Shown here: positions 1 to 64,000 of the stretch, in pieces
How the letters are laid out: each line of letters begins with the position of its first letter
Position numbering within the stretch: position 1 is the stretch's first letter
Assembly: GCF_029945965.1 (NCBI RefSeq)
Contig: NZ_JAQSDO010000015.1
Span: 1 to 64,000 of the forward strand
Direction of reading: 5' to 3'
Origin: Thermomonas sp.
Lineage (GTDB): Bacteria; Pseudomonadota; Gammaproteobacteria; Xanthomonadales; Xanthomonadaceae
DNA length: 64,000 nt
Position numbers and translations under genes: made by a program
The notes under the pieces: generated by a model
What the model saw: only the letters and a program-made list of their open reading frames with translations
Database searches by the model: none
What the model was told of the DNA's origin: nothing

Positions 1-3000
1 TCACCTGGGAAACCCAGCAGACCGACTACCCGCGCACGCGTCCCGACCTGCCCAATCATGAGCCGCGTGGCTGCCCGCGTGGGGCCAGCTATTCCTGGTA
101 CCTGTACAGCGCCAACCGGCTGAAGTATCCATTGGTGCGTGGCGCTTTGCTGCGGATGTGGCGCGAGGCGCGCAAGTCGATGACGCCGGTCGAGGCATGG
201 GCCAGCATTGTCGAGGACCCGATCAAGGCGAAGGACTACAAGTCCCGCCGCGGCATGGGTGGTTTCGCACGTGTGCGCTGGGACGAGGCCAACGAGATCA
301 TTGCTGCGTCCAACCTGTACACGACCAAGCAGTACGGCCCGGACCGGGTGATTGGCTTTTCGCCGATCCCGGCGATGTCGATGATTTCCTATGCTGCCGG
401 CGCGCGTTACCTGTCGCTGCTCGGCGGCGCCTGCCTGTCGTTCTACGACTGGTATTGCGACCTGCCGCCGTCAAGCCCTCAGGTCTGGGGCGAGCAGACC
501 GACGTGCCGGAGTCGGCCGACTGGTACAACAGCCGCTACCTGATCGCCTGGGGTTCCAACGTCCCGCAGACGCGTACGCCAGACGCGCACTTTTTCACCG
601 AGGCGCGCTACAACGGCACCAAGACAGTATCGGTGTGCCCGGATTATTCCGAAGTCGCCAAGCTCACCGACCATTGGCTGCATCCCAAGCAGGGCACCGA
701 CGCCGCACTGGCGTTCGCCTTCGGCCACGTGATCCTGAAAGAGTTCCACGTCGACAAGCCTTCGCAGTACTTCACCGACTATTGCCGGCAGTATTCGGAC
801 ATGCCGTTGCTGGTGCGGCTGGAAAAACGCGAAGATGGCCGTCTGGTGCCCGAGCGCTACCTGCGTGCCAGCGATCTTGGCGGACTGGGCGAAGCCAACA
901 ACCCCGAATGGAAGACGCTGGCCTTCGACGAAAATACCGGCGGCATCACCATTCCCGGCGGCTCGGTGGGCTTCCGCTGGGGCGAGAAGGGAAAGTGGAA
1001 CATCGAAGAAAAGGACAGTGCTGGCCGCGAAACCCGCCTGCGCCTGAGCCTGAAGGATTTCGATGAAGGCATCGAAGCGGTCAGCTTCCCGTATTTCGGC
1101 GGCATCGAACATGATCACTGGACGCCCTCGAAATTCCAGGACGTACTGGAACGCAACATCCCGGTACGCAAGCTGCAGTTGGCCGATGGCAAGGAGTGGG
1201 CGGTCGCAACCGTCTACGACCTGTTGCTGGCGCAGTACGGCGTGGATCGCGGGTTCGGTGGCGACAATGTCGCCGCAAGCTTCGACGACAACGTGCCGGG
1301 TACCCCGGCGTGGCAAGAGAAGATCACCGGCGTTCCGCGCCATGACGTGATCGAGATCGCTCGCGAGTTCGCCGATACCGCCGACAAGACACATGGTCGC
1401 AGCATGATCATTGTCGGCGCCGGCATGAACCACTGGTTCCATAACGACATGAACTATCGCGGCCTGATCAACATGCTGGTCATGTGCGGTTGCGTGGGTC
1501 AGACAGGTGGCGGTTGGGCGCACTATGTCGGCCAGGAAAAACTGCGTCCGCAAACCGGCTGGCTGCCGCTGGCGTTCGGACTGGACTGGAGTCGTCCGCC
1601 GCGTCAGATGAATGGCACATCGTATTACTACTTCAACACCGATCAGTGGCGCTACGAGAAGGTCAAGGTCGCGGAGTTGTTGTCGCCGCTGGCCGATCCG
1701 AAGAAGTATTCGGGTTCGATTGCCGACCTCAACCTGCGCGCGGTGCGGATGGGCTGGCTGCCGTGCGCGCCGCAGCTTGATCGCAATCCGTTGCAGGTGG
1801 CGCGCGACGCCGCCGCATCCGGGCAGTCCGCCCCCGATTACGTGGTCGACAAGCTGAAGTCGGGCGAGCTAGATTTCGCATTCGCCGACCCGGATTCGCC
1901 GCAGAATTTCCCGCGTGCGATGTTCGTGTGGCGCTCGAACCTGCTGGGTTCATCGGGCAAGGGCCACGAATACATGATGCGGCACATGCTCGGCACCAAG
2001 CATGGTTTGCAGGGCAAGGATCTCGGCGAGATGGGCGAGGTCAAGCCCGAAGAGATCAAGTGGCGTGACGAGGCGCCGGAAGGCAAGCTTGATCTGCTGG
2101 TCACGCTCGACTTCCGCATGTGCACCACCGCGCTGTACTCCGACGTGGTGCTGCCCACTGCGACCTGGTACGAAAAAAACGACCTCAATACATCCGACAT
2201 GCACCCGTTCATCCATCCGCTGACCAAGGCGGTGGATCCGGCATGGGAATCACGCAGCGACTGGGACATCTTCAAGGGCATTGCCCAAGCGGTCAGCGCG
2301 ATGGCGCCCGGCGTGCTTGGGATCGAGCAGGACATCGTGCTGGTGCCGACCCTGCATGACACGCCCGGCGAACTGGCGATGCCGTTCGACGTGCGCGACT
2401 GGAAGAAGGGCGAGTGCGACCCGATTCCCGGCAGGACCATGCCGTCGATCCACGTGGTCGAGCGCGACTATCCAAACCTCTACAAGAAGTTCACCTCACT
2501 CGGCCCGTTGCTCGACAAGTTCGGCAACGGCGGCAAGGGCATGAACTGGGATACCCAGGAAGAAATCGACTTCCTCGGCCAGCTAAATCACAGCGTTCGC
2601 GAGGAGGGTGTCAGCAAGGGCCGTCCACAGATCGAATCAGCCATTGATGCCTGCGAAGTGGTGCTGCACCTGGCGCCGGAAACCAACGGACATGTCGCAG
2701 TCAAGGCGTGGGAGTCGCTCGGTGAGTTCACCGGGCGCGACCACACGCATCTGGCCAAGGGCAAGGAGCACGAGGCGATCCGCTTCCGCGATATCGTCGC
2801 GCAGCCGCGCAAGATCATTTCCTCACCGATCTGGTCAGGCCTGGAAGACGATCACGTCAGCTACAACGCCGGCTATACCAACGTCCATGAGTTCATTCCG
2901 TGGCGCACCCTGACTGGCCGCCAGCAGTTCTACCAGGATCACGAATGGATGATCGCCTTCGGCGAAGGCTTCATGCAGTACCGCCCGCCGGTCGACACCA

Positions 3001-3539
3001 AGACCGTCAAGCCCCTGCTCGACAAGCGTGGCAATGGCAACAAGGAGATCGTGCTCAATTGGATCACCCCGCACCAGAAATGGGGTATCCACAGCACCTA
3101 CAGCGACAACCTGTTGATGCAGACGCTGTCGCGCGGCGGGCCGATCGTGTGGCTCAGCGAGGACGATGCGCGCGCGGCTGACATCGAAGACAACGACTGG
3201 ATCGAACTGTTCAACGTCAACGGCGCGATTACGGCACGTGCGGTGGTTAGCCAACGGGTGATGCCAGGCATGGCGATGATGTATCACGCCCAGGAACGCA
3301 TCATCAATATCCCGGGCTCGGAGATCACCGGTACCCGTGGTGGCATCCACAACTCGGTGACACGCGTGTTGCTCAAGCCCACGCACATGATCGGTGGCTA
3401 CGCACAACTGTCCTATGGGTTCAACTACTACGGTACTTGCGGCACCAACCGCGACGAGTTCGTGATCGTGCGCAAGATGAAGATGATCGACTGGCTTGAT
3501 GGCGAAGCGCCGGCCAAGACCGCCGAGGAGATTGCGTAA
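1..3539 (+). CDS. narG: Respiratory nitrate reductase alpha subunit (5' end outside window)
   Basis: Catalytic subunit of the membrane-bound quinol:nitrate oxidoreductase; it carries bis-MGD molybdenum and an N-terminal Fe-S cluster and reduces nitrate to nitrite on the cytoplasmic face. The frame is open from base 3, where it reads WETQQTDYPRTRPDLPNHEP, a hallmark NarG stretch, so an apparent internal TTG start at 132 is not the real start. About 1178 codons are present; E. coli NarG has 1247, so roughly 65-70 N-terminal residues, including the cluster-binding part, lie upstream. Other typical blocks are visible (GFSPIPAMSM, SFYDWYCDLPP, WGEQTDVPESADWYNS, WGSNVPQTRTPDAHF). The TAA stop overlaps the narH ATG by one base, which indicates translational coupling. 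The promoter is not in the window. Confidence 0.97.
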   Translation, partial: TWETQQTDYPRTRPDLPNHEPRGCPRGASYSWYLYSANRLKYPLVRGALLRMWREARKSMTPVEAWASIVEDPIKAKDYKSRRGMGGFARVRWDEANEIIAASNLYTTKQYGPDRVIGFSPIPAMSMISYAAGARYLSLLGGACLSFYDWYCDLPPSSPQVWGEQTDVPESADWYNSRYLIAWGSNVPQTRTPDAHFFTEARYNGTKTVSVCPDYSEVAKLTDHWLHPKQGTDAALAFAFGHVILKEFHVDKPSQYFTDYCRQYSDMPLLVRLEKREDGRLVPERYLRASDLGGLGEANNPEWKTLAFDENTGGITIPGGSVGFRWGEKGKWNIEEKDSAGRETRLRLSLKDFDEGIEAVSFPYFGGIEHDHWTPSKFQDVLERNIPVRKLQLADGKEWAVATVYDLLLAQYGVDRGFGGDNVAASFDDNVPGTPAWQEKITGVPRHDVIEIAREFADTADKTHGRSMIIVGAGMNHWFHNDMNYRGLINMLVMCGCVGQTGGGWAHYVGQEKLRPQTGWLPLAFGLDWSRPPRQMNGTSYYYFNTDQWRYEKVKVAELLSPLADPKKYSGSIADLNLRAVRMGWLPCAPQLDRNPLQVARDAAASGQSAPDYVVDKLKSGELDFAFADPDSPQNFPRAMFVWRSNLLGSSGKGHEYMMRHMLGTKHGLQGKDLGEMGEVKPEEIKWRDEAPEGKLDLLVTLDFRMCTTALYSDVVLPTATWYEKNDLNTSDMHPFIHPLTKAVDPAWESRSDWDIFKGIAQAVSAMAPGVLGIEQDIVLVPTLHDTPGELAMPFDVRDWKKGECDPIPGRTMPSIHVVERDYPNLYKKFTSLGPLLDKFGNGGKGMNWDTQEEIDFLGQLNHSVREEGVSKGRPQIESAIDACEVVLHLAPETNGHVAVKAWESLGEFTGRDHTHLAKGKEHEAIRFRDIVAQPRKIISSPIWSGLEDDHVSYNAGYTNVHEFIPWRTLTGRQQFYQDHEWMIAFGEGFMQYRPPVDTKTVKPLLDKRGNGNKEIVLNWITPHQKWGIHSTYSDNLLMQTLSRGGPIVWLSEDDARAADIEDNDWIELFNVNGAITARAVVSQRVMPGMAMMYHAQERIINIPGSEITGTRGGIHNSVTRVLLKPTHMIGGYAQLSYGFNYYGTCGTNRDEFVIVRKMKMIDWLDGEAPAKTAEEIA

Positions 3540-5086
3540 TGAAAGTGCGCGCACAGATCGCCATGGTGTTGAACCTGGACAAGTGCATCGGCTGCCATAC
3601 CTGCTCGATCACTTGCAAGAATGTGTGGACCTCGCGCGAAGGCGTGGAATACGCGTGGTTCAACAACGTCGAGACAAAACCTGGTATTGGTTACCCGAAG
3701 GAATGGGAGAATCAGGATAAGTGGAACGGCGGCTGGGTTCGCACCAAGGCAGGCAAGCTGGTGCCGAAAGCCGGTGGCCGCTGGCGGATGCTGGCGAAGA
3801 TCTTCGCCAACCCGGACCTGCCGCAAATCGACGACTATTACGAGCCGTTCGATTTCGACTACCAGAATCTGCACGATTCGCCAGACGTCAAGCATCAGCC
3901 AACTGCAAGGCCGCGCTCGAAGATCACCGGCCAGCGCATGCAGAAGATCCACTGGGGCCCGAACTGGGAGGAGATTCTTGGCACGGAGTTCGCCAAGCGT
4001 TCCAAGGACCGCAACTTCGAAGGTATCCAGAAGGAGATCTACGGCGCCTTCGAAAAAACTTTCATGATGTACCTGCCGCGCCTCTGCGAGCACTGCCTGA
4101 ACCCGGCGTGCGTATCTGCGTGCCCGTCCGGCGCGATCTACAAGCGCGAGGAAGACGGCATCGTGCTGATCGACCAGGACAAGTGCCGCGGCTGGCGCAT
4201 GTGCGTGTCGGCCTGCCCGTACAAGAAAATTTACTTCAACTGGAAGAGCGGCAAGTCGGAGAAGTGCATCTTCTGCTACCCGCGCATCGAGATGGGCGAG
4301 CCGACCATTTGTTCGGAAACCTGCGTCGGTCGCATCCGCTATCTCGGCGTGATGCTGTACGACGCCGACCGTATCCAGGAAGCCGCATCGGTACCAGCCG
4401 AGAAGGACCTGTATCAGGCCCACTTGGACATCTTCCTGGATCCGTTCGATCCCAAGGTGATCGAGGCCGCGCGCAAGGAGGGCATTCCTGACAACTGGCT
4501 GGAGGCTGCGAAAGAATCGCCGGTATACAAGCTCGCCATCGACTGGAAGCTCGCGCTGCCGTTGCACCCTGAATACCGCACCTTGCCGATGGTCTGGTAT
4601 GTGCCGCCGTTGTCGCCGATCCAGTCGGCTGCCGAACGTGGCCGGATCGGCATGAACGGGCAGCTGCCGGACGTCGCATCCTTGCGAATTCCGGTGCGTT
4701 ACCTCGCCAACATGCTGACCGCTGGCGATGAAGCGCCGGTAATCCGCGCACTGGAACGGCTGATGGCGATGCGTGCCTGGCGCCGGGCCAAGAACGTGGA
4801 CGGCATCGAGGACCTGGAAGTCCTGAAGCAGGCTGGGCTCACCGTCGCCCAGGCCGAAGACATGTACCGCTATCTGGCGATTGCCAACTACGAGGATCGC
4901 TTCGTGATCCCGACCGCGCATCGCGAATATGCGGATGATGCGTACGGTGAACGCGGCGGTTGCGGCTTCACTTTCGGCAATGGTTGCAGTGGCGACAGCC
5001 CGGCCGACCTGTTCGGCGAGCGCAAGACCACCAGCTATGCAGTTCCGCCGAACCGGCAAGAGAAGCACGAGAAGGTGACGTCATGA
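3539..5086 (+). CDS. narH: Respiratory nitrate reductase beta subunit
   Basis: Electron-transfer subunit of NarGHI, passing electrons from the NarI haems to NarG through four Fe-S clusters. The 515-residue length matches the family (E. coli 512). Cysteine groups are visible: CIGCHTCSITCKNVW at residues 16-30, CEHCLNPACVSACPSG near 183-198, CRGWRMCVSACPYKK near 216-230 and CIFC near 243. Trp replaces a Cys in the third group, as expected for the [3Fe-4S] cluster of NarH. The start overlaps the narG stop (TAATG) and the end overlaps narJ (ATGA). Confidence 0.97.
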   Translation: MKVRAQIAMVLNLDKCIGCHTCSITCKNVWTSREGVEYAWFNNVETKPGIGYPKEWENQDKWNGGWVRTKAGKLVPKAGGRWRMLAKIFANPDLPQIDDYYEPFDFDYQNLHDSPDVKHQPTARPRSKITGQRMQKIHWGPNWEEILGTEFAKRSKDRNFEGIQKEIYGAFEKTFMMYLPRLCEHCLNPACVSACPSGAIYKREEDGIVLIDQDKCRGWRMCVSACPYKKIYFNWKSGKSEKCIFCYPRIEMGEPTICSETCVGRIRYLGVMLYDADRIQEAASVPAEKDLYQAHLDIFLDPFDPKVIEAARKEGIPDNWLEAAKESPVYKLAIDWKLALPLHPEYRTLPMVWYVPPLSPIQSAAERGRIGMNGQLPDVASLRIPVRYLANMLTAGDEAPVIRALERLMAMRAWRRAKNVDGIEDLEVLKQAGLTVAQAEDMYRYLAIANYEDRFVIPTAHREYADDAYGERGGCGFTFGNGCSGDSPADLFGERKTTSYAVPPNRQEKHEKVTS

Positions 5087-5802
5087 GCATGCTCAAACTG
5101 ATCGGCGTGCTGATGGACTACCCGCAGGATGAACTGTGGGAACACGGCGATGAACTGCAGGCTGCGTTGGCGGAATCCAGCTCCAAACTTTCATCGTCAC
5201 GTCGGCGTGCGCTGCAAAGCTTCGTGACTGATCTGCTTGCCACTGATGCACTGGAAGCACAGGACACGTGGTTGAGCCTTTTCGATCGTGGTCGCTCGAT
5301 GAGCCTGCTGCTGTTCGAACATATCCATGGCGAGTCACGCGACCGTGGCCAGGCGATGGTCGACCTGATCGAGGCCTATCGCAAGAACGGGCTCCACTTG
5401 TCAGCGAAGGAATTGCCGGACTACTTGCCACTGCTGCTGGAATATCTCTCGCAGCGGCCTGAAGAAGAAGCGCGTGACTGGTTGCACCACGTCAACCATA
5501 TCGTCGCCCTGCTGGCCGCGCGCGCGGGCGAACGCAAGAGTCCGTATGCGTTGTTGTTCGAGATCCTGGTCGAGTACGCAGAAGGCAAGGTCGAACTCGA
5601 CTCGCTGCGCCAACGCGTGAGTGATGAGCCACGCGACGATACGCCTGAAGCGATGGATCTGGTGTGGGAAGAAGAGGCGGTGCGCTTCGGTAGCGATGCG
5701 CCCGACGACAACTGCAAGCCGACTGGCCGTCCGCTGCCGGGTACGCAAGCTGTTCGTGATGCCGCCGTCCGTGAAGCAGTCATGCCCGAGGTGCAGCCAT
5801 GA
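5083..5802 (+). CDS. narJ: Nitrate reductase molybdenum cofactor assembly chaperone
   Basis: Cytoplasmic redox-enzyme maturation chaperone that binds apo-NarG for cofactor insertion before membrane anchoring. The protein of 239 residues starts MSMLKLIGVLMDYP. It contains the NarJ/TorD-type helical core with YLPLLLEYLSQRPEEEA near residues 122-137, matching the family's YLP-L-EFL region. The ATG is chosen because it overlaps the narH stop as ATGA; an upstream in-frame extension would lie inside narH. The last codons overlap the narI start. Confidence 0.95.
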   Translation: MSMLKLIGVLMDYPQDELWEHGDELQAALAESSSKLSSSRRRALQSFVTDLLATDALEAQDTWLSLFDRGRSMSLLLFEHIHGESRDRGQAMVDLIEAYRKNGLHLSAKELPDYLPLLLEYLSQRPEEEARDWLHHVNHIVALLAARAGERKSPYALLFEILVEYAEGKVELDSLRQRVSDEPRDDTPEAMDLVWEEEAVRFGSDAPDDNCKPTGRPLPGTQAVRDAAVREAVMPEVQP

Positions 5803-6506
5803 GTGAGTCATTCAATCTTTTCGCGTTCCAGGTGTATCCCTACATCGCGCTGGCGGTGCTATTCATCGGCAGCTGGGCGCGCTATGACCGGGCCATGTAT
5901 ACCTGGCGCACCGGCTCCAGCCAGATGCTCTCCAGTCGCGGCATGCGGATCGGCAGCAACATGTTCCATCTCGGGATCCTGGCGATCCTCGGCGGTCATT
6001 TGGTGGGATTGCTGACACCACATTCGGTTTATGAGCATGTAATCACTGCGCCACAGAAACAATTGTTGGCAATGGTCGCCGGCGGGATCTTTGGTGCCGT
6101 GTGCCTGGTGGGATTGGTGATCCTGCTGGTGCGCCGCCTGTTCAATCCGCGTGTTCGCGCAACCGGCACCACTGGAGACACGGTGGTATTGGTGCTGCTG
6201 CTCGCGCAGTTGCTGCTGGGCATGTATACCATCGTGCTGTCCACCCAGCACATGGATGGCAGCGTGATGATTCTGCTCGGCGAATGGGCGCAGCACATCG
6301 TCACTTTCCGCGGTGGTGCGGCCGACTTCATCACCGATGTGCATTGGGTCTACAAGGCGCATGTGCTACTGGGCATGACCCTGATCCTGGTCGCGCCGTT
6401 CACGCGCCTGGTGCATATCTGGAGTATCCCGGTGAGCTACCTGTGGCGGCCATACCAGGTCGTGCGTCGCCGCCAGGCTACGTTGCGCTACGGTCCCAGG
6501 AACTGA
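5799..6506 (+). CDS. narI: Respiratory nitrate reductase gamma subunit (cytochrome b)
   Basis: Membrane subunit that oxidises quinol on the periplasmic side and passes electrons through two b haems to NarH. It has 235 residues and five predicted membrane segments. Likely haem ligands are His57 and His67 (E. coli His56 and His66) and the C-terminal histidines in VYKAHVLLG and TRLVHIWS. The start overlaps narJ by four bases. The downstream isomerase gene begins three bases after the stop, so the operon continues. Confidence 0.96.
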   Translation: MSESFNLFAFQVYPYIALAVLFIGSWARYDRAMYTWRTGSSQMLSSRGMRIGSNMFHLGILAILGGHLVGLLTPHSVYEHVITAPQKQLLAMVAGGIFGAVCLVGLVILLVRRLFNPRVRATGTTGDTVVLVLLLAQLLLGMYTIVLSTQHMDGSVMILLGEWAQHIVTFRGGAADFITDVHWVYKAHVLLGMTLILVAPFTRLVHIWSIPVSYLWRPYQVVRRRQATLRYGPRN

Positions 6507-6509
6507 CTG

Positions 6510-7415
6510 ATGACTGTCACGACCAAGACGCCACGGGCACTCCCGATCACCATCATCGATTCGTCCAATTCAATGGCCGACGATGTCCACGACCATCATG
6601 GCAACGAAGCCGATGGCCCTCGCAGCCTGGGTCGACCGGCGCCCTGCGCACTGTATGTGGGCGACACTGCGATCAGCGAAGCGCAGATCGCGCAGGAGAT
6701 GCAGCACCATCGCGCGATGAAGCCGGAACGCTCGCGCGCGGATGCCGCACGTGCGCTGGTGGTGCGCGAATTGCTGCGCCGTGAGATCGAGCGGCTGGGC
6801 CTGGCGGAAACCGCAGCCCCGATCGGGCGTGAGTCCGATGAAGAGGCCGCGATCCGCACATTGCTGGAAACCCAGCTGGAACCACGTGTACCCACCGCGG
6901 ATGACTGCATGCGCTATTACCAGCAAAACGAGGCACGCTTCCATTCGCCCAACCGTATCCGCGTGCGCCACATCCTGTGCGCCGCCGCAGTGGATGACGT
7001 CGATGGCCGGGTCAAGATGCGCTTGCAGGCTGAAGCAATGATCGCCCAGATCAAGGTCGATCCAATGGCATTCACCGAGCTTGCCATGCGTCATTCCGAT
7101 TGCCCGTCCAAGGACCAGGGCGGTGACCTTGGCTGGCTGGAACATGGCCAGGCCACCCCTGAGTTCGACCGCCAGGTGTTCCGCCTGCGCGCCGGACTTG
7201 CGGCCTTCCCGGTGGAATCGCGCTGGGGCTACCACGTGGTCCTGGTTGACGAAATCGCAGGAGGCGAGGCGCAGGCATTCGAGGACGTGCGCGAGCGCAT
7301 TTCCGATTACCTGGAGTTGCAGGTGCAGCAGCGCGAGGTCCAGCATTTCCTGCAGGAACTGCAGGAACGCTATGACGTACGCGGGTTGGATGCGATCGAA
7401 GCCGAGGCAGGCTGA
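6510..7415 (+). CDS. Parvulin-type peptidyl-prolyl isomerase (NifM/PpiC-like)
   Basis: Predicted cytoplasmic peptidyl-prolyl cis-trans isomerase of 301 residues. The C-terminal half carries the parvulin signature: RIRVRHILC near residues 149-157, ELAMRHSDCPSKDQGGDLGW near 190-209 and FPVESRWGYHVV near 231-242. The N-terminal half is helical and charged, with a His-rich patch (DDVHDHHGNEAD). There is no signal peptide. It follows narI by three bases and shares its operon. PpiC-like genes next to narI are known in pseudomonads, so a role in folding the nitrate reductase is likely but inferred. Confidence 0.88.
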   Translation: MTVTTKTPRALPITIIDSSNSMADDVHDHHGNEADGPRSLGRPAPCALYVGDTAISEAQIAQEMQHHRAMKPERSRADAARALVVRELLRREIERLGLAETAAPIGRESDEEAAIRTLLETQLEPRVPTADDCMRYYQQNEARFHSPNRIRVRHILCAAAVDDVDGRVKMRLQAEAMIAQIKVDPMAFTELAMRHSDCPSKDQGGDLGWLEHGQATPEFDRQVFRLRAGLAAFPVESRWGYHVVLVDEIAGGEAQAFEDVRERISDYLELQVQQREVQHFLQELQERYDVRGLDAIEAEAG

Positions 7416-7481
7416 CCGGCGTCGCGCCTCGCGTGGACTTCCCACCAAGCTCCAATCTCCAATTTCAGTGGATTGACTGCC

Positions 7482-8819
7482 ATGCAGGACACCATCATCG
7501 TCACTACGGCCCAGCAACAACGGGCCATGTGGCTCAGCACGTTCGCCTTCACCGTGTGCTTTGCGGTGTGGACGATCTTTTCGATCATCGGCATCCAGAT
7601 CAAAAAGGACCTCGGGCTCAGTGAAACTGCTTTCGGCCTGCTGATCGCCACGCCGATCCTGACCGGCTCGCTGACCCGGTTATTCCTGGGAATCTGGGCC
7701 GACCAGTTCGGTGGCCGCCTGGTGCTGACCCTGGTGATGTTGTGCGCAGCCGTGGCGACCTGGATGCTGACCTGGGCTCACAGTTACCCGCAATTCATGC
7801 TCGGCGCACTGTTCGTCGGCATTGCCGGCGGGTCGTTTTCGGTTGGCGTGGCCTATGTGTCGAAGTGGTTCCCCGCCAACCGCCAGGGCACGGCGCTTGG
7901 GATCTTTGGAGCCGGCAACGTTGGCGCCGCGGTCACCAAGCTGCTTGCACCAATGGTCATGGTGGCGGCGGGCTGGATGATGGTGGCGAAGGTGTGGGCG
8001 ATCGCCATTGCCGTGGTCGCGATCCTGTTCTACCTGTTCAGCCAGGACGATCCGTCGCTGGCGGAGCGCCGCAAGACCGGCGCGAAGCCGATGTCGTTCC
8101 ACGAGCAGATGGCGCCGCTCAGGAACATTCAGGTCTGGCGCTTTGCGCTGTATTACTTCTTCGTATTCGGCGGGTTCGTTGCGCTTGCGTTGTGGCTACC
8201 GCACTTCCTGACCGGCGCCTATGGGCTGGACATCAGGACCGCCGGCCTGTTCGCCGCCGCGTACTCAATCCCGGCCAGCCTGTTCCGCATCGTAGGCGGC
8301 TGGCTGTCAGACAAGGTCGGCGCACGCACGGTGATGTACTGGACGTTCGGCGTCTCGGCGCTGTGCACGTTCGTGCTCAGCTACCCGGACACGCATTACA
8401 TCGTGAAGGGCATCCATGGCGACATCCACCTGCATCTGGCGATCGGGCTGATCCCGTTCACGGTGCTGGTGTTCGTGCTTGGCTTCTTCATGTCGCTGGG
8501 CAAGGCCGCCGTCTACAAGCACATCCCTGTGTATTACCCGAACCACGTCGGCTCAGTGGGTGGCGTGGTCGGCATGATCGGCGGACTCGGTGGTTTCATC
8601 ATGCCGATCGCGTTTGGTGTGATGAACGACCTGACCGGTGTGTGGACCAGCTGCTTCATGCTGCTGTTCCTGGTGGTGGCCGCGGCGCTGGCCTGGATGC
8701 ACTTCGCGATCCGGCGCATGGAGCGCGCGAACTTCCCGCAGATCGGCAACGTGACCGATCTGCCGGAAATCATCAACGCCGCGAAAGTGGATCAGGCCTT
8801 GGCTGGGGCAGGCCGCTGA
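7482..8819 (+). CDS. narK: Nitrate/nitrite transporter, NarK family (MFS)
   Basis: Twelve-segment major facilitator protein of 445 residues that moves nitrate in and/or nitrite out across the inner membrane. Both nitrate-signature regions are visible: GIFGAGNVGAAVTKLLAP near residues 146-163 and GGVVGMIGGLGGFIMP near 358-373. The ATG at 7482 is preferred over a TTG nine bases upstream because the protein then begins MQDTIIVTTAQQQ. It lies 66 bases after the isomerase gene with no Fnr box in between, so it is probably transcribed with narGHJI. Whether it is a NarK1-type symporter or a NarK2-type antiporter cannot be decided by eye. Confidence 0.93.
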   Translation: MQDTIIVTTAQQQRAMWLSTFAFTVCFAVWTIFSIIGIQIKKDLGLSETAFGLLIATPILTGSLTRLFLGIWADQFGGRLVLTLVMLCAAVATWMLTWAHSYPQFMLGALFVGIAGGSFSVGVAYVSKWFPANRQGTALGIFGAGNVGAAVTKLLAPMVMVAAGWMMVAKVWAIAIAVVAILFYLFSQDDPSLAERRKTGAKPMSFHEQMAPLRNIQVWRFALYYFFVFGGFVALALWLPHFLTGAYGLDIRTAGLFAAAYSIPASLFRIVGGWLSDKVGARTVMYWTFGVSALCTFVLSYPDTHYIVKGIHGDIHLHLAIGLIPFTVLVFVLGFFMSLGKAAVYKHIPVYYPNHVGSVGGVVGMIGGLGGFIMPIAFGVMNDLTGVWTSCFMLLFLVVAAALAWMHFAIRRMERANFPQIGNVTDLPEIINAAKVDQALAGAGR

Positions 8820-8874
8820 GACGGGACGTGCGCGCCATGCAAAGGCCGGCGGCCATCGCCGACCTGCACCTGGC

Positions 8875-8888
8875 TTGATCCGCATCAG
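8875..8888 (+). promoter_or_regulatory. Fnr-type box upstream of ubiD
   Basis: TTGATCCGCATCAG matches TTGAT-N4-ATCAA in nine of ten half-site bases. With the class II spacing of -41.5, transcription would begin near 8923, 18 bases before the ubiD ATG. Confidence 0.7.
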
Positions 8889-8940
8889 GGCGCGGAAGTG
8901 ATCGGGCGGCGACGCTACGCCCTCCGCCTGGACCGAGCTG

Positions 8941-10434
8941 ATGGCCGACCACGACTTGCGCGGCTTCCTCGACCGGCTGGAACGCGGCGGTCGCCTGCAG
9001 CGGATTCGGACGTCAGTCGACCCGGAGCTCGAATCGACTTCGCTATGCCTGCGCGCCTTGAAGTCGGGCGGTCCGGCACTACTGATGGAACAACCTGTCG
9101 GATCCCGGCATGCGTTGCTGGGCAACCTGTTCGGCCACCGCGACCGAATCGAGGCCGCACTCGCCGGGCGGCCAATCGCCAGCCTGCGCGAATTGGGCGA
9201 ACTGCTGGCCGCGATCAAGGAACCTCGCTGGCCGTCCAGCCTGAAGCAGGCGCTGTCGACCTGGCCCGAGCTTGCGCAACTTGCGCACGTGGCACCGCAG
9301 CGAGTACGCGAAGCCGCATTCGAACATGAAACATGGGTCGGCGATGACATCGATCTCGCGCGCCTGCCAATACAGCGCTGCTGGCCTGGCGATGTTGCCA
9401 AGCTCATCACCCTGGGACTGGTGATCACCCGCGGCACCCGCAAGCCGCGGCAAAATGTCGCCATCTACCGGATGCAGGTGATCGGACCCAACCGCGTGAT
9501 CATGCGTTGGTTGCCGCATCGCGGCGGCGCGCTGGATTACGCCGACTGGAAAGCCGACCATTCGGACAAGCCCTTCCCGGTGCTGGTGGCGATAGGCGCC
9601 GATCCGGCGACCACCCTGGCCGCGGTCGCGCCAGTGCCGGATACCTTGTCCGAGTACGAATTCGCCGGTTTGTTGCGTGGCCAGCGCACCCGCATCTGGC
9701 ACAGCACGCGCACTGGCCTGGATGCGCCGGCGGGCGCGGAAATGCTGATCGAAGGCGTGATCCATCCGGGCGATGAGGCGCTGGAAGGCCCGTTCGGCGA
9801 CCACACCGGCTATTACAACGCGCAGGCGATGTTCCCGGTGCTGACCATCGAGCGCATGTACCTGCGCCAGGATGCGATCTACCAAGGCAGCTACATGGGC
9901 CGCGCACCGTTCGACGAACCCTCGGTGCTCGCGCTGGCGTTGAACGAGATCTTCGTGCCGATCCTGCGCAAGGTGTTTCCGGAAATCGTCGACTTCTACC
10001 TGCCGCCGGAAGCGTGTTCGTACCGCATCGCGGTGGTCTCGATCCGCAAGCAATACGTCGGCCATGCACGGCGGATGATGATGGGCGTGTGGTCCTACCT
10101 GCGCCAGTTCACGTACACCAAGTTCGTGATCATCGTGGATGAGGACATCGACGTGCGCGACTGGTCGCAGGTGATCTGGGCGATGTCGACTCGGGTCGAT
10201 CCGGCGCGCGACACCATGCTGGTCGAGAACACCCCGATCGATTATCTCGATTTCGCCAGCCCGACACCGGGTATTGGCTCGAAACTCGGCATCGATGCGA
10301 CCAACAAATGGCCCGGCGAAACCAGCCGCAGCTGGAGCAAGCCGATCAGCCTGGATGCCGGCGTAGAAAAACGCGTCGATGCATTGTGGAAGCAGGTGGT
10401 GGCGGACGCCGCCGGCAAGGCGACGTCGCGCTAG
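8941..10434 (+). CDS. ubiD: UbiD-family decarboxylase (probably octaprenyl-hydroxybenzoate decarboxylase)
   Basis: Prenyl-FMN-dependent decarboxylase predicted to remove the carboxyl group of the prenylated 4-hydroxybenzoate intermediate of ubiquinone. The length of 497 residues equals that of E. coli UbiD, and UbiD-type stretches are visible (QNVAIYRMQVIG, HRGGALDYADWK, LEGPFGDHTGYYN, IDATNKWPGE near the C-terminus). The E-x-x-R catalytic region could not be verified residue by residue. A private Fnr box precedes it and ubiU/ubiV follow about 0.8 kb downstream, which favours the ubiquinone role over other UbiD-family substrates. UbiX, needed to make prenyl-FMN, is not in the window. Confidence 0.85.
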   Translation: MADHDLRGFLDRLERGGRLQRIRTSVDPELESTSLCLRALKSGGPALLMEQPVGSRHALLGNLFGHRDRIEAALAGRPIASLRELGELLAAIKEPRWPSSLKQALSTWPELAQLAHVAPQRVREAAFEHETWVGDDIDLARLPIQRCWPGDVAKLITLGLVITRGTRKPRQNVAIYRMQVIGPNRVIMRWLPHRGGALDYADWKADHSDKPFPVLVAIGADPATTLAAVAPVPDTLSEYEFAGLLRGQRTRIWHSTRTGLDAPAGAEMLIEGVIHPGDEALEGPFGDHTGYYNAQAMFPVLTIERMYLRQDAIYQGSYMGRAPFDEPSVLALALNEIFVPILRKVFPEIVDFYLPPEACSYRIAVVSIRKQYVGHARRMMMGVWSYLRQFTYTKFVIIVDEDIDVRDWSQVIWAMSTRVDPARDTMLVENTPIDYLDFASPTPGIGSKLGIDATNKWPGETSRSWSKPISLDAGVEKRVDALWKQVVADAAGKATSR

Positions 10435-10438
10435 GCGG

Positions 10439-11047
10439 TTATTCCGCCGGGGCGGTATCCGCCTGCCAGGTGGCGTCCTCGAACATGCGCGGGTACAGCG
10501 CCACTGCTTCGCGCATCGATGCGACCGGCGAGGTGTCGGCCGGGTTCGCCTTGATCGCGGCCGCACCGCTCATCAACGCTGCCAGCACGCCATGCAGGGC
10601 AGCGTCGGGCTCAGGTGTGAGCTTGCAGTTGGCGAACATGAAGTTGGCTGCATCCTGCACTTGCTGCGCGGCGGCAGTGGTCTGGGTGGCATCGAGATGG
10701 CCGCGTTCAGCATGCCCAAGCGCATCTACCGCGCGATGCATGCGTCGCATGCCGTCGCGCAGGGGCGCATCGCTGGGCCACGGAGTGGCCGGCGGGGTGG
10801 GGAGCGCTGCCGCCGTGGCATGGTCGGCGTGCTCGTCGTCCGCTGCGTGTTCGACAGCATCCTCGTGCATGGGCTGTGCGGCCGCGTCGTGGCCGCTTTC
10901 GGTAGCGGCCGGCGTGGCATTCGCGTGCGTCTCAGCCAGGACATCGGCGTGCTCGGCTTGGCTGCAACCACCAGTGATCGCAGCGATGGCCAATGCGAGC
11001 AGCGACAGGCGGAGGGGAGACAGACTGATGCGAGTGGAATTGGACAT
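10439..11047 (-). CDS. DnrO-like histidine-rich lipoprotein
   Basis: Predicted lipoprotein of 202 residues with a signal peptide ending in ITGGC. A low-complexity linker rich in His, Asp and Glu (roughly residues 27-75) is followed by a helical domain with LRDGMRRMHRAVDALGHAE and FANCKLTPEPDAALHG. This layout resembles proteins named DnrO in denitrifiers, from memory rather than a search. The His/Asp/Glu tract suggests metal binding in the periplasm. The start chosen is the ATG before SNSTRISLS, which gives a normal signal peptide. It is transcribed away from ubiU, and an Fnr box lies between the two genes. Function unknown. Confidence 0.75.
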   Translation of the reverse strand: MSNSTRISLSPLRLSLLALAIAAITGGCSQAEHADVLAETHANATPAATESGHDAAAQPMHEDAVEHAADDEHADHATAAALPTPPATPWPSDAPLRDGMRRMHRAVDALGHAERGHLDATQTTAAAQQVQDAANFMFANCKLTPEPDAALHGVLAALMSGAAAIKANPADTSPVASMREAVALYPRMFEDATWQADTAPAE

Positions 11048-11115
11048 GCATACCTCGTGCGGGAATGCCCGCGTCTGATGAACGTCCATGCTATGCGCAG
11101 GTGATGCGGTTCGAC

Positions 11116-11129
11116 CTGATCCAGATCAA
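11116..11129. promoter_or_regulatory. Fnr-type box between divergent DnrO-like gene and ubiU
   Basis: CTGATCCAGATCAA. At -41.5 spacing it would place starts near 11164 for ubiU (37-base leader) and near 11081 for the lipoprotein (34-base leader), so one box could serve both directions. Confidence 0.65.
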
Positions 11130-11200
11130 CGACGCGCGCGATGCCGGCGTCGACCATGCCCTGATTGATCCTGACAACGTCGTCGCAGCCTGGAGCGAGC

Positions 11201-12199
11201 ATGCAACTGGTATGTCCCGCCGGCAACCTGCCGGCCCTGAAGGCGGCGGTCGAGGCCGGTGCAAACGCCGTGTATGCGGGTTTCCGCGACCAGACCAATG
11301 CGCGTGCCTTCCCCGGCCTGAACTTCAATGACGATGAACTCAAGGCCGGCATCGCGTTCGCGCATGCACGCGGTGCCAAGGTCTACCTGGCATTGAACAC
11401 CTATCCGGACAGCGTGCACCTGCCGCAGTGGCATGCAGCGGTGGATCGCGCTGCAGAATTTGGCTGCGATGCCATTATCGTTGCCGAAATGGCGGTGCTC
11501 GATTACGCCGCGCGTACCTATCCGACGCTGCCACGGCATCTGTCGGTACAGGGTTCGGCCACTACAGAGCCGGCGCTGCGCTATGCGTACGAGCGGTTCG
11601 GGATTGCCCGCGCGGTGTTGCCGAGGGTCCTATCGATCCAGCAGGTCGAGCGCCTGTGCGAACGTGCGCCGATTCCGCTGGAAGTGTTCGCATTCGGCAG
11701 CCTGTGCATCATGGTCGAAGGACGCTGCCAGCTGTCGAGCTATGTCACCGGTGCCTCGCCGAACCGGCATGGCGTGTGTTCACCAGCGAAGTTCGTGCGT
11801 TGGGATGAGCACGATGATGGCCGCCGCAGCGTCCGTCTCAACGATGTGCTGATCGACAAATTCGAGCCGGCCGAACCGGCCGGCTATCCCACCGTGTGCA
11901 AGGGTCGCTTCGATGTCGGTGGCGAGATCTTCCATGCGCTGGAGGAGCCGACCAGCCTCAACACTATCGAACTGATTCCGCGGCTGGCACAAGCCGGCGT
12001 GGCAGCGCTGAAGATCGAGGGCCGACAACGCGGGATTGCCTACGTGGGCGCTGTGACCAAGACCTGGCGCGCAGCGCTGGACCGCTACCGCGATCACCCG
12101 GATGGATGGGCACCTGACGCGGAAGGGCAACGCACGCTCTCGGCGCAGTCCGAAGGCCACCAGACCACCTTGGGTCCCTATCACCGTGCCTGGCATTGA
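11201..12199 (+). CDS. ubiU: O2-independent ubiquinone hydroxylation protein UbiU (U32 family)
   Basis: UbiU and UbiV form a complex that hydroxylates the ubiquinone ring without oxygen. The 332-residue protein starts MQLVCPAGNLPALKAAVEAG. The four [4Fe-4S] ligands are at Cys169, Cys176, Cys193 and Cys233, almost exactly the E. coli positions (169, 176, 193, 232), and lie in CIMVEGRCQLSSYVTG, NRHGVCSPAKF and YPTVCKGRF. The ATG at 11201 is chosen because U32 proteins start with this M-L-CPAG motif. The stop is four bases before the ubiV ATG. It was long classed as a U32 peptidase; the cysteines and partner gene favour UbiU. Confidence 0.95.
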   Translation: MQLVCPAGNLPALKAAVEAGANAVYAGFRDQTNARAFPGLNFNDDELKAGIAFAHARGAKVYLALNTYPDSVHLPQWHAAVDRAAEFGCDAIIVAEMAVLDYAARTYPTLPRHLSVQGSATTEPALRYAYERFGIARAVLPRVLSIQQVERLCERAPIPLEVFAFGSLCIMVEGRCQLSSYVTGASPNRHGVCSPAKFVRWDEHDDGRRSVRLNDVLIDKFEPAEPAGYPTVCKGRFDVGGEIFHALEEPTSLNTIELIPRLAQAGVAALKIEGRQRGIAYVGAVTKTWRAALDRYRDHPDGWAPDAEGQRTLSAQSEGHQTTLGPYHRAWH

Positions 12200-12203
12200 T
12201 GCG

Positions 12204-13085
12204 ATGAAACTCAGCCTCGGACCCCTGCAATATTTCTGGCCGCGCGAGCGCACCCTGGCGTTCTACCGCGAGGCCATGGATTGGCCGGTGGACACGATTT
12301 ACCTCGGCGAAACCGTGTGCAGCAAGCGCCGCGAGATCGGCACCCGCGAGTGGATCGAGCTTGCCGATCAGATCGCCGAAACCGGCAAGGACGTGGTGCT
12401 GTCCAGCTTGTCCTTGATCGAGGCTGAATCCGAACTCGGCGTGCTGGCACGACTGGTTGCCCACGGTCGTTTCTGGATCGAAGCCAACGATCTGTCCGCG
12501 GTGCAGTTGTGCCGCAGCGCGGGACTGCCGTTCGTGGCCGGGCCGACCTTGAACATCTACAACCAGCGTGCACTGGCAATGTTGGTCGAGGATGGCCTGC
12601 GGCGCTGGGTGCCCGGTGTCGAACAGGGTCATACGCTGATTTCAGAATTGCGCGATGCACTGGTCGAAGAAGGCGGTGTAATGCCCGAGCTCGAGGTGAT
12701 CGCCTGGGGCCGGTTGCCACTGGCGTTTTCGGCGCGCTGCTTCACTGCGCGTGCGCTGGACGTGCCCAAGGATCAATGCGGGTTCCGCTGCATCGATTAT
12801 CCCGACGGCATGCCGCTGGCCACCCGCGAAGGCAGGCCGTTCCTGCGCATCAACGGCATCCAGGTACAGGGCGAAGAAGTGACCGACCTCGCACCCGAAT
12901 GGGAGGAGCTGTGCACGCTCGGCGTCGACATGCTGCGCCTGTATCCGCAGATCGAGGGCATGCAGGAAGTGGTTGCACGATTCGACACGCTACGTCGCAC
13001 CCACGAGATCCCTGCGCGGCTCGGTGCCCGCAACGGCTACTGGTATGGCGAGGCTGGGATGCGCATGGGTGAAACGTCGGCCTGA
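12204..13085 (+). CDS. ubiV: O2-independent ubiquinone hydroxylation protein UbiV (U32 family)
   Basis: Partner of UbiU, 293 residues (E. coli 292). Fe-S ligands are visible at Cys39 (GETVCSKRR), Cys179 (FSARCFTAR), Cys192 and Cys196 (DQCGFRC), within one residue of the E. coli set (39, 180, 193, 197). The start KLSLGPLQYFWPRE is typical. The gene follows ubiU by four bases, so the two are co-transcribed, probably from the Fnr-controlled promoter upstream of ubiU. It converges on nadB. Confidence 0.95.
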   Translation: MKLSLGPLQYFWPRERTLAFYREAMDWPVDTIYLGETVCSKRREIGTREWIELADQIAETGKDVVLSSLSLIEAESELGVLARLVAHGRFWIEANDLSAVQLCRSAGLPFVAGPTLNIYNQRALAMLVEDGLRRWVPGVEQGHTLISELRDALVEEGGVMPELEVIAWGRLPLAFSARCFTARALDVPKDQCGFRCIDYPDGMPLATREGRPFLRINGIQVQGEEVTDLAPEWEELCTLGVDMLRLYPQIEGMQEVVARFDTLRRTHEIPARLGARNGYWYGEAGMRMGETSA

Positions 13086-13148
13086 GCGCACGTCATCCAT
13101 TCGTGTAAGCCGGTCCGGCGATCCCAGTCCAGTATCAGGTTGATACCA

Positions 13149-14630
13149 TCACGCCGCGGTCGTTGCAGCGGATGATGACGTGATCACCTCGTCGGTGCGC
13201 CAGTGCGCACCAATGCTGGCCTGGCGTCGGTAGGCGCAAGCGAGAATCGACTGCCCCAGGCGCGCTTGCCAGCCGCGTCCTGCGAGTGGTGCAAGGGTTT
13301 CGCTGGCCTCGCGCAAGCCCTTCGCCGTGCGGATTGGACCAGCCGCATGGCCCATCGCGTCGCGCAGCAGTTGCATGGCTTCATGGTCCAGGCATGGTCC
13401 GCACATGACCAGTTCCAGCGCGGCCACTGCATCATTGCTCGCATGCGACGAAGCAGCAGGTTGCTTGCCCAGGTACGCGCCCAGACGACGCCCGAACACC
13501 ACGCACTCCAACAGCGAATTGCTGGCCAGCCGGTTGGCGCCGTGGACGCCGCTGCAGGCGATCTCGCCCGCGGCATGTAGCCCGGGAATGCTGGTGCGGC
13601 CGATGTCGTCGGTCTGCAATCCGCCCATGTGAAAATGCGCCGCCGTGGTGACCGGAATCGGCATCCAGCGTGGATCGATGCCGTGCTGGAGACAAGCCGC
13701 CAGTACCGTCGGGAACATGCGCGGCCAGTCGATTGCCAGCCCGCTTGCATCCAGGGTGACCGCGCCGGTTTCGCGCCGCGCTTGCCAGACACGACGAGCC
13801 ACGATGTCGCGCGGTGCCAGGTCGCCCAGTGGGTGTGCATCGGCCATCACCAGCCGGCCTGTGCCATCGCGCAGGCGCGCGCCTGCACCGCGCAAGGCCT
13901 CGGTGACCAGCGGCAGCGAGCCTGCGCCAACGTCCAGCGCGGTTGGATGGAACTGCACGAATTCCAGGTCACGCGATGCTGCACCCGCGGCAAGCGCCAG
14001 CGCCAAGCCGGCGCCATTGGCGCCCGGCGGGTTAGTGGTGGAAGGGAATAATGCGCCGATGCCACCCGTCGCCAGCACTACATCCGATCCGAGCAGCGTC
14101 TGGCTGCTTCCGCCGTTGTCCACGTGCACGCCAGCGATGCGCCCGCCGCGTCGTATCAGGCCATCGACCTCGACATCGCTGCGCCATTCGATATGCGTGG
14201 CCGCGGCGACGGCAGCGGCCAGCATAGTGGTGACGCGCAGCCCGGTGGCATCGCCGCCGGCATGCACGATACGCGCAACCCCGTGGCCACCTTCGCGACC
14301 AAGTTGCAGGTTGCCGTCTCCATCATTGTCGAATGCCACACCCTGCGCTTGCAGCCAGTGGATGCTGGCCGGCGCGATTGTGGCCAACAGTTGCACGCAG
14401 TGTGAGTCGTTGTGCCCTGCGCCGGCGCGCATGGTGTCCGCGACATGGGCTTCGATGGTATCTGCGTTGTCCATTGCCGCCGCGATGCCGCCCTGCGCAA
14501 GCATGCTCGCGCTGCCCACTCCATCCCGGCGGCGGCTAAGCAGCAGCACCGGCCTGGGCGCCGCAGCCAGCGCCGTGCATAACCCGGCAATACCGCTACC
14601 AACCACGATGATCGGCCAATCACGCACCAT
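13149..14630 (-). CDS. nadB: L-aspartate oxidase
   Basis: Flavoenzyme that oxidises L-aspartate to iminoaspartate, the first step of de novo NAD synthesis; it can use fumarate instead of oxygen when oxygen is absent. The 493-residue protein has the N-terminal FAD-binding motif VVGSGIAGLCTALAA (residues 9-23), the flavoprotein blocks DLAPRDIVARRVW and HFHMGGLQTDD, and GLHAAGEIACSGVHGANRLA. It is slightly shorter than E. coli NadB (540) at the C-terminus. The ATG overlaps the nadA stop as ATGA. It is the last gene of the leftward operon headed by the Fnr box at 18583. Confidence 0.94.
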   Translation of the reverse strand: MVRDWPIIVVGSGIAGLCTALAAAPRPVLLLSRRRDGVGSASMLAQGGIAAAMDNADTIEAHVADTMRAGAGHNDSHCVQLLATIAPASIHWLQAQGVAFDNDGDGNLQLGREGGHGVARIVHAGGDATGLRVTTMLAAAVAAATHIEWRSDVEVDGLIRRGGRIAGVHVDNGGSSQTLLGSDVVLATGGIGALFPSTTNPPGANGAGLALALAAGAASRDLEFVQFHPTALDVGAGSLPLVTEALRGAGARLRDGTGRLVMADAHPLGDLAPRDIVARRVWQARRETGAVTLDASGLAIDWPRMFPTVLAACLQHGIDPRWMPIPVTTAAHFHMGGLQTDDIGRTSIPGLHAAGEIACSGVHGANRLASNSLLECVVFGRRLGAYLGKQPAASSHASNDAVAALELVMCGPCLDHEAMQLLRDAMGHAAGPIRTAKGLREASETLAPLAGRGWQARLGQSILACAYRRQASIGAHWRTDEVITSSSAATTAA

Positions 14631-15679
14631 CAGATGCGTTCGCGACGGCCTACCGCCAGCATCCGTTCGAGCGCTGCGCGTGCGCGCACCGACACATCGT
14701 GTGCGACCACGACTTCATGTTTGAGGTCGCGCAGGCAGGCATGGATATTCGGCAAGGTGATCCGCTTCATGTGCGGACACAGGTTGCAGGGTTTGATGAA
14801 TTCGACATTCGGGAACTGGTTGCGCAGGTTGTCGGCCATCGAGCACTCGGTAATCATCGCCACCCGTCGCGGTTGTTCCTTTTCCAGCCACTTGCCCATC
14901 GCCGATGTTGATCCGACGAAATCGGCCTCTGCCAGCACCTCTGGCGCACACTCCGGGTGCGCGACGATCTTTGCATCGAAACGCTCGCGGGTATGCCTCG
15001 CTTCCATTGCGGTGAACTTTTCGTGCACCTCGCACTGGCCGTGCCACAGCACAAGTTCGACCTGGGTCTGGGTTGCCACCCAACTGCCGAGGTAGCGATC
15101 CGGCAGGAAGATGACCTTGTCCACGCCCATTGCCTCGACCATCTGTACGGCATTGGCCGAGGTGCAGCAGGCATCGGATTCAGCCTTCACTTCGGCCGAG
15201 GTGTTGACGTAGCTGACCACCGGCACGCCCGGGTGGCGTTCGCGCAATGCCCGCACGTCCGCGGCGGTGATCGAAGACGCCAGTGAACAGCCCGCCTCCA
15301 GATCCGGGATCAGCACGGTCTTGTCCGGCGCCAGGATCTTGGCGCTCTCGGCCATGAAGTGCACGCCGCACAGCACGATCAGATCGCTGTCGCAGTCGGC
15401 CGCCGCTTGTGCCAATGCCAGCGAGTCGCCGGTGATATCGGCCACGCCGTGGAAGATCTCCGGCGACTGGTAGCTGTGCGCCATGATCACCGCGCCGCGC
15501 TGCTGCTTCAGCTGCCGGATCGCATCGATCCATGGCAGGTGCAGCGGCACCTCCAGGCATGGCAAGAGCTGTGCCAGCGTGTCTGCCAGCGTGGCGTATT
15601 CCTGTTCAAGGCCGGAGCGCCATCGTGGCGATGCCGGCAGGGAAGAGTCGGTCATGGTTTGTCGCAAGGTTTGGGTCAT
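14630..15679 (-). CDS. nadA: Quinolinate synthase A
   Basis: [4Fe-4S] enzyme that condenses iminoaspartate with dihydroxyacetone phosphate to quinolinate. It has 349 residues. Cluster cysteines are visible in VLCGVHFMAESAKI, ESDACCTSANA and KPCNLCPHMKRITLP. The ATG at 15679 is chosen because it overlaps the preceding stop (ATGA) and an upstream extension would run inside the UbiT fusion gene. It is translationally coupled on both sides. The oxygen-labile cluster fits an anaerobic operon. Confidence 0.95.
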   Translation of the reverse strand: MTQTLRQTMTDSSLPASPRWRSGLEQEYATLADTLAQLLPCLEVPLHLPWIDAIRQLKQQRGAVIMAHSYQSPEIFHGVADITGDSLALAQAAADCDSDLIVLCGVHFMAESAKILAPDKTVLIPDLEAGCSLASSITAADVRALRERHPGVPVVSYVNTSAEVKAESDACCTSANAVQMVEAMGVDKVIFLPDRYLGSWVATQTQVELVLWHGQCEVHEKFTAMEARHTRERFDAKIVAHPECAPEVLAEADFVGSTSAMGKWLEKEQPRRVAMITECSMADNLRNQFPNVEFIKPCNLCPHMKRITLPNIHACLRDLKHEVVVAHDVSVRARAALERMLAVGRRERI

Positions 15680-16551
15680 GCCTCGCCGCGATGCGCAGCG
15701 CGGGCTGCACGCGCCAGTCGAGCGCCGCGGTTCAGGCCAATGCGCAGGCCCAGCGGAACAGATTCCCACGGGAGGCGTTCCAGCAGGTTGCGCACTGTCA
15801 GGCCGAGCTCGGTATCTCCGGTCAGCATCAGGCGACGCTGGAAGAACAAGGTGTCGGCATCTTCCAGGCGACTGGCCAGCAACAGCAGGTCGGTGGTGGT
15901 GCCGCGCACGCTGGCTTCGGCAGGTTCATTGCAGACCACCAGCCGGTTGTCCCTGCACTCGATTACCCAGCGCAGGTCGAGATCGGTGACTTCGATGCCC
16001 AGTCGTCGTCCTTGCATGAATTCAAACTCGCCTTCTGCCAGCGGCGCAGCCAGCACCCGTGCCATCGCCCGTTCCAGCAACTGCCCACGCAGGTGCTCGG
16101 GCACCAGCCGCAACAATGGCGCCAGCCGGGCGGGCGGCGGCAGGCAGCGCAGCAACCATTGGCTGCCCGCAGTGGGTGATGTCGATGTCGAAGCGTGTGA
16201 TGTACTCATGTTGAGCGTGAGCATGCCGCGTTGGACGGGCGGCTGTCGTTGATCCAGGTCATCCGCAAGCCCCTGCTGCCGGCAGGCATCGGCGATGGCA
16301 AGATCGATCAGCCGCTGCGCGGTGGCGTCCGAGAGGCCCAGGCGACGTGCCAGTCTTCTTGCCCGCGCATGCACCTGCGCTTCGCGAGTGTGGTCGCGCG
16401 CGGCTTGGCCAGTCGTGTGCTTGAGCCTGGCTGCGCGTCGTACCAGCGCACCACGACCCGCAAGCAGGGCCAGCAACGCATCGTCGACAGCATCGATCGC
16501 ATGGCGCACGCCAGCTAATGCCGGTGCCGGGTGGTGGGGCATTGGCGCCAT
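15676..16551 (-). CDS. ubiT: Chorismate mutase (AroQ)-UbiT fusion protein
   Basis: A 291-residue fusion. Residues about 12-95 are an AroQ-type chorismate mutase domain that aligns without gaps to the E. coli PheA mutase: Arg16, Arg33, Lys44, Asp53, Arg56, Glu57 and Gln93 stand for Arg11, Arg28, Lys39, Asp48, Arg51, Glu52 and Gln88; Ser84 is replaced by Ala89. Residues about 116-291 are an SCP2-type UbiT, with the stretches EFEFMQGRRLGIEVTDLDL and DADTLFFQRRLMLTGDTELG nearly as in E. coli UbiT, the lipid-binding accessory factor of O2-independent ubiquinone synthesis. The frame is unbroken, and internal ATGs in the linker lack a ribosome-binding site, so a true fusion is likely. Both ends overlap neighbours as ATGA. 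The role of the mutase domain is unknown. Confidence 0.9.
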   Translation of the reverse strand: MAPMPHHPAPALAGVRHAIDAVDDALLALLAGRGALVRRAARLKHTTGQAARDHTREAQVHARARRLARRLGLSDATAQRLIDLAIADACRQQGLADDLDQRQPPVQRGMLTLNMSTSHASTSTSPTAGSQWLLRCLPPPARLAPLLRLVPEHLRGQLLERAMARVLAAPLAEGEFEFMQGRRLGIEVTDLDLRWVIECRDNRLVVCNEPAEASVRGTTTDLLLLASRLEDADTLFFQRRLMLTGDTELGLTVRNLLERLPWESVPLGLRIGLNRGARLARAARAAHRGEA

Positions 16552-17636
16552 CACGTGGCGACCGATCCGGGTCGATGCAGCTTCCAGATTGCGTGCAACA
16601 TCCCAAGGAGCGTGCCCAACCATGCCGCCAGGGCAATTGCGAGGAACACCCCCGGCACCCAGTTCAGGAAGTCGAACTCCAGAGCTCTCAACATGGCATG
16701 GGTAGCTGCGGCGTACATGCCTAAGGGGAACACCGCGCCCCAATACAGTGGGTCGTAGCGCAGCGGGAAACGACGATAGAAGTGACGCCAGATTCCCAGT
16801 ACCAGCAGCATCGGGATCCACCAGGTTCCGGTGGCCCAATAGAAAACGGTGAAGCCCTTGATGAAGGGTTGCAGCGACAGCAGGAACGGCGCGTGTTCGA
16901 CGTTGACGATCAGCAGCGAACCGGCGAGGGTGGAAATCGCCATCGCGCCCATGTTGATCCAGTACGGCGGCGACAGGTCACCGGGTTCGAAGGTGAAGAA
17001 GGTATAGCGGTAGAAGATCAGCGACATCATCCATATGTAGAGCATCCCGCCCCACAGCCACATCGACAGCGCGAAGAAATTCAGCTCAAGTTTCCAAGGC
17101 TGGCCGATGCGTGCGGCCAGCAACGCACCCAGCACGGCAATTGATTGGGTAGCAACAACCGCCAGCAACCAACCGCCATTGATGCCGTTCTCCAGGCGCG
17201 GCTTGCTGCGCTTGACCGTGAAAATGGTGAAGATGGTGTAGGTCAGGACAATCCACAACGTGATCGCCAGCCACCACAGCCCCAGTGCCAGGTTCAGGTT
17301 CTCGCCCAGCAGCAGGCATTGGCTTCCGAGCACGCTGGTGGCGGCCACGCTGGTGAAATAGCCGGGTGCGCGGAGGTGGTCGACGATGTCATCCAGCATC
17401 GCCTTGCGGTGCCACAGCAGGCGCAGCCCGAACAGAGCCCATACCACCACATAGAACACCCAGTTGATCGCGTACAACGCCCGCGCAAGCGATTCGAAAC
17501 CCAGCCGGTAAGCCGCGATGGAAATGATGCCGGTCGACATCACCATCGCGAAATACGCGGGTGACAGGCCTGCCAGTCCGGGTAGCCGCAGCGACAGGCG
17601 TGTCATCGGCGATGCAGCATTGGGCGCGGAAGGCAT
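16551..17636 (-). CDS. TDT-family (TehA/SLAC1-like) membrane transporter
   Basis: A 361-residue integral membrane protein with about ten hydrophobic segments and the start GLSPAYFAMVMSTGIISIAA (near residues 23-42), typical of the tellurite-resistance/dicarboxylate transporter and SLAC1 anion-channel superfamily. AGGA lies a suitable distance upstream of the ATG. Its stop overlaps the UbiT fusion start by one base. The substrate is unknown; an anion such as nitrite, nitrate or a dicarboxylate is conceivable from the operon but is not shown by the sequence. Confidence 0.82.
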   Translation of the reverse strand: MPSAPNAASPMTRLSLRLPGLAGLSPAYFAMVMSTGIISIAAYRLGFESLARALYAINWVFYVVVWALFGLRLLWHRKAMLDDIVDHLRAPGYFTSVAATSVLGSQCLLLGENLNLALGLWWLAITLWIVLTYTIFTIFTVKRSKPRLENGINGGWLLAVVATQSIAVLGALLAARIGQPWKLELNFFALSMWLWGGMLYIWMMSLIFYRYTFFTFEPGDLSPPYWINMGAMAISTLAGSLLIVNVEHAPFLLSLQPFIKGFTVFYWATGTWWIPMLLVLGIWRHFYRRFPLRYDPLYWGAVFPLGMYAAATHAMLRALEFDFLNWVPGVFLAIALAAWLGTLLGMLHAIWKLHRPGSVAT

Positions 17637-17669
17637 GGGCGTCCTGTTGTCGGATGCACCGGATGTCGA

Positions 17670-18005
17670 TCAGATCGGCAGTGTGACTTTGCCCATGTGC
17701 CCCAGCAGCAGGAACAGCGACACCATCACCGCGTTCAAGGCCCAGGCTACGGTAAGCCAGCGCGCCAAGTAGCCCCAGAACTCATTGCGGACGTTCAGCG
17801 CATCCACCCAGATCGTGTGCATGATCCAGGCCGTGTAGACCAGGAAGCCGGCAAGCATCATTCCCACGATCGGTGAACTGACCTCGCGGTAGAAGTACAG
17901 GATCGCGCCGAACAGGACTTGGCTGGCAAGCACGCCGTACAGCCAGAACGCCACCCACAGCTGGGTGCGGCCACGCGGTTCGATGGGCAGCGGCGGTGCG
18001 GTCAT
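17670..18005 (-). CDS. Small membrane protein of unknown function
   Basis: A 111-residue protein (MTAPPLPIEPRGR...) with three to four hydrophobic segments (around residues 15-35, 45-65 and 85-108). The second of two in-frame ATGs is chosen because GGAG lies six bases before it. It lies 33 bases before the TDT transporter gene in the same operon and may be a partner of that protein. No family was recognised. Confidence 0.65.
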   Translation of the reverse strand: MTAPPLPIEPRGRTQLWVAFWLYGVLASQVLFGAILYFYREVSSPIVGMMLAGFLVYTAWIMHTIWVDALNVRNEFWGYLARWLTVAWALNAVMVSLFLLLGHMGKVTLPI

Positions 18006-18084
18006 GGCGAACTCCATTGCGGGAATCTGACTTTGTCGGTGACGCCAGCGGCGCCGCCGGGATGACGATGGCGCATGCGCGGCA

Positions 18085-18495
18085 TCATTGCCGCTCCAGC
18101 TGGATCAGGTCGCCGTGGCGATCGATGGCAAGGAATTCGCCGATGCGGCCGCCCTTGATCGCTTCCACCATCAGCTGCATCGGTTGCACCGCCTCGTCAC
18201 TGTTCGGCGGATGGCCACCGCGGCCGGACATCGCCGCCACGAACAGGATGTCCCAGTCGATGCCGGTCAGGCGCGATTCCTCGGCTAGTGTGGCGAAGTC
18301 GCGGATCTCCTCGGGTGCCTTGTCCACGCACAACGCCGGTGCCAGCGCGCCACCTTCGCCGCGTTCGAAGCGTGCGATTTCCTCGGTGGTGGCATCGCGC
18401 GGCAATTCCGCGCTGGCGAACACCAGCAGCAGGCGTTGCGGCTCCGGCTGGGAGCGTGCGGCTTGCAGCAGGCTGGAAAAATCATGCAGCGACAT
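18085..18495 (-). CDS. Conserved small protein (often mislabelled ribonucleotide reductase subunit alpha)
   Basis: A soluble 136-residue protein starting MSLHDFSSLLQAARSQPEPQ, with RLLLVFASAELPRDATTEE, CVDKAPEEI and a C-terminal MQLMVEAIKGG-IGEFLAIDR. From memory it matches a family of about 130 residues that databases often call ribonucleotide reductase subunit alpha, although no reductase motif is present. AAGAGG precedes the chosen ATG. It is the first gene of the leftward operon behind the Fnr box at 18583. Function unknown. Confidence 0.7.
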   Translation of the reverse strand: MSLHDFSSLLQAARSQPEPQRLLLVFASAELPRDATTEEIARFERGEGGALAPALCVDKAPEEIRDFATLAEESRLTGIDWDILFVAAMSGRGGHPPNSDEAVQPMQLMVEAIKGGRIGEFLAIDRHGDLIQLERQ

Positions 18496-18582
18496 GGCGT
18501 GCGGCCTCTTGAAGATGGATGGCATGGCAACCCACGCCGATCTCCATCATCCGGATTCTTGCGCGGAAGGGCGAGGTCGGCA

Positions 18583-18596
18583 TTGATCCAGATCAC
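18583..18596 (-). promoter_or_regulatory. Fnr-type box heading the ubiT-nadAB operon
   Basis: TTGATCCAGATCAC (nine of ten half-site bases). At -41.5 spacing a leftward start falls near 18548, 53 bases before the first gene. Confidence 0.68.
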
Positions 18597-18690
18597 ATTG
18601 GCGTGCCGTAGGTTGCATGCCGCATCGCAGCAACGATGCGAGGTTCCTGGCCGTATAGTCGCCCGTTGCAGTCCTGCAGCGTGTTCCGTG

Positions 18691-21204
18691 TCAGCCGCCC
18701 GCGTCCTGAGGTACCGTCGGAACCGGGCCGGCTACGCGTACCTTCCGCAGTCGACGGATGATCCAGTGGGCCCCTGCCAACGAAAGCGCGGGCGCTGCCA
18801 CCGCAGCAAAAAATGCCGGCAGTGACACCGGGATGAAGCCGAACCATTGGGCCGGCGCCGATAGGAGGGTCAGGCAGGCCAGCAGGGCGAGTACGGCGAC
18901 CAGGGTGATCCAGAACGCGACATTGGTGGGCCCCGCGATGCCGCTGCGCGAAGGCGCAAGGTGCCATTGCACCAGCGCGATATTGCAGACCACCAGCGCT
19001 GTGAACGCCAGCGCCGCGGTCTGCGGTGGTGCCAATGCCGCGCGCGACGCAATCATGTACACCAGCAGCACCAGTGCGAATGCCGATGCGCCGAGCAGCA
19101 AGCTCGCCGCGATCATTCTCAGGTCAAGCAACGGGGTGCTTGCCGGCCGCGGCGGGCGGCGCATCAGGTCCGGTTCTGCTGGCTCGCGCTCGAACACGAT
19201 CGAGCAGGCAGGATCGATGACCATCTCGAGGAACACCACGTGCAGTGGCAGCAGGATCAGCGGTGTCCCAAGCAACAGCGGCAGCAGCGCCAGGCCGGCG
19301 ATCGGTACGTGCACCGCGACGATATACCGGGTTGCGCGCTGGAGATTGGCGAAGATCGTGCGCCCCATCCGGATTGCGCGCACGACCGACGCGAAGTCGT
19401 CGTCGAGCAGCACGATGGATGCCGCCTCGCGTGCGACGTCGGTGCCACGTCCACCCATCGCCACGCCGACATGGGCGGCCATCAGCGCCGGTGCGTCATT
19501 GACACCATCGCCAGTCATGGCCACCACCTCGCCCGCGTCTCGCAACGCCTGCACCAGGCGCAGCTTGTGCTCGGGGCGCACCCGCGCGAATACGTCAGTG
19601 CGCGCAAGCAGTGCACGCAGCGCATCTGCATCCAGTTGCTCGAGCGCTGCACCGAGCGTCACTTCGGGGTGATCGGATATCCCGGCGGCTATTGCTATGG
19701 CACGTGCGGTTTCGATGTGGTCGCCGGTCATCAGCACCACGCGCACACCGGCCGCGTGAGCCTCGGCGACCGCCGCCGGAACTTCCGCACGCAGCGGATC
19801 GGCGAAACCCAGCAGTCCCCGCCAGGTGAACGCTTCATTTTCCAGGCTGTCAGGCGCATCCGCATTCGTGGTGTGCGCATCGGCCACCGCAAGCACGCGC
19901 AGTCCTTCCGCAGCCATCGAAGCGGCATCTGCCAGAACTCGACTGCGGTCTTCGTCTGCCAGCCCGCACAAGGCCGCGACCGCTTCCGGTGCGCCCTTGC
20001 AGGCAAGCAGGAGGCCGGGCTGATGCTTTCGGCGCCAGGCAGTCGCGTAGGCCGGCAGGGCCGGCGTCACCGGATAGTGTTTCAAGTGTTCCCAGTCGGC
20101 GGCGGTGGACTCCGGCAGGCTCGCCGATGCCACGGCATGCACTGCGCGGTCCATCGGGTCGAAGCCATTCGCATCGCTGGCCAGCGCCGCACACCGAAGC
20201 AGCGACAAGCTGTCGCCATCCAGCTCCTGGTCGGGCGTGTGTGGCATCCCGCCGCCAGTCAGCAGCTGCGTCAGCGCCATCCGGTTTTCGGTGAGCGTGC
20301 CGGTCTTGTCGGTGCACAGCACCGTCACCGATCCAAGCGCCTCGATCGCCGGCGGACGTCGCACCAGCACGCGCAGCCGCGCCATCCGCCAGGCACCCAG
20401 CGCCAGGAACACCGTGAGCACGACCGGGAACTCCTCCGGAATAGTGGCCATCGCCAGGGTGATGCCGGCCAGCAGCGCATCCAGCCAGCCACCGCGAAGC
20501 GTGAGATACAACCCAAACACCAATACGCAAGAAGCGATGCTGGCTGCCGTGAACCACAGCACCAGGCGCCGGATCTCGTGCTGCAGCGGCGTGGCCTCCC
20601 TGTTCAGCGCGCCGAGGCTGGCACCAATGCGGCCCATCTCGGTGCCGGATCCGGTCGCGGTCACTTCGGCCATGGCCTGGCCGCGCACCACTAGCGTCCC
20701 GGCGTGGATGCGCGCGGCTGCGTCGTCAGCACCAGGCGCGCGTGCCACCGGAACGGATTCCCCGGTCAGCAGCGATTCGTCGACGTGCAGGTCGCTGCTA
20801 TCCAGCAGCTTCGCGTCCGCCGGCACCCGATCCCCTTCGGCCACCTGCACCACGTCGCCGACCACCAACGAGGTGGCAGGTACGCGTTGCAGCGCGCCGT
20901 CGCGCCACGCGGACGCCCACGGACTGCTGAGATCACGCAGCGCCTGCAGGGCATGTTCGGCGCGCACCTCCTGGTAGAGCGTCAATCCAACCACCAGCAG
21001 CACGGAGAGTCCCAGCGCTGCGGCATCGCGCGGTTCGCCCACACTCAGGTACAACACGCTGGCGGCGATGAGCAGCAGCAGCATCGGCTCGCGCAGCACG
21101 CTGGCCAGGATCCGTGGCCAGTGCCGCTGGTCCGGCTGCGGCTGTGCGTTGGGCCCGTCACGCGTCAGCCGTTGTGCGGCTTCCGATGCAGACAGGCCGC
21201 TCAT
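18691..21204 (-). CDS. Cation-transporting P-type ATPase (P2-like)
   Basis: An 837-residue pump with an N-terminal cation-ATPase domain (SEAAQRLTRDGPNA, residues 7-20), the actuator motif LLTGESVPV, the M4 motif ATIPEEFPVVLTVFLALG, phosphorylation motif [11 protein letters not shown], hinge TGDGVNDAPAL, and a C-terminal membrane domain of four to six segments. It lacks the CPC motif of heavy-metal pumps and looks like a calcium-type or general P2 ATPase, but the ion is not certain. It is a single gene with no clear Fnr box; the 94 bases between it and the box at 18583 hold only a weak hairpin. Confidence 0.88.
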   Translation of the reverse strand: MSGLSASEAAQRLTRDGPNAQPQPDQRHWPRILASVLREPMLLLLIAASVLYLSVGEPRDAAALGLSVLLVVGLTLYQEVRAEHALQALRDLSSPWASAWRDGALQRVPATSLVVGDVVQVAEGDRVPADAKLLDSSDLHVDESLLTGESVPVARAPGADDAAARIHAGTLVVRGQAMAEVTATGSGTEMGRIGASLGALNREATPLQHEIRRLVLWFTAASIASCVLVFGLYLTLRGGWLDALLAGITLAMATIPEEFPVVLTVFLALGAWRMARLRVLVRRPPAIEALGSVTVLCTDKTGTLTENRMALTQLLTGGGMPHTPDQELDGDSLSLLRCAALASDANGFDPMDRAVHAVASASLPESTAADWEHLKHYPVTPALPAYATAWRRKHQPGLLLACKGAPEAVAALCGLADEDRSRVLADAASMAAEGLRVLAVADAHTTNADAPDSLENEAFTWRGLLGFADPLRAEVPAAVAEAHAAGVRVVLMTGDHIETARAIAIAAGISDHPEVTLGAALEQLDADALRALLARTDVFARVRPEHKLRLVQALRDAGEVVAMTGDGVNDAPALMAAHVGVAMGGRGTDVAREAASIVLLDDDFASVVRAIRMGRTIFANLQRATRYIVAVHVPIAGLALLPLLLGTPLILLPLHVVFLEMVIDPACSIVFEREPAEPDLMRRPPRPASTPLLDLRMIAASLLLGASAFALVLLVYMIASRAALAPPQTAALAFTALVVCNIALVQWHLAPSRSGIAGPTNVAFWITLVAVLALLACLTLLSAPAQWFGFIPVSLPAFFAAVAAPALSLAGAHWIIRRLRKVRVAGPVPTVPQDAGG

Positions 21205-21265
21205 GGTGAGAGACTTTTGATTGGCAATCGATTGACGGTCATGGCGTGCATGCGGAGCATGCGTA

Positions 21266-23197
21266 CTAGGCTAGCAGCGCCAGCATGCGTCGAGCGAGAT
21301 AGTCGAAATAACGGTCAATGTAGCTGATGCCGTTTTCTCGATCCAGCAGGTACGGATTCATCAGGGTATGCCGCAGGATCACCAGGCGGTCGTCGTTGTC
21401 GCCTCCCAGTGTGGCCGGGTCGATCTCCAGCGCAAGCAGGATGCGCTGCATCTCGGTGTCACCCAATGCCTCGGGTCGCAGTGTGGTGACTGAGCCGAAA
21501 AATTCGCGACTTTGTATCGGCTGGCGCGGATCACTGCGCAGCTCGTCGTGCAGACGGCGGACGAAGGCATTTGCACTGCCCAGGTCACGGTTGCCGGTCG
21601 GGTTTAGGGCGAGGCAGACCAGGTTGCTGTCGGGCGTAAACGGCACCAGTACCCGGCACAGGCTCGCGACTTCGCCGGCAAACTGCCGCGCACGCGTGTC
21701 GAAGGCTTCCGCCGCGACAACTGTCTGCGCCTGCAGCCGGCCGAACCCGTCATGGTGCAGCGGCAACACCTTGTGCGTGACATAGGCCGCGGCAGCGGTC
21801 GCGCCCGGCTTGGAGCCTTCCGGAATGAACTGGCCCAGGTTGCGATAGCGCGCCAGGTAATTGGCCGGGGTGGCGTCGTGGAACACGTAGTCCGCCGCTT
21901 CGCCCAGCAGTGCGGTCGCGCGGTGGTCGCGGCAGATGAAGGCACCGGAGCCATACGGCAGATAGCCGAGCTTGTGCGGATCCACCGTCACCGAATCCGT
22001 GCGCCCGAGTGCGCCGAATGCCGCATGCACTTCGGTGGACGGGAACATGTTGAAACCCGCGCCGACTTCGTCGCGCGAACGCAGGCTGCCGTCTTCGTTG
22101 CGAAACAGGGTGGCGAGGTAGCCGCCCCACGCACCATCCACATGCACGCCAAATCCAAGCCCGCGAGCGGCGAAACGATCACGCGCATCGACCACGCCAT
22201 CGACCGGATCGATAGTCCCGTATTCGGTGGTGCCCAGCACCGCGACCGCAAGCAGCACCGGCTGGCGCGTGCGCTCGCAGGTTTCCAGCGTGTCCTGCAA
22301 GGCGTCCAGGTCCAGGCGCATTCCGCGTTCGGGCAGCAATTGCAATTGCTTGCGTCCCAGCCCGAGCAGCTTCAGGCCCTTGCTCCAGGAGTAATGCGCG
22401 GTGATCGGCGCCAGCACCTGCGGGACTTTCAGTTGCGTGTGCGTGGTGAAGAAATCGGCGATGCCCAGATGCTCCAGCCGCTGCGCCTCGACCTGTGCAT
22501 GCCAGTGCCGATGTGCGGCCACCGGCTGCGCCGCAAGCCATGCCTGCCAGCGATCGAGCAGGTCGATGCCGGCACTCGGTGCCAGGTTGAACGCCGTCCA
22601 GTCGTCATCGGGTAAAGCGATGTCAGGCACGCCCGCAGCGCGTAGCGCGACCGGGAATGCCTTCAATGCCAGCGCCAGCCGCAGCGCTTGGTAATTAGCC
22701 AAAGTCCCGCCGGACGTCAGGTGCCCGAACGCGCAATCGGGCTGTACCGGGTCGTGCGGATAGCCCAGCATTCGCGCCAGTTGCAGGCCGACCTGGACTT
22801 CCAGGTCCACGGTGACAGGTGCTGCGTCTTCGCTGACGTTGTTGGGGTTGTAAGGCAGGGTCAGGATCTGTGCCGCCAGCCCCGGGATCAGCAGGTCCGA
22901 CACCATGTGACCCATGTAGCGCGGGCTGTGGAAGGGCACCGATTTCTTGAGCGCCGCCGACAGCTGGTGCAGTTCGCGGCGCAGGCGCGCCTCGAAATCC
23001 TGGTAGCCCGGATCGTGCTGGGCGTGGGTGGGGATCGCCGGTGGATCCTCGGGATGGAAATTGCGCCGCCAATAGACATGGTCACGCAGGAACTCGACGA
23101 CGAGTTTTTCCAGCAGCGCGTCGTTCTCGCCATAAGGGCCAAGGAAACACGCGTCCAGCGCGTAGCGGCTGCGCTCGGGGGCAGGCAAGGATGACAT
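21266..23197 (-). CDS. Group II PLP-dependent decarboxylase, long form
   Basis: A 643-residue pyridoxal-phosphate decarboxylase. The lysine forming the cofactor aldimine lies in SVTVDPHKLGYLPYGSGAF; GHLTSGGTLANYQALR and HVDGAWGGYLATL are also typical. The family decarboxylates amino acids (tyrosine, glutamate, aspartate and others), and this long form cannot be assigned a substrate by eye. ATG at 23197 is chosen as the first codon that leaves the Fnr box at 23258 upstream (predicted leader 26 bases). It is divergent from the porin gene. Anaerobic expression is inferred. Confidence 0.85.
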   Translation of the reverse strand: MSSLPAPERSRYALDACFLGPYGENDALLEKLVVEFLRDHVYWRRNFHPEDPPAIPTHAQHDPGYQDFEARLRRELHQLSAALKKSVPFHSPRYMGHMVSDLLIPGLAAQILTLPYNPNNVSEDAAPVTVDLEVQVGLQLARMLGYPHDPVQPDCAFGHLTSGGTLANYQALRLALALKAFPVALRAAGVPDIALPDDDWTAFNLAPSAGIDLLDRWQAWLAAQPVAAHRHWHAQVEAQRLEHLGIADFFTTHTQLKVPQVLAPITAHYSWSKGLKLLGLGRKQLQLLPERGMRLDLDALQDTLETCERTRQPVLLAVAVLGTTEYGTIDPVDGVVDARDRFAARGLGFGVHVDGAWGGYLATLFRNEDGSLRSRDEVGAGFNMFPSTEVHAAFGALGRTDSVTVDPHKLGYLPYGSGAFICRDHRATALLGEAADYVFHDATPANYLARYRNLGQFIPEGSKPGATAAAAYVTHKVLPLHHDGFGRLQAQTVVAAEAFDTRARQFAGEVASLCRVLVPFTPDSNLVCLALNPTGNRDLGSANAFVRRLHDELRSDPRQPIQSREFFGSVTTLRPEALGDTEMQRILLALEIDPATLGGDNDDRLVILRHTLMNPYLLDRENGISYIDRYFDYLARRMLALLA

Positions 23198-23257
23198 GGG
23201 GGGCGTGGTCTGCTCGCGAGATTGCCTGCAGGATCGCGCGTACACGCACTCAGGACC

Positions 23258-23271
23258 TTGACCCGGATCAA
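23258..23271 (-). promoter_or_regulatory. Fnr-type box upstream of the PLP decarboxylase
   Basis: TTGACCCGGATCAA. Class II spacing gives a leftward start near 23223. Confidence 0.62.
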
Positions 23272-23327
23272 TCAAGGGCGCGACGGCACGTGTTTCAGCC
23301 CAAAGGGTGTGTCGCAGATGGATCCGC

Positions 23328-23341
23328 TTGACTTGGCTCAA
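23328..23341 (+). promoter_or_regulatory. Fnr-type box upstream of the porin gene
   Basis: TTGACTTGGCTCAA, with nearly symmetric half-sites. A rightward start near 23376 would leave a 22-base leader. Confidence 0.5.
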
Positions 23342-23397
23342 CGCGTCGCACGCTGCCTGCGTTGATGCTGTGCACATTCCCAAGAAGGCACACTGCA

Positions 23398-24606
23398 ATG
23401 GCTGCGATTTCGCGCGTTCCTGTATTGCTTTGTCTGGTCTGCCTGCCGCTTGTCGCGACGGCGCAATCGGTAATGGTTGATCCCACCTGGAACCTGCGCC
23501 TGCGCCATGAGCAGGTCGACGACGGCGCGTTCGCGCGCGATGCCATTGCCGACACCCTGCGCCTGCGCGCCGGACTTCATTTCGCGTTCCCGCATGGCTG
23601 GTCAGCCTTGCTGGAAGGCGAGGGCATTGCCAGTGCCGGCAATCATTACAATAGCGGTGCAAATGGCCGCACCGCATATCCCGCAGTGATTGATCCCAGC
23701 GGCGCAGAACTCAATCAGTCGTGGATTGCTTGGAATGGCGCCAAGGGCGCGGCGAAGTTCGGGCGCCAGCGCATCCTGATCGACAATCAACGCTGGGTCG
23801 GCAATGTCGGCTGGCGCCAGAATGAGCAGACCTTCGATGCGCTGTCGCTTGAATACAAGCCGATTGCAGGCCTGACCCTGCGCTACGACTGGCTGGATCG
23901 CGTGCATCGGGTCAGCGGCGACGACGCGCGCGATCCGCTGGCGCGCGAGCGTAACCTCGAATCCCATCTGTTCAATGCCGCCTGGAAGCATGGCACGCAA
24001 CAAGTCGTGGGCTATGCCTGCCTGCATCATGACCAGGATGTGGCCAGCGCGTCGACATCGACCTATGGTCTGCGCTGGACCGGTGACCGGCTGCGCGATG
24101 GCAACGGTTGGGGCTGGACAGCCGAAGCCGCAAACCAGCGCAATTACAGCACAAACCCACTGCATTTTTCACACAGTTATTGGCTGCTGGAGCCGGCATA
24201 CAACTGGCACGGCACCAGTTTCAAGGCCGGTTGGGAACATCTGGGTGGCAACGGCAGCCACGCGCTGCAAACGCCGCTGGCGACTCTGCATGCCTTCAAC
24301 GGCTGGGACGACAAATTCCTGGCGACGCCGGCTGGTGGCTTGAACGACCGCTACCTGTCCGCCAGCGGGAAATTCGGCCACATCCGTGATGGCCGTTTCG
24401 CATGGGCGCTGGCCTGGCACGACTACCGTGCCGATACCGCACTGGCTGGCTTCGGCCACTACGGCAGCGAATGGAATGCCTCGCTTGGGTTCCCGCTGGC
24501 CACGCGCGTGCAGGCGCTGCTGAAGATCGCTGACTACCGCGCCGACCGGTTTGCGCGCGACACCACCAAGGTCTGGTTGCAAGTGGAGTGGGCCAGTGCG
24601 AAATGA
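23398..24606 (+). CDS. Outer-membrane beta-barrel porin, alginate-export family type
   Basis: A 402-residue protein with a signal peptide (MAAISRVPVLLCLVCLPLVATAQ cleaved after residue 22 or 23). Alternating aromatic/polar strands and repeated G-W-Y patterns follow to the end, as in the alginate_exp porins. Stretches such as GAELNQSWIAWNGAKGAAKF and GRQRILIDNQRWVGNVGWRQ are typical. AAGAAGG lies about nine bases before the chosen ATG. A dedicated Fnr-type box suggests an anaerobic role, perhaps uptake of nitrate or another anion. The name of the family does not mean this cell exports alginate. Confidence 0.85.
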   Translation: MAAISRVPVLLCLVCLPLVATAQSVMVDPTWNLRLRHEQVDDGAFARDAIADTLRLRAGLHFAFPHGWSALLEGEGIASAGNHYNSGANGRTAYPAVIDPSGAELNQSWIAWNGAKGAAKFGRQRILIDNQRWVGNVGWRQNEQTFDALSLEYKPIAGLTLRYDWLDRVHRVSGDDARDPLARERNLESHLFNAAWKHGTQQVVGYACLHHDQDVASASTSTYGLRWTGDRLRDGNGWGWTAEAANQRNYSTNPLHFSHSYWLLEPAYNWHGTSFKAGWEHLGGNGSHALQTPLATLHAFNGWDDKFLATPAGGLNDRYLSASGKFGHIRDGRFAWALAWHDYRADTALAGFGHYGSEWNASLGFPLATRVQALLKIADYRADRFARDTTKVWLQVEWASAK

Positions 24607-24633
24607 AGCGAGGCCCGCTGCAGTGACAGGCGC

Positions 24634-24647
24634 TTGACCGGGATCAA
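24634..24647 (+). promoter_or_regulatory. Fnr-type box upstream of the HMA-like gene
   Basis: TTGACCGGGATCAA. A start near 24682 would leave a 52-base leader. Confidence 0.6.
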
Positions 24648-24733
24648 TGCAATGCCGGCCTGCGGGATCGATCATGACTAGGCGATGCCGAGCCGGCATT
24701 CTTTTCAAGGGTCATGCCCTCAAGGATCATGCA

Positions 24734-24973
24734 ATGGAATTCCACGTTGACGGATTGCCTGCCGCGGTAGACATGGCGGCGATCACAGATGCCATCTACA
24801 ACATCGACCCGGCGGCCCTGGTCGACATCGACCCGTCCACCGGCGCATTACGCGTGAATGCGGCAATGAGTGCGGACGACCTGACTACTGCGATCAGCAG
24901 CGCTGGCCAGCAGGCCGATGGCTTGCTGGTCATGCAACTACCTTCCAACTGCTGCGGCGGTTGCGGCGGCTAG
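24734..24973 (+). CDS. Small HMA-like protein with a CCGGCGG tail
   Basis: A 79-residue protein. Its pattern (MEFHVDGLPAAVDMAAITDA, then IDPAALVDIDPSTGALRV, then LTTAISSAGQQADGLLV) follows the beta-alpha-beta-beta-alpha-beta layout of heavy-metal-associated domains, but the metal-binding CxxC is replaced by LPAAVD. Instead the last seven residues are CCGGCGG, a new thiol cluster. AAGGA lies about seven bases before the ATG; upstream ATGs precede the predicted transcript start. It is a single gene behind its own Fnr box. A metal or NO-responsive role is possible but inferred. Confidence 0.75.
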   Translation: MEFHVDGLPAAVDMAAITDAIYNIDPAALVDIDPSTGALRVNAAMSADDLTTAISSAGQQADGLLVMQLPSNCCGGCGG

Positions 24974-25013
24974 GCCCAGCTCAACACAACACCACTGGCA
25001 GCGTCTGGCGTCG

Positions 25014-25415
25014 TCATCGCAGCAGAAGGATCCAACCCAGTGGGGAATGCATGCGGGCGATGCCGAGCATCGCCACGAAGGTGGCCAATGCGGCCAGGTA
25101 ACAGATCGTGCGCGTGCGCTGCGTGCGCCCACGCTTGAGCGCGAAGGTGCCCAGTACGACATACACGACGAGCAGTACGAGCTTTGCCGTCAGCCAGCCA
25201 TTGGCGAACATCGCGCCGGGCAGGATAGTCAGCAGCATCAGTGCGGCGGTGAGCAGGATCGTGTCGATGCTGTAGCTGAGGTAGCGAACCGGCGCAGCCA
25301 TCGCGACACCGGGTTTGCCTGCTTGCACCAGCAGCCCGCGCAGCAGGAACAGCGAACCGCTGCATAGCACCGTGATGATGTGTACCCATTTGATCTGCGC
25401 GTAGAACTCGATCAT
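25014..25415 (-). CDS. SirB2-like small membrane protein
   Basis: A 133-residue inner-membrane protein with four hydrophobic segments. It starts MIEFYAQIKWVHIITVLCSG, with SGSLFLLRGLL next, which fits the SirB/SirB2 family. Function is unknown; the family has no proven biochemical role. It starts 22 bases after the nnrS stop and probably shares its transcript, so anaerobic or NO-linked expression is inferred. Confidence 0.78.
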   Translation of the reverse strand: MIEFYAQIKWVHIITVLCSGSLFLLRGLLVQAGKPGVAMAAPVRYLSYSIDTILLTAALMLLTILPGAMFANGWLTAKLVLLVVYVVLGTFALKRGRTQRTRTICYLAALATFVAMLGIARMHSPLGWILLLR

Positions 25416-25437
25416 TGCGGCATGCCGTGAGTACGGC

Positions 25438-26691
25438 TCAACCCGGCTTGCCGTCGGCGCGCGGCGACAGGTAAATGCGTCCGATGCGCAGCACCCACGG
25501 CGTGAATGCAATCAGCCAGCCAAGTGCAGCGGCGGCTTGCCAGGCCAACGTGTCCGGCAGCAGTTCGGCAGCAACGCGCATCACCGTGACCAGCTGCAGC
25601 GTGATGAAGGCGAACCAGGCAACGGCTGGCATCTGCATGGGCCGCCCCGAATGACCCTGGGTCACGCGGGTGACCATCGCCACCAGCGCGCTTCCGAAGA
25701 AGCCGATGAACAACGCGTGCGCGGGTGCGCGACCGAGCCAGTAAATGCCGGTGGCGACATAAGCCAGGCTCTGCGCCGCATACAAGGCGAAGGCGATCGG
25801 CAACCATGCCAAGGCAAGGAACAGCACGCTCAGGATTCTCGGCAACGTGCCATCTTGAAGCCGGCCACGTGGCCACCAGCGCCAGACCATGGTCGCGGTG
25901 AGCGCGAGCAGCGGCAGGTCGGCCAGCCACAACAGGCCATAGCCGTGGAATAGCTCCAGCCCCAGGTGCAGCAGGGTCAGCGCCCAGAACACGGCCAGCA
26001 GCCACATCGGCCGCCATGGCTGATAGCCCGGAATTACATTCCCGGCGAAGAACGGGAACATGCGATGCGCCACCGTCACGTAGATCGGCAGGATCAGGCC
26101 GAAGGTGCCGATCTTGATGCTGGCGAACGCATACGCCGGCGATGCACCCAGCAGTACCGCACCCCAGGCCAGCAATCCAACCAGACCCAGACTCAGCGCC
26201 GCGACGCAGGATCGCGCATGCCAGGTCGTACCACGCTCGCGCCACAGGTGCGGCGCCAGCGTGGCCAGTCCGGCGATCCAGCCCGCCAGCGTCATCCAGT
26301 AGCCGACCACCATGCCGGCTTCGAAGCCCATCGCGCCCAGCAAGGTTGCCAGCTGGCCGCCAAACATGCCGATGCCAACCGGCAGGTAGCGCCAGCGTGG
26401 GATGTCAGGCAGGCCCATCCAGCGCGGGAAGGTCGTCAGCAGGAAGCCGAACATGAAGCTCGGCAGCATCTGGTACTGCATCACGAACCCATGCAGCCAG
26501 CCGGCATACGGCGCGGGCTGGGCCATGGCGAACAGCTGCCAGCGGGTCGAGACCAGCCAGGCCGCCCACCACAACATCGCCAGCAGCAGGTTGCTGGCGC
26601 CGATGAAGAACATCAGCCGGTGCGGCGCATTCGCAAGTTGCTGCACCGAGGCATGTGGCTTCGAGGGAGGTGGGTTAAGCGGCGTGTTCAT
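25438..26691 (-). CDS. nnrS: NnrS family protein
   Basis: Integral membrane haem/copper protein of 417 residues with about twelve segments, involved in resistance to nitrosative stress in denitrifiers. Typical stretches are HGFVMQYQMLPSFMFGFLLT, TFPRWMGLP, AHRMFPFFAGN and GSALVAMVTRVTQGHSGRP. The ATG at 26691 (MNTPLNPPPSK) is chosen because an upstream ATG at 26700 falls before the predicted transcript start. An Fnr box at 26727 sits so close that the start codon is at or next to the predicted +1 (see findings). A strong terminator separates it from norB. Confidence 0.93.
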   Translation of the reverse strand: MNTPLNPPPSKPHASVQQLANAPHRLMFFIGASNLLLAMLWWAAWLVSTRWQLFAMAQPAPYAGWLHGFVMQYQMLPSFMFGFLLTTFPRWMGLPDIPRWRYLPVGIGMFGGQLATLLGAMGFEAGMVVGYWMTLAGWIAGLATLAPHLWRERGTTWHARSCVAALSLGLVGLLAWGAVLLGASPAYAFASIKIGTFGLILPIYVTVAHRMFPFFAGNVIPGYQPWRPMWLLAVFWALTLLHLGLELFHGYGLLWLADLPLLALTATMVWRWWPRGRLQDGTLPRILSVLFLALAWLPIAFALYAAQSLAYVATGIYWLGRAPAHALFIGFFGSALVAMVTRVTQGHSGRPMQMPAVAWFAFITLQLVTVMRVAAELLPDTLAWQAAAALGWLIAFTPWVLRIGRIYLSPRADGKPG

Positions 26692-26726
26692 GCGAATCAT
26701 TCTCAGGCCGAAACGGTGTACCAGCA

Positions 26727-26740
26727 TTGATCCAGATCAG
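26727..26740 (-). promoter_or_regulatory. Fnr-type box and promoter of nnrS
   Basis: TTGATCCAGATCAG on the plus strand. A -10-like GAGAAT lies at 26704-26699 and the predicted start is at 26692, one base before the nnrS ATG. Confidence 0.65.
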
Positions 26741-26750
26741 GTTCCGGATA

Positions 26751-26781
26751 ACGAAACCCCCGGCATGGCCGGGGGTTTCGT
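26751..26781 (-). terminator. Rho-independent terminator of norB
   Basis: A perfect 14-base inverted repeat with a three-base loop; its arms are rich in C/G and end in AAA/TTT (CGAAACCCCCGGC arm). It follows the norB stop on the minus strand by about 60 bases and also separates norB from the nnrS promoter. Confidence 0.88.
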
Positions 26782-26841
26782 CGGCTCATCAGTATCAAAA
26801 TCCTGCGCTCGGCGTCCTGGTATGCGGAGAGCAGTGACTGG

Positions 26842-29166
26842 TCAGCCGCCCGTTTCGGTTTCGCCGACAAGCGCGGCTTCGCGGCGCGGTGCGACCCAGA
26901 GCCGGAACACGAACCAGCACAGTGACAGCGCACCGATGCTGAAGATGATGTCGCCTGGCATGCGCATCCAGATCAGCAGTTCCACGATGGGCTTCTGCAT
27001 GAATTCGGCCGAGCGTGCGTACCAGTAGCCATGCTCGATCGCAGCCAGCAGTTGCATCGTCCCCAGCGGCAATAGTGTCAGCACACCCATCAGCGCCAGC
27101 CCGATGTTGAGGCTCCAGAACGAGACTTTCAGCGCTTGCGTGTCCCAGACCATCTGTCCACGCAGGCCGCGCAGGCAGAACAGCACCAGGGCGATCCCAA
27201 GCATTCCGTAGACCCCGAACAGCGCGGTATGGGCATGCAGGGCGGTCAGGTTGAGCCCTTGCATGTAGTACAGCGACAGCGGCGGATTGATCAGGAAGCC
27301 GAACAGGCCGGCACCGACCAGGTTCCAGAACGACACCGCGATGAAGAACATCACCGGCCAGCGGTAACGCGCCATCCACGGGGTGGCCTTGCCCAGGCGA
27401 TAGGTGTGGTAGGCCTCGAAGCCCAGGTAGGCCAACGGCACCACTTCCAGTGCGCTGAAGCTCGCGCCCAGCGCCACCACCGCGATCGGCGTACCGACGA
27501 AGTACAGGTGATGCAGGGTACCCAGCACGCCACCGGACATGAAGATGATGGTCGCGAACAGCACCGTGATGTTGGCCGTCGACGTCTTGATCAGGCCAAG
27601 GCGGGTGAAGATCAGCGCCATCACCGCGGTCGCGAACACCTCGAAGAAACCCTCGACCCACAGGTGCACCAGCCACCAGCGCCAGTACTCGACCTCGGAG
27701 ATATGAGTGTGTTCGCCCCACATCAGGGCCGCGCCGTAGAACAGGCCGATCGCGACCGTCGACATGAACAGCAGGCCGATGATCGATTTGGAATCGCTGG
27801 CAGGGCCGCGCAGGATCGGCCACAGCGAGCGCCCGACCAGGGTCACCCAAAGCAGCAGGCCGATGAACAGGTACCACTGCCAGAAGCGGCCCATGTCCGC
27901 GTATTCCCAGCCCTGGTGACCGAACCAGAAATTGTAGTCCAGCGGCAGGATCTGCATCACTGCGAGCCATTGCCCGACAAACCCGCCGACCACGATCAGC
28001 AGCAGCGAGACGAACAGGAAGTTGACTCCGAAGCGCTGGTATTTGGGTTCATGCCCCGATAGCGCAGGCCCGATGTACAGCCCGGTCGCCAGCCATGCGG
28101 TGGCGATCCAGAGCACCGCGAGCTGGGTGTGCCAGGTGCGGGCAAGCGAGTACGGCAGGTACTCCGACAACGCAAAACCATAGGCTGACTGGCCCTCGAC
28201 CTGGAAGTGCGCGGTGATGGCGCCAAGCAGGATTTGCGCAATGAATAGCGCCAGGACCAGCCAGAAATACTTCGCGGTCGCGCGCATCGACGGGGTGATC
28301 TTCAGCAGCGCAAACGGATCCGATGCCGGAATCGTATGTGTCTCCTCGCTCCGCCCGTGGGTGATCGCGTAATGCCAGCCAAGGATTGCGATGCCGGCGA
28401 TCAGGAACAGCACGCTGAAGGCCGACCACACCCACATCGCTGGCGGTGGCGTGTTGCCCACCAGCGGCTCGCTCGGCCAGTTGTTGGTGTAGGTCACTTT
28501 ATTGTTGGCGATGCCGTCCTTGGCCGGGACCAGGGTCTCGTCATTGCTCACGCGCTCGGTGGTGGCAGCCCATGCGGTCCACCAGAAGAACGCGGTCAGC
28601 GCGCGTCGGTGTTCTGCAGTGTCGACCGTGTCCTGCTTCATTGCATAGGCTTCACGCAGCTTGAGCGTGGCCGGGTCGTTGCCGAACAGGCTCTCGTAAT
28701 GCGCGGCGACATTGGACAGCGCAGCGACGCGATCCTGGGTCAGGGTGATCGTGCCGGTCTTTGCATCGTAGGTATTGGCCCGCATCATCGCCTGCAGGCG
28801 GCCGCGCAATGCGCCCTGCTCCTCGACGGGCAGGTCGGCATAGGTCGCCATGCCGCCATCGCGGCGCGCCCAGATATCCAGCACGTCGGTGGCTTCGCGA
28901 TGCAGCCAGTCCGCGCTCCAGTCCGGGGCGACATATGCGCCGTGGCCCCAGATCGAACCGAGTTGCATGCCACCGATCGATTGCCAGACCTGACGGCCCT
29001 GTTCGATGTCGGCGCGGGTATAGACGACCTGGCCGCTCTGCGCGACCACTTGTTCCGGCATCGGCGGCGCGGCGCGGAAGATCTCGCTTCCTGCCCACAA
29101 CAGCACGGAAAACGAGACAAGGAGGAGGGCGGCCAAGGCCAGCCACAACTTTCGGGTACTACTCAT
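26842..29166 (-). CDS. norB: Quinol-dependent nitric oxide reductase (qNor, single subunit)
   Basis: Reduces NO to nitrous oxide in the inner membrane with electrons from quinol. At 774 residues it is the long single-subunit form (norZ type): an N-terminal membrane segment, a roughly 200-residue periplasmic NorC-like part without a haem c motif (QVVYTRADIEQGRQVWQSIG), then the haem-copper oxidase core with about twelve segments. Metal-site histidines are in ARTWHTQLAVLWIATAWLA, EGFFEVFAT and GTLHHLYFVG. GGAG precedes the ATG by seven bases. A candidate Fnr box lies at 29221. No norC or nirS/nirK is present in the window. Confidence 0.96.
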   Translation of the reverse strand: MSSTRKLWLALAALLLVSFSVLLWAGSEIFRAAPPMPEQVVAQSGQVVYTRADIEQGRQVWQSIGGMQLGSIWGHGAYVAPDWSADWLHREATDVLDIWARRDGGMATYADLPVEEQGALRGRLQAMMRANTYDAKTGTITLTQDRVAALSNVAAHYESLFGNDPATLKLREAYAMKQDTVDTAEHRRALTAFFWWTAWAATTERVSNDETLVPAKDGIANNKVTYTNNWPSEPLVGNTPPPAMWVWSAFSVLFLIAGIAILGWHYAITHGRSEETHTIPASDPFALLKITPSMRATAKYFWLVLALFIAQILLGAITAHFQVEGQSAYGFALSEYLPYSLARTWHTQLAVLWIATAWLATGLYIGPALSGHEPKYQRFGVNFLFVSLLLIVVGGFVGQWLAVMQILPLDYNFWFGHQGWEYADMGRFWQWYLFIGLLLWVTLVGRSLWPILRGPASDSKSIIGLLFMSTVAIGLFYGAALMWGEHTHISEVEYWRWWLVHLWVEGFFEVFATAVMALIFTRLGLIKTSTANITVLFATIIFMSGGVLGTLHHLYFVGTPIAVVALGASFSALEVVPLAYLGFEAYHTYRLGKATPWMARYRWPVMFFIAVSFWNLVGAGLFGFLINPPLSLYYMQGLNLTALHAHTALFGVYGMLGIALVLFCLRGLRGQMVWDTQALKVSFWSLNIGLALMGVLTLLPLGTMQLLAAIEHGYWYARSAEFMQKPIVELLIWMRMPGDIIFSIGALSLCWFVFRLWVAPRREAALVGETETGG

Positions 29167-29220
29167 GGACGATCTCCAGTGCGGACGGCGCATATTCGTC
29201 TGCGCGTCGCACGTGTCGCC

Positions 29221-29234
29221 ATGACGCAGGTCAA
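29221..29234 (-). promoter_or_regulatory. Fnr-type box upstream of norB
   Basis: Minus-strand TTGACCTGCGTCAT. A start near 29186 would leave a 20-base leader. It is weaker than the other boxes in the right half. Confidence 0.5.
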
Positions 29235-29281
29235 GTGATGCTGAGGACCCACCATACAGTGAACCAGCTGATGGGTTGGAA

Positions 29282-30043
29282 TCAGTCCCGCAACACCGCA
29301 GCTGCCAGTGCTTCAAGCGGTTTGCGCTCGAGCAGTTCCACCTCGCGCCGGTCTATTCGCAACAAGCCGTCGTCCTGCAGGCGCTTGAGCACCCGGCTGA
29401 CTGTTTCCGGTGCCAGCCGCAGGTAATTGGCGATGTCGGTGCGCGCCATGGTCAGTTGGAAACGGTCTGGCGAAAAGCCGCGTGCGGCCAACCTTCGCGA
29501 CATCCCGATCAGGAACGCGGCCATCCGCTGGTCTGCCGACCAGTCGCCGGCCAGCAGCGCAGCGCGGCCGATGTCGCGGCTGAGCAGGCGGAACAGTTGT
29601 CGCTGCAGACCGGGCAAGCGCGAGGCCAGCGTGGCGATCTTCGGGAACGAGAACCGGCACAGCATCACCGTGTCCAGCGCCACTGCGTTGCACGGATAGG
29701 TCTCGCCATCGATCGCGTTCAGGCCGATCACTTCGCCAGGCAAGTGGAAACCCAGCACGTGTTCGTGGCCATCGCGATCCACCAAGTAGGTCTTGACTGT
29801 GCCTGCGCGTACCGCGGCGATCGCTTCGAACGGATCACCTTCGCGGAAGATGTGCTCGCCGGCATGCAATGGGCCGACGTGTTCAACCAGCACATGCAGG
29901 TCCATCAGCGCGGCCTTGTCCATGCCCTCGTCTAGGCAGGCCTGCGAGAACGCGCAGGTCGTGCAGAACTTCAGGGCATCGCCGTCGTCGGCCAGGGTAC
30001 GCGGGCTTTGCCGCGGGAACGGCAGGTTGCTCAAGTCGCCCAC
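29282..30043 (-). CDS. fnr: Fnr/Anr-type oxygen-responsive regulator
   Basis: CRP/FNR family activator of 253 residues. It has all four [4Fe-4S] ligands: CTTCAFSQAC gives Cys27, Cys30 and Cys36, and VMLCRF supplies the fourth (E. coli Cys122). This marks an O2-sensing Fnr rather than a cluster-free Dnr. The recognition helix reads LAPETVSRVLKRLQ, with the E--SR that reads TTGAT half-sites. The GTG at 30043 is preferred because it gives the usual length and starts after hemN; a longer frame would overlap hemN. It follows hemN by 40 bases and is probably co-transcribed, so it may regulate its own operon. Confidence 0.93.
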   Translation of the reverse strand: MGDLSNLPFPRQSPRTLADDGDALKFCTTCAFSQACLDEGMDKAALMDLHVLVEHVGPLHAGEHIFREGDPFEAIAAVRAGTVKTYLVDRDGHEHVLGFHLPGEVIGLNAIDGETYPCNAVALDTVMLCRFSFPKIATLASRLPGLQRQLFRLLSRDIGRAALLAGDWSADQRMAAFLIGMSRRLAARGFSPDRFQLTMARTDIANYLRLAPETVSRVLKRLQDDGLLRIDRREVELLERKPLEALAAAVLRD

Positions 30044-30083
30044 CAGGCGAGACTCAATGGAACTGGGATACGCCGGGCACAGC

Positions 30084-31484
30084 TCAGATCGCGCGTGAGA
30101 AGCGCGGCTGGGTATCGGTGACGGGTTGGTCGAGGTATCGGTCGAAGCACATCGCAATGTTACGCAACAGCAGGCGGCCACGCGAGGTCACCGTGATGCG
30201 ATCTGCCTCGATCCGGGCCAGACCGTCGTCCACCAGCGGCTGCAATTTGACCAGTGCATCGGCGAAATACTCCCTGAAGTGTATGCCGTGGCGACGTTCC
30301 AGCGCGCGCATCGGGATCTCGCCCTGGCACATCAGTTGCTGGATCAGGTCGGCGCGCAGCTGGTCGTCTTCGTCCAGGCGCATGCCGCGGAATACCGGCA
30401 ACCGGCCTTCGTCCAGCGCCACCTGCCAGCTCACCAGGTCACGTGGGTTCTGGCTGAAGCTGTCGCCGATATGGCTGATCGCGCTCACTCCCAGCCCAAG
30501 CAGGTCGCTGTCAGCGTGTGTGGTGTAGCCCATGAAATTGCGATGCAGGCTGCCGCGCGCCTGTGCAAGCGCCAGGTCATCGTCGGGCAGGGCGAAATGA
30601 TCCATCCCGATGTACTGGTAGCCTGCAGCAGTCAGGCGCTCGATCGCCAGTTGCAGCAGGCCCAGTCGGGTTTCGGCATCGGGCAGGTCGGTATCGACGA
30701 TCTGCTTCTGCGCCTTGAACATCCGTGGCATGTGCGCGTAGCCATAGACCGCGACCCGGTCCGGGCGCATGTCGGCGACGATATCGAGCGTGCGCGCGAA
30801 GCCGGTGAGGTTCTGCTTCGGCAAGCCATAGATCAGGTCGACGTTTACCGACTTGAAGCCGTTGGTGCGGCAGGCATCGACGACTGTGCGGGTTTCGTCC
30901 ACCGACTGGATGCGATTGACCGCGACCTGCACCTCCGGATCGAAGTCCTGCACGCCAAAACTCGCGCGGTTGAAGCCGGCGCGCGCCAGCTCGGCAATGT
31001 CGCTTGCATTGACGAAGCGCGGATCCAGTTCGATCGAGATGTCGCGCTCGTCGGAATCAGAGAACCGGAAGTGGCTGCGCAGCGTGTCGACGACTTCGTG
31101 CAGTTGCGCGGGTGACAGGAAGTTCGGGGTGCCGCCGCCGAAATGCAGCTGGATCACCTCGCGGTCGCGATCAAACAATGTGGCGGCCAGAGCGATCTCG
31201 CGATACAGCCGCACCAGGTAAGTCTCGCCGCGCGCGGTGTCGCGGGTGATGATGCGGTTGCAGCCACAGTAGAAGCATGGGCTATTGCAGAACGGCACGT
31301 GCACGTACAGTGACAACCGGCGGGGGATCGGGTCGCCATTGCTGGCCAGCGCGACTTCGCGCAACGCCTGTTCGCCGAAGTTGCTGGTGAACTGCGGCGC
31401 GGTCGGATACGAGGTATAGCGCGGCCCCGGCCGGTCGTGCCGGCGCAACAGGTCAGCGCTGAAGGTGAGGGGTTGCAACTCCAT
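30084..31484 (-). CDS. hemN: Oxygen-independent coproporphyrinogen III oxidase
   Basis: Radical SAM enzyme that decarboxylates coproporphyrinogen III to protoporphyrinogen IX without oxygen. It has 466 residues. The radical SAM motif CNSPCFYCGC is at about residues 66-75; RPGPRYTSYPTAPQF near the N-terminus and HLPTIF-like AHMPRMF mid-protein match E. coli HemN. A near-perfect Fnr box at 31519 has its predicted +1 at the A of the ATG. fnr follows. It supplies haem for the nitrate and NO reductases. Confidence 0.96.
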   Translation of the reverse strand: MELQPLTFSADLLRRHDRPGPRYTSYPTAPQFTSNFGEQALREVALASNGDPIPRRLSLYVHVPFCNSPCFYCGCNRIITRDTARGETYLVRLYREIALAATLFDRDREVIQLHFGGGTPNFLSPAQLHEVVDTLRSHFRFSDSDERDISIELDPRFVNASDIAELARAGFNRASFGVQDFDPEVQVAVNRIQSVDETRTVVDACRTNGFKSVNVDLIYGLPKQNLTGFARTLDIVADMRPDRVAVYGYAHMPRMFKAQKQIVDTDLPDAETRLGLLQLAIERLTAAGYQYIGMDHFALPDDDLALAQARGSLHRNFMGYTTHADSDLLGLGVSAISHIGDSFSQNPRDLVSWQVALDEGRLPVFRGMRLDEDDQLRADLIQQLMCQGEIPMRALERRHGIHFREYFADALVKLQPLVDDGLARIEADRITVTSRGRLLLRNIAMCFDRYLDQPVTDTQPRFSRAI

Positions 31485-31518
31485 GGCCGCAGCTTATGCA
31501 GCGGTCGGGTGGGGCTTC

Positions 31519-31532
31519 TTGATCTGGATCAA
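31519..31532 (-). promoter_or_regulatory. Perfect Fnr box of the hemN-fnr operon
   Basis: TTGATCTGGATCAA matches the consensus in all ten half-site bases. The predicted leftward start at 31484 coincides with the hemN ATG. Confidence 0.82.
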
Positions 31533-31748
31533 CCTGTGCGAAATTGCTTCTGGCTAAGCCGTTACAGCCGGAGTGCTTTTCTCAGGCGTGCGCGACTCCA
31601 CGATCCGATCCATGGTGGCGGGCAGTGGCGGACGCTAGCCATGTGGACTATGCAAACAGGCTATTGGTCGATCGCCCTAGCGCATCGGTTGCATTGCGCG
31701 GGAGGCCGGCAGGCATTTAGATGGTGCGCCGGACAACGAGATCGCATC

Positions 31749-32507
31749 ATGAGTTACGTCATCGCCGAACAGCACAACATCCTGCCTGCAGTCGCGGTGG
31801 TGCAGATGTTGCTGACAAGGGCAGGCAATACCGCCACGGTCGATGGCAACTTCGGCGCGCGTACGAAAGACGCCGTGAAGCAGTTCCAACGCGACCACAA
31901 ACCGCTTGTCGTGGATGGCTCGGTCAGTGTCAGTACGTGGCCACGCCTTGTCGCGGGAGATTCGGGCCTCACCGTCCTGGACTGCATCGACATCGACGAC
32001 GGATTCGTGGGCGAGGTAGTCCACGCCCAAAGATTCGGCGGAAATCCGTTGGTGATCGGCGGCATGTGCAATGGCGTCGAACAGGCGGTCACGCTCATCG
32101 CCAATGCCGCGCCTGCCGGCAGCGTATGCCTGTTGCGGTTCCATGGACATGGAAGCGCGGGCGGGGCCGGTGCGGGTGCAGGCACTTGGGGGTTCGGAGA
32201 TCAGGGCAACATCATCACGAGTAAATCCCAGGCGTTGTTCCGCAGGCTGAGGCCGCTTTTCAGCCGCTATGGATGTATCCAGTTCATGCACTGCTCCACT
32301 GGCCGGGGGCCGAATGGCACGGCAATGCTGCAAGCCATTGCTAATGGTACCGGGGTACCCGCAACCGCCGCGCTGAACATCCAGCTTGGCGGAGGTTCGA
32401 CGACGTTCCGTTACGAGGGGCCCACCAAGACGGCAGTTCCGGGAGGCGGCACGGTGAAGTCGTGGGCATCGAACCTGCCTGCACTGCCGGGGCGGTCTTT
32501 CGCCTGA
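31749..32507 (+). CDS. Peptidoglycan-binding protein with a caspase-like C-terminal domain
   Basis: A 252-residue protein. Residues about 10-60 form a PG_binding_1 domain (MLLTRAGNTATVDGNFGART, then VKQFQRDH). Residues about 75-235 resemble a caspase-fold or DUF4347-like domain: a hydrophobic strand ending RFHGHG (His132, His134) and, 48-50 residues later, FMHCSTGRGPNG (Cys182), as in clan CD His/Cys pairs. There is no signal peptide, although the ATG at 31749 is the first after the hemN promoter region. The protease role is inferred. No neighbour suggests a partner, and it is flanked by hemN and tpm. Confidence 0.6.
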   Translation: MSYVIAEQHNILPAVAVVQMLLTRAGNTATVDGNFGARTKDAVKQFQRDHKPLVVDGSVSVSTWPRLVAGDSGLTVLDCIDIDDGFVGEVVHAQRFGGNPLVIGGMCNGVEQAVTLIANAAPAGSVCLLRFHGHGSAGGAGAGAGTWGFGDQGNIITSKSQALFRRLRPLFSRYGCIQFMHCSTGRGPNGTAMLQAIANGTGVPATAALNIQLGGGSTTFRYEGPTKTAVPGGGTVKSWASNLPALPGRSFA

Positions 32508-32536
32508 GCATCGTGGGTTTCCGGGCGGTGGCTGTG

Positions 32537-33190
32537 TCAGCGCCGCTGTAGCGCGTACGCCGCAGTTGCGGCCTGGCTGACCCCGTCGATGCGGCCCGGG
32601 TGGTCCGGCGGGATCGGAACGTGCTCGAGCTGAGTGATGGCCCAGTCGGTCCCGAACAATGCCTGGACCTCGTCGGCCTGTACCGCGAATGGTGGACCGT
32701 CCTTTTCGTGCTGTGGATATTCCAGGGTGACCAGCAACCCGGCGCAGCCGGTCGGCAACCGCGCGTACAACTCGCTCGCATAGCGCTGGCGCAATTCCGG
32801 CGGCAACGCGATCAGCGCGGCGCGATCGAACACCGCCGCGCATTCGGCCAGTACCTTGGCGTCCAGTGCGAACGCATCGCCATGGATGATCTCGATCGCA
32901 CCGGCGCGGTAATGCGTGCCGTACCGCGATTCGTGGATGTTCGGCGTCAGCCCGTGTTCGGCGAAGAATTGCTCCACCGCCAGTTGTGACAACTCGACCC
33001 CGAGTACCCGATGCCCTTGCGATGCCAGCCACGCCATGTCCAGCGATTTGCCGCACAGCGGTACGAACACCTTCGCGTCCGGCGCGATCCCGAGTGCCAA
33101 CCAATGCTTGACCAGCAGCAGCGTCGGCGCGCCTTGGTGGAAGCCGATGCGGCCTTCGTTCCAACGCTGGTGCCAAAAATCAGGTTGCAT
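32537..33190 (-). CDS. tpm: Thiopurine S-methyltransferase
   Basis: SAM-dependent methyltransferase of 217 residues; bacterial members methylate selenium or tellurium compounds. The start MQPDFWHQRWNEGRIGFHQG, then VFVPLCGKSLDMAWLASQGH and GVELS give the family fingerprint. The ATG at 33190 is natural. No operon partner: the upstream parC is transcribed in the same direction but ends 96 bases away. Confidence 0.93.
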   Translation of the reverse strand: MQPDFWHQRWNEGRIGFHQGAPTLLLVKHWLALGIAPDAKVFVPLCGKSLDMAWLASQGHRVLGVELSQLAVEQFFAEHGLTPNIHESRYGTHYRAGAIEIIHGDAFALDAKVLAECAAVFDRAALIALPPELRQRYASELYARLPTGCAGLLVTLEYPQHEKDGPPFAVQADEVQALFGTDWAITQLEHVPIPPDHPGRIDGVSQAATAAYALQRR

Positions 33191-33286
33191 GCGTGTCTCC
33201 CTGGTGCGGCGTCGCCTACTGCCGGTTATTTCGCTATGCCACTCTAAATGCGGCTACGCGAAACACCCGACGCTCTCGACGCCTGT

Positions 33287-35533
33287 TCATTCGACGATGA
33301 GTCCATCCACCTTCTGCCAGCCGCGCGGTAGCAGGCCGCCGCGCGAACCACGGGCACCGATGTAGGTGTCGAGGTCGTTGAACGACAGGGTCATCGTGCG
33401 CGCGCCGCTGGCAACCAGAAGTTTGCCGCCGACCGGCACCACAGCGACGGCGACCACGCGCTCGGTGCCGCGCTTGGCCTTCGGAATTTCAATGATCTTG
33501 TTGCCCTTGCCCTTGTCGAGTTCCGGTAGTTCGGCCAGCGCGAAGGCAAGTACATGGCCGGCGCTGGTCACCGCGACGATGCGATCTGCATCGACATCGC
33601 TGACCGCTGCCGGTTGCAGCACGCAGCCACCATTGCCAACCGACAGCAGCGCCTTGCCGGCCTTGTTGCGGCCAGTGAGGTTCTCGAAGCGGGTGACAAA
33701 ACCATAACCGTGACTGGAAGCAATCACGTAGCGGCTGTCGTTGTCGGCGCTCGCCATCGCCTGGAACGTCGCGCCCACGGGCAGGCTGAAACGACCCGAT
33801 AGTGGTTCGCCGTTGCCGCGTGCGCTGGGCAGGGTATGCACGGCCGTTGAATAACTACGCCCGGTGCTGTCCAGGAATGCCGCCTGCAGGTTGCTGCGCC
33901 CGCGCACCGCGGCCAGCAGGCTGTCGCCTTCGCGATAACTCAAGGTCGAACCGTCGATGTCGTGGCCCTTGGCCGCGCGCACCCAGCCCTTTTCACTGAG
34001 CACCACGGTCATCGGTTCGCTTGCAACCAGTTCGGTTTCGTCCAGCGCCTGCGCGGCGCCGCGCGCGACCAGCGGACTGCGCCGCGCGTCGCCGAATTTC
34101 TTCGCGTCGGCCAGCAGTTCATCCTTGATCAACTTGCGCAGTTTCGCCTTGCTGGCGAGCATCGCCATCAGGTGATCGCGTTCGCTGTCCAACTCGTCTT
34201 GCTCGCCGCGGATCTTCATTTCTTCCAACCGCGCCAACTGGCGCAACTTGGTGTCGAGGATGTAGTCGGCCTGGTCGTCGCTGAGTTCAAAACGCGCGAT
34301 CAAGGCCGGCTTCGGCTCGTCATCGCTGCGGATGATGCGGATCACTTCATCCAGGTTGAGGAAGGCGATCAGCAGGCCGTCCAGCAGGTGCAGGCGGCGC
34401 TCGACCTTTTCCAGCCGATGCGTGAGGCGACGGGTGACCGTGCTGGTACGGAACACCAGCCATTCGCTCAGCAGCATCTTCAGGTTCTTGACCTGCGGAC
34501 GCCCGTCCAGGCCAATGACGTTCATGTTGACCCGGAAACTTTTCTCCAGGTCGGTGGTGGCGAACAGATGGCCCATCAGCTGCTCGGCATCCACGCGATT
34601 GCTGCGCGGCACCAGCACGATGCGGGTCGGGTTGGCGTGGTCGGATTCGTCGCGGATGTCTTCCAGCCACGGCAGCTTCTTGGCCCGCATCTGCATCGCG
34701 ATCTGTTCGATGATCTTCGACGGCGAGACCTGGTGCGGCAGCTGGGTGATCACGATGTTGTTGTTTTCGCGTTCGAACACGCCGCGCGCACGCACGTTGC
34801 CGTGACCGGTTTCGTACATCGCTAGCAGGTCGGCAGCAGGCGTGATGATTTCCGCCGCAGTCGGATAGTCGGGCCCGCGCACGTGCTCGCACAGATCGCG
34901 TACGGTTGCATCGGGATCATCCAACAGGCGGATGCAGGCGCTGACGATTTCGTTGAGGTTATGTGGCGGCACGTCGGTCGCCATGCCGACCGCAATTCCC
35001 GTCGTGCCGTTGAGCAGCAGGTGCGGCAGCCGCGCAGGCATCCACGTTGGTTCCTGCAGGGTGCCGTCAAAGTTTGGCGTCCAGTCGACCGTGCCGTGGC
35101 CCAGTTCGCCCAGCAGCACTTCGGCAATCGGCGACAACTTGGATTCGGTGTAGCGCATCGCCGCGAATGATTTCGGGTCATCGGTTGAGCCGAAGTTGCC
35201 CTGGCCCTCGACCAGCGGATATCGGTATGAGAACGGCTGCGCCATCAGCACCATCGCCTCGTAACAAGCGCTGTCACCATGCGGGTGGTACTTGCCGATC
35301 ACGTCACCCACTGTGCGCGCGGATTTTTTCGGCTTCGACCCTGCGGCCAGGCCCAGCTCGCTCATCGCAAAGATGATCCGGCGCTGCACGGGTTTCAGCC
35401 CGTCGCCGAGAAAGGGCAGGGCGCGGTCCAGCACCACGTACATGGAGTAGTCCAGGTACGCCCGCTCGGCGAATTCGCTGAGCGGGATCTGCTCGAAACC
35501 GTGGAAAGCGGGGCGGACGAGGTCGTCAGTCAT
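33287..35533 (-). CDS. parC: DNA topoisomerase IV subunit A
   Basis: Breaks and rejoins DNA to unlink daughter chromosomes, in complex with ParE. It has 748 residues. The catalytic tyrosine is in [11 protein letters not shown]; the quinolone-determining stretch [12 protein letters not shown] carries the wild-type Ser and Glu. [20 protein letters not shown] and a C-terminal beta-pinwheel follow. ATG at 35533 (MTDDLVRP) is preferred to one six residues upstream, which adds MPPHRP. parE is not adjacent here. Confidence 0.96.
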
Positions 35534-35638
35534 GGGGCGGTGTGGTGGCAATCAGTCATCCGGGGATTCTACGGCGCTAGCCAAGCTGCGATGGCTCCGA
35601 ATGGAGAATACTCACTTGCCTAGCGAAGACAGTTGCTC

Positions 35639-38022
<2,384 letters not shown>

Positions 38023-38026
<4 letters not shown>

Positions 38027-38421
38027 GTCGGCTCCTCCGAAAGTGCCGCCATGATTGGGCAGTGCTCGAGTGCGCCGTGGCCGGGGCAAACTTCCACCAA
38101 CTGTTGCAGCGCATCGCGCACGCGGGTGAGTTCATCGATGCGGCCATTGACGTCATCGAGTTTCGCTTGCGCCCGCTGGTTCAGGCCGGCCATGTCGTCC
38201 GCCGCACTGGCGGTCAGGTCCAGCAGCTCACGGATTTCCTGCAGGGTGAAGCCCAACTGCTTGGCACGGCGCACGAAGCGCAGGCGCGCCACGTCGCCAT
38301 CGCGGTAATCACGATAGCCCGATGTTGTGCGCAGCGGCGCCGGGATCATGCCCTCGCGCTCGTAATAACGGATGGTGTCGATGCCGACATCGGCCCGCTG
38401 GGCCAGTGCTCCGATTTTCAT
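38023..38421 (-). CDS. CueR-like MerR-family metal regulator
   Basis: A 132-residue activator with the MerR helix-turn-helix ([20 protein letters not shown]) and a coiled coil. The C-terminal metal loop reads [11 protein letters not shown], two cysteines like those of copper-responsive CueR. It is cotranscribed with the copper pump, which its stop overlaps by four bases. An operator with 19-20 bases between -35 and -10 lies directly upstream, so it regulates itself and the pump. Copper is the likely signal; a different metal cannot be excluded. Confidence 0.88.
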
Positions 38422-38452
38422 GGTAGTGAAGTCCCTGAGGGTCAGGTCTTGA

Positions 38453-38484
38453 AGTATGAACCCTTGACTAGAGTCCAGAGTCAA
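38453..38484 (-). promoter_or_regulatory. MerR-type promoter/operator of the copper operon
   Basis: Minus-strand TTGACT (38484-38479) and CATACT (38458-38453) are 20 bases apart, the long spacing MerR activators need. A partial dyad (GACTCTGGACTCTAGTCAAG) fills the spacer. Confidence 0.78.
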
Positions 38485-38549
38485 GTGTCTTGAGGGTGGG
38501 CGTAGCCATCCTGCGCGCCCTTGCGCGCCGTCACAGTGAAGGGAAAGGC

Positions 38550-38636
38550 GGAAATGGGGTTAGAGAGGATTTCCTGCCGACGGCACCCGGTCTTGCCGGA
38601 ATCGTGATCAGGAAACTTCACTCTGACCCCATTTCC
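38550..38636. repeat. REPIN-like palindromic element
   Basis: Two inverted copies of GGAAATGGGGTYAGAG: the left at 38550-38565, the right at 38621-38636 (read CTCTGACCCCATTTCC), with one mismatch. Each copy also has an inner GGAAA/TTTCC palindrome. It resembles the GGGGTCAGAG REP family linked to RAYT transposases, which is from memory. It lies in the 315-base gap between the copper regulator and hsdM, which otherwise holds the MerR operator and nothing more that I can see. Confidence 0.7.
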
Positions 38637-38736
38637 TGGCCGTCATCCACGCGCACGCCGGGGTCCAGATCTTGCCTTCGGACCGCAACCCACCGCCACC
38701 CGATACAGTGTCCGCCTGCTCACCAAGACACCGCCC

Positions 38737-40191
38737 ATGTTCGAACAGACCTTCAAGAATATCGACGACATCCTGCACAAGGATGCCGGCTGCACCAGTG
38801 AGCTGGACTACACCGAGCAATCGTCCTGGCTGCTGTTTCTCAAATACCTGGATGCGCTGGAGCGCGACCGGGCGATGGAAGCCGAACTGGAAGGCAGGCC
38901 TTACGCCTTCCTGCTGGAAGATGCCTACCGCTGGGAACAGTGGGCTGCGCCGAAAACCAAAGACGGCGTGCTGGACCACAACAAGGCGATGACCGGCCCG
39001 GATCTGATCGAGTTCGTCAACGGCAAACTGTTTCCGTACCTGCACGGCTTCAAGGCCCGCGCCAGCGGCCCGCAGACGCTGGACTACAAGATTGGTGAGA
39101 TCTTCGGCGAGATCAAGAACCGCATCCAGTCCGGCTACAACCTGCGCGATGTGATCAACCGGGTCGATGAATTGCGCTTCGGCAGCCATGTCGAAAAGCA
39201 CGAACTCAGCCACCTGTACGAAGCCAAGATCAAGAACATGGGCAACGCCGGGCGCAACGGCGGCGAGTACTACACGCCGCGCCCGTTGATCCGCGCGATG
39301 ATTCAGGTGGTTGATCCGAAGATCGGCGAGCGCATCTATGACGGCGCCTGTGGCAGCGCCGGGTTTTTGTGCGAAGCCTTCGAATACCTCAGCAAGACAG
39401 GCAAGCTCTCGACCAGCGACGCCAAGACCCTGCAGACGCGCACTTTCTACGGCCAGGAAAAGAAAAGTCTGGCCTATGTCATCGGCATCATGAACATGAT
39501 CCTGCATGGCATCGAAGCGCCCAACATCGTCCACGCCAATACGCTGGGCGACAACGTGTTGGACATCCAGCCCAAGGACCAGATGGACGTGGTGCTGGCC
39601 AACCCGCCGTTCGGTGGCAAGGAGCGCAAGGAAGTCCAGCAGAACTTCCCGATCAAGACCGGCGAAACCGCGTTCCTGTTTTTGCAGCACTTCATCAGGA
39701 AGCTCAAGCCCGGTGGCCGCGCGGCCATCGTGATCAAGAACACGTTCCTGTCCAACACTGATAACGCCAGCGTGTCACTCCGCAAATTGCTGCTGGAAAG
39801 CTGCAACCTGCATACCGTGCTGGACTGCCCGTCGGGCACGTTCCAGGGCGCGGGCGTGAAAACGGTGGTGCTGTTCTTCGACAAGGGCGCACCGACGCGC
39901 AGCATTTGGTATTACCAGCTGGACCCGGGCCGCAACATGGGCAAGACCAATCCGTTGAATGATGCGGATATGGCGGAGTTTGTGGCGTTGCAAGCGAGCT
40001 TTGCGGTGTCACCGAAAAGCTGGCGGGTGGATGCGGCGGGGATTGATCCGGTCAGTTTTGATCTGTCGGTGAAGAATCCCGATGGCGGTGAGGTGGTGGT
40101 GCATCGCAGTCCGCGCGAGATTCTGGATGAGATTGCGATGTTGGATGCGGAGAGTGCGCAGGTGTTGGCGGGGATTAGGGCGTTGGTATGA
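38737..40191 (+). CDS. hsdM: Type I restriction-modification system, methyltransferase subunit HsdM
   Basis: N6-adenine methyltransferase of 484 residues that acts with HsdS to protect the host's own sites. It has an N-terminal HsdM helical domain (MFEQTFKNIDDILHKDAG), SAM motif I (DGACGSAGFLCEAFEY) and catalytic motif IV (NPPFGG). No clear ribosome-binding site. It overlaps hsdS by four bases (ATGA). Its DNA seems less GC-rich at the 3' end, continuing into hsdS, a common sign of transfer. Confidence 0.95.
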   Translation: MFEQTFKNIDDILHKDAGCTSELDYTEQSSWLLFLKYLDALERDRAMEAELEGRPYAFLLEDAYRWEQWAAPKTKDGVLDHNKAMTGPDLIEFVNGKLFPYLHGFKARASGPQTLDYKIGEIFGEIKNRIQSGYNLRDVINRVDELRFGSHVEKHELSHLYEAKIKNMGNAGRNGGEYYTPRPLIRAMIQVVDPKIGERIYDGACGSAGFLCEAFEYLSKTGKLSTSDAKTLQTRTFYGQEKKSLAYVIGIMNMILHGIEAPNIVHANTLGDNVLDIQPKDQMDVVLANPPFGGKERKEVQQNFPIKTGETAFLFLQHFIRKLKPGGRAAIVIKNTFLSNTDNASVSLRKLLLESCNLHTVLDCPSGTFQGAGVKTVVLFFDKGAPTRSIWYYQLDPGRNMGKTNPLNDADMAEFVALQASFAVSPKSWRVDAAGIDPVSFDLSVKNPDGGEVVVHRSPREILDEIAMLDAESAQVLAGIRALV

Positions 40192-41348
40192 GTAACAGTT
40201 ACGCTGTTTTTCCGCTGGGCGAACTGTGTGATGTGTTGGACTCGAAACGCAGGCCAATCACAAAAATCGACCGCGTACCGGGGCCGTTTCCGTACTACGG
40301 CGCAACCGGAATTTTGGATCATGTAGCCGACTACATTTTTGATGAGCCTTTGGTATTGGTTGGCGAAGATGGGGCCAAGTGGGCGAGTGGTGAGCGCACT
40401 GCTTTCGCGGCCGCAGGAAAAATTTGGGTCAACAACCACGCACATGTTCTCAGACCAAAACGCACGCATCTCATCGATCAATGGCTGATTCACTATTTGA
40501 ACTTCACTGATCTCAGTGAATTCGTAGCGGGGCTGACGGTTCCGAAGTTGAATCAAGGGAGCTTGCGTGAGATCCCGATTCCGACTCCATCAGTTAAAGA
40601 GCAACAACGCATCGTCGCCATCCTCGACGAAGCCTTTGCGGGCATCGCCACCGCCAAGGCCAATGCCGAAACGAATTTGCGGAATGCGCGGCAGATTTTC
40701 GAGAGTCACGCTCAATCCGTATTTTCCAGACGAGACAATGCTTGGAGAACGACGACACTCGGAGCTGAGATGGAGCTATTAGTCGGCTTTGCTTTCAAGA
40801 GCGCTCAGTACACGTCATCGGAAGACGACATTCGCTTGCTACGGGGCGATAACATTATTCCGGGTTGTCTCCGATGGGAAGACGTCAAGAAATGGCCCGC
40901 TAGCGACGCAGGAAACTATGACCGTTACCGGTTGAAGGAAGGCGATGTTGTGTTGGCAATGGATCGCCCTTGGATCAAGGCAGGACTAAAGCGCGCTGTA
41001 ATTTCGGCTGCTGATGTGCCGAGTCTGCTTGTGCAGCGAACGGCTTGCCTTCGCAGCCAAGAAAATATTGATAGCCGCTTTTTAATGCATCTGATCAGTA
41101 GCGATGGCTTCGTACAGCACATTCTTGGTGTGCAAAGCGGGATCGGCGTGCCGCATATCAGCGGGCAGCAGATCAAGGACTTCGAGTTCTTCATTCCGCC
41201 AATGGCGGAACAGAAACAAATCGCCGATGAATTGGAATCATTGGGTGCGGAGACTGAGCGCATCGAATTCCTTTACACCCGCAAACTCACCGCCCTCGAC
41301 GAACTCAAGCAGTCCCTGCTGCATCAGGCATTTTCGGGGCAGTTGTAA
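40188..41348 (+). CDS. hsdS: Type I restriction-modification system, specificity subunit HsdS
   Basis: Recognition subunit of 386 residues with two target-recognition domains (about residues 1-145 and 190-345). The conserved helical spacers are visible (EQQRIVAILDEAFAGI and EQKQIADELESLGAETERI). It has lower GC content than its surroundings, as is common for specificity genes. A strong terminator follows. hsdR lies separately about 1.8 kb downstream, after two toxin-antitoxin-like pairs. Confidence 0.93.
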   Translation: MSNSYAVFPLGELCDVLDSKRRPITKIDRVPGPFPYYGATGILDHVADYIFDEPLVLVGEDGAKWASGERTAFAAAGKIWVNNHAHVLRPKRTHLIDQWLIHYLNFTDLSEFVAGLTVPKLNQGSLREIPIPTPSVKEQQRIVAILDEAFAGIATAKANAETNLRNARQIFESHAQSVFSRRDNAWRTTTLGAEMELLVGFAFKSAQYTSSEDDIRLLRGDNIIPGCLRWEDVKKWPASDAGNYDRYRLKEGDVVLAMDRPWIKAGLKRAVISAADVPSLLVQRTACLRSQENIDSRFLMHLISSDGFVQHILGVQSGIGVPHISGQQIKDFEFFIPPMAEQKQIADELESLGAETERIEFLYTRKLTALDELKQSLLHQAFSGQL

Positions 41349-41371
41349 GCAGAACCTGCGCCCATAAAAAC

Positions 41372-41394
41372 AAAGCCCCGCGATGCGGGGCTTT
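41372..41394. terminator. Bidirectional terminator between hsdS and the BrnTA-like pair
   Basis: A perfect 10-base stem (AAAGCCCCGC / GCGGGGCTTT) with loop GAT. T-rich sequence follows on both strands, so it can stop hsdS from the left and the antitoxin gene from the right. Confidence 0.88.
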
Positions 41395-41406
41395 ATCGTT
41401 CGCTAC

Positions 41407-41766
41407 CTACGCTCGCTTCCGTTCCCGCTCAAGGAACTGGCTCACCGGTTCCGTTGATTCCTGCTGCGCACGACCGGCCTTGGCCAGTTCATCCATCTGA
41501 TCCTGAAGAATCTGCTGGATTTCGGAATGTGCAAACCTGTTCAACAGATCGCGGATCATCGGTTGATAACCAATGCCGTAGTGAACAGCAATCTGCTTGA
41601 GATTGTTCACAAGCTCCGGCTGCAGACGCATCGACACCATCTGCAAACCAAGCGCGCGCTGTACCGCTTCGGCTTCGCCAGCCGGAGCTTGCACGTGGGC
41701 AGCTTCCAGATCGGCGTCTTGCTCCTCCCAAGGGCCGCGCTCGTAAGTGCGTGGAGAAGTAGCCAT
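41407..41766 (-). CDS. CopG-like antitoxin of a BrnTA-like pair
   Basis: A 119-residue protein, with a charged N-terminus and a ribbon-helix-helix-like core (LQMVSMRLQPELVNNLKQIA, then HYGIGYQPMIRDLLNRF), followed by a Glu/Arg-rich tail. This matches antitoxins paired with small proteins like the one encoded 22 bases upstream. The toxin-first order is like BrnT-BrnA. It probably neutralises the toxin and represses the operon. Confidence 0.75.
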   Translation of the reverse strand: MATSPRTYERGPWEEQDADLEAAHVQAPAGEAEAVQRALGLQMVSMRLQPELVNNLKQIAVHYGIGYQPMIRDLLNRFAHSEIQQILQDQMDELAKAGRAQQESTEPVSQFLERERKRA

Positions 41767-41788
41767 GGTGTTGTCTCCCTGTCAGTTG

Positions 41789-42085
41789 TTACTTGCCAAA
41801 CCGTTCGAAAATTTCGTGCACCTGTTGTGATGCCGGATAGGCTGACTTCAGGTGAACGTCTTCATTTTCACGAACGAACATGATCTTGAGCAGCCGTCGC
41901 TTGTTAGTCTCCGAAACAAACCAGGGTGATGGCTGGCCCTGCCGATCAAGGTGCTGAGGACGGCTGTCCCAACACAAGCGGCCATCGTGGTTCTCAAAGC
42001 ACTCATGCACTTCTTTTTCGGTGATCTCGCCGTGATCGGGCTGTTCGATCTTTCTGGCGATGCCTGGCGGAATGATGATCGCCAT
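41789..42085 (-). CDS. BrnT-like toxin candidate (family often called ADP-ribosyl-dinitrogen reductase hydrolase)
   Basis: A 98-residue protein. Key stretches: ITEKEVHECFENHDGRL, PWFVSETNKRRLLKIMFVRE, VHLKSAYPAS. The pattern recalls small proteins widely misnamed ADP-ribosyl-(dinitrogen reductase) hydrolase, which accompany CopG antitoxins; this is from memory. GAGG lies about seven bases before the ATG. It shares an operon with the antitoxin. Ribonuclease activity is inferred. Confidence 0.65.
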   Translation of the reverse strand: MAIIIPPGIARKIEQPDHGEITEKEVHECFENHDGRLCWDSRPQHLDRQGQPSPWFVSETNKRRLLKIMFVRENEDVHLKSAYPASQQVHEIFERFGK

Positions 42086-42113
42086 GGTGGGCCTCAGGTC
42101 TGAGTCGGACGAG

Positions 42114-42168
42114 TGTATTGACACTTTGCACGGAACTCAATGAATTCCTAAGAATTGGTGTCAATACA
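42114..42168. promoter_or_regulatory. Inverted repeat with outward-mirrored -35 motifs upstream of the BrnTA-like operon
   Basis: TGTATTGACAC at 42114-42124 and its perfect complement GTGTCAATACA at 42158-42168, 33 bases apart. Each arm contains TTGACA, on opposite strands. The right arm supplies the -35 for the leftward operon, with a weak -10 about 17 bases further. Probably the autoregulatory operator. Confidence 0.6.
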
Positions 42169-42419
42169 ACACGTGAGATTCAGAATTGTAGGCCTGTGGA
42201 GCGGTATGTGGTGTGCCATTGGTCGCGCCAGTGACACCTTTCAAGCCAAATGTGGCCCTAAAGCGGCTTCTCGGCCACGTTCAGTGGCGTCAGACAGCGA
42301 AAGGCCCCGGTGAACGCACCGAGGCCCTGACGCCGGCCGGGAACCCCCAACCCACTTGCAGCCATGATAACGGCAAGCGCCGCTGATCGGATTGCTATGC
42401 TCGCCATTCAGGGGAATTC

Positions 42420-42461
42420 ATGAACGAAGCCGAGACCCGCGCCGATCAGATCGCGCCTGCA
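42420..42461 (+). pseudogene. Remnant copy of the hsdR 5' end
   Basis: ATGAACGAAGCCGAGACCCG and the next 22 bases match the first 42 bases of hsdR at 43117 in about 36 positions; it encodes MNEAETRADQIAPA against MNESETRAEHIDPA. The similarity stops and the frame ends at 42521. It lies just before the ParDE-like pair. Confidence 0.75.
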
Positions 42462-42501
42462 CGTCCTGCTTGCCGATGGAATGTTGGCCGAGGCTCGTGT
42501 G

Positions 42502-42523
42502 GGGTGTTACTGTGGTGACACCC
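42502..42523 (+). promoter_or_regulatory. Candidate operator of the ParDE-like pair
   Basis: GGGTGTTAC, four bases, GTGACACCC: nine-base arms with one mismatch, ending 16 bases before the antitoxin ATG. Likely the site bound by its ribbon-helix-helix protein. Confidence 0.55.
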
Positions 42524-42539
42524 ACGCGGAGATGACGGT

Positions 42540-42824
42540 ATGTCCACCACCTCACTGAAACTTCCGGATGACCTCAAGGCGCGTGCCGCATTGGCGGCAA
42601 AGGCGCGTGGCGTGTCCGCGCACGCGTTCATGCTGGATGCCATTCGCGAGCTGACCACGGCGACCGAACAACGTGCCCGCTTTGTTGCCGATGCGCAGGC
42701 CGCACGCCAGCAGGCGCTGACATCCGGCATGGGTTACGCGGCAGACGATGTGCATCAATACCTTCGCGACAAGGTAGCCGGTCGCCCCGCACAAGCACCC
42801 AAGGCCAACGCTTGGCGCACTTGA
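42540..42824 (+). CDS. ParD-like (CopG/RHH) antitoxin
   Basis: A 94-residue protein with an N-terminal ribbon-helix-helix (MSTTSLKLPDDLKARAALAA, then RGVSAHAFMLDAIREL) and a flexible, toxin-binding C-terminus. GGAG lies eight bases before the ATG. Its stop overlaps the toxin gene by 13 bases, the usual coupling of antitoxin-toxin genes. Confidence 0.85.
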   Translation: MSTTSLKLPDDLKARAALAAKARGVSAHAFMLDAIRELTTATEQRARFVADAQAARQQALTSGMGYAADDVHQYLRDKVAGRPAQAPKANAWRT

Positions 42825-43120
42825 TCTACACGGAAGCCGCGCTGGCCGACCTGGTGCGGTTGGCGGATTTCCTGTTGGCCAGCGAACCCGCGGCAGCCGG
42901 CGAGACCATCGGTTTGATCGAGGAAGCCGTGAACGTGCTGCACAACCATTCCCTGATTGGTCGCGAAGTCGAGGACGGGATGCGCGAGCTGATGGTGTCG
43001 CGTGGGCGTTCGGGCTATGTGGTCCTGTACAGCATCGAACACGTTGCAGAAGACGTCGTTCTGCTGCTCGCGATTCGCCACCAGCGCGAGTGCGGGTATT
43101 CGCGAGAATCCGAATCATGA
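42812..43120 (+). CDS. RelE/ParE-family toxin
   Basis: A 102-residue protein starting from TTG (MAHLIYTEAALADLVRLADF), with SLIGREVEDGMRELMV and GYVVLYSIEH, the ParE core. AAGG is near the TTG; a second TTG at 42821 is possible. Its stop overlaps the hsdR ATG as ATGA, so toxin and restriction subunit are translationally linked. Confidence 0.83.
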   Translation: MAHLIYTEAALADLVRLADFLLASEPAAAGETIGLIEEAVNVLHNHSLIGREVEDGMRELMVSRGRSGYVVLYSIEHVAEDVVLLLAIRHQRECGYSRESES

Positions 43121-45450
43121 ACGAATCCGAGACCCGCGCCGAACATATCGACCCTGCCTTGAAAGCGGCCGGTTGGAGCATGGTGGAAGGCAGCCAGATC
43201 CGCCGCGAGTTTGTCATTACTCTAGGCCGACTGCAGGGCCGTGCCGAGCGCGCCAAGCCCGAGATCGCCGACTACGTGCTGGTCTATCGCAATATCAAGC
43301 TGGCGGTGATCGAGGCCAAGGCCTGGGGCAAGCCCTATACGGAAGGTGTGGGGCAGGCCAAAGGCTATGCGAAGAAGCTGGCGGTTCGCTTCGCCTATGC
43401 CACAAACGGCCAGCAGATCTACGGCATCGACATGCAGGCCGGCAGCGAGGGCGATGTCGCTGCGTTCCCGACACCCGAAGACCTGTGGACGCGCACATTC
43501 GCGACCGCCAATACCTGGCGTGACCGTTTCGCCGCAATTCCGTTCGAGGACAAAGGCGGCACCTGGCAGGGCCGCTATTACCAGGACATTGCGATCCAGC
43601 GTGTACTGGATGCGATCGTCGAGGGCCGCGACCGCATCTTGCTGACGCTTGCCACCGGCACCGGCAAGACCTTCATCGCCTTCCAGCTGGCGTGGAAGCT
43701 GTTCCAGAGTCGCTGGAACCTGGGCGACTGGAAGCAGGAAGGAGGGCCAACGCGCCGCCCCCGCGTGTTGTTCCTGGCGGACCGCAACATCCTGGCCGAC
43801 CAAGCCTACAACGCTTTTTCCGCCTTCGATGAAGACGCGCTGGTGCGCATCGCGCCGGATGAAATCCGCAAGAAGGGACGCGTGCCGACCAATGGCAGCA
43901 TCTTCTTCACAATCTTCCAGACTTTCATGAGCGGGCCGCCAAAAGATGGGGAGCCGTCGCCGTACTTCGGGGACTATCCGCCCGATTTTTTCGACTTCAT
44001 CATCATCGACGAATGCCATCGCGGTGGTGCCAAGGACGAGAGCAGTTGGCGCGAGATCCTGGAGTACTTCCAGCCAGCCGTGCAGCTGGGCCTGACCGCC
44101 ACGCCCAAGCGCCAGAGCAATGCCGACACCTATGCGTACTTCGGCGAGCCGGTGTACAGCTATTCACTGAAGGAAGGCATCAATGACGGTTTCCTGACCC
44201 CGTTCCGGGTCAAGCAGGTCGTGACCACGCTGGACGACTATCTGTATACGCCTGACGACGCGGTGATCGAAGGCGAGGTGGTGGAAGGCAAGCGCTATCT
44301 GGAAAGCGATTTCAACAAGATCATCTTCATCCGCGAGCGCGAGGAGTTCCGCGTACGCAAGTTCATGGAGTTGATCGACCAGCGCGAGAAGACCTTGGTG
44401 TTCTGCGCCAGTCAGGATCACGCGTTGTTGGTGCGCGATCTGATCAACCAGATCGCCAGCAGCATGGATCCGTTTTATTGCGTGCGCGTCACCGCGAACG
44501 ATGGCGCACGTGGCGAACAGTCCCTGCGCGAGTTCCAGGACAACGAGAAAACCATCCCGACGATCCTGACTACGTCACAGAAACTTTCGACCGGCGTGGA
44601 TGCGCGCAACGTGCGCAACATCGTGCTGTTGCGGCCGATCAATTCGATGATCGAGTTCAAGCAGATCATCGGCCGAGGCACCCGCCTGTACGACGGCAAG
44701 GACTACTTCACGGTGTATGACTTCGTGAAGGCGCACCACCATTTCAGCGATCCCGAATGGGATGGCGAGCCGTTGGAGCCAGAACCGCGTGCGGCGAATC
44801 TCGCGGGCGAAGACATCGATAAGCCGCCATCGGAACAACTGGGGTTGTTGGAGCCACGTCCGGTGAATATCCAGGTCAAGCTTGCCGATGGGAAGGCGCG
44901 CCAGATCCAGAGCATGGTGGCAACGACTTTCTGGAGTGCGGATGGACGGCCGATGTCGGCGGCGCAATTCCTTGAAAGCCTCTTTGGCGTACTGCCGGAG
45001 TTCTTCAAAGACGAAGAGCAGTTGCGAGAAATCTGGAGCGATCCGGAAACCCGAAAAACGTTGCTGATGGGTCTGGCCGACAAAGGCTTCGGGCGTGAGG
45101 CATTGGCCGGAATGCAAGCGGCAATCGAGGCCGACAACAGCGACCTGTTCGATGTGCTGGCCTATGTCGCCTACGCACGTCCGCCAATCCCGCGCAGCGA
45201 GCGCGCCATGCAAGCGAAAGCCAAGCTATACGACACCTACAAGAGCCATCGGCAGCTAGCCTTCGTCGAATTCGTGCTGGGCCACTACATCGATGAAGGT
45301 GTGGACGAATTGGGGCTGGAAAAGTTGACGCCGTTGTTGAAACTCAAATATCACGCCATTTCGGATGCGGCCGCTGACTTGGGAACGCCGGATCAGATCC
45401 GCAGCGTCTTCGTCGGGTTCCAGAAATATTTGTATGCGAATGGGCCGTGA
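43117..45450 (+). CDS. hsdR: Type I restriction-modification system, restriction subunit HsdR
   Basis: Motor and nuclease subunit of 777 residues. The PD-(D/E)xK nuclease residues are Asp52, Glu66 and Lys68 (IADYVLVYRNIKLAVIEAK); the helicase has Walker A LATGTGKT and the DECH box IIDECHRGG, TATPKR and a helicase C-terminal block with VLLRPINSMIEFKQIIGRGT. The C-terminal region is EcoEI-like. ATG at 43117 overlaps the toxin stop. It completes the hsdMS system 1.8 kb upstream. Both subunits look intact. Confidence 0.94.
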   Translation: MNESETRAEHIDPALKAAGWSMVEGSQIRREFVITLGRLQGRAERAKPEIADYVLVYRNIKLAVIEAKAWGKPYTEGVGQAKGYAKKLAVRFAYATNGQQIYGIDMQAGSEGDVAAFPTPEDLWTRTFATANTWRDRFAAIPFEDKGGTWQGRYYQDIAIQRVLDAIVEGRDRILLTLATGTGKTFIAFQLAWKLFQSRWNLGDWKQEGGPTRRPRVLFLADRNILADQAYNAFSAFDEDALVRIAPDEIRKKGRVPTNGSIFFTIFQTFMSGPPKDGEPSPYFGDYPPDFFDFIIIDECHRGGAKDESSWREILEYFQPAVQLGLTATPKRQSNADTYAYFGEPVYSYSLKEGINDGFLTPFRVKQVVTTLDDYLYTPDDAVIEGEVVEGKRYLESDFNKIIFIREREEFRVRKFMELIDQREKTLVFCASQDHALLVRDLINQIASSMDPFYCVRVTANDGARGEQSLREFQDNEKTIPTILTTSQKLSTGVDARNVRNIVLLRPINSMIEFKQIIGRGTRLYDGKDYFTVYDFVKAHHHFSDPEWDGEPLEPEPRAANLAGEDIDKPPSEQLGLLEPRPVNIQVKLADGKARQIQSMVATTFWSADGRPMSAAQFLESLFGVLPEFFKDEEQLREIWSDPETRKTLLMGLADKGFGREALAGMQAAIEADNSDLFDVLAYVAYARPPIPRSERAMQAKAKLYDTYKSHRQLAFVEFVLGHYIDEGVDELGLEKLTPLLKLKYHAISDAAADLGTPDQIRSVFVGFQKYLYANGP

Positions 45451-45561
45451 CGCGCACTAACTCAAAGCGAATCGCGCATGGCATGGCCTGTCTAGGGTCC
45501 GGGTCACGTACTCTTGGTGGACACGGCGCTTGCAGGCATCGCGGCTATACGGGAACAACTC

Positions 45562-46347
45562 ATGTCGAGTACTGATACTTCATCCCGCGCACGGGCCGAC
45601 TTACTTCGGTATCTGTGCATCCTGTTGATCGCCTTGATGGCCACCGCATGCACCAGCGTGCCGATGCGTGGGCACGGTACGCCACCGGCTGTCGGCGAGA
45701 TGCCACCACCACCGCCGCCACCGCCACCGCTCATGGCCGGGCACATGGAAGGCATTCCGGCATTCCCGTGGCCACCACCCAAGCCGACATCACGTGCGCC
45801 TCTTGCACGCAACCTGCTGGCCACGGAGCCTGCGAACCTGGGGGATGTGGCCCGTCACCTGGAGGCGTCGTTGGCCAGTGTGGGCTACGCCGAATACAGC
45901 TACTACAGCGTGCCGAACGGATTCGCGCTGGCGACGCGGATGGAGCAGATCACGCCGCAGGGCGCACCCAAGCCCGATCCGCTGCGCTGGTCGTCGGCAT
46001 TGCCACCGCAGCCGGTGTTCTCCCTGGCTGACTACATGCGCGCATTGTTCATTGCGCCGCAGGGCGACTATCGGGTCATCGTGTAAATCGTCACCGACCA
46101 GTCGTTTGGCACCACCAGCCAGGCGGCCACGCGCGGCGAGGCCGAGGCTTGGCTGGGCGGCGGCATGGACCGCCTGCCACCGGAATTGGCGGCACTGCCA
46201 TTCACACCGCGCATGTCCGGCAGCGCGCTGGTCTATCAGTTCCGCAAGGTTGGCCAGGACGACCCGCCTACCGCCAATCCGCTGGACGCCGCGCCCGCGG
46301 CCCAGCAACTCCAACGCAGCGGAATTACCGCGGCACTGAAACAGTGA
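45562..46347 (+). pseudogene. Proline-rich lipoprotein gene interrupted by an in-frame stop
   Basis: The frame encodes a lipoprotein (lipobox LMATAC near residue 31), a Pro run (PPPPPPPPP) and LGDVARHLEASLASVGYAEYSYY. After GDYRVIV it meets TAA at 46084, then continues in the same frame as IVTDQSFGTTSQAATRGEAE to a normal TGA at 46345. A single TAC-to-TAA change would explain it. The family was not recognised. It lies eight bases before the frameshifted membrane-protein gene. Confidence 0.75.
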
Positions 46348-46354
46348 GGCCGGC

Positions 46355-46782
46355 ATGACCCTGACCCGATCCAAATGGACGCTGGCCTGCGTATGGCTGG
46401 CCGGTGCCGGCCTGGTGTTCCTGGTGCTGGTGCTGCAGAGCCTGGCCGGCCGCTACGGCAGCCACAGCAATGACGCCTGGTCGTGTACTTGCCGACGGTG
46501 ATGCCGACGCTGTCGCTGATCATTGGCGCACTGGTCTACGATTTCCGCAGCACAGGCCCCGATCCGGGTGCCACTGCATTGCCCGAGTCCGCCCGCGGCC
46601 TGTTCTGGCTGGTCATGGCATTGTCGGTGTTCTACCTGGCGCTGGTGGCCATTGCCGTGCTCGCGCAGCCCTTCTTGCCGCAGTTGTCGCCGCTGGAGCT
46701 GATGCAACGTTCGAACTTGTGGCTCGGTCCGCTGCAGGGCCTGGCTGTCGGTGTGCTGGCGGCATTCTTCCGCAAGGGTTGA
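46355..46782 (+). pseudogene. Small membrane protein gene with a one-base frameshift
   Basis: The first frame (MTLTRSKWTLACVWLAGAGL...) reads to ...NDAWS and then out of frame. A one-base insertion at about 46487 (TCGTG[G]TAC) joins it to YLPTVMPTLSLIIGALVYDF and two more hydrophobic segments. The repaired protein would be about 142 residues with three to four membrane segments. It may be a partner of the interrupted lipoprotein upstream. Confidence 0.72.
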
Positions 46783-46883
46783 GCGGCAGGCTACGCATTC
46801 GGTAGTTTCCATGCAGTCATCGGTTGCGGCGGCGGACGCAGCCAATATCCGCTTCGAGAAGGCTTAAAACATGTAGAAAGGCC

Positions 46884-46912
46884 TTTACACATATATCCAT
46901 GGAATTTATCTT
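46884..46912 (+). promoter_or_regulatory. Candidate sigma-70 promoter of the lipoprotein-SufR-like operon
   Basis: TTTACA (46884-46889), 17 bases, TATCTT (46907-46912). A transcript would start near 46919, about 48 bases before the lipoprotein ATG. Confidence 0.5.
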
Positions 46913-46966
46913 TTGGTGGCGCAACATATCTGGGCCGCAAACCGCGACGTCACCTTGAGCCCTTCT

Positions 46967-47665
46967 ATGTCCACTTCACACAAACTCCTCGGCCTTGCCG
47001 TTGCACTGGCCTTGGCCGGTTGCAGCCAGGCCACCCCACCAGCCGAAACGGTTGCGCCCCCAACTGCAGTCGAAGCGGCTCCCGCGCCTGTCGAGGCGGC
47101 TCCACCAGTGGCTGAAGCGGTGGCTGTTCCCGCGCCGAAACTGCAGGCCGCGTTACGCGATCTGTGGCACGGTCACATCGTCCACGCGCGTGACTATGCG
47201 ATGGCCATGCACGCCGGCAAGGCTGCCGACGCCAAGGCCGCCGCCGACGCGGTGGTCGCGAACGCCAAGGAGATCAGCGCAGCGGTCGGCAGCTTCTACG
47301 GTCAAGCTGGCGGCGACCAGATGATGACGTTGCTTGCCGGCCACTGGGGCGCGGTGAAAGCGATGACCGACGCGCGCATCAAGGGCGATGACACGGGCGC
47401 GAACAAGGCCATGACCGATCTCAATGCGAACGCGGCCGAGATCGCCAAATTCCTGTCCGGCGCCAATCCGAACCTGCCCGAGGAGACCGTGCTGGGCCTG
47501 ATGGTCGCGCATGGCGCGCATCATGCTGCGCAAGTGAATTTCATCGTCAAGGGCGACACCGCCGGCGAAGCCGCCGAGTGGACGGCGATGCAGGCCCACA
47601 TGGACATGATTGCCGACGCGCTTGCCGGTGCGATCGCCAAGCAATTCCCGGACAAGGCTAGCTGA
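46967..47665 (+). CDS. Ala/Pro-rich lipoprotein with a helical domain
   Basis: A 232-residue lipoprotein (MSTSHKLLGLAVALALAGC) with an Ala/Pro/Val linker (residues 24-60) and a mostly helical domain: LRDLWHGHIVHARDYAMAMH, then DQMMTLLAGHWGAVKAMTD and MVAHGAHHAAQVNFI. Several His in helices suggest metal or haem binding, which is inferred. It is followed eight bases later by a SufR-like regulator and is probably its main target. It is unlike any family I can name. Confidence 0.7.
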   Translation: MSTSHKLLGLAVALALAGCSQATPPAETVAPPTAVEAAPAPVEAAPPVAEAVAVPAPKLQAALRDLWHGHIVHARDYAMAMHAGKAADAKAAADAVVANAKEISAAVGSFYGQAGGDQMMTLLAGHWGAVKAMTDARIKGDDTGANKAMTDLNANAAEIAKFLSGANPNLPEETVLGLMVAHGAHHAAQVNFIVKGDTAGEAAEWTAMQAHMDMIADALAGAIAKQFPDKAS

Positions 47666-47672
47666 CGTCGCG

Positions 47673-48317
47673 ATGGCACACGGGCTGGCGCAATTCGGCG
47701 ACACCCAGCAGCGGTTGCTCCGGCAACTGCTGCTATCGCGCGATGGCAGCGGTGTCGAAACATTGTGTGAACTATTGCGAATTAGTCATAACGCGGTCCG
47801 CCAGCACCTCACTGCATTGACCACGCGAGGATTGGTGGAGCGGGTCGAGCCAGTCGCCACCGGCGGCCGGCCGCAGGTGCGCTATGCGCTCACTGCCGAA
47901 GGGCGCGAATTGTTTCCGCGCAACTATGGCGCGATTGCTGCGGCGCTCATCTCGCAATTGCATGCGCGCATGGGCGAGGCGGAAGTCGGTGCGATGCTGC
48001 AGGAGCTCGGCACTACCGTGGCCGCGACCCAAGCGGTGATCCAGGCCGATAGCGGCGAAGCGCTGGCGCGTGCCCTCGCGAAGCGGCTGGACACGCTCGG
48101 CTACGAAGCGGTGCCGGCACGGCACGGCGATGACTGGCAGGTCGAGGCCTTCAATTGCGTCTTCCATGGCGTGGCGCGGCAGCATCCACAGGTATGCAAA
48201 TTCGACCTTGCCTACATGGAGGCGGTGACCGGGCGGCGCGTCCACCACATGGAATGCATCATCCGCGGTGGCCATGCGTGCCGGTTCAAGCTGGGGCCGG
48301 AGCCGGCCCAAGACTGA
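47673..48317 (+). CDS. SufR-like Fe-S transcriptional regulator
   Basis: A 214-residue protein: winged helix at residues 15-75 (CELLRISHNAVRQHLTALTT) and a C-terminal cysteine domain. Cys162, Cys175 and Cys203 have the same spacing (13 and 28) as Cys164/177/205 of cyanobacterial SufR, whose [4Fe-4S] cluster senses redox state; Cys195 (MECIIRGGHACRF) is an extra one. It follows the lipoprotein gene by eight bases, so it probably controls that operon in response to oxygen, NO or iron. Which one it senses is not shown. Confidence 0.83.
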   Translation: MAHGLAQFGDTQQRLLRQLLLSRDGSGVETLCELLRISHNAVRQHLTALTTRGLVERVEPVATGGRPQVRYALTAEGRELFPRNYGAIAAALISQLHARMGEAEVGAMLQELGTTVAATQAVIQADSGEALARALAKRLDTLGYEAVPARHGDDWQVEAFNCVFHGVARQHPQVCKFDLAYMEAVTGRRVHHMECIIRGGHACRFKLGPEPAQD

Positions 48318-48320
48318 GGG

Positions 48321-49775
48321 TTATTTGCGCCCGGCTGCCTCCACCAGCAACACCGCGCTTTCTTCGGCCAGTTGCCGGACGCAGGTTTCCATCTGTTCGC
48401 GGCGGGTGCGGAAGCTGAGTACGCACACGCGGCCAAGGAAGCGCTCGCCGACCATGGCGCCGGTCAGCATCACCTGGCCACGCGCGGTGATGCGATCCAT
48501 CAACGCGCGGGTCGCGGCGTTCTGCGCGGCCAGCGTGTCGAGGGCAGGACTTTCCAGATGGAAGGCGAACAGCGATAGCTGCGGTAGGGCATCCATCACG
48601 ATGCCGGGAATCTTTGCGACTTCATCGGCGGCCCACACCGCAAGTGCACGCTTCTCGGCCAGCGCAGCGCGATAACGCGCGGCGCCGAAGAATTTCACGG
48701 TCAGCCATATGCGCAGGCCGGGGAAACCGCGTGACAGCTCGGGGCCGTATTGCGCGGGGTCGTAGAACTCGTTCTGGTTGTCCGGCAGGTAGCCGGCGCT
48801 GGAGGCATGCAGGGCGCGCAGGGCTTCGCCATCGCGGACCAGCAGCGCGCCGGTGCCATAGGGCATGAACATGCCCTTGTGCGGATCCAGCGTGAGCGAA
48901 TCCGCGCGCGACAACCCACTGAGCAGTGGGCGCAGTTCGGGCACCATGTGGAAGAAGCCGCCGTAGGCGCCGTCCACGTGATGCCACAGCTGCTCGCGGG
49001 CGGCGATGTCGGCAACTGCCTCGATCGGATCGACTGCGCCGGTATTGGTAGTGCCGGCGGTGGAGAACACCATGAAAGGTTTCAGGCCTGCGGCGCGGTC
49101 GGCGGCGATCGCGCGTTCGAGTTCGTCCACGCGCATGCGGAAGTCGGCATCCACATTAATCACGCGCACGCGGTCGTGCGCGATGCCCGCGAGTTTGGCG
49201 GCCTTGGCGATGCAATGGTGCGTCTGCGAGGTGACGTACAAGGTGCCGGATCGGATGTCGTGTCCCAGCAGTTTTTCGCGTGCGCAGGCAATCGCGTTGA
49301 ACATCGCCATCGATCCGCCGGTGGTGAACAGCCCGCACGTGGTCGCCGGGAACTGCATCCAGTCGCGTAGCCAGTCCAGTGCGTTGGCTTCCAGCTGCAC
49401 GAGAGCCGGCGCCGCCTGCCAGACGCCGGTGTAGCGGTTGGTCGCATCGGCGATGAAGTCCGCCAGCGCCGCCGGGTACACGCCGCCACCCGGGATATAG
49501 GCCATGTAGCCCGGATACGAGGTGCCGAACGAGCGCGGGATCCACTCGTCGAACAAAGGATCCAGCAGGGCATCCAGCGTCGAGCCTTGCTCCGGTGCAG
49601 CTTCGCGCATTGCGCGACACAGTGCTTCGATATCGGTGTAGTCGCCAAGGATCGGGTGTACATCCAGCGCGGCTAGATGCGCCACCGAACGCGCCACTAC
49701 CAGGTTGCCCATGGCCTGCATGTCGGCGGGCGAAAGGTCCAGGTTCGCCGGGTCGTTGCTTGTGCCGTCTTTCAT
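48321..49775 (-). CDS. Aromatic-L-amino-acid decarboxylase-like PLP enzyme
   Basis: A group II decarboxylase of 484 residues. The cofactor lysine is in SLTLDPHKGMFMPYGTG; other family blocks are FTTGGSMAMFNAIACAREKL, TSQTHHCIAKAAKLAGI and HVDGAYGGFF. The layout is closest to aromatic-amino-acid or tyrosine/tryptophan decarboxylases, but the substrate is not assigned. ATG at 49775 is chosen because the longer frame adds an unlikely N-terminal stretch. It converges with the SufR-like gene with four bases between the stops. Confidence 0.88.
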   Translation of the reverse strand: MKDGTSNDPANLDLSPADMQAMGNLVVARSVAHLAALDVHPILGDYTDIEALCRAMREAAPEQGSTLDALLDPLFDEWIPRSFGTSYPGYMAYIPGGGVYPAALADFIADATNRYTGVWQAAPALVQLEANALDWLRDWMQFPATTCGLFTTGGSMAMFNAIACAREKLLGHDIRSGTLYVTSQTHHCIAKAAKLAGIAHDRVRVINVDADFRMRVDELERAIAADRAAGLKPFMVFSTAGTTNTGAVDPIEAVADIAAREQLWHHVDGAYGGFFHMVPELRPLLSGLSRADSLTLDPHKGMFMPYGTGALLVRDGEALRALHASSAGYLPDNQNEFYDPAQYGPELSRGFPGLRIWLTVKFFGAARYRAALAEKRALAVWAADEVAKIPGIVMDALPQLSLFAFHLESPALDTLAAQNAATRALMDRITARGQVMLTGAMVGERFLGRVCVLSFRTRREQMETCVRQLAEESAVLLVEAAGRK

Positions 49776-50002
49776 CCTGAAACTCCACGGTTCATGTTGT
49801 TTCCCAATGACGGGCAGCATAACCAATGGGGCGAGGCGATCGAGGGCGACTGCCTGCCAGTGGCCTTGACCAGCGCCGGATTGCGTGGATTGGTGTATGC
49901 AGTGTCAGGACGTTCCGTCGGCCTTGAGCCGGGTGCATGCCTGCGCCAATCAGCAGCTTTTTTCGTATGGGTTCCACTCAATTCCAAGCCAAGGAGACAC
50001 GC

Positions 50003-50320
50003 ATGCCACCCCCAGTCGGCACCAGTAACACCGAGATCATCCGCACCACGGGCGAAGTGCAGATCGTGCTGTCCGATTCCGGTCCAAGCATCACGCTGGA
50101 AACCCCCACCGGTACCAAAATCCTGATGGGTGCGTCTGATGTACACATCAAGACGCCGGCTGGCAGCATACGCATCGAAGGCGGGTCGATCACGATCAAT
50201 GCCGCACAGATACGGCTCGAAGCTCCGCTTGTGACGGCGCGAATTCTGCGTTGCGATACGCTCATTGCGGAAAGTGTCGTTGCCTCGGTGTACACGCCGG
50301 GTGTCGGCAACATCATGTAA
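50003..50320 (+). CDS. Orphan spike-tip-like beta-prism protein
   Basis: A 105-residue protein of short repeating strands with alternating Ile/Val and small or polar residues: SITLETPTGTKILMGASDVH, IKTPAGSIRIEGGSITINA, AQIRLEAPLVTARI. The pattern is like the C-terminal beta-helix of T6SS VgrG or the DUF2345 part of phage spikes. AAGGAG lies six bases before the ATG. There is no baseplate or VgrG gene nearby, and its role is unknown. Confidence 0.6.
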   Translation: MPPPVGTSNTEIIRTTGEVQIVLSDSGPSITLETPTGTKILMGASDVHIKTPAGSIRIEGGSITINAAQIRLEAPLVTARILRCDTLIAESVVASVYTPGVGNIM

Positions 50321-50469
50321 AGCTTCGCGGTTCGGCGCAGGGCCTCAGGTTAATCGCGTTTCGGTCTCGTCGACCATGACCTGGATGCTCGCTACCATGG
50401 CTTGGCATCGAGCGTGGTAACCCCGCCCCTGTTCCCGAATTCGATGCCAATTCTTCCTTGGAGTCCCCC

Positions 50470-50982
50470 ATGCAATCCAAGTCCTCGCCGAAGCAGAACT
50501 CGCTTCTGGGCCTGATCGGTTGGTTGGCCTTGTGCTTCGCCGCCTCGGTGATCGGTGCCATTGCCTCCATTAATGCCAAGGAGTTCTACGGCAGCCTTGT
50601 CCAGCCTGATTGGGCACCGCACGCTTCCTTGTTCGGCCCTGTCTGGATCGTGCTGTATGCCCTGATGGGTATTGCCGCATGGCAGGTATGGCGCGCCGGT
50701 GGTTTCATCCGCAACGGAAATGCATTGAGCCTGTTCATCACGCAACTCGGCCTCAATGCCTTGTGGAGCTGGGTGTTCTTCGCCTGGCACGAGGGCGCGT
50801 GGGCATTCGCCAACATCGTCCTGTTGTGGCTGATGATCCTGGCGGTTGTGATGGATTTCTGGCGGGTGCGGCCGTTGGCTGGAGCGCTGTTGTTGCCGTA
50901 TCTGGTTTGGGTCGGTTTCGCCGCTGCACTGAACTTCCAGGTCTGGCAACTGAATCCAGGCGTCCTTGGGCATTTGCCTTGA
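50470..50982 (+). CDS. tspO: TspO/MBR family protein
   Basis: Outer- or inner-membrane tryptophan-rich sensory protein of 170 residues with five membrane segments. It is involved in tetrapyrrole transport or turnover in other bacteria. Typical: VQPDWAPHASLFGPVWIVLY, WRVRPLAGALLLPYLVWVGF and AALNFQVWQLN. TTGGAG precedes the ATG. Single gene; a link to haem for the nearby anaerobic enzymes is only a guess. Confidence 0.92.
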   Translation: MQSKSSPKQNSLLGLIGWLALCFAASVIGAIASINAKEFYGSLVQPDWAPHASLFGPVWIVLYALMGIAAWQVWRAGGFIRNGNALSLFITQLGLNALWSWVFFAWHEGAWAFANIVLLWLMILAVVMDFWRVRPLAGALLLPYLVWVGFAAALNFQVWQLNPGVLGHLP

Positions 50983-51000
50983 GGAGCAGTGTTGTTCGTT

Positions 51001-51046
51001 TGTCAGTTTTCGTCACCCGGGCGCATGCCAGGATGACGAACTGACA
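51001..51046. terminator. Hairpin between converging tspO and the HAAS-domain gene
   Basis: TGTCAGTTTTCGTCA (51001-51015) pairs with TGACGAACTGACA (51034-51046), with a two-base bulge. No clear T run follows, so termination is only likely from its position. Confidence 0.45.
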
Positions 51047-51054
51047 GTTCCGGA

Positions 51055-51969
51055 CTAACGACCACTTACATGTGGTGCGGTGATGCGTGGCCGACCGCGA
51101 TACAGCTTGATCGCGATGTCGATGACGATGAACGCGATGACCAGGGCAAGGCCACCACGAGCGCCGTCGTTGGTCGATTTTTCGATGAAAATATTGCCGG
51201 CGGATAGCCACCAGGCCAGCAGCGTGACGAAACCGAGGCTGGTGCCAAGTTCCAGCCGGCGCGTCAGCATGCTCTGGCGACCATGCTTGACCACCGTTAC
51301 CATGATCGCGAATGACCCTATCCATAGCACCAGGACGGGCCATGCGCGGGCACGCAGGAATTCGGGATCAAACGCGAACACGCCCGAGAGTGGTTCGGGC
51401 ATCAGGCCCACCAGCCACGGCAGCGCGATCATGAAGCTCATCGCGATGGCGAAGCCGACCAAGCCTGCAATCATTCCGCCGCGATCGACTCGATCCGGAT
51501 CGGCGATGCGTGGCGTCCACTTCGGCAGGAACAACCCACGCGAACGCAGCCATGCGACCAGTAGCGCCATCATCGCCTGGAAGCCAGGCCACCAGAATGC
51601 GCCGAGTCCCCAGGTCAGCCACCAGCCGCTGATGGCCAGGCTGCCATCGAACACCTGTGGCAGGGTCAGTGCCCACTGCAGCGTGATGCCGATGATCGAC
51701 AGCATCGCGAACGAGCGTGTCTGTTCGGCAGGGATGACCAGCATGCCCGGCGGGCGATAGCGCGCGGCAATCTCGGCCGGGGTACCGAACTCGCGCAAGA
51801 CGGCAAGTACCAAAGCATCGTCGGCGGGGCGACCGGCGGCCTGCGCGCGGTCGTCGAGCATTTCGGTCAGCAAGCCACGCAACTCCAGGCCGACCTCATT
51901 GCGGTCCCTGGCCGACACGCGGCGCATCACATCGACCACATAGGATTCGATTACGTCATTCGGGCTCAT
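51055..51969 (-). CDS. HAAS-domain membrane protein
   Basis: A 304-residue protein. The N-terminal 70 residues look like the cytoplasmic HAAS (signalling/permease-prefix) domain: IESYVVDVMRRVSARDRNEV, LREFGTPAEIAARYRPPG. Six or so membrane segments follow. It overlaps the PadR gene (TGATG). PadR-HAAS pairs are common signalling modules; the output is unknown. The ATG overlapping the upstream stop is favoured over the GTG one codon before. Confidence 0.75.
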   Translation of the reverse strand: MSPNDVIESYVVDVMRRVSARDRNEVGLELRGLLTEMLDDRAQAAGRPADDALVLAVLREFGTPAEIAARYRPPGMLVIPAEQTRSFAMLSIIGITLQWALTLPQVFDGSLAISGWWLTWGLGAFWWPGFQAMMALLVAWLRSRGLFLPKWTPRIADPDRVDRGGMIAGLVGFAIAMSFMIALPWLVGLMPEPLSGVFAFDPEFLRARAWPVLVLWIGSFAIMVTVVKHGRQSMLTRRLELGTSLGFVTLLAWWLSAGNIFIEKSTNDGARGGLALVIAFIVIDIAIKLYRGRPRITAPHVSGR

Positions 51970-52307
51970 CACGGTACATCTCCTTCAAGCAGGCCAGCCA
52001 TGGTTCCGACAAGGGCATTCCAGGTGGCGGTCAGGTCAGCGAGCAACGTCTCGCCAGCGGTGTTCAAGCGGTAATAGCGGCGTGGCGGGCCGTCTTCGAT
52101 CCGCCATTCGGAATCCAGTAGTCCCTGGCCTTCCAGCCGTCGCAGCAGGGGGTAGAGCGTGCCTTCCTCGATCGGCATGCCGCGCGCGGCCAGCGCATGG
52201 CGCAGGGAATAGCCGTATTGCACATCGCGCAGCCGGGACAGCACCGCCAGCACCAGTGCGCCACGGCGCAGTTCGAGTTCCAGCTTGGAGACTGCGGTCT
52301 CACTCAT
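51969..52307 (-). CDS. PadR family transcriptional regulator
   Basis: A 112-residue winged-helix repressor with the PadR fingerprint: LELRRGALVLAVLSRLRDVQ, YGYSLRHALAARGMPIEEGT, LYPLLRRLEGQGLLDSEW and GPPRRYYRLNTAG. It is the first gene of the pair with the HAAS protein and probably controls it and itself. Confidence 0.9.
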   Translation of the reverse strand: MSETAVSKLELELRRGALVLAVLSRLRDVQYGYSLRHALAARGMPIEEGTLYPLLRRLEGQGLLDSEWRIEDGPPRRYYRLNTAGETLLADLTATWNALVGTMAGLLEGDVP

Positions 52308-52385
52308 GGGTATTTCTCATGATTCCCTCGACTATTCACAGTGTTTCGCCTTGTGGAGTTTCATGCACAGTACATTGCGTCACAC

Positions 52386-52412
52386 AGTATAGCAAGGCCG
52401 TTCGTCAGACAA
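52386..52412 (-). promoter_or_regulatory. Candidate promoter of the PadR-HAAS operon
   Basis: Minus-strand -10 TATACT at 52391-52386, preceded by TTGTCT-like -35 about 16 bases upstream. Directly repeated TACTGTG elements next to it could be the PadR operator. Confidence 0.4.
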
Positions 52413-52585
52413 TGCGAACTGAAGCACCTGGATCCAAAAAATGCTGGTCGCGGTGCGCAACACGCACGCAACCGCGCTGCGGTACCAAGTCGGCGCGCAG
52501 TGCTGAAGGTGTCGCTGGGAATCGCGCTGCCGTCAGCGCGTGATTTCAGGGGCTGGCGCGTCGCGTGGACGCGCCAGATCACGGC

Positions 52586-53011
52586 TTACCGATGCAGTTC
52601 GCCCGCGGCTTCGGGCTGGTAGCGGATCGCCAGCACGTGCAGGCGCGCATTGCGGCCACCCGGCATCGGCCAGTCGATCGCATCACCCACGCGCAGGCCG
52701 AGCAGGGCGCTGCCGACCGGCGCCAGGATCGACACCTTGTCGGCGCTGCCATCGGCATCACGGGGATAGACCAGGGTCAGTTCGTGATCGTGATTGCCCA
52801 GCACGGCATCTTCCAGGCGTACCTTGGCTGTGGAGTTCATGGTGATGACATCAGCAGGCATGTCTGCTGGCGCCAGGATTTCGGCGCGCACCAACTCATC
52901 CTGCAGTGCCGAGGTATTGAGCGAGTTGCTGCCGGGTTTCTCCAGCAAGGCCTCGATGCGTTCAACGTCAAGGCGGGATAACAGCAGGGGTGGACGATGA
53001 TCGGCGGTCAT
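52586..53011 (-). CDS. rnk: Rnk-like GreA/GreB C-terminal protein (nucleoside diphosphate kinase regulator)
   Basis: A 141-residue RNA-polymerase-binding protein. The N-terminal coiled coil (LLLSRLDVERIEALLEK) is followed by the GreA/B C-terminal domain: VITMNSTAKVRLEDAV, ELTLVYPRDAD, VSILAPVGSALLGLRVGD. ATG at 53011 (MTADHRPPLL) is preferred because the upstream frame adds 23 residues unlike the family. Confidence 0.88.
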   Translation of the reverse strand: MTADHRPPLLLSRLDVERIEALLEKPGSNSLNTSALQDELVRAEILAPADMPADVITMNSTAKVRLEDAVLGNHDHELTLVYPRDADGSADKVSILAPVGSALLGLRVGDAIDWPMPGGRNARLHVLAIRYQPEAAGELHR

Positions 53012-53352
53012 GGGACGTCTTGGCTCCGGATGTGCATATCTATAAAAATACGGGCGACGTGTCAGCCGCGCCGCCCGCATGTTCCGTTGGATGCGACCAC
53101 GTTAGCCGCGAACATCGGCGGGTTCAAGTCGCTACCGGATGCCCATCTGAATATTGGAGTCCGGAAACATAAACCCCGCTTGCGGGTAAATTAATGAATG
53201 CCTGAGGATGGGTCTGGAATGATTGGCTTGCTTGAGTCGTTGCGACTGCCGTATCCCGGTTGCCGGCAAGGTCGAATACTCCACATCGCACAATCAGGAT
53301 TTTCCAATGCACCCATTCCGCAACACTGAAGCCTGGGAGTCGCGCACACCAC

Positions 53353-54048
53353 ATGCGTATCCTGCTCGCTGAAGACGACGCGGCAATTGCGGCCGCCTTG
53401 AAGCACGCACTGGTCGATTGCGGCTATGCGGTGGATCATGTCAGCGACGGCATGCAGGCAGACACTGCGCTGCGGAGCGATCCGTACGACCTGCTGGTGC
53501 TTGACCTCGGGTTGCCCAGGATCGATGGCATGCAGGTTCTGCACAATGCACGGGAACGGCGATCCGACGTTGCGGTCATGGTTGTCACGGCCCGCGATGG
53601 CGTGCCCGAGCGCATCCGGGCGCTTGATGGCGGTGCCGACGACTACATGATCAAGCCGTTTGTCCTGGCCGAGTTCGTGGCGCGCACCAAGGCGTTGTTG
53701 CGACGACGCACCAGTGGCGGCATCCCGGAAACGGCATTTGGGCGACTGAGCGTCAATCTGGATGCGCGCAGGGTTCGGCTGGGCACCGAGGAGGTTGACT
53801 TGACTGCCCGCGAATTCGCGCTCTTCGAGACCTTGTACGCTCGCCAGCAGCGCGTGGTCAGTCGGAGCCAGCTCATCGAGGCGATCTGCGACTGGGAGCA
53901 GGACTTGACCGACAACGGGCTGGATATCTCGATCCATCGCCTGCGTCGCAAATTGGCAGGATCCGGCGTCGGCATCCGCACGATTCGTGGCTTGGGCTAC
54001 CTGCTCGAGGAGTGTGCCGCTGGCGACCCTCCGAAGCCCCGGCCATAG
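53353..54048 (+). CDS. OmpR-family response regulator
   Basis: A 231-residue regulator. The receiver has acidic Asp8/Asp9, phosphoacceptor Asp in LLVLDLGLPRIDG and Lys in YMIKPF; the C-terminal winged helix ends TIRGLGYLLEE. It is of the QseB/TctD/PmrA type. Two bases separate its stop and the kinase ATG, and four genes for an ABC exporter follow in the same direction. It most likely controls that exporter. Confidence 0.92.
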   Translation: MRILLAEDDAAIAAALKHALVDCGYAVDHVSDGMQADTALRSDPYDLLVLDLGLPRIDGMQVLHNARERRSDVAVMVVTARDGVPERIRALDGGADDYMIKPFVLAEFVARTKALLRRRTSGGIPETAFGRLSVNLDARRVRLGTEEVDLTAREFALFETLYARQQRVVSRSQLIEAICDWEQDLTDNGLDISIHRLRRKLAGSGVGIRTIRGLGYLLEECAAGDPPKPRP

Positions 54049-54050
54049 CA

Positions 54051-55484
54051 ATGGGCCCAGGTTCCGGCAGTAATCCGACTGAAGCGGTACATCGTCGACC
54101 GAGCGTGCGCCGGAGGTTGCTCGCATTCCTGCTGATCCCCACGCTGTTGCTGATGATCCTGGACTCGGGGTTCGTATATTTCGTGGCTTTGAAGTACTCC
54201 AATCACGTGCATGACCGCGACCTGGGCGAGTCGACGCGCGGCCTGTCCAATGCATTTTCGGAAACCTGGTCCAACGGACAACTGCCGCCTGATGCACGGC
54301 AGCTTATCGAGTTCAGCCAGCAGGGCCGCAGTTTCTACGCCGTGTATAGCGAGCGCCGTGGTTTCATCAGCGGCAATGCGGCATTGGCGACGGTGTCGTC
54401 AACGATGGGCGGCACGCAACCTGTTCTTTTCGATGCTGTCGTCAATGGAAAGCCCGTGCGCGCCGCGGCGATGACGATTGCGGTGGTGCAGGGCTCGACG
54501 GACCGCCTGACCGTGACCGTCGCCGAGACCTTGCGCGACCGCCAGCAGCAGGCGCGCGAGATCCTGCTGTTGACCATCCCCGTCGAGGCACTGCTCATCA
54601 CGGTGCTGATGGTCCTGGTCTGGCTGGGCGTGCGGTTCGGGTTGCGGATCCTCGATGCACCAGTTTGCCGGCTGGCAATGCGCGAACGCAACCTGGCGCC
54701 AATCAGCGGGCCCGACATCCCGATCGAGATCCTTCCCCTGACCCGGACCATCGATGGCCTGTTCGAACGCGTCGCAACCCTGGTTGAACTGCAGGAACGG
54801 TTCGTCGCCGATGCCGCCCATCAGTTGCGCACCCCGCTTGCGGGATTGTCCCTGCATGCTGAGCAGGCCTTGGCCGCCACCAGCGATCAAGATCGGCGCA
54901 ATGCGCTGCAGCATATCCAGGCGCTGGTGACGCGCATGAGCCGCAGTGCGAACCAGTTGCTGGCGCTTGCGCGCGCGCAAGCGCCTTCGCAAGCCGCCAC
55001 GCAGCTACTGCCGATGGACTTGGCGTTATGGCTTCCCGAAGTCGTCTCGCGGCGGATTCCAGAGGCTCTTCAAGCCGGCGTGGACCTGGGTTACGAGGCG
55101 GCGTGCGACTCGGCGATGGTCGCGGCCGAGGCGCACTCGCTGCAGGAACTGATCGACAACCTGATCGACAATGCGATCGCACACGTTGCGCGCGAAGGGA
55201 CGATCACTGTCGGGTTGCGTGTCATCGAGGCCGGCCAGGTCGTGCTGACTGTCGACGACGATGGCCCGGGCGTTGCAACAGCTTTCCTGCCGCGGCTTGG
55301 CGAACGCTTCTTCCGGGCACCTGCGGCAGCCGATGGCGGCAGTGGCCTGGGGTTGGCGATCGTGGCACGCATTGCCGAGGTCCACCATGCAAGCCTCAAT
55401 TTCGACCGCTCGACACTAGGTGGGTTGCGGGTGACGATCAGGTTCCCGGCGCTTGCCGTCGTAACAGCTGGAGTGGCTTGGTGA
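54051..55484 (+). CDS. Sensor histidine kinase (TctE/QseC type)
   Basis: A 477-residue inner-membrane kinase: membrane segment near residues 20-45, a periplasmic 2CSK_N-type region (residues 45-170), a second segment near 175-200, HisKA with FVADAAHQLRTPLAGL (phospho-His), and an ATP-binding domain with NLIDNAIAH, DDGPGV and GGSGLGLAIV. The ATG at 54051 follows the regulator; the stop overlaps the next gene's GTG. Confidence 0.92.
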   Translation: MGPGSGSNPTEAVHRRPSVRRRLLAFLLIPTLLLMILDSGFVYFVALKYSNHVHDRDLGESTRGLSNAFSETWSNGQLPPDARQLIEFSQQGRSFYAVYSERRGFISGNAALATVSSTMGGTQPVLFDAVVNGKPVRAAAMTIAVVQGSTDRLTVTVAETLRDRQQQAREILLLTIPVEALLITVLMVLVWLGVRFGLRILDAPVCRLAMRERNLAPISGPDIPIEILPLTRTIDGLFERVATLVELQERFVADAAHQLRTPLAGLSLHAEQALAATSDQDRRNALQHIQALVTRMSRSANQLLALARAQAPSQAATQLLPMDLALWLPEVVSRRIPEALQAGVDLGYEAACDSAMVAAEAHSLQELIDNLIDNAIAHVAREGTITVGLRVIEAGQVVLTVDDDGPGVATAFLPRLGERFFRAPAAADGGSGLGLAIVARIAEVHHASLNFDRSTLGGLRVTIRFPALAVVTAGVAW

Positions 55485-56965
55485 TCCTGGCAACCATCGA
55501 AAGCGCAAGACTTGCTAGCGCAAATCCATGGTGCCGGCGGGGGTTGCAGCAGGCACTGCTTGCCGCCGCAACTGCGTGCCTGCTGGCCGGTTGCGTCTCC
55601 ACGCCATTGCCGGATCTTCGCGTGGACTTGCCCGCGCAATGGCGGCAGGCGGGCATAAATACCACCTTGACCGATACCGCCCGACCGGCCCCGGCACCGG
55701 AGTCGCGCGAGTGGTGGAAGGCGTTCGGCGACCCCAAACTCGATGCGCTGGTGGACGAAGCGCTGGCGGCCAACCTGGATATTGGCCAAGTGCAGGCGCG
55801 ACTACGCGCAGCACGCGCGCTGCATGCGCATGCCGATGCCCCGCTGCGGCCGAACCTGCATTTTCGAACGTCCGATCCGATCGATCCCGATGCGAGCGCA
55901 TCGTTCCTGCTCGCGGGTTTCGATTCAACCTGGGAACTGGGCCTGTTCGGGCGCAGCGAGGCGATCCATCGGTTGTCCCGCGCTGACCTCGATAGCGCAC
56001 ACGCCGACGTGCGCGTGGTGCAGGTGTCGGTCACTGCCGAAGTCGCGCGCGAGTGGGTCGAGTTGCGCTCGGCGCAACAACGCGAAGAGCTACTTGTCGC
56101 GATCCGGGATGCCCGCCACACGCAATTCGAAAAACTGCAACAGCGGCGCCAGCTGGGACTTGCCACGCCGCAGGTAGCGGCGCAGGCAGGTGCTGCCCTC
56201 GCGCAATCAGAAGCGGCGCTCGCCGAGCCACGTATCGCGACGCAATCCGCCGCACAGGCTCTTGCGGTGCTGCTGGGCCGAAGCGAACCAGATCCGGACT
56301 GGCTGCACGTCGGCGAGTTGCCGCGACTCGGCGATTGGCGGATGACCGCTGCCCCCGCGGACCTGCTGCGCACGCGACCGGACATCGCGCACGACCAGGC
56401 GGCAGTCCTGCATGCCGCCGGTGAGCTCGGCATCGCACGCGCAGACCGCTATCCCAGCATCGCGATCGGTGGCTCGATCGTGTGGTCCACCAGCGAGATC
56501 GAGGCTCGCCCAACCAATACCAATTCCATCGCCGCACTGGGGCCGATGATCGACATTCCCCTGTTCGACTGGGGCATGCGCAAGGCGCAGGCCGATGCCA
56601 AGGGCGACTTGCTGCAGGCGGCCGCGCTGGCCTACCGCAAGACGGTACTGACAGCGGTGGCAGAAGTCGAAACCGTGCTGGGCGCGCTGGAGCAGCAGCG
56701 ACTGCGTGAGCAGGCGAATTCACAGGCATGGCAGGCGCTGGACGAAGTCTCGCGGCACAGCCGCCAGCGCCGACAGCTGGGCTTGGCCAGTGCGCTCGAT
56801 ATTGCTGCCGCCGATGTCGATCGTGATCAGGCAGGGTTACAGCTGCTCGATGCGCGCAGTGCACGCGCATTCGACTACATCGCACTGGGCAAGTCGCTCG
56901 GCGGCGCGTCGATGATTGCAGCCGAACCTGCAGCAACCAGCGCAATCACCGGGCACGATCGCTGA
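55481..56965 (+). CDS. TolC/NodT-type outer-membrane efflux lipoprotein
   Basis: A 494-residue outer-membrane factor. The GTG start overlaps the kinase stop and has GGAG seven bases upstream. Lipobox LLAGC at about residue 34-38; two OEP repeats with PRYPSIA-like ADRYPSIAIGG and long coiled coils. It provides the outer-membrane exit duct for the ABC transporter encoded directly downstream. Its permease partner starts right after its stop. Confidence 0.92.
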   Translation: MILATIESARLASANPWCRRGLQQALLAAATACLLAGCVSTPLPDLRVDLPAQWRQAGINTTLTDTARPAPAPESREWWKAFGDPKLDALVDEALAANLDIGQVQARLRAARALHAHADAPLRPNLHFRTSDPIDPDASASFLLAGFDSTWELGLFGRSEAIHRLSRADLDSAHADVRVVQVSVTAEVAREWVELRSAQQREELLVAIRDARHTQFEKLQQRRQLGLATPQVAAQAGAALAQSEAALAEPRIATQSAAQALAVLLGRSEPDPDWLHVGELPRLGDWRMTAAPADLLRTRPDIAHDQAAVLHAAGELGIARADRYPSIAIGGSIVWSTSEIEARPTNTNSIAALGPMIDIPLFDWGMRKAQADAKGDLLQAAALAYRKTVLTAVAEVETVLGALEQQRLREQANSQAWQALDEVSRHSRQRRQLGLASALDIAAADVDRDQAGLQLLDARSARAFDYIALGKSLGGASMIAAEPAATSAITGHDR

Positions 56966-56966
56966 C

Positions 56967-58100
56967 ATGGTGGCCCTGGCACGCAAGACCCTGATCTACG
57001 AATGGCGGCGATTCCTGCCGGCCATGGTGGCGATCGCATTCGCCAGCCTGTTGCTGCTGCTGCAGGCCTCGCTGGTGCTGGGGATCTTCGGCAGTTCCAG
57101 TGTTTATATCAGCGGTTCGGATGCCGACCTGTGGCTTGGCTACCCCGGCACCCAGAGCGTGGACCAAGGGCGCGCGATCAATCCGGACGCTGCCACACTG
57201 CTGTACATGCAACCGCAGGTCGTGCGCGTGGAACCGTTCCTGTGGTTCGACGGCGATTGGCGCGGGCCGGTCGATACCGGCGGCGTGTCGGTGTTCATCT
57301 CGGGGATCGATGTACGTCCGGACGGATTGATGTTCTCGCGGGTGCTGGATCCCTCGTTGCGTGCGGCGCTGCGCGAACCGGACAGCATCGTGGTCGATCG
57401 TGCCGAACTGGACAAGCTCGGCGTGCACGTCGGCGACAGCGCTTACATCAATGGCCAGCGGGTCCGGGTCGTCGGCGTCGGGCGCGGGCTGCGCACGCTG
57501 GGCGGCGTCAATATCCTGACCTCGCTCGATACCGCCCGCCGGCTCAACGTCGATGTCGCGCAGCCGGACTGGCCAACCTACCTGGTCGCCAAGCTGCGAA
57601 ATCCCGCCCAGGCCCGGCACGTGGCCCGGCGCGTGAGCCGCCTGCATGGCAGCAGCCCGCATGCGGCTTGGAGCGCGGCGGATTTCGCGCGCCGCTCGAC
57701 CCTGTTCTGGTTGTTCGACAGCGGCGCCGGTGCTGGCGTGCTGTTCCTTGCCGGGGTGGTGTTCCTGGTCGGTGCGGCCATTACCAGCCAGACACTGGTC
57801 GCTGCGGTGTTCGGTTCCATCCGCGAATACGCGACCCTCAATGCCTTGGGCGTGGGCATGCGCGCCCTGCGCTGGGTGGTGTTGGAGCAGGCCTTCTGGG
57901 TCGGTGCCGTGGGACTGGTCGTGGCCAGTCTCGGCGGCGCGTTGCTGATCTGGATCGCGCACCTCAAAGACGTGCCGGTGGCGTTCGATCTGTCGATCTG
58001 GCTGATCTGTTTCATCCTGGTCATGGCCTTGGCGATCCTGTCCGGGCTGTTCGCGTTGCGCACCCTGCGCCGCGCTGATCCAGCGGAACTGTTGCGATGA
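56967..58100 (+). CDS. FtsX/DevC-like ABC transporter permease
   Basis: A 377-residue permease with an N-terminal membrane segment, a periplasmic MacB-like domain (residues 45-240; GSDADLWLGYPGTQSVDQ and VFISGIDVRPDGLM) and three C-terminal segments (near 260-290, 310-330, 345-365). The layout is DevC/MacB-type. It starts just after the outer-membrane gene and overlaps the ATPase gene as ATGA. Confidence 0.88.
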   Translation: MVALARKTLIYEWRRFLPAMVAIAFASLLLLLQASLVLGIFGSSSVYISGSDADLWLGYPGTQSVDQGRAINPDAATLLYMQPQVVRVEPFLWFDGDWRGPVDTGGVSVFISGIDVRPDGLMFSRVLDPSLRAALREPDSIVVDRAELDKLGVHVGDSAYINGQRVRVVGVGRGLRTLGGVNILTSLDTARRLNVDVAQPDWPTYLVAKLRNPAQARHVARRVSRLHGSSPHAAWSAADFARRSTLFWLFDSGAGAGVLFLAGVVFLVGAAITSQTLVAAVFGSIREYATLNALGVGMRALRWVVLEQAFWVGAVGLVVASLGGALLIWIAHLKDVPVAFDLSIWLICFILVMALAILSGLFALRTLRRADPAELLR

Positions 58101-58858
58101 ACGCGGCTGCCATCGTGGCCGAAACGATGCCCGCACTGGTCGCGGAGGGGATCAGCAAGGCCTTCGTATCCGGCAATATCCGGACCTCGGCATTGGAGCG
58201 GATTTCGCTGCAGATCCACGCCGGCGAACTGACCCTGATCGCCGGGCCGTCGGGTTGCGGCAAGAGCACGCTGCTGTCGGTGCTGAGCGGGCTGCAGCGT
58301 CCGGACAGCGGACGTGTATTCGCATTGTCCGAGGAGCTTGGCCTGCTCGACCTGCGCGCGCTGGAGCGTTTCCGGCTGCGTCATACCGGCTTCGTGTTCC
58401 AGGGCTTCAACCTGTTTCCGGCGTTGCAGGTCTCCGAACAGGTGGAATTGCCGTTGCAATACATGGGTGTGTCGTCGGTGGAGGCGAAGCTCCGTTCGCA
58501 CGAGGCCCTGGAGGAGGTTGGCATGCTGGCGCGCCGGCACCTGCGCCCGATCGAGCTGTCCGGTGGCGAGAAACAACGCGTGGCGATCGCGCGCGCGCTG
58601 GCCAAGCAGCCGGCATTGCTGTTCGCCGACGAGCCGACCAGCTCGCTGGATGCCGCCAACGGGCAAATCGTGATCGACATGCTGCATGGAATCGCGCGTC
58701 GGCACGGCACCACGGTGCTGTGCGTCAGCCACGACCCGCGGCTTATGACCCACGCCGATCGCGTGCTGCACATGGAAGACGGACGCATCCTCGATGATCG
58801 TCGCATTGCGGCGTCCACCGCGACAGCTATACCCGAACCCTGGAGCAGCACTCGATGA
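58097..58858 (+). CDS. ABC transporter ATP-binding protein (DevA/LolD-like)
   Basis: A 253-residue ATPase with Walker A GPSGCGKSTL, Q-loop VFQGFNLFPAL, signature LSGGEKQRVAIARAL, Walker B LLFADEPTSSLD and H-loop CVSHDPR. It is closest to LolD/DevA/MacB-type exporters. It overlaps both neighbours by four bases. Confidence 0.95.
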   Translation: MNAAAIVAETMPALVAEGISKAFVSGNIRTSALERISLQIHAGELTLIAGPSGCGKSTLLSVLSGLQRPDSGRVFALSEELGLLDLRALERFRLRHTGFVFQGFNLFPALQVSEQVELPLQYMGVSSVEAKLRSHEALEEVGMLARRHLRPIELSGGEKQRVAIARALAKQPALLFADEPTSSLDAANGQIVIDMLHGIARRHGTTVLCVSHDPRLMTHADRVLHMEDGRILDDRRIAASTATAIPEPWSSTR

Positions 58859-59781
58859 AATCCGTAACTCGTATCCTGGCCGTGACCCTGCCGCTGCTGG
58901 TGGCGCTTGCAGGTTGCGGACGACGGCACCCGCAAGCCGATGCCGTCGTCGCAATGCCGTCGTCGACGGAGGTGGTTGTGCGCGGGCGCATCGACATCGA
59001 AGGTGGCGAAGTTTCGTTGACAACATTGATCGATGGCGTGATCGCGGGGGTTGCCGTGCACGAAGGCGAGCATGTCGCCAAGGGACAGGTGCTGGTGATG
59101 ATCGACGCGACCGCTGCGCGCATCGACGAGGAACTGGCGCAGGCGCACCTGTCCGGGGCGCAGTCCCGAATCAGGCTCGGCCAGGCGCGCGTGGCCGCGG
59201 CGAAAACCCGTGCCGCGCGGCTGATGACGGCGGCGAAGATGGATGCCGGTGACGGCCAGAGCGCCGACGACTCACGCGAGGTACTGGCACAGGCGGTCGG
59301 CGAACTGGACAGCGCGCAGTCCGGTGTTCGCACTGCACGCGCGGAACTCGAACGCGCACGCTACGTTCTCTCGCAGCACGTGCTGCATGCGCCTGCCGAT
59401 GGCCAGGTGTTGCGGGTGACCGCCGAACCGGGCCTGCATGTTGCTGCGCAGGGTGCGTCGCTACTGACCCTGCTGCCCGACAAGGCGCGGATCATCCGTG
59501 CCGAGTTGTCCGAAGACGCGATCAGCGATATCGCCATCGGCCAGAGCGCCAGGGTATTGAGCGACGACGGCCGGCAGACGCCACTCGGCACGGCGCATGT
59601 GTTGCGGATCGCCCCTGTCTACGGGCCATCGACCCTGCAGGAGGATCCGCAACAGAGGATCAACGAGCGCAGCGTCGAATGCGTGCTGGCGCTCGACGGG
59701 CCCACCTTGTTGCGGGTCGGTCGCCGCGTACTGGTGCGTTTGGCAGCCACTGCAACGAAAGCTTCGCCTGTTACGCCTTGA
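58855..59781 (+). CDS. HlyD/DevB-like periplasmic adaptor lipoprotein
   Basis: A 308-residue adaptor with a lipobox (LVALAGC, residues 15-21), a biotinyl-lipoyl-like domain (GVIAGVAVHEGEHVAKGQVL), a long alpha-hairpin (about 85-175) and a beta-barrel end. It would join the ATPase/permease to the outer-membrane duct. The last gene of the exporter operon. Confidence 0.9.
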   Translation: MKSVTRILAVTLPLLVALAGCGRRHPQADAVVAMPSSTEVVVRGRIDIEGGEVSLTTLIDGVIAGVAVHEGEHVAKGQVLVMIDATAARIDEELAQAHLSGAQSRIRLGQARVAAAKTRAARLMTAAKMDAGDGQSADDSREVLAQAVGELDSAQSGVRTARAELERARYVLSQHVLHAPADGQVLRVTAEPGLHVAAQGASLLTLLPDKARIIRAELSEDAISDIAIGQSARVLSDDGRQTPLGTAHVLRIAPVYGPSTLQEDPQQRINERSVECVLALDGPTLLRVGRRVLVRLAATATKASPVTP

Positions 59782-59895
59782 CGCGCGCACGTAGCGGGGG
59801 AATCCCGTGGCACGCCGGTCACCGACGAAAGGCTGGCGAAACCCGTGGATTGCAAGCTGTGGCGGACGCATGCTTCGATGCGCCCACTGCAGGCG

Positions 59896-60741
59896 ATGAT
59901 GATCCAGAAGGTCGATTTCAAGTTCGAGGGTGACCGTCGCGGTGTGTTGCTGGTGCATGGTCTGACCGGGACGCCAGCTGAAATGCGCCTGCTCGGCAAG
60001 CGGCTGCATCGCGATGGATTCACCGTGCACGGCGTGCAGCTGGCCGGGCATTGCGGCGACGAGGACGACCTGCTCGCCACCGGCTGGCGCGACTGGTACG
60101 CAAGCGTCGAGCTCGCGGCCGAACAACTGCGCGGCGAGGTCGATCATCTGTTCGTTGCCGGCTTGTCGATGGGAGCGCTGCTGGCATTGCTGCTGGCTGC
60201 CGAGCGCCCGGAACTGGTCGACGGCGTCGGCGTGCTGGGGGCGACTTTCCGCTACGACGGCTGGAACATGCCGCCCATCGCGCGACTGTCGTTCCTGCTG
60301 CCGTTGGTCAAGTGGCTGGGGTTCGCACGCAAGCGGGTTTTCATGGAAGAGCCACCCTACGGCCTGCGCGACCAGCGCATCCGCGGCCAAGTCATCAGCG
60401 CGATGCAGAGTGGCGACAGTACTCTGGCCGGATTGCCGGGTAACCCATGGCATTCGCTGGCCGACCTGCAGCTGCTTTCGGCGCGCGTGCGGCGCCGGCT
60501 GAAACACGTCCGTGCGCCGTGTCTGGTCGCGCACGCCGCCGAAGACGACATCGCCAATGTACGCAACGCCTACCTGGTCGTCGCGCAAGTCCGCAGCCCG
60601 GTCGAACTGCTCTTGCTACACAACAGCTATCACATGATCACGCTGGATTGCGAGCGTCGCCGGCTCGCGGACTGCCTGGCCGGATTTTTCTCGCGTATCA
60701 CCGCTGTGGCTAACGGTACACAGCCTGTCCTGGAAGCCTAG
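59896..60741 (+). CDS. Alpha/beta hydrolase (carboxylesterase or lipase-like)
   Basis: A 281-residue hydrolase with oxyanion motif LLVHGLTGTPAEM, nucleophile elbow GLSMGA, Asp in HAAEDDIAN and His in NSYHMITLDCER. The pattern matches Est30/monoacylglycerol lipase-like carboxylesterases. The start is uncertain (GTG 59845, ATG 59878, 59896 or 59899). It lies 114 bases after the adaptor gene and its stop overlaps the GTG of the next gene by one base. Confidence 0.8.
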   Translation: MMIQKVDFKFEGDRRGVLLVHGLTGTPAEMRLLGKRLHRDGFTVHGVQLAGHCGDEDDLLATGWRDWYASVELAAEQLRGEVDHLFVAGLSMGALLALLLAAERPELVDGVGVLGATFRYDGWNMPPIARLSFLLPLVKWLGFARKRVFMEEPPYGLRDQRIRGQVISAMQSGDSTLAGLPGNPWHSLADLQLLSARVRRRLKHVRAPCLVAHAAEDDIANVRNAYLVVAQVRSPVELLLLHNSYHMITLDCERRRLADCLAGFFSRITAVANGTQPVLEA

Positions 60742-61100
60742 TGCTCATTTCCGTGCTGCCGATCTGGTTGTTGACTGTCGTGCTCGATACGGTCGGCCAG
60801 CTTGCCTTCAAGTCGGTCGCGGCCGATCCGATGGCCGGACACGGCTTCGCGCGCTGGCGTTACATGGCGCGGCGTCCGTGGCTGTGGCTTGGCATCGGCT
60901 GCTACGTGTTCGAGTTCCTGGCGTGGACCGCCTTCCTGTCGCTGGTGCCGCTTGGACGCGGAGTGTTGCTCGGTTCGATCAACATCGCGGTGATCACCTT
61001 GGCAGGGCGATATCTGTTCCGCGAGCGGCTGATGCCGATGCACATGCTCGGCATCGGCCTGGTTTCGGTCGGCGTCGCGGTGGTCGGGCTGGGCACATGA
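60741..61100 (+). CDS. Small EamA/SMR-like membrane protein A
   Basis: A 119-residue protein starting at GTG with four membrane segments and an SMR/EamA-like ending. GTG overlaps the hydrolase stop. It pairs with the next gene as a two-gene half-size transporter, in the style of the ArnE/ArnF flippase or EbrAB. Substrate unknown. Confidence 0.72.
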   Translation: MLISVLPIWLLTVVLDTVGQLAFKSVAADPMAGHGFARWRYMARRPWLWLGIGCYVFEFLAWTAFLSLVPLGRGVLLGSINIAVITLAGRYLFRERLMPMHMLGIGLVSVGVAVVGLGT

Positions 61101-61504
61101 GTGGGCACATGAGCAAGGATCGCCACGGCTACCTGTTCGGCTTTGCCCTGCTGATGGCCTTCGATACGCTGGCCCAGGTCAGTTTCAAGCTGGCCGGGAT
61201 GCACGCCTTCCCGCCACAGTTCAGCGTGGACTGGGTGATGCGGCTGATGTTGGCACCGTGGATTTACGGTGCGGTCGTCGGCTACGTGGGCGCATTCTTC
61301 ACATGGATGCGACTGCTAGAGCGCGCACCGATCGGCCCGGCATTCGCTGCTTCGCACCTGGAAGTGGTCAGCGTGATGCTGCTGTCGGCACTGCTGTTCG
61401 ATGAGCAGATCGGCGTGGTGAAAACGCTGGGCGCACTATTGATTGTGGGCGGGATCGTCTGCATTGGATTGGGCGAACGCGATGTGCATCTTCGCGATGC
61501 GTGA
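61097..61504 (+). CDS. Small EamA/SMR-like membrane protein B
   Basis: A 135-residue protein with four membrane segments and SFKLAGMHAF, IGPAFAASHLEVVSVMLLSA and a final G-rich segment. ATG at 61097 overlaps the previous stop as ATGA. Partner of protein A; a flippase or exporter role is inferred. Its end overlaps the aminotransferase start. Confidence 0.72.
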   Translation: MSGHMSKDRHGYLFGFALLMAFDTLAQVSFKLAGMHAFPPQFSVDWVMRLMLAPWIYGAVVGYVGAFFTWMRLLERAPIGPAFAASHLEVVSVMLLSALLFDEQIGVVKTLGALLIVGGIVCIGLGERDVHLRDA

Positions 61505-62693
61505 GCTGCCGCCCACCGCCGGGTTGCCCTTGCACTGGCGTGACCTGCTGCCGCGGCGCGGTGATGCCGACCTTGAAGCCCGCTTGCACCCGGTTCTGGG
61601 CATCGACGACCTGCAGGTCACCTGCTCGGGCACGGCGGCACTGGTGATCGCGTTGACGACGCTGTCGCGCAACAGCCCCTGCAGCGAGGTGATCGTGCCC
61701 GCCTATACCTGTCCGCTGGTGGCGATGGCAGTGTCCCATTGCGGTCTCAGGTTGCGTGTATGCGACTTGCAGCGCGATGGCCTGGAACTGGATCCTGACA
61801 TGCTGTCCTCGTTGTGCGGCCCGCGGACGCTGGCGATAGTGCCCACCCATCTCGGCGGGCGCGTGGTCGACATCGGTGCCGCAATCAAGTGCGCGGCGCG
61901 CAGTGGTGCATGGGTGATCGAGGACGCGGCGCAGGCGCTGGGTGCGCGCCACGCTGACGGCACGCCGGTCGGCATGCTCGGCGATATCGGGTTCTATAGC
62001 CTTGCCGCCGGCAAGGGACTGACGATGTACGAAGGCGGCCTGTTGGTCTCTCGACATCCCGAATTGCGGGAGCAGATGCGTGTTGTCGCGAACGAACTTG
62101 CCCCTACGCAGCACCTGTGGGAACTGCGTCGCAGCATCGAGTTGTTGGGATATGCGGCGTTCTATCGGCCGCGACAGCTGCAGTGGGTCTATGGCATGCC
62201 ACTGCGCCGTGCGCTGAGCAGGCAGGACTTCGAAGCAGCGGCCGGCGACAGCTACCCGACGCGCATCCCGCTGCATCGCGTCGGCCACTGGCGGCGGGCG
62301 GTTGCCGCACGCGCGGCCCTGCGCTTGCCGGCGCACCTGTCGGCACTGGAGCAACAGGCAAGGCGGCGAATCGCGCAACTGCAGCGGATTCCGGGGGTGG
62401 AAGTGATTGGCGACGCACCCGGCGCGCAGGGCGTGTGGCCGTTGCTGATGTTGCGCATGCGCCACGGATCCAGTCGTGACGCCGTATTGGCGCGGCTCTG
62501 GGGTGCAGGCGTGGGTCTGGGCATTCCGTTTGCACATGCATTGCCCGATTACGCGGCGTTGCAGGACGTGATCCCGAAGGCAGCGGTGCCGAATGCGCGT
62601 GATTTCGCTGCGCGCGTACTCGCCATCAGCAACACGCCATGGCTGGACTACGCGACGTTCATGCGGATCGTCGAAGTCATCGGGCAGGCCTGA
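61497..62693 (+). CDS. DegT/DnrJ/EryC1/StrS-family aminotransferase
   Basis: A 398-residue PLP enzyme. Family blocks: VTCSGTAALVIALTTLSR, EVIVPAYTCPLVAMAVSHCG, EDAAQALGARHADG and SLAAGKGLTMYEGGLLVS (lysine in AAGKG). The DegT family usually aminates sugars for surface glycans or antibiotics. The start could also be ATG 61482. The gene overlaps its neighbour and is followed by converging genes. Confidence 0.88.
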   Translation: MRELPPTAGLPLHWRDLLPRRGDADLEARLHPVLGIDDLQVTCSGTAALVIALTTLSRNSPCSEVIVPAYTCPLVAMAVSHCGLRLRVCDLQRDGLELDPDMLSSLCGPRTLAIVPTHLGGRVVDIGAAIKCAARSGAWVIEDAAQALGARHADGTPVGMLGDIGFYSLAAGKGLTMYEGGLLVSRHPELREQMRVVANELAPTQHLWELRRSIELLGYAAFYRPRQLQWVYGMPLRRALSRQDFEAAAGDSYPTRIPLHRVGHWRRAVAARAALRLPAHLSALEQQARRRIAQLQRIPGVEVIGDAPGAQGVWPLLMLRMRHGSSRDAVLARLWGAGVGLGIPFAHALPDYAALQDVIPKAAVPNARDFAARVLAISNTPWLDYATFMRIVEVIGQA

Positions 62694-62723
62694 CAGTTCA
62701 GGCGACCGGACTCTCGTTCGCGC

Positions 62724-63593
62724 CTATTCGAGAGCGTGCAGCAACGCCAGGTTGACGGCGTGCTGCTGCGACTGCCACGTCGCCAGTTGCGCCGGATCGG
62801 GTAGCGGTTGCTGATCGATGGCGGACAGGGCGCGCTTCCACCATTGCGGATAACGCGCCAGCGAAACCTCGCCGTTGACATCGCTGGCGATCAATCGCGG
62901 GCGCAGCGCTGCAATGATCGCCAGTACATGCTCAGCATGCAGGCAGCCCTGGTCCCAGTTGCTGCGGGCGACATCGGAATGCAGGACATCCTTGTCGATC
63001 GACAGGTAGGCCGGCGCGGTGTCGGCGGCAAGATCTTCGGACAGCGCCGCGCACATTGCATCGGCATTGTCGAAATCATGGAATGCGTGGCCCAGGCCAA
63101 CCCGCGCAGCCCAGCGCACATCCACGCCGATCGACCAGTAGTGCAGCTTGCGCCGGTACAGCGGCCGCAACCGGTTTTCCCAGGCATGCGCCGCCGCGAT
63201 GTCGTGCGAGGTGATGCCGGCCACGTCCACCCGGGCGACGGTGGGCAACGCCGCAACCCGCGACACCCAGGACCCGCAATGCACGCCGAACGGGAAGCGC
63301 ATGTTGTCGGGATGGTTGTCCAGTACCACGACGCGCACCGGCACCTGTTGCCGCGCCACCGCGGCGGCGATCAATGGCAAGCTCAGATGGTGGAAGTCGC
63401 CGCTGCCGAAGAACACCGGGCCAGAGGTCACTGGCAACAGGTTGCGCAGCGCTTGGCCGAACGACTGTAGTCGCCCATTCGAGCACGCGAAGCGGAGCTG
63501 GTCGTGCCAATGGCGCAGGTCGATGCGCTCCGCACCGGGCAGTGCGCCGACCGAGCCATCGAGGTCAAGGATGTATGCCGGCATTTCAGTCAT
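62724..63593 (-). CDS. Arginase/ureohydrolase-fold protein
   Basis: A 289-residue protein, MTEMPAYILDLDGSVGALPG. Arginase-type metal motifs are visible: FFGSGDFHHLSLPL, VVLDNHPDNMRFPFG (for DAHxD) and YLSIDKDVLHSD (for SxDxDxxDP). Substrate unknown; it is not ordinary RocF/SpeB. ATG at 63593 overlaps the acyltransferase stop by eight bases. Confidence 0.75.
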   Translation of the reverse strand: MTEMPAYILDLDGSVGALPGAERIDLRHWHDQLRFACSNGRLQSFGQALRNLLPVTSGPVFFGSGDFHHLSLPLIAAAVARQQVPVRVVVLDNHPDNMRFPFGVHCGSWVSRVAALPTVARVDVAGITSHDIAAAHAWENRLRPLYRRKLHYWSIGVDVRWAARVGLGHAFHDFDNADAMCAALSEDLAADTAPAYLSIDKDVLHSDVARSNWDQGCLHAEHVLAIIAALRPRLIASDVNGEVSLARYPQWWKRALSAIDQQPLPDPAQLATWQSQQHAVNLALLHALE

Positions 63594-64000
63594 TCCCTTC
63601 GTGCCAGGCACGGTCACCCTCGAAGCGCCCGGCGATGCGCCGCAGCAGCCAGCGCAGCATGGGGTTGCGCGGATAGACCGCGTGGCGGGTGAAGGTGAAA
63701 CGCGCACCGAGTTCGGCCTTGACCTCGGGATCGGTCCAGCCGGCGACGTAATGCCTAAGGCCGCGGCGGCGTGCGTAGTCCAGGTTTTCCATCCAGCTGA
63801 CCGCGTACAGGTTGTGCTCGCGGGCCTCGGGATAGGCCAGCCCCATGTATTTGTCCACCAGCATGCCACGGTGCTCGAAGCACAGGTTCCAGCCGATCAT
63901 CTGCCCGGCATGCCGGTACACGAAGACGATACCGCCGCTGTCGGCATCGCGCAGCAAGGCGTGGAAGAACGAACGTTCGAGCAAGTCGAAATGGACTTCA
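63586..64000 (-). CDS. GNAT/FemAB-like acyltransferase (5' end outside window)
   Basis: The frame remains open at base 64000 on the minus strand (...EVHFDLLERSFFHAL), so the N-terminal part is missing. The visible 135 residues carry an acetyltransferase-like core: DSGGIVFVYRHAGQMIGWNL, MLVDKYMGLAYPEAREHNLY and GWTDPEVKAELGARFTF, with C-terminal basic residues. It resembles the FemAB/GNAT6 type found in surface-polymer or lipid clusters. Overlaps the arginase-fold gene. Confidence 0.7.
   Translation of the reverse strand, partial: EVHFDLLERSFFHALLRDADSGGIVFVYRHAGQMIGWNLCFEHRGMLVDKYMGLAYPEAREHNLYAVSWMENLDYARRRGLRHYVAGWTDPEVKAELGARFTFTRHAVYPRNPMLRWLLRRIAGRFEGDRAWHEGND

Follow-up and report, generated by a model that had tools for sequence, protein, structure and literature searches.

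A chorismate mutase–UbiT fusion beside ubiUV in Thermomonas that may supply prephenate for oxygen-independent ubiquinone hydroxylation

UbiT, as known from the O2-independent ubiquinone pathway of Escherichia coli and Pseudomonas aeruginosa, is a protein of about 160–200 amino acids without a chorismate mutase (CM) domain (174 amino acids in E. coli, according to the available part of PMC6747719). In Zymomonas mobilis, ubiT is joined to another part of the same pathway, the U32 protein UbiU (2019 mBio paper, PMC6747719, same excerpt). CM domains of the AroQ type, for their part, are found at the N terminus of PheA (CM-prephenate dehydratase), TyrA (CM-prephenate dehydrogenase), and AroQ-DAHP synthase, where the partner uses prephenate or belongs to the same pathway. 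Prephenate-dependent hydroxylation has been proposed for the U32 proteins TrhP, RlhA, and UbiUV, and the accessible portions of the respective papers name no dedicated prephenate source (PMC11574389, PMC6599085, PMC10470549). The gene described here, cm-ubiT, shares features with all of these systems. Similar to the known UbiT, its product belongs to the SCP2 family, matches the UbiT equivalog model, has UbiU and UbiV as candidate partners, and shows signs of FNR-type regulation, but it is 291 amino acids long and includes a CM domain. It resembles PheA, TyrA, and AroQ-DAHP synthase in its N-terminal AroQ domain, whereas the partner is a lipid-binding protein rather than a dehydratase, dehydrogenase, or synthase. 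As in Z. mobilis, ubiT is joined to another component of its pathway, although this component is a chorismate mutase and not UbiU. Finally, UbiU and UbiV, for which the same chemistry has been proposed, are both encoded at this locus.

We analyzed a contiguous stretch of 64,000 nucleotides from a Thermomonas genome, referred to below as the window (Table 1). The cm-ubiT frame, read on the minus strand, opens with the ATG at 16551 and closes with a TGA that ends at 15676, with no internal stops. Residues 15–92 of the encoded protein match Pfam CM_2 (PF01817; E = 1.4e-15, 57.7 bits, cut-off 27), residues 168–258 match SCP2 (PF02036; E = 1.6e-14), and residues 147–263 match the NCBIfam UbiT equivalog (134.1 bits, cut-off 46.9). 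CM_2 and SCP2 are the only Pfam domains in the protein, the dehydratase, dehydrogenase, and synthase partner domains all being absent. Thus, the single unbroken frame joining an AroQ mutase to a canonical UbiT, which had been proposed in an initial sequence-only reading of this DNA, holds, with both profiles scoring above their cut-offs. The start codon of cm-ubiT overlaps the TGA of the upstream SLAC1-family gene and its stop overlaps the start of nadA; because of these overlaps, SLAC1, cm-ubiT, nadA, and nadB likely form an operon. The order nadA and nadB-like after cm-ubiT is kept in many of the named relatives.

Table 1. Features of the window around cm-ubiT
Feature	Position	Strand	Details
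narG	132–3539		
NarK-like transporter	7473–8819		score under cut-off
UbiD-family decarboxylase	8941–10434	+	TIGR00148 468 bits, cut-off 244.85; PRK10922 678 bits, under 788	
	
FNR-type box CTGATCCAGATCAA upstream of ubiU	11116–11129	+	one mismatch
ubiU	11201–12199	+	515.4 bits, cut-off 440; start taken as ATG 11201, listed frame from 11165
ubiV	12102–13085 (listed frame)	+	346 bits, cut-off 275; match from residue 36
nadB-like and nadA, downstream in apparent operon	13149–15769	-	NadB 441.4 bits, just under 452.75
cm-ubiT (AroQ CM-UbiT fusion)	15676–16551	-	single 291-aa frame
UbiT/SCP2 domain	15763–16113	-	NF047962 match
Internal ATG in frame (codon 115), putative start of free UbiT	16207–16209	-	46 bp past box centre
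-10-like hexamer CATGCT	16220–16225	-	begins 30 bp past box centre
FNR-type box ATGACCTGGATCAA in linker	16249–16262	-	8/10 to TTGATN4ATCAA
AroQ chorismate mutase domain (CM_2)	16273–16509	-	Pfam CM_2 match
SLAC1-family gene, upstream of cm-ubiT	16551–17636	-	TGA overlaps cm-ubiT ATG

With narG, the NarK-like gene and, beyond cm-ubiT, genes for NnrS, a NorB-type oxidoreductase, and HemN, the locus appears geared to respiring nitrate anaerobically, with both nitrate and NO reduction included. UbiD-family decarboxylases catalyze a shared step in ubiquinone synthesis. FNR-type boxes with at most two mismatches number 24 in the window versus 12.9 expected; a perfect one, TTGATCTGGATCAA, is located at 31519–31532, just upstream of hemN (30084–31484, minus strand). 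The window also encodes an 803-aa decarboxylase-like protein (21266–23677, minus strand), for which the nearest model is tyrosine decarboxylase, although the score falls far short of its cut-off (303.7 versus 905.3 bits). The 3.24 Mb genome has two U32 matches in all, UbiU and UbiV, and likewise two CM_2 matches, cm-ubiT and a PheA-like protein.

The product of chorismate mutase is prephenate, and we infer from the sequence that the CM domain of the fusion makes it from chorismate. In the available parts of the sources, prephenate is the reported O donor of anaerobic ubiquinone hydroxylation (PMC11574389, citing Ferizhendi et al., PNAS 2024), had been raised as a possible O donor for UbiUV in a 2023 mBio paper (PMC10470549), and is required by the U32 protein TrhP to hydroxylate tRNA (PMC6599085). 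The fusion is best read as a means of O-donor supply, because its CM domain would produce this reported donor and because the adjacent ubiUV genes encode the only U32 matches of the genome. We put the probability that the protein is a bifunctional UbiT whose AroQ domain makes prephenate for UbiU/UbiV at roughly 0.65. In the proposed mechanism, the N-terminal domain would convert chorismate to prephenate at the site of UbiU/UbiV action, and the fusion would tie O-donor supply to the lipid-binding factor of the pathway and to anaerobic growth. Prephenate may reach UbiU/UbiV by local hand-over or through a larger prephenate pool; by either route, the CM domain would act for these two proteins. 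In addition, an internal FNR-type promoter would probably yield free UbiT, in which case both forms, CM-UbiT and UbiT, would coexist in the cell.

A search for the same architecture, suggested in the sequence-only reading, found the fusion as a single frame in 59 of the 398 genomes of the order: 57 full-length, stop-free matches (own genome included), spread over four families (f1, f2, f3, and f12), and two genomes (G109 and G373) in which the single frame was reported by the search as two pieces. Given this recurrence, the fusion is not due to chance. Assembly error as its source is ruled out by its presence in many genomes. All 80 named fusion loci, the best 80 of 273 relatives and hence a set biased to full-length fusions, are single-frame (two of them, L043 and L044, are copies in one genome); their genera include Lysobacter, Thermomonas, Arenimonas, Dyella, Frateuria, Rhodanobacter, Dokdonella, Stenotrophomonas, Luteimonas, Pseudoxanthomonas, and Xanthomonas. 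Both ubiU and ubiV are within the fetched flank at 62 of these 80 loci; among the remaining 18 genomes, UbiU is encoded elsewhere in 15 and none was found in three, one of which (L110) has a locus ending in a partial ubiV. Variation was observed as well. In G008, an assembly of two contigs that is 89% complete, the CM and UbiT parts are in different, overlapping frames; in G343 and G283, the fetched region contains ubiU, ubiV, and UbiT but lacks a CM; the UbiT frame of G214 is preceded by a stop; in G319, the CM gene (L117) and UbiT are 35 kb apart; and G046 has a CM gene (L119) and a weak match to the UbiT model. The L117 and L119 domains are of the fused type although apart from ubiT, and the G046 copy carries Arg in place of Lys39. 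In other families of the order, none of the 30 UbiT loci examined (L125–L134 and L137–L156) has a CM; those of family f9 (L127–L134) encode UbiT without ubiU or ubiV within the 8–14 kb fetched.

The linker bears on the alternative that survives best, namely, that cm-ubiT consists of two nested genes sharing one frame, with CM expressed from the upstream operon, UbiT made mainly from an FNR-controlled internal promoter, and the join itself of little effect. An FNR-type box scoring at least 8/10 is present in 50 of the 78 unique linkers, compared with 3.3% of 2787 length-matched background stretches. At a threshold of 7/10, the box is centred exactly 46 bp (45 genes) or 43 bp (16 genes) before an in-frame ATG in 61 of the 81 genes, spacings that were picked after inspection of the linker box scan, the background control covering the box score only. 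In both spacing groups (50 dereplicated cases), a hexamer begins 30 bp past the box centre, with A at position 2 in 37/37 and 13/13 and T at position 6 in 36/37 and 13/13. The copy in the window is imperfect, with 8/10 for the box and CATGCT as the hexamer. We take this box–hexamer geometry to be that of a class II FNR promoter, with transcription expected to begin at the ATG or immediately ahead of it. As stated in the accessible text of the sources, ubiT of E. coli is served by two promoters, one of which is activated by FNR and the other independent of it (PMC10470549), and FNR sites upstream of ubiT are common in Pseudomonadota (PMC11707229). The fixed spacing of box, hexamer, and in-frame ATG, along with this known regulation, indicates that free UbiT is probably made alongside CM-UbiT from the putative internal promoter. 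Nevertheless, the frame is kept in 59/59 fusions of the order survey, which counts single-frame matches (G008 being the out-of-frame case seen), and in 80/80 named loci, despite differences in linker length; moreover, a scan for ATG, and not for GTG or TTG, found none within the linker stretch covered in L094, L105, and L107. This conservation of the frame and the three linkers without ATG suggest that the joined protein matters, and we consider nested genes with a join of little consequence unlikely. The sequence-only reading had named, as grounds for abandoning the fusion, a ubiT transcript distinct from that of the fusion and with a start of its own: such a promoter and start are predicted in the window gene and in most of the relatives examined, but since the frame is kept regardless, the fusion is not refuted, although it is probably not the sole product.

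Outside the order, CM genes occur next to ubiT or ubiV without being fused. In a survey of 321 genomes of the class, 88 encode a UbiT that scores above the cut-off, including three from the order of the window; of the other 85, 80 regions were fetched (all except G689, G657, G699, G423, and G513), several of which end at contig ends. At six of these 80 loci (G568, G706, G653, G460, G600, and, weakly, G457), an unfused CM gene is the immediate neighbour of ubiT or ubiV, and the other 74 have no CM. In the order of G706, where 19 genomes were searched, UbiT exceeded the cut-off in 12, and all 12 have an adjoining CM (G706, G460, and G600 appear in both surveys); G568 is from a different order, and G653 and G457 are from neither of the two. 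An FNR-type box of at least 8/10 separates ubiT from CM in 10 of these 12 cases, compared with 44 of 648 background stretches; such a box is present in G653 and absent in G568. Two of the six separate CM genes were checked against Pfam CM_2 and both pass; the Pfam run covered the separate CM genes L167, L184, L117, and L119, the rest being identified with a home-made profile. The G457 domain (L265) is weak (E = 1e-5), with Arg11 unaligned and Arg51 changed. Elsewhere in the class, the loci at which a stand-alone CM gene adjoins ubiT or ubiV are L197–L208, L167, and L260, besides the weak L265, all in orders other than that of the window, and most of L197–L208 have an FNR-type box common to CM and ubiT. 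In a search of the phylum, CM was missing from all 40 regions fetched, 37 of which come from outside the class, and from all 30 short loci. A general role of CM as a part of ubiTUV loci is ruled out by the 74 class loci, the phylum search, and the loci of other families, all without CM; because most loci outside the order lack CM and some relatives have lost it, CM is not essential. In a tree of CM domains (45 rows, 91 columns, L265 dropped beforehand), the fused domains cluster in a single group with the separated domains of G319 and G046 (100/98), and the stand-alone neighbours fall outside it, in several places, with most forks weak. Independent recruitment of the neighbouring CMs is a reading of this tree and not a result, given the weak forks and a minimum of one change forced by the starred branches, with which a single origin of the neighbours would be compatible. 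Among the comparison rows labelled pheA in the alignment and tree, L031 has no second domain, and in L028, L029, L032, L033, and L034 the sequence following CM appears dehydrogenase-like, of the TyrA type.

The AroQ part could instead have become a dimerization or docking module for UbiT that is no longer relevant as an enzyme, given that the AroQ domains of which 1ecm is an example form intertwined dimers. At the eight positions we take to be catalytic in AroQ (R11, R28, K39, D48, R51, E52, S84, and Q88 in E. coli PheA), the window protein has R, R, K, D, R, E, A, and Q. The alignment to the K-12 protein (NC_000913.3) bears out the earlier claim that Ser84 to Ala is the only change, and this difference could be taken as a sign of such a module. 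Across the 81 fused rows (the window protein and the 80 named loci, some near-identical), Arg11, Arg28, Lys39, Arg51, and Glu52 are kept in all, Gln88 in 80, and Asp48 in 76, with position 84 being Ala in 75, Gly in five, and Ser in one. The catalytic positions are the most conserved of the domain in these rows, which argues against a purely structural role, and a docking module would leave the separate CM genes beside ubiT unexplained; we therefore regard it as improbable. The solved E. coli CM (1ecm) aligns gaplessly with a profile built from 66 fused proteins. The AlphaFold2 model built from these proteins (mean pLDDT 87.6, pTM 0.63) has three CM helices, a low-confidence linker at about residues 109–119, and an SCP2-like part. 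The best Foldseek matches are UbiJ-SCP2 structures (6h6n, 6h6o, and 6h6p; E = 2.9e-5 for 6h6o_A), and 1ecm_A ranks 38th (E = 6.4e-3, 0.9 Å over 84 columns, target TM 0.88), the three-helix AroQ fold being present in the modelled CM part. Among the named NCBIfam CM subtypes, the domain is under every cut-off, PRK09239 coming closest (41.8 bits versus 120). Median dN/dS values are 0.45 for CM, 0.32 for UbiT, and 0.87 for the linker, supportive only, as the 2053 pairs are non-independent and dS is often near saturation.

It is slightly less probable still that the CM serves phenylalanine/tyrosine synthesis or general flux control and stands beside ubiT by an accident of operon structure. CM is a general enzyme of the shikimate pathway, and nadA and nadB share the apparent operon, but PheA, with its own CM_2 match, is already present, and CM is found beside ubiT in other orders, among other neighbours and with a common FNR-type box. 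A chorismate or isochorismate lyase supplying 4-hydroxybenzoate or a similar ring, which the shared fold of PchB lyases and the lack of any UbiC (PF04345) match in the genome or the 291-aa protein might suggest, is rejected as very unlikely given the intact mutase residues and the profile scores (24.3 bits versus 126 for the isochorismate lyase model PRK07075), and the genome also encodes one chorismatase-type protein, albeit under the model cut-off (195.7 bits versus 325). This protein could presumably make 4-hydroxybenzoate, as XanB2 does. For the same reasons, the emphasis on chorismate as ring precursor in the sequence-only reading fares poorly, whereas its idea of a chorismate-processing activity serving the ubiquinone complex remains plausible in the form of a tie to UbiU/UbiV, with prephenate as the O donor, a link absent from that reading.

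For O-donor supply, then, we count the fusion itself, the catalytic residues, the predicted fold, the conservation, and the genomic link between CM and ubiTUV. Against it count the PheA of the same genome, the internal promoter, which could yield UbiT without CM just when oxygen is absent, the G343 and G283 loci without CM, the three of 18 genomes in which no UbiU was found, the scores under all named CM subtype cut-offs, and the lack of CM at most loci outside the order and at all 30 examined from its other families. More tentatively, and with the odds against it, CM could be a dedicated O-donor module that was joined to ubiTUV more than once, by fusion, gene adjacency, or a shared FNR-type site, with local hand-over of prephenate and a ratio of CM-UbiT to free UbiT set by oxygen.

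We found no description of a CM-UbiT fusion in the literature searched at the level of titles and abstract openings, in agreement with the earlier reading, although the PNAS 2024 paper might mention it. We regard the fusion as a new pairing of domains that are themselves known, within an established pathway, and one that carries a specific functional meaning. According to the available part of a recent paper, direct evidence that U32 oxidases catalyze the reaction is still to be shown (PMC11574389). The question on which the fusion bears is how prephenate reaches the U32 hydroxylases and gives up its oxygen. CM-UbiT next to ubiUV, together with the CM genes beside ubiTUV elsewhere, adds evidence at the genome level, from organisms other than E. 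coli, for prephenate as the relevant metabolite, and CM-UbiT, UbiU, and UbiV would offer a compact system for rebuilding the hydroxylation from chorismate. If the more tentative reading, a dedicated module with local hand-over, is correct, an organic O donor would be made on site by a part of the hydroxylase complex itself.
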